Below, piece by piece: positions 1 to 34,824 of a stretch of DNA of 34,824 nt (positions are counted from its first letter, which is position 1; each line of letters begins with the position of its first letter). Source of the DNA: Bacteroidota bacterium (GTDB lineage Bacteria; Bacteroidota; Bacteroidia; Bacteroidales; CG2-30-32-10). Both the position numbers and the translations under genes were made by a program. The stretch spans positions 1 to 34,824 of the forward strand of contig JACAAW010000020.1 in NCBI GenBank assembly GCA_013377115.1. The letters are read 5' to 3'. Below the pieces are notes generated by a model that saw only the letters and a list, made by a program, of their open reading frames with translations, was not told the DNA's origin and did not search any database.

Positions 1-366
1 ATTGTAGATATGTTTTACGATCATTTTCTTGCAAAAGACTGGAACAAATATAGTGAACTCAGTTTAACAGAATTTACGAGAAACGCATACGGTATTTTAT
101 TGAAGAATTATTCTGTGTTACCAGCCAGAACTCGTCGGATTTTACCATTTATGATTTATAATAACTGGCTGAAAAATTATTCGAATTTTGATGAATTGCA
201 AAGAAATTTTGAAGGCATGTCACGAAGAACAACTTTCGACTCAAAAATGGAATTTGTTGTGGAAGATTTGAAAAAGGATTATGACTTTTTTCAAGTTGAC
301 TTTAATGACTTTTTCCCTCACTTAATGAGATTTTCGAAAGATTATATTCAAAAGAACGGTTTGTGA
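1..366 (+). CDS. Acyl carrier protein phosphodiesterase (AcpH/DUF479-like), 5'-truncated by window edge
   Basis: Frame is open to the window start (I-V-D-M-F-Y-D-H-F-L-A-K-D-W); the 'DxxYDHFLAxxW' motif and C-terminal part resemble DUF479/AcpH proteins. Confidence 0.65.
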   Translation: MVDMFYDHFLAKDWNKYSELSLTEFTRNAYGILLKNYSVLPARTRRILPFMIYNNWLKNYSNFDELQRNFEGMSRRTTFDSKMEFVVEDLKKDYDFFQVDFNDFFPHLMRFSKDYIQKNGL

Positions 367-487
367 TTTTTTGTAAATTAAGCATTAAATAATATTTAGC
401 ATTGATTAAATAATTATTTTTGTAATGTAAATTAATCTTGGTAATCACCTAATCAACGAATTAACTAATAACCAAAAACCTAAAACT

Positions 488-1150
488 ATGATGAAAAAAT
501 TATTATTCGGTGCTGTTATTCTTGGAGTAACGATGATGTACTCTTGTTCTGGCACAAGTACAAAAGACAAAACAACCAGCGATTCAACAAATGTAAAAAA
601 AGATGAATCAAAAGAAACCCCAAAAGGAAAATACCAAATTAAATCTGGTATCATTTCAATAACTTCTGAGGCAATGGGTTTCAAAACCGACGTTGTTTCT
701 TATTTCGATAATTATGGTGCGCAAGAAACTTCTGTTTCTACCATGGATATTATGGGAATGAAAACTGAGAGGTTAAGTATCAATAAAGATGGCTTTATTT
801 GGGATATAGATATGAAAACCAAAACAGGAACTAAAATGAAAATTCCAGAAAAAGATCCAAAAAATATTGATTTTACTGGCCTGACTGAAGGTTTGATGAA
901 AGAAATGAATATTAAAAAAGAAGGTACAGAAACTTTATTAGGAAAAACTTGTGATAAATTTTCAATGAACTATGAGAAAATGAAAACCAAAGCAAATTAT
1001 TCTGTTTGGAAAGGTATTGCATTAAAAACCGAAATGGACATGATGGGAATGAAAGTTAAAATGATAGCAACAAAACTTGAGGAAAATGCAACAATTGCTG
1101 CTGATAAATTTGAAGTTCCTGCTGGAGTAAAAATAAAAGACATTAAATAA
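488..1150 (+). CDS. Putative lipoprotein, DUF4412-like (Met/Lys-rich)
   Basis: 220-aa ORF with signal peptide and lipobox-like 'MMYSCSG'; followed by a strong hairpin terminator. Confidence 0.6.
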   Translation: MMKKLLFGAVILGVTMMYSCSGTSTKDKTTSDSTNVKKDESKETPKGKYQIKSGIISITSEAMGFKTDVVSYFDNYGAQETSVSTMDIMGMKTERLSINKDGFIWDIDMKTKTGTKMKIPEKDPKNIDFTGLTEGLMKEMNIKKEGTETLLGKTCDKFSMNYEKMKTKANYSVWKGIALKTEMDMMGMKVKMIATKLEENATIAADKFEVPAGVKIKDIK

Positions 1151-1159
1151 TTAAAATAT

Positions 1160-1189
1160 GCGCAGCGAGTTAATCGCTGCGCTTTTTTT
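1160..1189 (+). terminator. Rho-independent terminator
   Basis: GCGCAGCGA-gttaa-TCGCTGCGC followed by TTTTTTT. Confidence 0.85.
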
Positions 1190-1192
1190 ATC

Positions 1193-1711
1193 ATGGAAAA
1201 AATAACAAAGCAAATTCAATATACACCCGAAGATCTTCAAAAGAGTTATAATGTTCATTATATAAAAAATTTCCCAATACGGAGTCGTATGGTGATGTAT
1301 TTGGGCTTTTTTATTATTGTAGTTGGAATGCTTTTATTTGCTTTAACTTATTATAGCGCCACATCTTCAACAACGCTTTCAATATTTTATATTTTTTTCG
1401 GAATTGCAACATTGATCTATTATTTTTGGTCGAAATTGACTCTTGGTAAAAGAATGTTTAAGAAAATTACCGAACTCAAATATGAATATGATATTGAGTT
1501 AAATAAAGATGGTGCTTTAATAAAAGGTAAGAATATTACATCAGAAATAAAGTGGGAACATTTCCAAAAAGCAATTGTTACAAAAGAAATAGTTTTATTA
1601 TATCCAAATCCAATGCGTTTTAATTTTTTTCCAAAAAAGTATTTCACGGAACAAGAATACGAGCAGTTATGTTCTTGGGTCATTGATTTTGTCCCAAATA
1701 TTAAGAAGTAA
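1193..1711 (+). CDS. Small two-TM membrane protein (YcxB-like architecture)
   Basis: 172-aa ORF with two hydrophobic segments, then a soluble C-terminal domain ('EIKWEHFQKAIVTKEIVLLYPNP...FFPKKYF'). Confidence 0.55.
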   Translation: MEKITKQIQYTPEDLQKSYNVHYIKNFPIRSRMVMYLGFFIIVVGMLLFALTYYSATSSTTLSIFYIFFGIATLIYYFWSKLTLGKRMFKKITELKYEYDIELNKDGALIKGKNITSEIKWEHFQKAIVTKEIVLLYPNPMRFNFFPKKYFTEQEYEQLCSWVIDFVPNIKK

Positions 1712-1752
1712 TAATATTTATTGCCTTATATTACACAATAGCACTAGAAAAG

Positions 1753-1955
1753 AGATTCCTCACTGCGTTCGGAATGACAAATTTACACTGTTATTGGGAG
1801 AAAGCGAGGGAGCAACAGGTTCGGTTTTGGTGAATCTGTTGCTCCCTCGCTTTCTTAAACAAATTATAAAAGTCCTGTCATTCCGAACGTAGTGAGGAAT
1901 CTAGTGACGCGATATCTCGAACACAATTAAACTTGTGCTGAGCTAGTCGAAGTAA
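1753..1955. repeat. Nested inverted repeat/composite dispersed repeat (outer arms AGATTCCTCACTGCGTTCGGAATGACA; inner arms GAAAGCGAGGGAGCAACAG)
   Basis: Outer arms 1753-1779 and 1876-1902 are inverted near-identical copies; inner arms 1800-1818 and 1836-1854 are a perfect 19-bp inverted repeat; followed by 'TTGTGCTGAGCTAGTCGAAGTA'-type sequence. Confidence 0.85.
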
Positions 1956-2015
1956 ATAAAAAATTATGAGTAATCTAAAAATAAAGAAATATTACTTTGC
2001 GTAACATCAGTTATT

Positions 2016-2057
2016 AAAAAAAAAGAAGCAATCTAATTTTAGATTGCTTCTTTTTTA
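2016..2057 (-). terminator. Rho-independent terminator for the CcsBA gene
   Basis: AAAAGAAGCAATCTAA-ttt-TAGATTGCTTCTTTT with flanking A/T runs; could act on both strands. Confidence 0.8.
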
Positions 2058-2070
2058 TTTGTTCTTTTCG

Positions 2071-5000
2071 TTATTCTTTTTTAGATGCAATTTGCTTGAT
2101 GCCTGCCCAAACAATTAAAGCAATAACAGCAAAAATCATGAGCCATGCCCAAATTGGGAACATTGGTGTGTCGCCAGTTCCATAACTGTGCAATCCTTTT
2201 GATAGATAGTAATTTACTCCAACAAAAGTCATGATGACACTTGAAAATCCAATTACTGATCCAACATTTAAAACGTAGGCGCTTTTCAATTTAGGAACTA
2301 ATCTTAAGTGAAGCACAAAAGCATAAACAACTACAATTACCAATGCCCAGGTTTCTTTGGCATCCCAACCCCAATATCTTCCCCAGGATTCATTTGCCCA
2401 TACACCACCAAGAAATGTTCCAATGGTGGCTAAGAATAAGCCTATTTCCATATTCATTTCATTGATTTTGGTTAATTCAGAAATTAGGGTGTCAATTTTT
2501 AAACTGTTACTTTCCTTTCTGAAAATGTATAAGAAAAGGTTGATGATTCCCAGCATAAATGCCAAGCCTAAGAATCCGTAACTTATTGTTAAAGCTGCAA
2601 CATGAATAATTAACCAATACGATTTTAAAACTGGTTGTAAATTTGTTAATTGTGGATCATAACTGCTGTGACCGGCAGTCATCAACATTGCAAAGGCTAA
2701 AAGTGCTGTTGATGCCAAAGTAATTTTGGAATATTTCATGAAATAGAACCCTGCAGCTACGCCGCCCCAAGCCACTGTTAAAAGCGCCTCGTAACCATTA
2801 CTCCATGGAGCATGACCAGATAAATACCATCTCAATATTAAACCAAATGTGTGATAAAAAAATGTAATTCCAAGCAATCCAATTAGTCCATTTAAAATCC
2901 AGTTAATCCATTTATTTTTCTTTGAACTGAAATTTTGAAAGAAGGCAATGGAAAGAAGTAGCAAACTCAAAACTCCGTAAATATTCCTGGTGTTTTCGAA
3001 TATTTTGGCATTGTTATAGAAAATTTCCAGACTAACTGCTGATTTTGATGGGAGAATTGGTCCGGCATTACTCTGACGCTGAATGCTTTCAATGTAATCA
3101 ACTATTTTGTTTGCTTGAGTATAATCACCAGTTTGTTGTGCCTCCATTATCCTCTGGAAATAGAGTCTTAATATATTGGTATAATTAAAAATTGGTAATT
3201 GTAAGTCTTCATTTATAGCTTTGACAGAACCTGTTAATGGATAAAATGCAACACTATCATTAGCGTCAACCCATTTATATGTTTCGGATTTGTCGATTGG
3301 GAATAGTTTAAGCATAGTACCATCAAATACCATTCTGCAAATATTGGCTCTTTCATCAAGTTTAATAATTTCCTTGTCAAAAGCATTTTGTTCAGTTGGT
3401 TTTTTTACAAAAGCCTCTTGCGCATATTTTGCCAATTTGTAATTAAAATTCTTGTCAAACAATTCGTCAAAGGATGCATTTCCTTCAATTCCTAAAGCGT
3501 CTTTTACTGCTTTTTCGCGGATATAAATTATTTTCTGTGCTTTCCAGAATTTTTGATCAATCAACATATCCCAAAAAGCTTGCATTCCATTTAGCTCGCC
3601 TTTGAATTCAACATTAAAATTATCTTTTCTTGAAATTTTATGCATTACATCGAAAGCAAGTGTGTGAAGAGGTTCAAACCTTCCGTCATATGTTTGTACC
3701 AGCAAGTGACTAAGTTTTTCAGCATGTTCTTTGCTAATTGCTTTGTTTTGTGAAAATCCAAAACTTGAGAAACATACAATTAATATAATAGTTAATAAAC
3801 CCGCTTTTCTGTCGGTCCGCATTTTTTTAATACCTTTTCTTAATAAAGAGAAACGAGAATTTTTACTGATCAAAATAAAGAAAGAAGCTATACATATTAA
3901 TAGGTATCCTAAATATGAAATCCAAGTTCCCCAAAAATCATGATTTACAGATAGTATTGTTCCTTTTTCATCGGTATCATAAGAAGATTGGAAAAAGCGG
4001 TAGCCATTATAATCTAAAACATTGTTCATAAATATACTGTGTTTTTCTTGTGTGTTTTTGGTGGGATCGGATAAAGTAACATCACTTTTATAGGATGATG
4101 GATTCATTGATCCAGGATATCTGTCTAAAATAAATTTGTCCAATGTTAATGAAAAAGGAAGCTTGATTTCTTTTTGTCCCCATCCAATTGAGAATTTCAT
4201 TCCTTCAATTTCAATGTCTTGAAATTCGTTGATATCCTGAGCATTACAAATAACTGGAATTTCTTGAGTTTTTCCATTTGCAGAAACATTTACCACTAAT
4301 ACATTTGAACCCATTTTGTCGTCCATGCCTTTAATCCATTTAATGGTAGCATTTCTATATAATTTTGAAAATGCAAACATTACCCCGTCTGTTTTGTAAA
4401 CATGGTCTATTTTAAACTCTTTGGTGCTATCTTTTAAAATGGCATCAGCTTCAGTTTCTTCAAGTGTGGTTTGAATGATGTCGTATTTGGAATTGATAAG
4501 CAATTTTCCATCTTTTTTTATGATTTTTATTGCATCAGGATTTTTATTGTTATTAAATGCCAAATCATATTTGCCAACGTTTTTGATTTCACCTTCTTTA
4601 AAAAGTGTTACCATAACCTGGTTGCCAAATAAAACCCTTAATTCTAAAATATCGGTTCCACCTTGAACGTTTTCATTAATTTGTTCTCTGGCGTTGGTAA
4701 TAAAATCTTGATAAGAAATTTTTACTTTATTATTATTGTCAGGTTTTATACTGAAACTAAATGAATTTTTAATATTGCCTCCTAAGGATAAAGGATAATA
4801 TTCGGTCGAATTCTCAGAATTTGTATTTGTTTTAATTTGCAGATAAGTTTCATTTGTGTATACAAGGTTGGATGAACCACCTTCTCTAATATGCATTGAA
4901 CCACTGTACCCAAAATATCTCGTAACGCCAGCGCCAAGGATTAATAAAATGAATGCAAAATGAAACAAAAAACCAAAAATTCTTTGTTTGCTTAACAAAT

Positions 5001-5205
5001 TATACTTTTTAATGTTTCCAATAAAGTTCATTACTAAAAGTACCATAAGCATTTCGAACCAGCGTGCATTGTAAACAAGTTTTTGTGCGGCAATAGTATC
5101 GAATTTGTCTTCAATGAATGTTGCGGCTCCAGTGCAAATAGCAAAAAATAGAAGAAGGATTAAAGTGAGTTTTGACGAAAATAGAATGTCTAAAGCTTTT
5201 TTCAT
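2071..5205 (-). CDS. ccsA: Fused ResB-CcsA cytochrome c biogenesis protein (System II heme lyase)
   Basis: 1044-aa ORF: N-terminal ResB-like membrane/periplasmic region, C-terminal CcsA-type multi-TM region with 'WGRYWGWDAKETWALV' (WWD heme-handling motif). Confidence 0.9.
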   Translation of the reverse strand: MKKALDILFSSKLTLILLLFFAICTGAATFIEDKFDTIAAQKLVYNARWFEMLMVLLVMNFIGNIKKYNLLSKQRIFGFLFHFAFILLILGAGVTRYFGYSGSMHIREGGSSNLVYTNETYLQIKTNTNSENSTEYYPLSLGGNIKNSFSFSIKPDNNNKVKISYQDFITNAREQINENVQGGTDILELRVLFGNQVMVTLFKEGEIKNVGKYDLAFNNNKNPDAIKIIKKDGKLLINSKYDIIQTTLEETEADAILKDSTKEFKIDHVYKTDGVMFAFSKLYRNATIKWIKGMDDKMGSNVLVVNVSANGKTQEIPVICNAQDINEFQDIEIEGMKFSIGWGQKEIKLPFSLTLDKFILDRYPGSMNPSSYKSDVTLSDPTKNTQEKHSIFMNNVLDYNGYRFFQSSYDTDEKGTILSVNHDFWGTWISYLGYLLICIASFFILISKNSRFSLLRKGIKKMRTDRKAGLLTIILIVCFSSFGFSQNKAISKEHAEKLSHLLVQTYDGRFEPLHTLAFDVMHKISRKDNFNVEFKGELNGMQAFWDMLIDQKFWKAQKIIYIREKAVKDALGIEGNASFDELFDKNFNYKLAKYAQEAFVKKPTEQNAFDKEIIKLDERANICRMVFDGTMLKLFPIDKSETYKWVDANDSVAFYPLTGSVKAINEDLQLPIFNYTNILRLYFQRIMEAQQTGDYTQANKIVDYIESIQRQSNAGPILPSKSAVSLEIFYNNAKIFENTRNIYGVLSLLLLSIAFFQNFSSKKNKWINWILNGLIGLLGITFFYHTFGLILRWYLSGHAPWSNGYEALLTVAWGGVAAGFYFMKYSKITLASTALLAFAMLMTAGHSSYDPQLTNLQPVLKSYWLIIHVAALTISYGFLGLAFMLGIINLFLYIFRKESNSLKIDTLISELTKINEMNMEIGLFLATIGTFLGGVWANESWGRYWGWDAKETWALVIVVVYAFVLHLRLVPKLKSAYVLNVGSVIGFSSVIMTFVGVNYYLSKGLHSYGTGDTPMFPIWAWLMIFAVIALIVWAGIKQIASKKE

Positions 5206-5551
5206 AATATGGATTGATTTCTAGTTTTATTGCAAATTTATATAATATTATCAAGTTATTGGTTAAATAATTTCTTTTTAGTTGTTAAAAAATGAACAAT
5301 GAAATATCAAAATTGCATACTATTTAGAATTATTACATATAGTGTATGTGATTGAAATATAGATAATTAAAGAATTATAATATTTTTAAAAAATTGATTA
5401 AAAATGCTTTCTTTTTGCAAAATTGCATGCAAATTAACAAAAAATATGTCGATTGTATAACAAATAACATAATAAAAGGAGGGTAAAATGAAAAAATATG
5501 GTGAATAAAAAACTCTTTAAACCCCTGTAGGATTGGGTTATAAAACCAATA

Positions 5552-5563
5552 TGATATATATCA
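5552..5563. promoter_or_regulatory. Possible CRP/FNR-family operator TGATATATATCA
   Basis: Perfect 12-bp palindrome with core TGAT-ATAT-ATCA, about 127 bp upstream of the 5690 start codon. Confidence 0.3.
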
Positions 5564-5689
5564 GTTCAGTCCTATGAAATAAATAGTGAAAAAAATTTGG
5601 TAGTTAATAATTTATGTTGTTATTTTGATAACGAAAAAAATGTGTCAGTAACAACTGAAATTTTTTAATATTAACCAAAAAAAATAAAC

Positions 5690-6175
5690 ATGAAAAAAAC
5701 AATTCTAGTATTAGGTTGTTGTCTCTTAGGATGGGGGGCAAACCTTTTCGCTCAGCAGGGAGCCGTGGCTTCCGGAGGGGAAGCATCTGGCTCGGGTGGA
5801 AATGCGAGCTATTCAATAGGCCAAATGGACTATATTTATCAAACTTCTGCTACAGATGGCTCTGTTTCTCAAGGGATTCAGCAGGCATTTGAAATTTTTA
5901 TTTACACTGGTGCTGGTGAAACTGGAATTAATTTGACTACTTCAGTTTATCCAAACCCAACCATTGAGTCTTTAACACTAAAAGTTGATGGCGATTTATT
6001 GACAAATTTATTTTACCAACTTTATGACGAGCAAGGTAGGCTTATCGTAAGTAGTAAAATTGAAGGCGTGGAAACCACAATAATTATGTCGCAGTTAGCA
6101 AGTGCTAAATACTTCCTTAAAGTAATTAATGACAATAAAGAAATAAAAACTTTTAAAATAATAAAAATTAAATAA
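5690..6175 (+). CDS. T9SS type A sorting-domain protein
   Basis: Signal peptide; 'GGEASGSGGNASYSIGQMDYIY...VSQGIQQAFEI' module; C-terminal 'VYPNPTIESLTLKV...YFLKVINDNKEIKTFKIIKIK' T9SS CTD pattern. Confidence 0.85.
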   Translation: MKKTILVLGCCLLGWGANLFAQQGAVASGGEASGSGGNASYSIGQMDYIYQTSATDGSVSQGIQQAFEIFIYTGAGETGINLTTSVYPNPTIESLTLKVDGDLLTNLFYQLYDEQGRLIVSSKIEGVETTIIMSQLASAKYFLKVINDNKEIKTFKIIKIK

Positions 6176-6177
6176 CT

Positions 6178-8154
6178 ATGAAAAAAATGAAACAAAACTT
6201 AAGCTTAGTTGCCGTCTTGCTCTTCGCTTTCCATTTTTCGCTTTCAACTGCATTTGCTCAAGCTCCTCATAGCTTAAGCTATCAAGCTGTTATTCGCAAT
6301 AGTAGCAATTTATTAGTTGCAAGTCAGGCAATTGGAATGAAAATTAGTATTTTACAAGGTTCTATTACTGGAACTCCTGTTTATGTTGAAACTCAATCAG
6401 TAACTACAAATGCTAATGGATTAGCAACTGTAAAAATTGGTGGTGGTGCTATTGTTACTGGTACTATTGCTGGTATTGACTGGACAAGTGGTCCTTATTT
6501 TATTAAAACAGAAACTGATCCAACTGGTGGAACTACTTATTCTATCACTGGAACTACTGAATTATTAAGTGTTCCTTATGCATTATATGCAAAAACTTCT
6601 GGAAGTTCAACTGCTGGTCCTGCTGGTCCTACTGGTCTTCAAGGTATCCAAGGTATCCAAGGTGTTGCTGGAAATGACGGTGCAGTTGGTCCTACTGGTC
6701 CTATTGGTTTAACTGGTGCTACTGGTGCTGCTGGTGCTAATGGTGCTGCTGGTGCTGCTGGTCCTATTGGTACTACTGGTCTTCAAGGTCCTTCTGGTTT
6801 ATTAACTGTTAATTGTTTAGAATGTCACGATCATAGCTCAACTGGAGTTACTAATCCTCTTGCTCAATCTTTAAGCAATGCTCAAAACGAAATTGAATTC
6901 TCTAAACATGCTGAAGGTTTTGAATTAGCTATTGGTGAAGGTGGTAGCGCAGGTTGTGCTCCTTGTCACTCTCATGAAGGTTATCATAGTGTTGTTGATG
7001 GTAATGTTCAACCTACAATGCAATGGGGTTCTTCAAAATATACTTTTAACTACAATGCAACTGCTGCAGCTTCTTCTGGTTTAACAACTATGCCTGGTAA
7101 AATTTCTTGTTTTACTTGTCACAAAGGTGCTGCTTCTGATTCAATGCATTTATATTCTACTGCTGCTGTTCCAATGACCATGTGGCCAGTTTATGATAAT
7201 GTTACAAATCCTGGTGGAACTGTTACAAGAGCTGGAAAAACTATCAATTTAACTCAAAAAAATAGTCAATCTAATCTATGTGTTAAATGTCACCAACCAC
7301 GTCCTATGTCTTTAAGTACTTCTATTGGTGCTGCTGCAACAAGAGGAGCAAGTGTTGATTATGCTGATTTAGTTGCTAACCCAAGTCAATTATTCTATGA
7401 TGCAACTCAACCTGTTACTGGAACAACAACAAATACATTAATTCCAAGTTATAGAATGCACAATCACTATGGTGCTGTTGGTGCAATTTATGCTGGACAA
7501 GGTGCTGTTGAATTTACTGGTACTGCTACTTATTCTCCATCTGCTCACCAAACTGCTGCTTCTTGTCAAGATTGTCACATGGCTCCAACAAATGGAATGA
7601 CAGGTGGTCACTCTTTCAAAGTTGCTGAATATGATGAAGTAACTAATCCTGCTACTACATCTCCAACTACTTTAAATTTAAAAGGTTGTAATGTTTCTGG
7701 ATGTCACTTAAATAGTCAATTTGTTCAAAATGGTACTTCTGGTGCTTGGGTAACAAAATGGTTATATAACAGAAATAACACCAAAGCTTTATTGGATTCA
7801 ATTGCTAATAGATTGAGATCTAATGGTGTTGAAATTATGCACAAAAATACTGATCCAACATCAAATATTTTTGCTCATGTTACAACTGCTGGTTATGATG
7901 GATATTTAAATATCTATGATCCTTCAACAAATCCATTGGGTGGTATTAAGAATCCAAACAATTCTTCTTATACTGCTGCTCAAGCTGCTGTTAATAATGC
8001 ATTACCTTCACTTGTTTCTTTAAACAAAGCTAAAATGGGAGCAATTATTAACTTCCAATTATCTGTTAGAGAATATAGTTTGGGAATTCACAATCCTTCT
8101 TATACTATGGCTTTATTGCAAAATACTTTAGAAACTTTGCGCGCAAATCCATAA
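6178..8154 (+). CDS. Secreted collagen-like (Gly-X-Y) protein fused to a multiheme c-type cytochrome domain
   Basis: 658 aa; signal peptide; GPAGPTGLQGIQGIQG...GPSG tract; CLECH, CAPCH, CFTCH, CVKCH, CQDCH and CNVSGCH; C-terminal 'SVREYSLGIHNPSYTMALLQ'. Confidence 0.92.
   Translation: MKKMKQNLSLVAVLLFAFHFSLSTAFAQAPHSLSYQAVIRNSSNLLVASQAIGMKISILQGSITGTPVYVETQSVTTNANGLATVKIGGGAIVTGTIAGIDWTSGPYFIKTETDPTGGTTYSITGTTELLSVPYALYAKTSGSSTAGPAGPTGLQGIQGIQGVAGNDGAVGPTGPIGLTGATGAAGANGAAGAAGPIGTTGLQGPSGLLTVNCLECHDHSSTGVTNPLAQSLSNAQNEIEFSKHAEGFELAIGEGGSAGCAPCHSHEGYHSVVDGNVQPTMQWGSSKYTFNYNATAAASSGLTTMPGKISCFTCHKGAASDSMHLYSTAAVPMTMWPVYDNVTNPGGTVTRAGKTINLTQKNSQSNLCVKCHQPRPMSLSTSIGAAATRGASVDYADLVANPSQLFYDATQPVTGTTTNTLIPSYRMHNHYGAVGAIYAGQGAVEFTGTATYSPSAHQTAASCQDCHMAPTNGMTGGHSFKVAEYDEVTNPATTSPTTLNLKGCNVSGCHLNSQFVQNGTSGAWVTKWLYNRNNTKALLDSIANRLRSNGVEIMHKNTDPTSNIFAHVTTAGYDGYLNIYDPSTNPLGGIKNPNNSSYTAAQAAVNNALPSLVSLNKAKMGAIINFQLSVREYSLGIHNPSYTMALLQNTLETLRANP
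6612..6798 (+). repeat. In-frame Gly-X-Y collagen-like tract with short direct DNA repeats
   Basis: GGT-initiated 9-nt periodicity, e.g. GGTATCCAAGGTATCCAAGGT and GGTGCTGCTGGTGCT units. Confidence 0.85.
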
Positions 8155-8171
8155 TAATTGTTTTAATTAAT

Positions 8172-8210
8172 TTAAAAGGTTGCTCCAAAAGAGCAACCTT
8201 TTTTTTTGCA
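8172..8210 (+). terminator. Rho-independent terminator of the cytochrome unit
   Basis: AAAGGTTGCTC-caaaa-GAGCAACCTTTTTTTTT. Confidence 0.85.
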
Positions 8211-8268
8211 AAGGAAAAATGAAATTGAAAATTATAGCTTTTTATAATGCAATCTTAAAGACGAGATA

Positions 8269-8332
8269 GCGCGGATTTGCAATCCGTGCAAAAATGTACA
8301 ATAAAAAACAGGCACGGATTACAAATCCGCGT
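8269..8332. repeat. REP/BIME-like inverted pair of small palindromes
   Basis: GCGCGGATTTGCAATCCGTGC (8269-8289) and GCACGGATTACAAATCCGCG (8312-8331) in inverted orientation; each arm is itself palindromic (CGGATT-N3-AATCCG). Confidence 0.75.
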
Positions 8333-8379
8333 CAACATGGGTTTAAAACCTTACGGCCATTATTGTTTAAAATAATTAA

Positions 8380-10497
8380 TTAATCTAGCTTTTTATATTG
8401 TAATCTCAGTGAATTTAATACAACGAATACATCAGATAATGCCATTGATGCAGCAGCAATCATTGGATTTAGCATTCCGGTAGCTGCCAATGGAATTGCT
8501 ATTATATTGTAGAAAAAGGCCCAGAATAAATTCTGTTTGATGATAATCATGGTGTTTTTACTTATTAAATAAGCTTTAGAAAGTAATTCCAGATTTCCTT
8601 TTAGTAATATTATTTGTGATGATTGAATTGCAATATCTGTAGCATTACTTAAAGAAATAGCAATATCTGCTTTTGCTAAAGCTGGAGCATCATTAATGCC
8701 ATCTCCAACCATGGCAATTTCGCCGTGTTTTTTTAATTCTGAAATGATTTGTAATTTTTCTAAAGGTTGTTTCTCGAAATAAACATCATTAATTCCTAAA
8801 ATATTTGATAAGTCATTGCATTTCTCTTCATTATCACCACTTAATAAAATTGTTTTTACTCCTTGCGATTTGAAAAACTCAATGGCTTTTTTAGCTTCTG
8901 GTTTTATTTCATCCTGCAAATAAACGATGGCAATAAGTTTATTATTTTCGAGTAAATAGGCGTTTCCATTGGTTTCATTGGTGAAATCTTTTGCGATTTT
9001 ATACGAACCTATTTCATAAATATTCCCGAAGGAATCTTTTCCTAAAATACCAATTCCTTTATTTTCGGTGACGCTGGTAAATTCTTTTTCTGAAATGTTT
9101 TTCATTTCATGTAAAATAGAAGATGCAATTGGATGAGAGGAATGCTTTTCTAATCCCACAATAATTGATTTAACTTCTGTTTCATCTTTGTCGAAGCATT
9201 TTATCTCTTTTATTTTGAAATTGCCTGTGGTTAGAGTTCCCGTTTTATCAAATACGATAAATTTTACATTTAGTAGTTTTTGTATGGTACTAGCACCTTT
9301 AATCAAAATGCCAATTTTCGAAACTCTGCCAACTCCTACAACCACAGCCGTGGGAATAGCAAGTCCTAATGCGCAGGGACAGGCAATAACTAAAATAGCG
9401 ATGCTTCGCATCAATGCCTCCTGAAAAGTTAAATTGAAAATCCCCCATGAAACTGAAAATGTAAGGAATGAAATTAAAATTACTACTGGAACAAATATGG
9501 CACTTATTTTATCTGCCAAATTCTGAATTTGCGGTTTGTCCTGATTTACATTCTTTACAAAATCAATAATTTTTGCCAATACAGTTTCATTTCCAACAGC
9601 AGTTGCCTTTATTTTAATGCTTCCAGAGCTTAAAACAGTTCCTCCAATAACCGTATTTTCAATGTCTTTTTCAATAGGTAAACTTTCTCCGGAGATCATT
9701 GATTCGTCGATACTACCATTTCCCCAAATAATGATACCATCAATCGGTATTTTATCACCTGAATTAATTAGTAAAATATCGTTTATTTTGATTTTTTTCG
9801 CTTCGGTTTCTATTATTATTTCTTTTCCATCAGCGTTAATTACTATTTTTTTTGCAATAATTTTTTGAAGTTTCACTAAATCTTCTATAGCAGAGGTAGT
9901 CTTTTTTATTGCTTTGTGTTCCAGTAGATTGCCTAGAAGGATAAGGGAGATAATACTAGCTGTTGTTTCGTAAAATTGATAATCGTGACCTAAACTATAA
10001 ATAGTTCCGATAAAACTATAAATAAACGCAGCAGTTGAACCTAAAATAATTAGAACATCCATATTTGGAATTCCAGATTTAACTGAATGAAATGCACTCT
10101 TCCCAAAATGGAATAATCCAACAATAAAAACAGGCAAAGTCAGTGCTAATTGAAAAAATGGATTGTGCAATATTTCGAATGGAAGAAACATTGCCGTCAG
10201 AAGAGGAATTGTAAAAATTATTGTGAAATAGAATTTCTTTTCAATTGCTGATAATTTGGGTTTCTTTGGTTCTAGTTCTTCATTATCTTCAGTAACTTTA
10301 TAGCCCATTGCAGAAATTTGCTTTATAGCATTTTCTTTTTCTTCGGCGGTTTCGTACGAAAAACTAACCTCATTTGCTGAGAAGTTAACATAAACATCCT
10401 GAAATCCATTTTTATCCAGATTTTTTTTAATTCCGAGTGCGCAGTTGGTGCAATTCATTCCTTCAACCGTGAGCGCAATATTTTTTGCTTTTTGCAT
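8380..10497 (-). CDS. copA: Heavy-metal (probably Cu+) translocating CPx P-type ATPase
   Basis: 705 aa; N-terminal HMA domain 'GMNCTNCA'; 'ACPCALGLA' CPC motif; 'DKTGTLTTG' phosphorylation site; 'GDGINDAPAL'. Confidence 0.9.
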   Translation of the reverse strand: MQKAKNIALTVEGMNCTNCALGIKKNLDKNGFQDVYVNFSANEVSFSYETAEEKENAIKQISAMGYKVTEDNEELEPKKPKLSAIEKKFYFTIIFTIPLLTAMFLPFEILHNPFFQLALTLPVFIVGLFHFGKSAFHSVKSGIPNMDVLIILGSTAAFIYSFIGTIYSLGHDYQFYETTASIISLILLGNLLEHKAIKKTTSAIEDLVKLQKIIAKKIVINADGKEIIIETEAKKIKINDILLINSGDKIPIDGIIIWGNGSIDESMISGESLPIEKDIENTVIGGTVLSSGSIKIKATAVGNETVLAKIIDFVKNVNQDKPQIQNLADKISAIFVPVVILISFLTFSVSWGIFNLTFQEALMRSIAILVIACPCALGLAIPTAVVVGVGRVSKIGILIKGASTIQKLLNVKFIVFDKTGTLTTGNFKIKEIKCFDKDETEVKSIIVGLEKHSSHPIASSILHEMKNISEKEFTSVTENKGIGILGKDSFGNIYEIGSYKIAKDFTNETNGNAYLLENNKLIAIVYLQDEIKPEAKKAIEFFKSQGVKTILLSGDNEEKCNDLSNILGINDVYFEKQPLEKLQIISELKKHGEIAMVGDGINDAPALAKADIAISLSNATDIAIQSSQIILLKGNLELLSKAYLISKNTMIIIKQNLFWAFFYNIIAIPLAATGMLNPMIAAASMALSDVFVVLNSLRLQYKKLD

Positions 10498-10663
10498 AAT
10501 AAAGAAGTTAGTTATGCAAAATTAATTTAAATTGCGCAGCTTATCAAGAACAAATCTAGATAATTGCATAATTAGGAATAAAAATTCATTTTCAGGTTTA
10601 GCACATTTTTTGATATTCATTCATAATTTATTTTTATTTTTGAACAATTAAATACTTATAGTC

Positions 10664-11719
10664 ATGAAAACAACTACAAAAATTAATGTTTTGCTTTGCT
10701 CAATTGGATTAATAGGCATCATGCTTTTTGGTTCATGTTCAGCAACCTCTTCCATATCGATGGAAGTACTTCAACCAGCTCAAATTACAATTCCTTCTCA
10801 TATTAAGAAAGTCGCCGTTGTAAATAGATCACTTCCTGCAAAAGGCGAAGGTTTTGTTAATTTCCTGGAAGGCTTTTTTACAGGAGAAACCATAAGAGGC
10901 GATCGATCGGGTTCTGATAAATGCGTAAATGGTGTCGTGAATAAGCTTAATGCTTCACCAAGATTGGGCGCTATTTTAGTTGGTTCTCATAATTATAAAG
11001 GAACAGGAACACGCGAATTTCCAATTCCACTGGATTGGAATGATGTTGATAAAATTTGCAAATTATACAATGCTGATGCGATAGTAATGCTTGAAACTTT
11101 TGATTCGGATATTATTTTTAATCAAGGAAAATCTAGTCATGTTGAAAAGAAAAATAACAAGGATACCGTAATCATTGATTATAAAGCCAATTTGAAATTA
11201 AATGTAAATTCAGGATGGAGAATTTATGATAATTTCAATAAAAAAATTGTTGATGAGAATACATTTACCGATAATAAAGGCTGGGATGTAACTGGTAAAA
11301 CTCCTGGCGATGCTTTATCAAAATTACCAAATAAACGTGATGCTGTTGATGCTTCAGGATATTTTTCAGGAGAGCAAATGGCAATTCGTATTTCTCCAAA
11401 CTGGACCAGAGTTTATCGACTCTATTATAAAAAGGGCCATGACGATTTAAAATTAACCAAAAAAATGGTGAAAGCTAATAATTGGGATGCTGCAATCATT
11501 GTTTGGCAAAAATTAATTCAAAATCCTGACAAAGAAATTGCTGGTAGAGCTGCTTACAATATGGCTTTAGCCAGTGAATATAAAGGGAATTTGCCTTTGG
11601 CACTTGAATGGGCTAATAAATCTTTGAAAACATACGGTAATAAAAAGGCAAGTTCATATATCAATACCATTAACAGAAGGATCATGGATCAGGAGAGGTT
11701 AAATGATCAAATGAAATAG
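10664..11719 (+). CDS. Putative lipoprotein of the DUF6340 type with TPR-like C-terminus
   Basis: 351 aa; lipobox-like 'LFGSCSA'; 'IPSHIKKVAVVNRSL' N-terminus; C-terminal 'AAYNMALASEYKGNLPLALEWANKSL'. Confidence 0.65.
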   Translation: MKTTTKINVLLCSIGLIGIMLFGSCSATSSISMEVLQPAQITIPSHIKKVAVVNRSLPAKGEGFVNFLEGFFTGETIRGDRSGSDKCVNGVVNKLNASPRLGAILVGSHNYKGTGTREFPIPLDWNDVDKICKLYNADAIVMLETFDSDIIFNQGKSSHVEKKNNKDTVIIDYKANLKLNVNSGWRIYDNFNKKIVDENTFTDNKGWDVTGKTPGDALSKLPNKRDAVDASGYFSGEQMAIRISPNWTRVYRLYYKKGHDDLKLTKKMVKANNWDAAIIVWQKLIQNPDKEIAGRAAYNMALASEYKGNLPLALEWANKSLKTYGNKKASSYINTINRRIMDQERLNDQMK

Positions 11720-11799
11720 TATTCTTTTTATTCCTTTTATTTTTATTTATAGATGTTGTATCTAAATAACTTATTATAAACTCAAATAACTTATCAATT

Positions 11800-13578
11800 A
11801 TGAGTGGAAAAACTTATGCCGAAAAAATATTAGGCGCAGAATGTGGAAGTATCGTATTTAAAAAACCAGATATTGTTTTGTCTCATGATAATTCAGCAAG
11901 TATTAATAGCACCTTCGCAAAAATGGGTGGTGATAAAGTATTTGACCCAAATCAAATATTAATTGTTTTAGATCACAATGCGCCGCCAACAAACGAAAAA
12001 TTGGCAAATGATTATCAAAAAGTTCGTGAAATTGTTACAAAACAAGGAATTAGAAAATTCCATGATGTTGGTAAAGGAATTTGCCACCAGATAGTTTCCC
12101 TTTATGCGAAACCAAATATGATCATAGTGGGAAGCGACAGTCATAGTTGTACTGCTGGTGCATTTAATTCTTATGCTGCTGGAATTGACAGAACTGAAAC
12201 TGCTGGTTTATGGAAAGTTGGTGAAACTTGGTTTAGAGTTCCAGAATCTGTAAAAATTACATTAACTGGAAAATTTAATGACGGCGTTTATGCAAAAGAT
12301 TTAGCATTGTGGATTATTGGAATGATTGGTTCTGATGGAGCTGATTATTTGTCAATTGAATATCATGGTGATGGAGTAAAAACGCTTTCAATTGCTGAAA
12401 GAATGACGATTGCAAATTTAGCTTCTGAAATGGGAGCGAAGAATGCCGTTTTTCCTGCGGATGATGTTTTAAGGGATTTCTTAGGTGAAGAAATTAAAGG
12501 AACTTGGGCTGATGAGGATGCAAGATATCTTAAACATTTTGAAATTGATTTAAGTAAAATTTTCCCAGTGGTTGCTTGTCCTCATCATGTTGACAATGTG
12601 AAAGCGGTTTCGGAAGTGGTTGGAACAAAATTAAACCAAGCATTAATTGGAACTTGTACTAACGGCAGATTAGAAGATTTGAGAATTGCGGCAAAAATTT
12701 TAAAAGGAAATAAAATCCCAGATAATTTTCAGTTATTGATTATTCCAGCTTCGCAAATGATTTATCTTTTAGCAATGGAAGAAGGCTTAATTGGAGATTT
12801 TATAAGGGCAGGAGCCAATGTTCTTTCACCATCTTGTGGTCCATGTTTGGGCACAGGTCAAGGAATTCCTGCAGATGGTTTTAATGTAATTTCTACAGCA
12901 AATAGAAATTTTAAAGGCAGAATGGGAAATAAAAACTCTAGTATTTATCTTGCTTCTCCAGCAACAGTGGCTTATTCTGCATTAAAAGGTGAAATTACAG
13001 ATCCTCGTGGAATGAATACTAATGATAAATTCCCTTATGCAAAACAGCAGAGTAAAACGGTTGATATCAGTCAGGATGAAGATCGTTATTCAAATATTGC
13101 TTGGAATTATTCTGATGTTGACAATTTAAATACCGACCAAATGTTTGCTGGAAATTTAACTTACAATATCAACAGTTCCGAGGGAGATAAAATTATGCCT
13201 TATTTATTTAAAGGTTTTGATGATAGTTTTTCCGAAAGAGTTAAAGCTGGAGATTTTATTATTGCAGGTTTGAACTTTGGTTGTGGTTCTTCAAGAGAAC
13301 ATCCTTCTGTTGGTTTGGCTTTTGCAGGAATAAAAGCAGTTATTGTAAAGTCAGTAAATAGAATTTTTTATAGATCCTCAGTAAACCAAGGTTTGCCAAT
13401 TATTGTTTTGCCAGAAGCCGTTGAACATTATAAACAAGGCGACAAAGTAGATATTGACTTTGTTAAAGGAATTGTTTATATTTGTGAAAAGGAATTTAAA
13501 TTTTCTCCATTACCACCAAAATTATTGGGGATATTTGAATCAAAAGGATTGGTGAACTTCATTAAAAACAATGGTTAA
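11800..13578 (+). CDS. Aconitase-superfamily hydratase, fused large and small (LeuC-LeuD-like) subunits
   Basis: 592 aa; large-domain motifs 'GSDSHSCTAGAFNSYAAGID', 'LIGTCTNGRLEDLR', 'PSCGPCLGTG'; C-terminal swivel domain 'GLNFGCGSSREHPSVGLAFAGIKAVI'. Confidence 0.88.
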   Translation: MSGKTYAEKILGAECGSIVFKKPDIVLSHDNSASINSTFAKMGGDKVFDPNQILIVLDHNAPPTNEKLANDYQKVREIVTKQGIRKFHDVGKGICHQIVSLYAKPNMIIVGSDSHSCTAGAFNSYAAGIDRTETAGLWKVGETWFRVPESVKITLTGKFNDGVYAKDLALWIIGMIGSDGADYLSIEYHGDGVKTLSIAERMTIANLASEMGAKNAVFPADDVLRDFLGEEIKGTWADEDARYLKHFEIDLSKIFPVVACPHHVDNVKAVSEVVGTKLNQALIGTCTNGRLEDLRIAAKILKGNKIPDNFQLLIIPASQMIYLLAMEEGLIGDFIRAGANVLSPSCGPCLGTGQGIPADGFNVISTANRNFKGRMGNKNSSIYLASPATVAYSALKGEITDPRGMNTNDKFPYAKQQSKTVDISQDEDRYSNIAWNYSDVDNLNTDQMFAGNLTYNINSSEGDKIMPYLFKGFDDSFSERVKAGDFIIAGLNFGCGSSREHPSVGLAFAGIKAVIVKSVNRIFYRSSVNQGLPIIVLPEAVEHYKQGDKVDIDFVKGIVYICEKEFKFSPLPPKLLGIFESKGLVNFIKNNG

Positions 13579-13849
13579 AAAGGGAATACAGTTTTTATTG
13601 GTTGTTTTATTTTGCGCTTCATTTCATTTTAATTCTTTTGCCAGAGCGGGTGGAGGTGGTGGTTCACATTCCAGTTCTGGCAGTGGGAGCCATTCCGTTT
13701 CTTCAGGTTCAAAAAGCAGTGCTTTTTCCAAATCTCATGGAAGTGAGGATACAAATTGGGGTCAAGTTGCTATTATTTATGGCTCTGCCGTTGTAGTCGG
13801 AGGGGTAATATTGTGGTTAATAGCAAAGAAAAAATCAAATAAAAAGTAA
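13571..13849 (+). CDS. Small Gly/Ser/His-rich exported membrane protein (paralog 1)
   Basis: 92 aa; signal peptide, 'RAGGGGGSHSSSGSGSHS', one TM near C-terminus, basic tail; start overlaps the end of the preceding CDS. Confidence 0.6.
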   Translation: MVKKGIQFLLVVLFCASFHFNSFARAGGGGGSHSSSGSGSHSVSSGSKSSAFSKSHGSEDTNWGQVAIIYGSAVVVGGVILWLIAKKKSNKK

Positions 13850-13854
13850 ATCCT

Positions 13855-14145
13855 ATGGTAAAAAAAATATATAGAATTTTAATTATTAGTTTAATCTTTC
13901 TATCAATAGATATTTGTTTGTATGGCAGAGCTGGTGGAGGAGGTGGATCGCATTCAAGCAGCGGAGGAGGAAGTCATTCATATTCTTCAAGTTCACATTC
14001 CTCAAGCAATAATCGTTATCATGGAAATGGAGGAGGTTGGAGCCTGGTAGAAGTGATTTATTGCTCAGTTTTGCTCGTTGGTGGAGTTGTTGTTTGGCAA
14101 GTTGTGAAAAGAAATAAGAAAAAGAAAGAGCAAAATCAGAAGTAG
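13855..14145 (+). CDS. Small Gly/Ser/His-rich exported membrane protein (paralog 2)
   Basis: 96 aa; same layout 'RAGGGGGSHSSSGGGSHSYSSSSHSS' + TM + Lys-rich tail; immediately follows paralog 1. Confidence 0.6.
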   Translation: MVKKIYRILIISLIFLSIDICLYGRAGGGGGSHSSSGGGSHSYSSSSHSSSNNRYHGNGGGWSLVEVIYCSVLLVGGVVVWQVVKRNKKKKEQNQK

Positions 14146-14146
14146 C

Positions 14147-15421
14147 TTATTTGTTTTTCAAAGTAATTACGGTTATTTCTGGAGCTGTACCAATTCGGCC
14201 TGGAAATCCTAAATAGCCAAATCCTCTATTTACATACAAATAGCGATTGTTTTCTTCATAAAGCCCCGACCAGTGTGGATATTTTATGCTAACTGGACAC
14301 CATTTTATTCCAGCAAAATTTATCGCAAATTGCATGGCATGAGTATGTCCTGATAAAGTCAATAAAACATTTGATTTTGGAAGAACTTCCGCTTCCCAAT
14401 GGCTTGGATCGTGTGAAAGTAAGATTTTTGGAGTAAGGATATTTACATTTTTCAATGTTTTATTGATATCACCGTATTTTTTAAATGGTGGTAATCCCCA
14501 ACTTAAAACTCCGGAAATGCATATTGAATCGCTTTTTATTTTAATAAACTGGCTTTCATTTTCGAGAAGTTTGAATCCAATTCTTTTATAAACATTTCTG
14601 ATCCTATCTAAATTTTCAATTTTATCCTTAATTGTATACCATCTGCGGTAATCTCCCATATCGTGATTTCCAAGAATTGCAAATTTCCCATACTTTGAAT
14701 TCATTTGCTTTAAAACAGGAATCATTATTTCTGCTTCAATAGCTTCATTGTTTACCAAATCACCAGTAATTACAATGATGTCGGGTTTCTGGTTGTTAAT
14801 GATTTTTATTCCTTTTAGAACATCATCCTTATCAGTAAAACTTCCTAAATGTAAATCAGAAATCTGAACAATTTTAAATCCATCAAAGGATTTTGGGACT
14901 TTTGGTGAAGTGATACTTACTTTTTCGACTGTAAAATCATATCTTCCGATAATAATTCCGTAAATCAAAAAGCCCAAAAATATTAAAGAAGCGTATAGGC
15001 CAGTTTTTAGAATTAGGTTAAACCTTTTTTTTCTAACTCCAACTCGTTTTGAAATAACTGCAGGTTTGGAGTAATTGTTTCTGAAAATTAGGTTGGTTAA
15101 AATTAATAGGTCATTTATTACTGAAAAAATAGTGAAAAGCAGTTTTGGAAAAGCGATTAGAATGAAAGCTCCAAAAATTGTAAAGAAATTTCGATATTGG
15201 ACATAATCAGGCTTTCCTGAATTTTTTATAATTATTGAATAAATGATGCAGAATAAAACAAAAGCAAAATCAATGGTCCAAAACCCAAGGAAGATAAGCT
15301 TTTTAAATTTGGAGTTTTCAAAAAGGAATTTTACAGGCCTGAAAAGATAAAGATCTAAAAGAAATAAACTTATAAAAAGTATAATATAGCCTAAAATCAT
15401 TGAATTTGCTGTTTTGTGCAA
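14147..15421 (-). CDS. Membrane-anchored metallophosphoesterase
   Basis: 424 aa; N-terminal TM segments then 'KIVQISDLHLG', 'ITGDLVNN', 'ILGNHDMGDY', 'LSGHTHAMQ'. Confidence 0.9.
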   Translation of the reverse strand: MHKTANSMILGYIILFISLFLLDLYLFRPVKFLFENSKFKKLIFLGFWTIDFAFVLFCIIYSIIIKNSGKPDYVQYRNFFTIFGAFILIAFPKLLFTIFSVINDLLILTNLIFRNNYSKPAVISKRVGVRKKRFNLILKTGLYASLIFLGFLIYGIIIGRYDFTVEKVSITSPKVPKSFDGFKIVQISDLHLGSFTDKDDVLKGIKIINNQKPDIIVITGDLVNNEAIEAEIMIPVLKQMNSKYGKFAILGNHDMGDYRRWYTIKDKIENLDRIRNVYKRIGFKLLENESQFIKIKSDSICISGVLSWGLPPFKKYGDINKTLKNVNILTPKILLSHDPSHWEAEVLPKSNVLLTLSGHTHAMQFAINFAGIKWCPVSIKYPHWSGLYEENNRYLYVNRGFGYLGFPGRIGTAPEITVITLKNK

Positions 15422-15452
15422 ACCTATACAAAATTTTTAGATTACACAAATT

Positions 15453-15638
15453 CTATTTGTTTTCTAATTGTTGTTTTAAAATTACTCTTACATCAATCAA
15501 ACAAGTTCCACAAATACTTCCAGCTTCAGTGGCAATCTGAATATCTTCAATTGTATTAAGATTAAAATCTTTGATGGCTTTTATTATCTCACTTTTGTAA
15601 ATATTCTTGCAAAAACAAATTTTTGAATCATTTTCCAT
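15453..15638 (-). CDS. BFD-like [2Fe-2S]-binding protein
   Basis: 61 aa; 'ICFCKN' ... 'GSICGTCLIDV' (CxC + CxxC arrangement). Confidence 0.8.
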   Translation of the reverse strand: MENDSKICFCKNIYKSEIIKAIKDFNLNTIEDIQIATEAGSICGTCLIDVRVILKQQLENK

Positions 15639-15643
15639 TTCGC

Positions 15644-15973
15644 TTATTCTTTAATCATGGTCAATAACATTTTAAATTTTCCTTGAGCATTTACCGCGTG
15701 AGGAATATTGGCAGGCATGATAATAGTTTCGCCCTTAGAAAGTAAATAAGGTTCTCTGTTTATTAATATTTCAGCATTTCCTTCCAGGACCTGAATCATT
15801 GCATCAAAAGGAGCTGTGTGCTCACTTAAACTTTGACCTTGGTCAAATGCAAATAAGCTGATATTTCCTGCTTTTTTCTCCAGAACTCTTTTGCTAACGA
15901 TTCCATTTTCTGAATAATCAACTAGTTTTGTGAAATCTAATATTTTTGCTTTTTCAAAGATTGTTGCTTCCAT
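15644..15973 (-). CDS. Cupin-domain protein
   Basis: 109 aa; 'EHTAPFDAMIQVLEGNAEILINREPYLLSKGETIIMPANIPHAV' cupin motifs. Confidence 0.85.
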   Translation of the reverse strand: MEATIFEKAKILDFTKLVDYSENGIVSKRVLEKKAGNISLFAFDQGQSLSEHTAPFDAMIQVLEGNAEILINREPYLLSKGETIIMPANIPHAVNAQGKFKMLLTMIKE

Positions 15974-16092
15974 GATATTTATTATTTTTACTAAATTAAT
16001 ACTTTTAATTAAAAAAATGAAATAATAGCAGGTTGAAATTAATTGTTAAAATCTTGTGCCATTATTTCATTAATCATTTATTTTTTTCAAAA

Positions 16093-18336
16093 TTATTTTT
16101 TAATTGACCAACCTGTTTTTAAACCAATTACAAAATATACTAAACCAACACTACCGAATGCGAAAATTGTATCGCCAAAAACTCTTAACCAGCGAAGTGT
16201 TTGCATTGTTGGGCTCTGCATAAATTCCATTGAACGGGCGTACCAAATTCCATGATCAACAGATGCAATGGTTTGTAATATCCCCACAGGTAGAAGACTC
16301 ATAAGTAACATCATTGTCATTCCAATTTGGAAACACCAGAATGAGAATTTTAATACTTTTTCGTTCCATTCCTGGGCAACAGTCATTCCTCTTAGAGAGA
16401 ATAACATTAATCCAATTCCCAACATTCCATAAACACCAAACAATGCTGCGTGGCCATGTAAAGGAGTTGTGTTTAACCCTTGCATATAATATAATGCAAT
16501 AGGAGGATTAATTAAGAATCCAAAAACACCTGCGCCTACTAAATTCCAAAAAGCTACTGCAATAAAGGAATAAATTGCCCATTTGTATTTTTTAATCCAA
16601 ACTGTTGTTTTTGTTAATTGATAATTATGCCAAGCTTCGAATCCCATTAATACTAGTGGAACAACTTCTAATGCACTGAAAGATGCTCCAAGAGCGATGA
16701 TTGACATCGGTGCTCCTGCAAAATATAAATGGTGAAAAGTTCCAATGATACCACCTAATAAGTAGATAATTGTTGCAAATAAAGAACCTACAGTTGCACG
16801 TTTGATGTTTAATAATCCAAGTTTTACTAAAACAAATGCAATTACAGTTGTTGCAAAAACTTCGAAGAAACCTTCAACCCACAAATGAACAACCCACCAT
16901 CTCCAATATTCAGCAACTGAAAGATGTGCTTGACGACCGTACATTAATCCTGCACCGTAAAAAGCTGCAATTGCAATCGAAGAAATTGTAAATAATATTA
17001 ATAATTGTCTGCTATCAGATTTAACTTTTAATGCTGGCAATAAAGCGCGAATCATTAAAAATAACCAGATTAGTAAACCTCCAAATAAAAGGAATTGCCA
17101 GAATCTTCCTAAGTCAACATATTCATATCCTTGATGACCAAAATAGAAATTATTAACCAATCCTAATTTTTGCATAACACCTAACCATTCACCGGCCATA
17201 GATCCTAATACAACAATTAATAATGCGCCAAAAAGAAGATTCACACCAAATTTCTGATATTTTGGTTCAACACCAGAAACTGCAGGTGCAATAAATAATC
17301 CAGTTGCTAACCATGCGGTTGCTATCCAGAAAATTGCCAATTGAACGTGCCAGGTTCTAGAAATGGAATAAGGAAGTAAGGAATCTAATTTTAATCCGTA
17401 AAACCCATTTCCTTCAACACCATAGTGCGCTGTAATTATTCCTACAATAACCTGCAATAAAATTAATCCAGAAACAATCCAGAAATATTTTAAAGTTGCC
17501 TTCATTGAAGGAGTTGCCTTCAAATCGATAAGTGGATCTTTTTCAGGGTATTTTTCAACATCAGTATCTTTGTCTTTATTTCTGGCATAATAGAAGCCTA
17601 ATAATCCAATACCTAATAATAGCATTATTATACTAAACATTGTCCAAAATAAATGTTTTCCTGTTGCATGGTTTCCAATTAGATCATCACCTGGCCAGTT
17701 GCTAGTGTATGTGATGTCTTTGCCTGGGCGCTCTGTAACGCATGCCCATGCTGCCCAGAAGAAGAATGCATTCATTTTATGCATACTTGCTAGATCTTTA
17801 ATTGTGTTTTCTGGTATAGCGTATGCATTTCTTGTTTTTTCTAGATCTTTCCCATTCGTAAACAAGTTTTTATAATATTCCATATTTGCGTTTATTGCCT
17901 CAGCACGTAAATCTGAAATTTTTAATGTTTTACTTGATTCATCATAGGTGTTTTTACGAATATCCTTTTGAAGAAGGGCTTTTAAAAATGCCTGTTTTTC
18001 TGGATTTTCTTTTTCGTAAGTTGTTGAATCGTTTTTGAAAGCTAACTTGTCTAACATGAAAACTGCTTCTCTGTGAAGCCAATCTGCTGACCAATCTGGT
18101 GCAACATATGAACCATGGCCCCAAACGCTTCCCATTTCTTGTCCTCCAATCGATTGCCAAACACTCTGGCCATCCATGATTTCTTGAGATGAAAATAATT
18201 GTACTCCACCTTCAGTTAGAACTTTTTCTGGAATTGGTGGTTTTTGGACGTAAATTTCATATCCAAAAAATAATAAAACCGAAAAACATACTACCATTAC
18301 GGTAATAAATGCAATCCATAATTTTTTTGTGTTCAT
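16093..18336 (-). CDS. norZ: Nitric oxide reductase, quinol-dependent single-subunit type (qNOR)
   Basis: 747 aa; N-terminal 'GQSVWQSIGGQEMGSVWGHGSYVAPDWSADWLHREA', heme-copper oxidase-like TM core with 'WVVHLWVEGFFEVFATT' and 'GTFHHLYFAG'. Confidence 0.92.
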   Translation of the reverse strand: MNTKKLWIAFITVMVVCFSVLLFFGYEIYVQKPPIPEKVLTEGGVQLFSSQEIMDGQSVWQSIGGQEMGSVWGHGSYVAPDWSADWLHREAVFMLDKLAFKNDSTTYEKENPEKQAFLKALLQKDIRKNTYDESSKTLKISDLRAEAINANMEYYKNLFTNGKDLEKTRNAYAIPENTIKDLASMHKMNAFFFWAAWACVTERPGKDITYTSNWPGDDLIGNHATGKHLFWTMFSIIMLLLGIGLLGFYYARNKDKDTDVEKYPEKDPLIDLKATPSMKATLKYFWIVSGLILLQVIVGIITAHYGVEGNGFYGLKLDSLLPYSISRTWHVQLAIFWIATAWLATGLFIAPAVSGVEPKYQKFGVNLLFGALLIVVLGSMAGEWLGVMQKLGLVNNFYFGHQGYEYVDLGRFWQFLLFGGLLIWLFLMIRALLPALKVKSDSRQLLILFTISSIAIAAFYGAGLMYGRQAHLSVAEYWRWWVVHLWVEGFFEVFATTVIAFVLVKLGLLNIKRATVGSLFATIIYLLGGIIGTFHHLYFAGAPMSIIALGASFSALEVVPLVLMGFEAWHNYQLTKTTVWIKKYKWAIYSFIAVAFWNLVGAGVFGFLINPPIALYYMQGLNTTPLHGHAALFGVYGMLGIGLMLFSLRGMTVAQEWNEKVLKFSFWCFQIGMTMMLLMSLLPVGILQTIASVDHGIWYARSMEFMQSPTMQTLRWLRVFGDTIFAFGSVGLVYFVIGLKTGWSIKK

Positions 18337-18452
18337 TTTTTAAAATTTAAGTTAATAATTCATATTAATTGTTAAATCGGTACCGAAATGCCTGAATAAG
18401 TGGAAATGAAACGCTGGAAATATTAATGAATTTGCCAGCGTTTCTATTAAAA

Positions 18453-20111
18453 TTAGTTTAAAAATATTTTCATATCTTCATCAACTGTTCCGATTCCTGC
18501 AATTCCAAAGGTGTCAATAAGAACTTTGGCTACGTTTGGTGACAAGAATGCTGGTAAACTTGGTCCTAAATGAATGTTTTTTACTCCAAGGTGTAATAGT
18601 GCTAATAAAACAATAACTGCTTTTTGCTCATACCATGCAATATTATAGGCAATTGGCAAATCATTGATGTCGTTCAATTCGAAAACTTCTTTCAATTTTA
18701 AAGCAATTACTGCTAAAGAATACGAATCGTTGCATTGACCAGCATCCAAAACTCTTGGAATTCCACCAATATCTCCTAATGGAAGTTTGTTATAACGATA
18801 TTTTGCACAACCAGCTGTAAGAATTATAGTATCTTTTGGTAATTTCTCTGCAAATTCAGTATAGTAATTGCGGTCTTTCATTCTACCATCGCAACCTGCC
18901 ATCACAAAGAACTTTTTAACTGCACCTGATTTTACTGCTTCAACTACTTTATCAGCTAAAGCGAATACTTGTGCATGGGCAAATCCACCAATAATTTCAC
19001 CAGTTTCTATTTCTGTTGGTGATTTACAAGTTTTTGCCAATTCAATAATTGAACTGAAATCTTTTGACTTTCCTTCTGTTGCATTTTCAATGTGTTTGAA
19101 AGCTGGGAATCCGGCAACTCCAGTTGTAAAAACTCTATTTGAGTAGGTTGAACTTGAACTTGGAGGAACGATACAATTTGTTGTGAAAAGAACTGGACCG
19201 TTAAAGGATTCAAAATCTTCTTTTTGTTGCCACCAGGCCCCACCATAATTTCCTACAAAATGACTGTATTTTTTAAATGCAGGATAATAATGTGCTGGAA
19301 GCATTTCACTATGGGTGTATACATCAACTCCAGTTCCATCGGTTTGTTTCAATAATTCTTCCATGTCTTTTAAATCATGGCCGCTAATTAAAATACCAGG
19401 TTTGTTACTTACGCCAATATTTACTTTTGTAATTTCAGGATTGCCATAAGCTGTAGTATTTGCCTCATCAAGAAGGGCCATTACACTAACACCATATTTT
19501 CCTGTTTCCATTACCAATGCAATGTTTTCTTCAACACTTAGATTGTCGTTGGTTAAAGCTGCCAATGCGCGGCTAGCAAATGCATAAATTTCTGGATTTT
19601 CTTTTCCTAGGACTTTTGCATGGTCTGCATAAGCTGCCATTCCTTTTAAACCATATAGAATTAAGGCTCTTAATGAACGGATATCTTCATTAGGTGCATC
19701 AATTTCGCCATTGATTTCTGCAGCCTTAGTAATAATATCCAATTCATTTTTAGCTTCCCATATTGCATATTCTTGATTAATATCGCTAAAGCTTCCTTTT
19801 AATTCAATGATACTATTTTTGAGTTCTGTTCTTAAAACAAAAATCGCTTTAATTCTTTCCATAAAGAAAGTTTCAGTAAAGTTCACATTGGTAATTGTTG
19901 AAAATAATACTTCCGCAAGAAAATGATCAAATTTATTGTTTCTTTTACCTAGTTCATTTAATCTTTCTGCATATAAGGCATTGCCTTTTAGCAAATAGAC
20001 ACATAAATCTTGTAAATGAATTACTTCACTTGTAACGCCACAAGTTCCTACTTTTGAAGTGCAACCGGTTCCTTTGGCTGCCTCTTGACATTGATAACAA
20101 AACATACTCAT
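18453..20111 (-). CDS. hcp: Hybrid cluster protein / hydroxylamine reductase
   Basis: 552 aa; N-terminal '[23 protein letters not shown]'; '[16 protein letters not shown]', '[10 protein letters not shown]', '[13 protein letters not shown]'. Confidence 0.95.
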
Positions 20112-20184
20112 TTTTTAGTTTTAAATTAATGATTTTTAAATAATTTAATTGGTGCTCAAATACTTTAATGTGATGAAAAAAATA

Positions 20185-20727
20185 TTATAGATTTAGTTTT
20201 TTTTCAACTTCAATGATTCGTTTAAAAAGAATTTCATTTTCTAAATGCACATGTTGCTGAAGATTCTCATCAAATTCTTTTAATTTTTGAAATGTAATTT
20301 GATAAGTGGTGCAGCCATCTGGAGGAGGAGTGAAGTTTGCACTAAGATTTGCTATTATCTTCATTTCATTTCCAACAAATTCGTGTTCAGTTTCCATTCC
20401 TTGTATCAACCATGAAACTGGTTCAGCTTTTTCAGGGGAGTTATTTTTTTCCTTATTGACAATAATAATAATGTTTGGAAAGAGAACATCTTCTTCTTTT
20501 CCGAGGTGGCCAAGCATGTCGTTAGCAATTCCTTTGAAAATTGTTTCAATTTTCATTAGTTCCGGATGGTTGGCGCCATGCACTTCAGCAATCTTCTTTG
20601 TGTATTGCAAAAGCAATGGAATATTTTCTTTAACAAACACGTGATGGGTTTTTAAAATATGGTCTACTAAAAGGCTAAGATCCATAGTTTCAAAATCAAA
20701 TTCAGCTGATAATTCTAGTTTTTCCAT
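20185..20727 (-). CDS. Hemerythrin/RIC-like (YtfE C-terminal-type) di-iron protein; ORF-track start at 20772 is probably too early
   Basis: 'LLVDHILKTHHVFVKENIPLL' ... 'MLGHLGKEEDVLFPNI' ... 'METEHEFVGNEMKII' ... 'LQQHVHLENEILFKRI': hemerythrin-like H/E pattern; ATG at 20727 avoids overlap with upstream CDS. Confidence 0.82.
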   Translation of the reverse strand: MEKLELSAEFDFETMDLSLLVDHILKTHHVFVKENIPLLLQYTKKIAEVHGANHPELMKIETIFKGIANDMLGHLGKEEDVLFPNIIIIVNKEKNNSPEKAEPVSWLIQGMETEHEFVGNEMKIIANLSANFTPPPDGCTTYQITFQKLKEFDENLQQHVHLENEILFKRIIEVEKKLNL

Positions 20728-20752
20728 GATGAAATTTGTAAATTCAAGTGAT

Positions 20753-21601
20753 TTATACCCATCTTTCGTCAATAATACTTCCGTTTATTCCAACAGTAAT
20801 TGCTTTAATAGGAACTTTTCTAGTTGCATTTTCTACAGCTGATTGTGCAATTCTTAATAATCCGCCACAGCATGGAACTTCCATAATTGCAACAGTTAAA
20901 GTATTGATTTTTGCATCATCAATCATTGCAGTAATTTTCTCAACATAAACTTCCATATCTGAATCAAGTTTAGGACAGGCAATACCGATGCTTTTTCCTT
21001 TCATAAGCTCAGCATGAGTGTTCCCAAGCGCAAAAGCTACACAGTCAGCTGCGATTAAAACATCAGCATTTCTGAAATATGGTGCATTCGGACTAATTAA
21101 GTGCATTTGAACTGGCCATTGTCTTAATTGAGAAGGAACATTACCAGTATTGGTATTTTCACTTTGAACTTCAGTTTCTCTTAGGTCTTGCATAGCAGAA
21201 CCAGGACAGCCACATTGTGATCCTTTTGTTTCCATTGTTTTATTATTTTTAAAATTAGTATTAATGTTATTTTCTTTTAAATAATTGAGAGCTTCATTTA
21301 AATATCCATCTTCCCCATGCTCCTTTAAATGGTTTAAATGCGCTACCACAGTGTTATCGCCTGTTAAGACAATCCTTTTTAAAGTTTCCACTTCACTATA
21401 AGCTTCAGCTTCTCTTTCTTCTAAGATTATCGCACCTTCAGGACAATCTCCAATACAGGCTCCAAGTCCGTCGCAAAATAATTCGCTAATCAATCTGGCT
21501 TTGTTGTCAATTAATTGAAGGGCACCTTCATGGCAGCCAACTATACAAGATCCGCAGCCATTGCAAAGATCCTCGTCTATTTTTATTATTGTTCTTTTCA
21601 T
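20753..21601 (-). CDS. 4Fe-4S dicluster ferredoxin-type protein (Hcp-associated)
   Basis: 282 aa; 'CNGCGSCIVGC' and 'CDGLGACIGDCPEGAI' clusters plus a Cys-containing C-terminal domain ('GCPGSAM', 'DCVAF', 'VPCCGG'). Confidence 0.88.
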   Translation of the reverse strand: MKRTIIKIDEDLCNGCGSCIVGCHEGALQLIDNKARLISELFCDGLGACIGDCPEGAIILEEREAEAYSEVETLKRIVLTGDNTVVAHLNHLKEHGEDGYLNEALNYLKENNINTNFKNNKTMETKGSQCGCPGSAMQDLRETEVQSENTNTGNVPSQLRQWPVQMHLISPNAPYFRNADVLIAADCVAFALGNTHAELMKGKSIGIACPKLDSDMEVYVEKITAMIDDAKINTLTVAIMEVPCCGGLLRIAQSAVENATRKVPIKAITVGINGSIIDERWV

Positions 21602-21624
21602 GATTTTATTATTAGATTTATTTA

Positions 21625-22023
21625 TTAGAACAAGTCTGAAAGTTTTGTATTATTTAAATAGGTTTTAAAGTCAAAGGAAAATTTCTCTGGGATCCCACCG
21701 AATACACAATGTTTAAAAGAACAGATTTCGCTATGAAAATTGCATTTTTGTACTTCAATTTCCCCCTCAATCATTTCATATATATTTAATAGTGTAATTG
21801 TGTTTGGGTCCTTTTTTATTGTAAATCCTCCATTTGGACCTCTGTTTGACGAAATAAGTCCAAATTTTACTAAATTTTGAAGCACTTTTGCAGTATGGTT
21901 TTTTGAAGAACCAGTAATTTTTGATAATTCAGTTACATTTATTTGACCATTTTGCTTTGCAATTAACACCATTGAATGAATCGCAATGGAAACAGCTTCT
22001 GAAATATTTGCAATTTTTGACAT
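21625..22023 (-). CDS. Rrf2-family (NsrR/IscR-like) transcriptional regulator, copy 1
   Basis: 132 aa winged-helix; three Cys 'CNFHSEICSFKHC' in Rrf2 cluster-ligand position. Confidence 0.88.
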   Translation of the reverse strand: MSKIANISEAVSIAIHSMVLIAKQNGQINVTELSKITGSSKNHTAKVLQNLVKFGLISSNRGPNGGFTIKKDPNTITLLNIYEMIEGEIEVQKCNFHSEICSFKHCVFGGIPEKFSFDFKTYLNNTKLSDLF

Positions 22024-22220
22024 TCTAAATAGTTAATTAGGTAATTGAATACGCAAATATACAATTATATCTTTTACAAAAACAAATTTATTTTCATATT
22101 TTTTTAACAAAAATCTTATTGTACACGAATTCAGGTTGTTATTGAATCGTCTGGATAATTTTTTAATTGACTTTAAAGAAGTAATTTACTTTTTTGTTGA
22201 AATAGGATAAAAAAGGAAGG

Positions 22221-22625
22221 CTATCCAGTAATAAAATCTTGAATGGTGTGAGATTTAAAATGGACAATAAATTCATCGGTAACTCTTTTCATTATTCCAC
22301 CCATTATGCATTTGCTAAAGTGACAAATTTGTTTATTGTTGGGGCAGCCTTCGGATTCGAGTTTGCCTTCAATACACTCATATATTTCTAGAATGGTAAT
22401 TTCTGAAGCTGGTCTTTTTAAGATGAAACCTCCTGCGGGACCACGGTTAGAACTTAGCAGGCCTTGTTTGACAAGTCTTTGCATTACTTTCGCCAAGTGA
22501 TTTTTTGAGGAGCCAGTACATTCGGCAATTGTACTTACGTTGATCTTTCCCTCAGCTTGAGCTATTAAAACCATGCTGTGAATGGCAATCGAAACTGCTT
22601 CAGAGAGCTGTACTAATTTGGACAT
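22221..22625 (-). CDS. Rrf2-family (NsrR/IscR-like) transcriptional regulator, copy 2
   Basis: 134 aa; closely similar to copy 1; 'CPNNKQICHFSKC' keeps the same Cys spacing. Confidence 0.88.
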   Translation of the reverse strand: MSKLVQLSEAVSIAIHSMVLIAQAEGKINVSTIAECTGSSKNHLAKVMQRLVKQGLLSSNRGPAGGFILKRPASEITILEIYECIEGKLESEGCPNNKQICHFSKCIMGGIMKRVTDEFIVHFKSHTIQDFITG

Positions 22626-22655
22626 TAAATTAATTATTTGAAAAGGAAGGAATAA

Positions 22656-22880
22656 TTAATTCGTAGAACAAGAAACAGTATAACTATTATCCCATTGCTT
22701 TTTAAAATCATCTTCCATAGTTGCTACTTCACTTTTGGAGCCGCACATTTCATCAGAGGAGGTTATTTGATTACCAGTTGATGCTTCTTTTACGACACAA
22801 ATTGAACACTTTTTACACGATGAAAAGGTGAAAAGACCTACTATTAAAGCGGTAGCAAGAATTGTGTGAATTTTTTTCAT
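22656..22880 (-). CDS. Small Cys-rich putative lipoprotein (paralog B); start re-assigned from ORF-track 22958
   Basis: MKKIHTILATALIVGLFTFSSCKKCSIC...MCG...VSCSTN; signal/lipobox starts at the ATG at 22880. Confidence 0.65.
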   Translation of the reverse strand: MKKIHTILATALIVGLFTFSSCKKCSICVVKEASTGNQITSSDEMCGSKSEVATMEDDFKKQWDNSYTVSCSTN

Positions 22881-22896
22881 TTTTTTTTCTTTAATT

Positions 22897-23118
22897 TTAG
22901 CTTGGACTGCAAGTAACATCAGCACTCGTTCCCCATGTTGATTTGTAAGAATCTTCATTGGCTTTTACATCTGCACTTTCGCCACAAAATTCTTGAGAGT
23001 TGAGTTCGGAGCCATTTGTTTTATCTTTTGCAGAACAGGTAGAACATTGTTTACAAGATGATTGAAATAATAATAAAAATAGTGAAACAGCAATAAATAT
23101 GGGGGTAAATTTCTTCAT
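22897..23118 (-). CDS. Small Cys-rich putative lipoprotein (paralog A)
   Basis: MKKFTPIFIAVSLFLLLFQSSCKQCSTC...FCG...VTCSPS; same Cys pattern as the adjacent ORF. Confidence 0.65.
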   Translation of the reverse strand: MKKFTPIFIAVSLFLLLFQSSCKQCSTCSAKDKTNGSELNSQEFCGESADVKANEDSYKSTWGTSADVTCSPS

Positions 23119-23190
23119 GAACTTTCCTTTTAAATGAATGGTTCAAATATAAATAAAAAAAAGGAAAAATGTTCTTTTTTAAAAAAAATA

Positions 23191-23673
23191 TCAGTTTTCC
23201 TTATTATTTATTGATTTATCATAATTTTGAAGGAATTTATCGTAAAAGATATAAGTGTGAAAAAAACGAAAAGAAGAAATTAAAAGAGGAGTTGACATCA
23301 CGATATAAAAAAGGGAAATGTATTTAATATCTATTACGTGAAAAACCCTTAAACTTATTCCTCCTGAAATCATCAAAATCATTAAGAAATAGCTTCTGAG
23401 ATTGAAAAATGAAAAGATACAAGGATTTACCAATTTGATATTTACGATACGTGTAATGTGTTTTAAAGATATTTTGGAGAACATAATAAAATAAAAGGCT
23501 ATACCAATTCCTATACATAAAATAACTTCTAAAAAATCTAGTGTTGAGGCCGAAATATGAGAACTATATCCTCTATAAGATAACATTCCTCCAGCAAAAA
23601 GCCATACAAACCCTGCTATTAGCAGTAAATGTCTTTTTGGTATTCCTGGTTTAAATTTATTGAAAAATCCCAT
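23191..23673 (-). CDS. Hypothetical multi-TM membrane protein
   Basis: 160-aa ORF with about four hydrophobic segments; lies between hydG and the lipoprotein pair. Confidence 0.6.
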   Translation of the reverse strand: MGFFNKFKPGIPKRHLLLIAGFVWLFAGGMLSYRGYSSHISASTLDFLEVILCIGIGIAFYFIMFSKISLKHITRIVNIKLVNPCIFSFFNLRSYFLMILMISGGISLRVFHVIDIKYISLFYIVMSTPLLISSFRFFHTYIFYDKFLQNYDKSINNKEN

Positions 23674-23682
23674 GTTTATTAA

Positions 23683-25110
23683 TTAAAAATATAAATCCCG
23701 CTGTCCTTGTTTTAAAAGGTTCAGTTTTTCTTGTAGCGCAGCTATTTCTTGTGTTTTTGAAAGTTCTTCTAATTTTCTTTCAATCATTTTATAACCTTTA
23801 GCTTTGGTTTCAAAACTTGCATAATCTTCCAAATATTCTGCGATTGTTAAAATTGCATTTGGGGCACAAAATCTCTTAATAAAACCAGGAACCGAAAATT
23901 CCATAAAGTGCTCGCCTGTTCTGCCAAGGCGATAGCAAGCTGTACAAAAAGAAGGGATATAATCTTTGCTGATTAGCTCTTCAATTATTTCGTTTAATGA
24001 TCTTGTATCGTTTATTTGAAATTGTTCTTTATTTAAATCTTGAACTTCTTCAGAATGCTTACTGTATCCTCCAATTTCTAAATTAGTGCCGCCATCAATT
24101 TGGGAAATTCCAAAACGTAAAACCTGGTCGCGGATTTCTGCTGATTCTCTTGCTGTTAATATCATTCCGGTATATGGAACAGCCAATCTTAAAATGGCTA
24201 CTAATTTTACAAAGTTTTCATCAGAAACCAGATATTGCTTGTCGATGTTCAATGCTGATGCATTTTGTATTCGAGGAAATGATATGGTATGTGGTCCAAC
24301 ATTAAAAACTGCTTCGAAATGGTTCACGTGTCTTACTAAACTCATTACTTCAAATCTCCAATCATAGAGACCGAACAAAGCACCAATACCAACATCATCA
24401 ATTCCTGCTTCTTGTGCACGATCTAAAGATGTTAGCCTCCAATCAAAATCTTTTTTAATTCCACCAAGATGAACCTTAGAATAGGCTTCAGGGTGATATG
24501 TTTCTTGAAAAACTTGATAAGTACCAATACCGGATTCTTTTACTGTTTTAAAACCTTCTACATCTAATGGTGCTGCATTAATGTTTACCCTACGTATTTC
24601 GCCATTTTTACTTTTAATCCCATAAACTGTTCTTACAGAATCTGCAATAAACTCAGGGGAATAATGCGGGTGTTCACCATAAACTAAAATAAGTCTTTTA
24701 TGACCGCTATCAACCAATGCAGTTGCTTCCTTTTGTAAATCCTGTTTTTCGAGGGTCACCCTTAAAACATCTTTGTTTTTTGCTTGAAAACCGCAATAAA
24801 CGCAATTGTTAATACATAAATTCCCAACATAAAGCGGGGCAAACAAAACAATCCTATCCCCATAAACATTTTCTTTCAATTGCCTGGCGCCTTCTTTTAT
24901 TTCTTCGATGAGAACAGGGTCATTGGTGTTTATAAGTATTGCAGTTTCTTGCAAAGACAGTCGTTTTTTACTTAACGACTTTTTTATTACTTCTCTAACT
25001 TTTTCAGGAGTAGATGCTTCTGTGTTGATAAAGTCCCATATTTCTTTTGAATCAATAAATGGAACATTCTTTTTATCAGCAATGCTATATTTTTCCGGTG
25101 TGTAAATCAT
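23683..25110 (-). CDS. hydG: [FeFe]-hydrogenase H-cluster maturase, radical SAM HydG
   Basis: 475 aa; 'CINNCVYCGF' radical SAM CX3CX2C; C-terminal 'SFCTACYRLGRTGEHFM' cluster motif that separates HydG from ThiH-only types; hydrogenase context. Confidence 0.93.
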   Translation of the reverse strand: MIYTPEKYSIADKKNVPFIDSKEIWDFINTEASTPEKVREVIKKSLSKKRLSLQETAILINTNDPVLIEEIKEGARQLKENVYGDRIVLFAPLYVGNLCINNCVYCGFQAKNKDVLRVTLEKQDLQKEATALVDSGHKRLILVYGEHPHYSPEFIADSVRTVYGIKSKNGEIRRVNINAAPLDVEGFKTVKESGIGTYQVFQETYHPEAYSKVHLGGIKKDFDWRLTSLDRAQEAGIDDVGIGALFGLYDWRFEVMSLVRHVNHFEAVFNVGPHTISFPRIQNASALNIDKQYLVSDENFVKLVAILRLAVPYTGMILTARESAEIRDQVLRFGISQIDGGTNLEIGGYSKHSEEVQDLNKEQFQINDTRSLNEIIEELISKDYIPSFCTACYRLGRTGEHFMEFSVPGFIKRFCAPNAILTIAEYLEDYASFETKAKGYKMIERKLEELSKTQEIAALQEKLNLLKQGQRDLYF

Positions 25111-25418
25111 GATAATTTAATAATATTACAAAATTACATGTTTAAATACAATGTTTTATTAAAAAACTCTTTTAATTTTCTGTAATTAGCCTCTTTTAGA
25201 CTCAATAAATGATGTTAGCGACATAATCAGTTATCGTAATAACCAACAAGTATAAAAATATCACTAGAGAAACTTGAGTATTGCTTCTTTTGCCTTTTCT
25301 TTTGAGCCTGTTTCGGATAAAACTATTTTAAACCCAATTTGGGTAAAGCACTAGGTAGTGAATCTCAAAATGGAGAATTACAAATAATTGAATAGGGGTT
25401 GAATAAAAAAAGAAAAAA

Positions 25419-26036
25419 TTAATGTTTTACAAAGTAAGCAACTTTTTCTAAAGAAGTGATCATATCATATTCCTCCAAATAGACAGTGGAAGGAACATTG
25501 AGTGATTTTGGTGCATAGTTTAAAATTCCTTTTACTCCAGCTTTTATTAAATTTTCAGCAACATTTACAGCTGCAATTGCTGGAACCGTGATTACACCAA
25601 CAGAAATTTTTTCCTTTTTTATTATCTCACTTAACCTATCATATTGATAGCAGTTAACGCCAACAAATTCTTTATCAACCTTTTCTGGGTTAATATCAAA
25701 GGCGGCTACAATTGTTAATTTGGTACGTTTGCCATTAAAATAGCCAATAATTGAACGACCCAAATTTCCCATTCCCACTACGGCGGCTCTAATTCCCTCA
25801 GGAGTATCAATAATATTTGAAATGAGTTCAGTTAATCCTTTAATATAATAACCTTTGCTCTGACTTCCTGAATATCCAATAAGCATAATGTCTCTACGCA
25901 CTTGAACAGGAGTGATATGAAACATTTTTGCAATTTCATGAGAAAATATATGAGTTTTTCCTTCAATCATTGAAGCGAAAAGTGCTCTTCTATATTTGCT
26001 TAGTCTTTCTACAGTTTTGTCAGGTAATCTTTCCAT
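25419..26036 (-). CDS. rex: Redox-sensing transcriptional repressor Rex; start probably at 26036 rather than ORF-track 26117
   Basis: 'MERLPDKTVERLSKYRRALFASM' N-terminus, 'ITPVQVRRDIMLIG' HTH, 'VGMGNLGRSIIGY' Rossmann motif. Confidence 0.92.
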   Translation of the reverse strand: MERLPDKTVERLSKYRRALFASMIEGKTHIFSHEIAKMFHITPVQVRRDIMLIGYSGSQSKGYYIKGLTELISNIIDTPEGIRAAVVGMGNLGRSIIGYFNGKRTKLTIVAAFDINPEKVDKEFVGVNCYQYDRLSEIIKKEKISVGVITVPAIAAVNVAENLIKAGVKGILNYAPKSLNVPSTVYLEEYDMITSLEKVAYFVKH

Positions 26037-26165
26037 ATTTTTTGTTTGTGAGTTTCTAGAGTTCTTTAAGGCTATAATATAAATTGCAATTCCAAATTTA
26101 AAAATATTTGGAAGCAAAAGTACAATTATTATTTTACAAAAGTATCACATTTAGCGATGAAACGC

Positions 26166-26196
26166 AAAAAAAAGGGTGACATAAGTCACCCTTTTT
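26166..26196 (-). terminator. Rho-independent terminator downstream of the hydrogenase operon
   Basis: AAAAAGGGTGAC-ataa-GTCACCCTTTTT with a T-run on the minus strand; between hydA and rex. Confidence 0.85.
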
Positions 26197-26218
26197 CAAA
26201 AAAAAAAGAAAACAAACT

Positions 26219-28009
26219 CTAGTAACGCTTTCTACTAGTATAATGTGTGTGAAGTAATTCATGAGATTTATGTCCTAAAGGTTCTTTTAAGAACGATTCG
26301 TATATCTCAGTAACTTCAGGGTTTTCATGAGATTTTCTTAAAGGCATATTTTCATCTTCACAATAAATTGCTTCAGCACGTTTTTTTCTAATTTCCATTG
26401 ATGTTGGATAAGGTTGGCCTCCGCCACCCAAACAACCACCAGGACAAGCCATAATTTCAATGAAATGATAGTTAGAAGTTCCTGCTCTTACTGATTCCAT
26501 CACTTTTTTTGCATTGATTAAGCCATGGGCAATTGCAATATTTAAATCAACACCTTCTAAGAAACTCCATTCTGGTTTAACATCGGTAATTTTAATAGAC
26601 GCTTCTTTAACACCCTCCATGCCTCTAACAGGAAGAATATTTAAATTAGCAAAAGGAACTTCTCTTCCAGTTACAATTTCGTATGCTGTTCTTAATGCAG
26701 CTTCCATAACACCACCTGTTGCTCCGAATATTACAGCTGCTCCAGTTGATTGACCAAGCAATGAATCATATTTGGTATCATCAAGTTTAATGAAATCAAC
26801 ACCGGCTTGTTTTATCATTCTGCTAAGTTCTCTGGTTGTTAGAACGTAATCAACATCCTGGTAACCACTGCTTTTCATTTCTGGTCTATTGCATTCGAAT
26901 TTTTTTGCAGTACAAGGCATAATTGAAACAGAAACAATATCTTTTGGATTTAAACCTTTTCTTTCTGCGTAATATGTTTTTGCCAAGGCACCAAACATTT
27001 GTTGAGGTGATTTACAAGTTGATAAATTATTTAGTAAATCTGGGAATAAATGTTCTTGGAATTTAATCCAACCTGGAGAACAAGAAGTCATCATTGGTAA
27101 AGCAACTTTTTCACCATTAACCAATGCTTTTTTCAATCTTGTTAGAAGTTCGGTTCCTTCTTCTAAAATTGTTAAATCTGCTGTAAAGTCAGTATCGAGG
27201 ACTGAATCAAAACCAATATTTTTTAAAGCAGTTACCATTTTTCCAGTTACTCTTGTGCCAGGCTCAAATCCTAGATTTTCACCTAATCCTACTCTAACCG
27301 CAGGGGCAGTTTGAACAACTACATGTTTTGATGGATCGTTAATTGCATCCCAAACTTCTTCCATATAATTTCTTTCGGTTAAAGCGCCGGTTGGACAACG
27401 ATTAATACATTGACCACAATTAGTACAAACAACATCGTCCATTGGTTTATTCATAAAGGTTGAAATCCTTTGATGATCACCTTTGTTGACAACAGCTAGT
27501 GCGCTAACACCTTGCAATTCTTCGCAAGTTCTAACACATCTTTGACATCTGATACATTTACTATCATCTTTTACAATAGAAGGAGATGAAATATCAGCAA
27601 TTTTATCTTCAGCTTTCACTAAATCTAAAAATACGTGATCACCAACTCTGTATTCGCTAGCTAAATCTTGAAGTTCGCATTCTTCATTTTTGTAACATTT
27701 TGTACAATCTGAATTGTGTTCAGAAAGAATAAGTTCAATAACATGTTTTCTTGATGAACGAACTTTTTCGCTATTAGTTAATATTTCCATTCCTTCAGCA
27801 ACTGGCATTGCGCATGCGGCCGAAAGTAATCTTTGACCTTTTATTTCTACAACACAAACTCTACAATTTCCGGCAACACTTAAATCTGGATGGTTGCATA
27901 ATGTTGGAATTTTAAAGTTGAGCTTTTTTGCTGCATCTAATATGGTTGTACCTTCTTCAACAGATACAGGAATATTATTTATTTTTAAATTCAATATATC
28001 TTTACTCAT
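26219..28009 (-). CDS. hydA: NADH-linked [FeFe]-hydrogenase catalytic subunit (M3-type, HydA/HndD-like)
   Basis: 596 aa; N-terminal [2Fe-2S] domain, His-Cys cluster 'HNSDCTKCYKNEEC', two 4Fe-4S motifs, H-cluster motifs 'TSCSPGW', 'MPCTAKKFE', 'MACPGGCLGGGGQP'. Confidence 0.95.
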   Translation of the reverse strand: MSKDILNLKINNIPVSVEEGTTILDAAKKLNFKIPTLCNHPDLSVAGNCRVCVVEIKGQRLLSAACAMPVAEGMEILTNSEKVRSSRKHVIELILSEHNSDCTKCYKNEECELQDLASEYRVGDHVFLDLVKAEDKIADISSPSIVKDDSKCIRCQRCVRTCEELQGVSALAVVNKGDHQRISTFMNKPMDDVVCTNCGQCINRCPTGALTERNYMEEVWDAINDPSKHVVVQTAPAVRVGLGENLGFEPGTRVTGKMVTALKNIGFDSVLDTDFTADLTILEEGTELLTRLKKALVNGEKVALPMMTSCSPGWIKFQEHLFPDLLNNLSTCKSPQQMFGALAKTYYAERKGLNPKDIVSVSIMPCTAKKFECNRPEMKSSGYQDVDYVLTTRELSRMIKQAGVDFIKLDDTKYDSLLGQSTGAAVIFGATGGVMEAALRTAYEIVTGREVPFANLNILPVRGMEGVKEASIKITDVKPEWSFLEGVDLNIAIAHGLINAKKVMESVRAGTSNYHFIEIMACPGGCLGGGGQPYPTSMEIRKKRAEAIYCEDENMPLRKSHENPEVTEIYESFLKEPLGHKSHELLHTHYTSRKRY

Positions 28010-28045
28010 TTTCTTAATTTTTAAAGTTTTAAATTTTGTAATTGA

Positions 28046-29212
28046 TTAATAGATGATTTCTTCTTTGAAATTATCTACAATTGAATTAAAAGGATTGGCA
28101 ACAGATTGACCTAATCCGCATTTTGCAGCAATTTTCATTGTGTTTGATAATTTCTTTAATTCCTCTAAATATGAAGGTGGTCTTTCTCCTTTTTTTACAG
28201 ATTCGATACCTTTAAGTAATTGTTGACAACCAACTCTGCAAGGAGTGCATTGACCACAAGATTCTTCTGTGAAGAATTCTAGGTAATCATGAAGTACATT
28301 GTACATTGAACGTGAGCTATTGAAAATCATCATTGATCCGCCAGTTGGAATACCTTCGAAACCGATGATAGTATCATTGAATTTTTTTCTAGGTACGCAA
28401 TAACCGGATGCGCCACCCACTTGAACTGCTTTTGTATCTCCATCACCATATTCGGTAACAAAGTCATTTAAAAGCATTCCCAATTCAAGTTCATAAATAT
28501 CAGATTTTGGACTATCACCAGAAATCGAGAAAAGTTTAGAACCTCTTGAATCCTGAGTACCTAGTTTTTTGAATTCTTCTGAACCAATTTTACAAATTAC
28601 TTGTACGGTGGCAAAAGTTTCAACATTATTGATAACTGTAGGTTTTCCATTATAACCAGCTACGGTTGGGTAAGGTGGTTTGTTTCTTGGTTCGCCTCTT
28701 TTACCTTCCATTGATTCGAAAAGAGAAGTTTCTTCACCACAGATATAAGCACCACTGCCTAATTTAATTTCAATTTTAAAATCAAAATTTAATTGTTTAA
28801 TATGTTCGTGGAAAATATCAATTTCATTTTGAATGCTGCTTTCTAAAAAATTATATTCACCTCTAAGATAAATAAAACCTTTATTTGCACCAATTGCTTT
28901 TCCGCAAATTGCCATACCTGCTAGTACCTTACGAGGAACTCTCGTAAGAATTTCTCTATCTTTAAATGTACCTGGTTCTCCTTCATCAGCATTACATACA
29001 ACATATTTTTGATCAGTTTCTTGGCCTTTCGCAAATTTCCACTTCATTCCTGTTGGGAATCCAGCGCCACCTCTGCCTTTAAGACCAGAATTAAGAACCT
29101 CATCAATAATTTGATCAGGAGTTAATTTTAAGGTTTTTTCTAAAATTGCATATCTAGTATTGGTATATTCTCCAAATATTACGTCAACTTTTTTTAAATA
29201 TGTATTTGCCAT
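28046..29212 (-). CDS. hydB: NuoF/HydB-like NADH-binding subunit (core domain only)
   Basis: 388 aa; 'GRGGAGFPTGMKWKFA', 'GAYICGEETSLFESMEGKRGEPRNKPPYP', 'SCGQCTPCRVGC'. Confidence 0.9.
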   Translation of the reverse strand: MANTYLKKVDVIFGEYTNTRYAILEKTLKLTPDQIIDEVLNSGLKGRGGAGFPTGMKWKFAKGQETDQKYVVCNADEGEPGTFKDREILTRVPRKVLAGMAICGKAIGANKGFIYLRGEYNFLESSIQNEIDIFHEHIKQLNFDFKIEIKLGSGAYICGEETSLFESMEGKRGEPRNKPPYPTVAGYNGKPTVINNVETFATVQVICKIGSEEFKKLGTQDSRGSKLFSISGDSPKSDIYELELGMLLNDFVTEYGDGDTKAVQVGGASGYCVPRKKFNDTIIGFEGIPTGGSMMIFNSSRSMYNVLHDYLEFFTEESCGQCTPCRVGCQQLLKGIESVKKGERPPSYLEELKKLSNTMKIAAKCGLGQSVANPFNSIVDNFKEEIIY

Positions 29213-29243
29213 GATTTTTGTTGTTAATTTATTATCAACTTAA

Positions 29244-29717
29244 TTAATTTACGGAATTCTTTTTGTAGGATTCGATGATTTCTATTGCTTTATTAGGGGT
29301 TATTTCAGGATAAACTTCGTCATTAATTAACATAACTGGTCCTTTATGACACCAGCCCAAGCAGTTTGTTGCTAATAAAGTAAAATTTTTATTATGAGTG
29401 GTCTGACCAATTTTAATATTTAAAGATTTTTCAATTGCAGAAATAATTTCGTCTTTACCTTTCATGTGGCAAGAAATTGTTTTACAAACTCTAATTATAT
29501 TTTTTCCTTTTGGAGTTGTGTTTAGAAATGTATAGAAAGACGCGGTTCCATATACTTCAGCTGCTGATAAATCAAGCTCTTTCGCTGCAAATATCATTGC
29601 TTCCTCTGATAAATAGCGATTAACTTTGACGATACCTTGCAGAACTGGCAATAAACTATTCCTACTTTTGCCATGTTTTTGAACAAGTTCTTTTACTAGG
29701 TTTTCTGTGTTTGGCAT
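29244..29717 (-). CDS. hydC: NuoE/HydC-like [2Fe-2S] thioredoxin-fold subunit
   Basis: 157 aa; 'CKTISCHMKG' ... 'TNCLGWCHKGPVMLIND'; purine-rich RBS (AAAGGAGG) just upstream of the start. Confidence 0.9.
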   Translation of the reverse strand: MPNTENLVKELVQKHGKSRNSLLPVLQGIVKVNRYLSEEAMIFAAKELDLSAAEVYGTASFYTFLNTTPKGKNIIRVCKTISCHMKGKDEIISAIEKSLNIKIGQTTHNKNFTLLATNCLGWCHKGPVMLINDEVYPEITPNKAIEIIESYKKNSVN

Positions 29718-29788
29718 TTTTTCCTCCTTTTTTTATCCTTTTTTTATAATTATATAATTCTAAAATATTGAACGTTAATCGAATAAAG

Positions 29789-29806
29789 TTGTTAACTAGT
29801 TAACAA
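29789..29806. promoter_or_regulatory. Rex operator TTGTTAACTAGTTAACAA
   Basis: Perfect 18-bp palindrome matching the TTGTTAA-N4-TTAACAA Rex-type consensus, about 72 bp upstream of the hydC start; rex is encoded nearby. Confidence 0.85.
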
Positions 29807-30017
29807 AGCGACGAGTCAAAAGTAAAATTAAGTTTAATACTAAAAAACTTTAAAGTGTTTTTTTTTAAATTAAACCTCAATTTGTAATTAATATAAATAA
29901 ATATAATTTCAGAAAAATTTAAATTGTCGAATAAAATATATAATTTATCTTGTGATAATTATTATTCCGTTTGTAAAAATAAATTATTTATTTGATTTAA
30001 ATATAAATATTTGATAA

Positions 30018-30046
30018 ACAAAAAAGAGAAAGGTTTCCCTTTCTCT
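30018..30046 (-). terminator. Rho-independent terminator for the LamG/T9SS gene
   Basis: AGAGAAAGG-tttc-CCTTTCTCT with an A-run on the left (T-run on minus strand). Confidence 0.82.
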
Positions 30047-30072
30047 TCTCAACACTTAAAATTTAAACTAAT

Positions 30073-31395
30073 TTAGTTTACTACTGAAATAATTGAAGAT
30101 AAAATACTTGTAGGGGTTGCTAGTTTTACAGAGTATAGGCCAGTTTTTAAGGTATTATTTGGGATTATAAATGTATTTCCTTGAATTTTTGATGATAAAA
30201 TGATTTTGCCTGAGTAATCATAAATCTGTAAAAAAGAAATTTGATCTGTATCGTTTTTTATTGAAATTTGAACATTATTGCCATTACTTGGATTTGGATA
30301 TACTTTTACTATTTGATTATTTTCGTTATCAATATTCACGGATTTTAAATCGCTTACAGTTGTTTTGCCATCAAAGTCCGTTTGACGAAGTCTATAATAA
30401 GAAATTCCTTGGATTGGATTATTGTCTGTGAAAGAGTATTCTAAGATGTTATTGCTATTGCCACTTCCATTTACTGTTCCAATTTTTTCGAATTCTTTTC
30501 CGTTGGCCGATCTTTCAATTGTAAAGTAATTGTTGTTAATTTCTGAAGCTGTTATCCAAGAAATATCAACCTGGTTTTCATTAACTTTAGCATTAAAACC
30601 TACTAATTCAATTGGTAATACTACTGTTGTACCAATGATTCCATTGTTATGACATGCACAAAGATCATTTGCAGTTCCATTATCAAAATTCCAGTAGCCA
30701 ATTAAACCTGTTGCATTGTATGATTGTCCTAACACAGTGTTTGGATTGTTTTTCAAGGTGTTGATTTCCGCAGAAGTTAAAGCAGTTTTCCAAATACTAA
30801 CTTCATCAATAATACCATTGAATCTTCTATAATTTCCGTTTGAATTTGCCCATCTTCCCATATTTAATTTTGACACATTCGAAAATGCTGCAATATTTCC
30901 TGATTTATTACAACTTGATTCTTGCACTCCATTAACATATAATTTCATATTGTTATTTGCAAGTGAACCATCATAAACACATGCAATATGGTACCAAGTT
31001 CCTTCGGATGGATTTGTAGTTGAATAAATAAAACTACGGCCATTTTGAGTTTGTAATGCAAATTCGAAAAGTGAATTGGCTGAGTTATGTTGTAACCAAA
31101 ATACACCATTATCGCCATTTCCTGAAGAATCCGCCAAGGTGAACATATTTGACCAGCTACTTACCCCAGCTGCAGTTTTGCTTCCCCATTTAATCCACAT
31201 GGTAATGGTCATTTTATTTCCGTTTGGTAAATCTGTAATGCAACCTAAGTTTTGGCCTCTTCCAAAATCGATATATGAGTTTGCAGTTGAATTAAATGTT
31301 GCATTTAAACCTGATTGAGCCTTTAAATTGTTGTTAATAATAATGATTGAAACAATTACTAGTAAAATTGCTATTTTTGAGTATATTTTGTTCAT
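30073..31395 (-). CDS. LamG/concanavalin-A-like domain protein with T9SS type A sorting signal
   Basis: 440 aa; 'WYHIACVYDGSLANNNMKLYVNGVQ', 'FNGIIDEVSIWKTALTSAEI'; C-terminal 'VKVYPNPSNGNNVQI...GLYSVKL'. Confidence 0.88.
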   Translation of the reverse strand: MNKIYSKIAILLVIVSIIIINNNLKAQSGLNATFNSTANSYIDFGRGQNLGCITDLPNGNKMTITMWIKWGSKTAAGVSSWSNMFTLADSSGNGDNGVFWLQHNSANSLFEFALQTQNGRSFIYSTTNPSEGTWYHIACVYDGSLANNNMKLYVNGVQESSCNKSGNIAAFSNVSKLNMGRWANSNGNYRRFNGIIDEVSIWKTALTSAEINTLKNNPNTVLGQSYNATGLIGYWNFDNGTANDLCACHNNGIIGTTVVLPIELVGFNAKVNENQVDISWITASEINNNYFTIERSANGKEFEKIGTVNGSGNSNNILEYSFTDNNPIQGISYYRLRQTDFDGKTTVSDLKSVNIDNENNQIVKVYPNPSNGNNVQISIKNDTDQISFLQIYDYSGKIILSSKIQGNTFIIPNNTLKTGLYSVKLATPTSILSSIISVVN

Positions 31396-31610
31396 ATTTT
31401 GTTTTTATTGGTTTCTGAAATAAAATTATACTAAATCGATTATATTATAACTTAGGTTTAACACCTAAATGTTCTAAGGGAATTTACTTATTATAGATAA
31501 TTCACTTCTATTTTTGATTAATCCTTGCATGAAAACATCATTTTCTAATGATATTTTGACAAGTCTTCTAAAAAATCATTTAGTTTTGTATTCTATTAAT
31601 CTATTGAAAA

Positions 31611-32366
31611 TTGACATACAGATATTTTATTTCCTTATCATATAATGGTACCAATTATCATGGATGGCAAATTCAAGATAATGGAATAACTGTTCAGAGC
31701 GTTTTAAATAATGCTATGTCTCAAATTTTGCGCTCAGAAATTGAAACTGTTGGCGCTGGCAGAACTGATACAGGCGTGCATGCTTCAAAGTTTTTTGCAC
31801 ATTTTGATTTCAATAAAAAGCTTTCACCAGAAGAATTGACTGATTTGGTATATAAAATCAATAGTAATTTGCCCAATGATATTGCCCTATGCAAAATTAC
31901 TCAAGTGAAAGAAGATGCGCATGCCAGATTTAGTGCCTTGTCCAGAACTTATAAATATTATATTTCGCCAAATAAAAATCCTTTTAAATTCGAATCTTCT
32001 TATTTTTATAAAGGAAATTTGGATTTGGATTTAATGAATGAAGCTGCAAGAATTCTTTTCGAATACATTGATTTTACAAGTTTTTCGAAACTTCATACTC
32101 AGACAAAAACCAATAATTGTAAAATTTACATAGCAGAATGGCAAATTGAAGAGGATATGATTGTGTTTACAATAAAAGCTGACCGTTTTCTTCGAAATAT
32201 GGTGCGTGCAATTGTTGGAACCTTGTTAGATGTTGGCAGAGGAAAAATTGACATTGAAAAGTTCAGAGAAATTATTGAAAAGAAATCGCGCTGCGAAGCC
32301 GGATTCTCTGTACCAGCAAATGGCCTTTTTTTGGTCGATATTGAATATCCGGAAGATGTTTCCTGA
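31611..32366 (+). CDS. truA: tRNA pseudouridine synthase A (TTG start)
   Basis: 251 aa; 'SYNGTNYHGWQIQ', 'VGAGRTDTGVHA', 'FLRNMVRAIVGTLLDVGRGKI'; in-frame stop directly upstream of the TTG. Confidence 0.93.
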   Translation: MTYRYFISLSYNGTNYHGWQIQDNGITVQSVLNNAMSQILRSEIETVGAGRTDTGVHASKFFAHFDFNKKLSPEELTDLVYKINSNLPNDIALCKITQVKEDAHARFSALSRTYKYYISPNKNPFKFESSYFYKGNLDLDLMNEAARILFEYIDFTSFSKLHTQTKTNNCKIYIAEWQIEEDMIVFTIKADRFLRNMVRAIVGTLLDVGRGKIDIEKFREIIEKKSRCEAGFSVPANGLFLVDIEYPEDVS

Positions 32367-32409
32367 CAATTTCTTCAAGAGTAAAAGGCTAGATTTCAAT
32401 GTTGGAGAA

Positions 32410-32434
32410 GGTCATTGAGCCTGTCGAAATGCCC
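32410..32434. repeat. Dispersed repeat fragment (GGTCATTGAGCCTGTCGAAATGCCC)
   Basis: Partly self-complementary motif between convergent genes; resembles the widespread 'TTCGACAGGCTCAATGACC' intergenic repeat. Confidence 0.5.
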
Positions 32435-32449
32435 TGAAAACCATCAATA

Positions 32450-33208
32450 TTATTTGCATTCCGAATTTATCGACATCACATAATCTTCAATTACCTGCAA
32501 TTTCTCGGCCGCATCAGCTCCCAAAAATCCTGTGAAATCTTTGTAAGTAATGTTTTTTCTATAATTCCCTAAAATTGCTTTTGCTGATGGAAGATACGAC
32601 CAATGCCACATTTCTTCATCATAACCTTTGCTTCTTTTCGAATCGAATGGTGTATAAGGTTGGTAAAATCCGAATTTCTTTGCGTTTTGTTTTAACCAAG
32701 AATAAATTAGCTTTCCTTTGGTTGTTTCAAAATATTCTTTCTCAGTGCTATTTAAATCTATATCAGTTCCCCAGTGATGGCGAGAGGTTCCTGGCATTGA
32801 ACCTGATTGCAAAATGTATTTGGCTTTATCAACGTTGGTATATAAATTATATGGAATTCTTTTTCCATTGATTGTAGCTTTTCCGTTCCATTTATTTTCC
32901 CAGATTATTTTTTGATCCTCAAATGAGCGTTCTGCAGAAATTATCACCAATTTCACACTATCCTTAAATGCCGCAGCAAACATTTTTTTATATGCCTCAT
33001 AAGTTTCTTTTCTTAAGTAAAAGTCTTTGCGGTCATCAGTATAAAATGAATCAAGTTGAACGAAATCTTTGTCTTTGGTATAATCAAATTTTCCTAAGAG
33101 ATATTGTTTTGGATCTGTCTTATCATCAGTCTTCGTTTGAGCATCGCAACCAAAAAAGTTGGTACAAATAAAAACAAAGCAAAATAATAATTGAATTTTT
33201 CTATACAT
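32450..33208 (-). CDS. M15-family (VanY-like) D-Ala-D-Ala carboxypeptidase, exported
   Basis: 252 aa; signal peptide, 'GTSRHHWGTDIDLN' and 'EMWHWSYLP' zinc/catalytic motifs. Confidence 0.88.
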   Translation of the reverse strand: MYRKIQLLFCFVFICTNFFGCDAQTKTDDKTDPKQYLLGKFDYTKDKDFVQLDSFYTDDRKDFYLRKETYEAYKKMFAAAFKDSVKLVIISAERSFEDQKIIWENKWNGKATINGKRIPYNLYTNVDKAKYILQSGSMPGTSRHHWGTDIDLNSTEKEYFETTKGKLIYSWLKQNAKKFGFYQPYTPFDSKRSKGYDEEMWHWSYLPSAKAILGNYRKNITYKDFTGFLGADAAEKLQVIEDYVMSINSECK

Positions 33209-33355
33209 TAATTTGAATTATTCTGCAAAAATAATAAATAATCATGGGCTTAATATTATTAGCATAAAATCATTTGAAACTTTTTTATTCCATTTAATAA
33301 TCTTATTGAAAAAAATCTTGTATGTTTGGTAAAGTATTAATCTAAAAATAATGGT

Positions 33356-34824
33356 ATGTTTCAATTTATTTCAAAATCTTTAAAATTCGGAATTCTTTTC
33401 CTTTTCTTAGTTCCAGCCTTTGCATTTTCTCAAAAGCAAGTTGACTTAAATAAACTTGACGAATATTTTAATCAGGCTTTTAAAGATTGGAAAGTTCCTG
33501 GTATGGCAATCGGAATCGTGAAAAACGACTCATTAATTTTTGCAAAAGGATATGGCCTTCGGGATGTGGAAAAGACTGATAAAGTTGACGCCAATACTCT
33601 GTTTGCAATTGCTTCTAATACTAAGGCTTTTACTTCTGCAGCTCTTGCAACATTAATTGAAGATGAGAAATTGAAATGGAATGATTCTGTAATAAAATTT
33701 TTGCCCTATTTTGAATTGTACGATTCTTATGTTACCAAGAATTTAACTATTGCTGATATGCTTAGTCATAGAACGGGTTTAGAAACTTTCAGCGGTGATT
33801 TACTATGGTATGGATCCAATTATTCTCGAGAAGAAGTTATTCGTCGTGCAAAATATCTCAAGCAAGCGCGTAGTTTTAGAACTAGTTTTGGTTATTCCAA
33901 TATCATGTACATTGCAGCTGGTGAAATTATTCAGAAAGTAACTGGAAAAAAATGGGAGGATTATATTTCTGAAACATTCTTGAAACCTTTGGGAATGAAT
34001 GATACCAAAACAAGTATTACGCAACTTGATTATACAAAAGATGTTGCTATGCCTCACACTTTTTTCGATAATAAAATGATTAAAATTCCTTATTTAAATT
34101 GGGATAATGTGGCTCCAGCTGGTTCGATTCTTTCTTCAGTTAATGATATGTCAAAGTGGATTAAATTACAATTGAACCATGGAACTTTAAATGGAAAGCA
34201 ATATTTTAATGAAACCAGCAGTCGCCAGATGTGGACACCATATGTAAATTTCTATGTAAATGATGGCTCAGAAAAATTGTGGCCAACAACGCATTTTAAA
34301 TCTTACGGATTGGGTTGGGGTTTAATGGATTTGTATGGAAAGAAAATTGTATCTCATACTGGTGGCTACGACGGAATGCTATCAACTGTTTGTTTAATTC
34401 CTGAAGAAAAATTGGGTTTTGTAATTCTTACCAATGCCAATGAAATGTTATTTTATTCTTTATATTATAAGATTCTGGATGCTTTTTTATCTGACTCAAA
34501 TGCTGACTGGAGTAAATATTTTCTTGACAGAGATATCTCAAATAAAAAGCACGACGCCGATGACAAACTTCAGGAAGAAAAAGACCGTGATGAAAACGAA
34601 GCTGCCACTGTTGAATTAAAAGAGTTTTGTGGAACTTACAAAAGTGAATTGTATGGCGAAGCAAAAGTAACATTGGAAAACAAGGATTTTAAAGTAAAAA
34701 TGGTTCCTTCTCCATTATTTGTTGGCGATTTAACGCATTGGCAAGGCAATACTTTTAAAGTGGTGTTTAAAAATTTCCCTTCATTGCCTTATGGAAAAGT
34801 AAATTTTATTCTCAATGCAATGAA
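33356..34824 (+). CDS. Serine beta-lactamase-like hydrolase (class C/PBP-like), 3'-truncated by window edge
   Basis: Not in the supplied ORF track. ATG at 33356 reads MFQFISKSLKFGILFLFLVPAFAFSQKQVDLNKLDEYFNQAFKDW...; SxxK 'SNTK', 'YSN' motif, open to window end. Confidence 0.88.
   Translation, partial: MFQFISKSLKFGILFLFLVPAFAFSQKQVDLNKLDEYFNQAFKDWKVPGMAIGIVKNDSLIFAKGYGLRDVEKTDKVDANTLFAIASNTKAFTSAALATLIEDEKLKWNDSVIKFLPYFELYDSYVTKNLTIADMLSHRTGLETFSGDLLWYGSNYSREEVIRRAKYLKQARSFRTSFGYSNIMYIAAGEIIQKVTGKKWEDYISETFLKPLGMNDTKTSITQLDYTKDVAMPHTFFDNKMIKIPYLNWDNVAPAGSILSSVNDMSKWIKLQLNHGTLNGKQYFNETSSRQMWTPYVNFYVNDGSEKLWPTTHFKSYGLGWGLMDLYGKKIVSHTGGYDGMLSTVCLIPEEKLGFVILTNANEMLFYSLYYKILDAFLSDSNADWSKYFLDRDISNKKHDADDKLQEEKDRDENEAATVELKEFCGTYKSELYGEAKVTLENKDFKVKMVPSPLFVGDLTHWQGNTFKVVFKNFPSLPYGKVNFILNAM

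Follow-up and report, generated by a model that had tools for sequence, protein, structure and literature searches.

Why would a bacterium place a multiheme cytochrome at the end of a collagen-like stalk? The question is raised by one gene in a 34,824-nucleotide stretch of contig JACAAW010000020.1 of a Bacteroidales genome (assembly GCA_013377115.1), a stretch referred to here as the window. Our best explanation, on which we stand about midway between belief and doubt, is that the protein it encodes acts as the outermost module for electron transfer in a quinol-linked respiratory chain and is carried on a collagen-stalked, probably trimeric surface fibre resembling the MAT fibres of Bdellovibrio.

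The fusion protein and its occurrence

An uninterrupted open reading frame (ORF) at 6178..8154 on the plus strand encodes the fibre-cytochrome fusion protein of 658 amino acids. It begins with a Sec signal peptide, identified by sequence reading (approximately residues 1 to 27, ...STAFA/QAPHS; 6178..6258), which lacks a lipobox, in contrast to those of the lipoprotein relatives described below. The signal peptide is followed by an N-domain (APHSLSYQAVIRN...SVPYALYA; 6259..6603), a collagen-like stalk (6616..6804), and a hexaheme cytochrome domain of 449 amino acids (6805..8151) recognized from a 21-sequence alignment and an AlphaFold2 model. Residues 147 to 209 form 21 Gly-X-Y triplets without interruption. 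When the protein was shuffled 20,000 times, at most 7 consecutive triplets and at most one CXXCH motif were obtained. The original prediction had described these same elements (a signal peptide, an N-domain, about 60 residues of Gly-X-Y, five CXXCH sites, and one CX4CH site), and all were seen in the intact ORF. It had also proposed a Pfam check of the collagen-like tract, and the Collagen family (PF01391) matched the protein with 32.8 bits, above the gathering threshold of 27.2. An intrinsic terminator-like hairpin with a T-run, also identified by sequence reading, lies downstream of the gene (AAAAGGTTGCTC-CAAAA-GAGCAACCTTTTTTTTT; 8174..8208, plus strand). Behind this terminator, positions 8268-8345 hold an inverted repeat (CGCGGATTTGCAATCCGTGC ... 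GCACGGATTACAAATCCGCG) with a REP/MITE-like look.

The fibre gene also stands out in its codon usage. Values for GGT, GCT, and ACT were 0.75, 0.75, and 0.71, compared with 0.34, 0.31, and 0.35 across the rest of the genes in the window; GC3 was 0.12, versus 0.23 for those genes. The EF-Tu gene of the same genome is similarly biased (GGT, 0.86; GCT, 0.60; ACT, 0.67; GTT, 0.87). The bias toward GGT, GCT, and ACT that had been claimed at first inspection was therefore borne out against the window genes and matches that of EF-Tu; being both strong and EF-Tu-like, it suggests that the fibre gene is highly expressed.

An assembly artefact, named in the original prediction as one way in which it could fail, was ruled out, because the same fusion occurs in independent genomes. 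The combination of N-domain, Gly-X-Y tract, and hexaheme domain was found in six intact ORFs from five genomes: the window ORF, L028 (identical to L010), L052 and L058 (tandem copies in a single genome), L174, and L175. Three further copies are incomplete; L029 and L051 end at a contig edge, and a frameshift between L111 and L057 divides another copy in the L051 genome. The number of Gly-X-Y triplets in the fibre-type proteins ranges from 9 to 28. In a tree of 39 heme domains, which excludes the later finds L174 and L175, the seven fibre-type rows formed a single clade (bootstrap, 99; SH-aLRT, 96), so a single switch of anchor is the simplest account. The fibre type is rare: it was present in 4 of the 393 genomes sampled within the order, with 2 more in the class sample. 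Three genomes (G043, G559, and G773) carry both the fibre type and the lipoprotein type, and no plasmid or viral contig bearing the system was found. A second fibre cytochrome at L177:2140-4004 has a frameshift right behind heme motif 1 and is either a MAG error or a pseudogene.

The hexaheme domain and its lipoprotein relatives

The six heme motifs are CLECH (residue 213; 6814..6828), CAPCH (residue 260; 6955..6969), CFTCH (residue 311; 7108..7122), CVKCH (residue 368; 7279..7293), CQDCH (residue 463; 7564..7578), and CNVSGCH (residue 504; 7687..7707), all on the plus strand. In an alignment of the heme domains of the window protein and its close relatives (n = 21), all six were invariant, including the CX4CH form of motif 6, so that the lack of conservation named at the outset as a sign against the prediction was not observed. 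Motif 6 is CX4CH in close relatives and mostly CXXCH in distant ones. Eleven histidines are conserved in the wider set of 39 heme domains: the six proximal ligands and five outside the motifs (heme-domain positions 41, 227, 254, 275, and 435), one of these five in 38 of 39 sequences. As there are six hemes and five conserved distal candidates, one heme may be open or otherwise ligated. The protein has the features expected of a c-type cytochrome, namely, heme sites conserved in homologs, an export signal, and a maturation gene nearby. This last gene, divergent on the minus strand (2071..5205), encodes a CcsBA-like (System II) cytochrome c biogenesis protein of 1044 amino acids (PF01578, E = 1e-36; PF05140, E = 3.1e-21), and a CcsBA gene also lies near the hexaheme gene in L028, in L176, and at seven lipoprotein loci.

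Comparisons with known cytochromes place the hexaheme domain close to known families yet outside them; it belongs to a family of the Bacteroidia. The MtrC profile PF22113 scored 27.3 bits on the window protein against a cut-off of 30, with a weak match in 20 of the 21 aligned members, and the NrfA profile PF02335 scored 15.0 bits against a cut-off of 24.1, with sub-threshold matches in 19 of the 21. The cytochrome c7 profile PF14522 also matched weakly. The top PDB profile match was OcwA of Thermincola potens (6I5B; E = 0.0048), a weak similarity that includes a C-terminal GxHN helix. The AlphaFold2 model of the domain had a pLDDT of 78 and a pTM of 0.85. Foldseek returned nothing significant for this model; the top three hits were NrfA and octaheme nitrite reductase structures (E = 0.5-3), with E values of 0.54-0.64 for NrfA 1fs7 and octaheme nitrite reductase. 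NrfA is a pentaheme enzyme with a catalytic CXXCK motif in most members. The window protein has six motifs, none of them CXXCK, and scores under the PF02335 cut-off, so it was not assigned to NrfA. Nor was it classed with OcwA, which has nine hemes, two of them open, and an NrfA-like helix bundle. Membership of the MtrC/MtrF group was likewise rejected on the PF22113 score and on six motifs rather than ten. MtrC and OmcA are decahemes, and the resemblance to them extends to the many hexaheme relatives that are predicted lipoproteins; the window protein, however, has a fibre instead of a lipid anchor, and no MtrAB-type partners were found.

These similarities bear on the main rival explanation, in which the fibre displays a multiheme reductase that acts, like NrfA or OcwA, on a soluble substrate such as a nitrogen or sulfur oxyanion, and not a module that hands electrons to solids or humics. 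The imbalance between six proximal and five conserved non-motif histidines would fit an open heme and could equally indicate an enzyme, and most likenesses at the PDB level, all weak, fall within the NrfA/OcwA lineage (6i5b, 1fs7, and PF02335). OcwA itself has two open hemes and reduces nitrite and hydroxylamine, besides acting as a terminal reductase at the cell surface (PMC6703420). However, the CXXCK motif of NrfA is absent, the fold match is not significant, the heme count is six versus nine or five in that lineage, and the lipoprotein relatives sit beside electron-transfer genes, among which no substrate transporter or sensor was recognized. We consider a reductase role unlikely, though worth serious attention.

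Those relatives also clarify what is new in the fusion. In most other family members, a lipobox is followed directly by 2 to 13 Gly-X-Y triplets and then by heme 1, marking them as predicted lipoproteins; among complete relatives, almost every one has such a short tract between the lipidated Cys and heme 1. The idea that a collagen tract is exclusive to the fusion was thus ruled out. The tract is a tether shared across the family, and the novelty lies in the exchange of the lipid anchor for a fibre N-domain.

Many of the lipoprotein genes share a gene neighborhood that recurs from locus to locus. Its other members are a b561-type cytochrome b, a heptaheme cytochrome, monoheme cytochromes (one or two), the small beta-barrel protein DUF5777, a regulator of the CRP/FNR family, and sometimes CcsBA. 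DUF5777 proved a weak marker of this electron chain, since it was found in many other contexts; it is also small for a porin that encloses a cytochrome, and no mention of it was found in the open-access literature. A TGAT-N4-ATCA palindrome, mostly TTGATATWTATCA, lies no more than 250 nt ahead of the lipoprotein gene at 9 of 19 loci, against a background of 0.02 per 250 nt (binomial P of ~5e-11, a value that is only indicative because the loci are related). The test is conservative, as several of the remaining lipoprotein genes sit inside operons. The window carries an FNR/CRP-like palindrome of its own, TGATATATATCA (5552..5563, no strand assigned), located 138 nt before the companion gene described below; it is the only match of this type in the window, where 0.01 is expected. 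An identical 12-mer (TGATN4ATCA type) precedes the companion at L028, and the strict palindrome is absent before the companion at the fibre-type loci L175 and L176. At L034:354-3437, two divergent tandem hexaheme lipoproteins, one with six CXXCH motifs and the other with five CXXCH motifs and a CX4CH motif, each combine a Gly-X-Y tether with an upstream FNR-like site.

The fibre N-domain and its T9SS companion

A family profile, NF053851 (Bdello_MAT_N), linked the N-domain to the MAT fibres of Bdellovibrio. It matched all 35 N-domain homologs searched (best E = 8.7e-13). The window N-domain gave an E value of 1.8e-7 and 31.1 bits, below the curated cut-off of 60 bits, and is best described as a probable homolog of the MAT N-domain rather than a called member of the family. 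Its AlphaFold2 model is beta-rich (pLDDT, 85), and comparison of this fold with the PDB gave generic beta-sandwich matches alone, none with E <= 0.001. Of 119 Bacteroidia genomes sampled, 70 contained the domain, at up to 17 places per genome, which would tie the Bdellovibrio fibres to a very large family of Bacteroidota fibres. MAT proteins form trimeric surface fibres that act as adhesins with exchangeable tips (PMC10769870). The arrangement in the window is similar in that a homologous N-domain stands directly behind the signal peptide and is followed by a shaft and a swappable C-terminal tip. Variation of the tip on a common N-domain was seen among the Bacteroidota homologs as well, which bear Lcl_C domains, S74 chaperones, YadA-like repeats, long collagen tracts, or hexaheme tips. 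The two systems differ in that the MAT shaft is an intertwined trimeric beta-prism/beta-helix, whereas the window shaft is Gly-X-Y; the window protein also has a multiheme cytochrome as its tip, a T9SS partner gene, and a score under the MAT_N cut-off. Two paralogous N-domain fibres in the same genome (L102:1304-4648 and L103:6777-9017) carry 56 and 50 Gly-X-Y triplets, together with YadA-like repeats or VGIGT shafts; the L103 fibre has a T9SS companion of its own.

The adhesin-like tips (Lcl_C and S74) of other N-domain proteins, and the adhesive function of MAT fibres (PMC10769870), also fit an attachment role, with the tip binding Fe/Mn oxides, heme-binding surfaces, or cytochromes and the whole fibre acting as an adhesin. 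Adhesion as the purpose of the hemes is improbable in our judgment, however: eleven histidines and all motifs have been retained across deep divergence, and the relatives sit in respiratory clusters.

Immediately upstream of the fibre ORF, with its stop codon 2 nt ahead of it, is a gene (5690..6175, plus strand) for a 161-amino-acid companion composed of a signal peptide, a GG-rich domain, and a C-terminal T9SS sorting domain. The sorting domain matched PF18962 (E = 9.9e-10) and TIGR04183 (E = 2e-12), both above cut-off. In profile searches, a Por_Secre_tail sorting domain was present in the companion and absent from the fibre protein. A companion-like ORF lay directly upstream in 28 of the 35 N-domain ORFs checked, so the companion and the fibre look like a two-gene cassette. 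SprA, the translocon of the T9SS, is encoded in the same genome. Between the fibre cytochromes and CcsBA at L176, positions 9505-10440 encode a T9SS-tailed Reeler-like protein with one CXXCH motif, possibly a monoheme cytochrome exported by T9SS. This pairing of a CXXCH motif with a T9SS tail is a hint that c-type cytochromes may leave the cell by that route.

The likely surface location of the fibre is thus drawn from the N-domain homology and the partner gene. The protein might instead stay in the periplasm, tethered by its N-domain, and relay electrons across that compartment. It has a Sec signal with no sorting domain of its own, and the attachment of c-type hemes is a periplasmic process. 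Nevertheless, the N-domain family is fibre-like, with adhesin tips and a T9SS protein as its partner, and we regard a periplasmic end point as quite improbable.

A proposed electron route and its novelty

In the respiratory explanation that we prefer, low oxygen would cause a CRP/FNR-type regulator to act at the palindrome ahead of the companion-fibre operon. The preprotein would be exported by Sec, and the neighboring CcsBA would attach six hemes in the periplasm. The holo-protein may then cross the outer membrane via T9SS, a system believed to move proteins in the folded state, with the aid of the companion and its sorting signal; such aid is proposed because the fibre has no sorting signal of its own. 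The N-domain would anchor the fibre, and the collagen stalk would hold up to 18 hemes per trimer at its tip. The collagen helix rises 0.29 nm per residue, and the stalk would measure about 18 nm if fully helical. Quinol electrons could reach the surface through b561/heptaheme or 19-heme-b561 proteins and outer-membrane lipoprotein cytochromes, and the tip could pass them to humics, minerals, or partner cells.

The genes proposed for this chain are on contigs other than that of the window. The genome contains two conduit-type clusters, C157 (L100) and C222 (L101), both of which lack a hexaheme lipoprotein, and the window protein is the only member of the hexaheme family found in it. The assembly is 94% complete in 296 contigs, so the missing lipoprotein is not proof of absence. 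C157 includes b561, a heptaheme cytochrome, a 19-heme-b561 fusion, lipoprotein monohemes, DUF5777, and CRP/FNR. The fusion (L100:5597-8404) is a 936-amino-acid protein with 19 heme motifs joined to a cytochrome b561-like membrane domain, and it is 68% identical to its L043 counterpart, which neighbors the family's lipoprotein there.

The original prediction had proposed a surface-displayed or fibrous electron conduit, or else a cell-surface multiheme enzyme. Surface display and a role in electron transfer are supported by the MAT homology, the T9SS partner, the lipoprotein clusters with b561, multiheme, and beta-barrel proteins, the shared FNR-like element, and the EF-Tu-like codons. Conduction along the fibre is another matter. 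The ~63 stalk residues hold no heme, which rules out an electron wire along the stalk by heme hopping; the stalk would thus serve as a tether with flexible reach, and the tip must be charged through contact with surface cytochromes or neighboring tips. Polymerization into a conductive filament like those of OmcS, OmcE, or OmcZ would be compatible with six hemes in ~450 amino acids and with the presumed extracellular context. We consider it very improbable, however, as each subunit would bear a heme-free N-domain and stalk, and neither PDB sequence searches nor Foldseek matched a cytochrome filament, so membership of that group was rejected.

Every module of the protein is already known. Collagen-like adhesins such as Lcl and Scl, as well as BclA, present a C-terminal domain on a Gly-X-Y stalk; the window protein differs in its redox tip and its Bacteroidota N-domain. 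Within the same phylum, the parts of a report on humic-lake Bacteroidetes drawn on here describe putative porin-cytochrome complexes and outer-surface multiheme cytochromes with proposed extracellular electron transfer (PMC6344600); those parts describe no collagen stalk or fibre N-domain. In the open-access literature, we found neither a description of a multiheme cytochrome borne by a collagen-like or MAT-like fibre nor any paper linking multiheme cytochromes to T9SS or, in Bacteroidetes, to collagen-like stalks. The statement made at first inspection, that no characterized protein of this architecture was known, agrees with this search.

The locus suggests that adhesin-like stalks can serve microbes as carriers of respiratory electron-transfer modules. 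More specifically, and with somewhat more doubt than belief, we propose that Bacteroidota mount a respiratory hexaheme tip on a modular trimeric fibre (with as many as 18 hemes) that is matured in the periplasm and exported folded by T9SS with its companion. If so, modular fibres of the adhesin type can display respiratory redox modules, and a family of lipid-anchored outer-membrane cytochromes switched to fibre display, apparently once. This would add a third route to surface electron-transfer proteins, beside lipid anchors and self-polymerizing filaments. It would also provide a test case for export of holo-cytochromes via T9SS and, for the suspected but poorly defined chains of extracellular electron transfer in uncultured Bacteroidales, candidates that can be tested.

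Two other clusters, both on the minus strand, were noted in the window. Positions 16093-22625 hold an NO-stress cluster with a quinol-type nitric oxide reductase, a hybrid cluster protein (Prismane), and a hemerythrin/RIC-like protein, all three matched by Pfam, along with a ferredoxin-type protein and two Rrf2-like (NsrR-like) regulators recognized by eye. Positions 23683-29717 encode an [FeFe]-hydrogenase, NuoE/NuoF-like subunits, a HydG-like radical SAM protein, and a Rex-like regulator (two genes by profile matches, the remainder by eye), a set that probably serves electron-bifurcating H2 metabolism.
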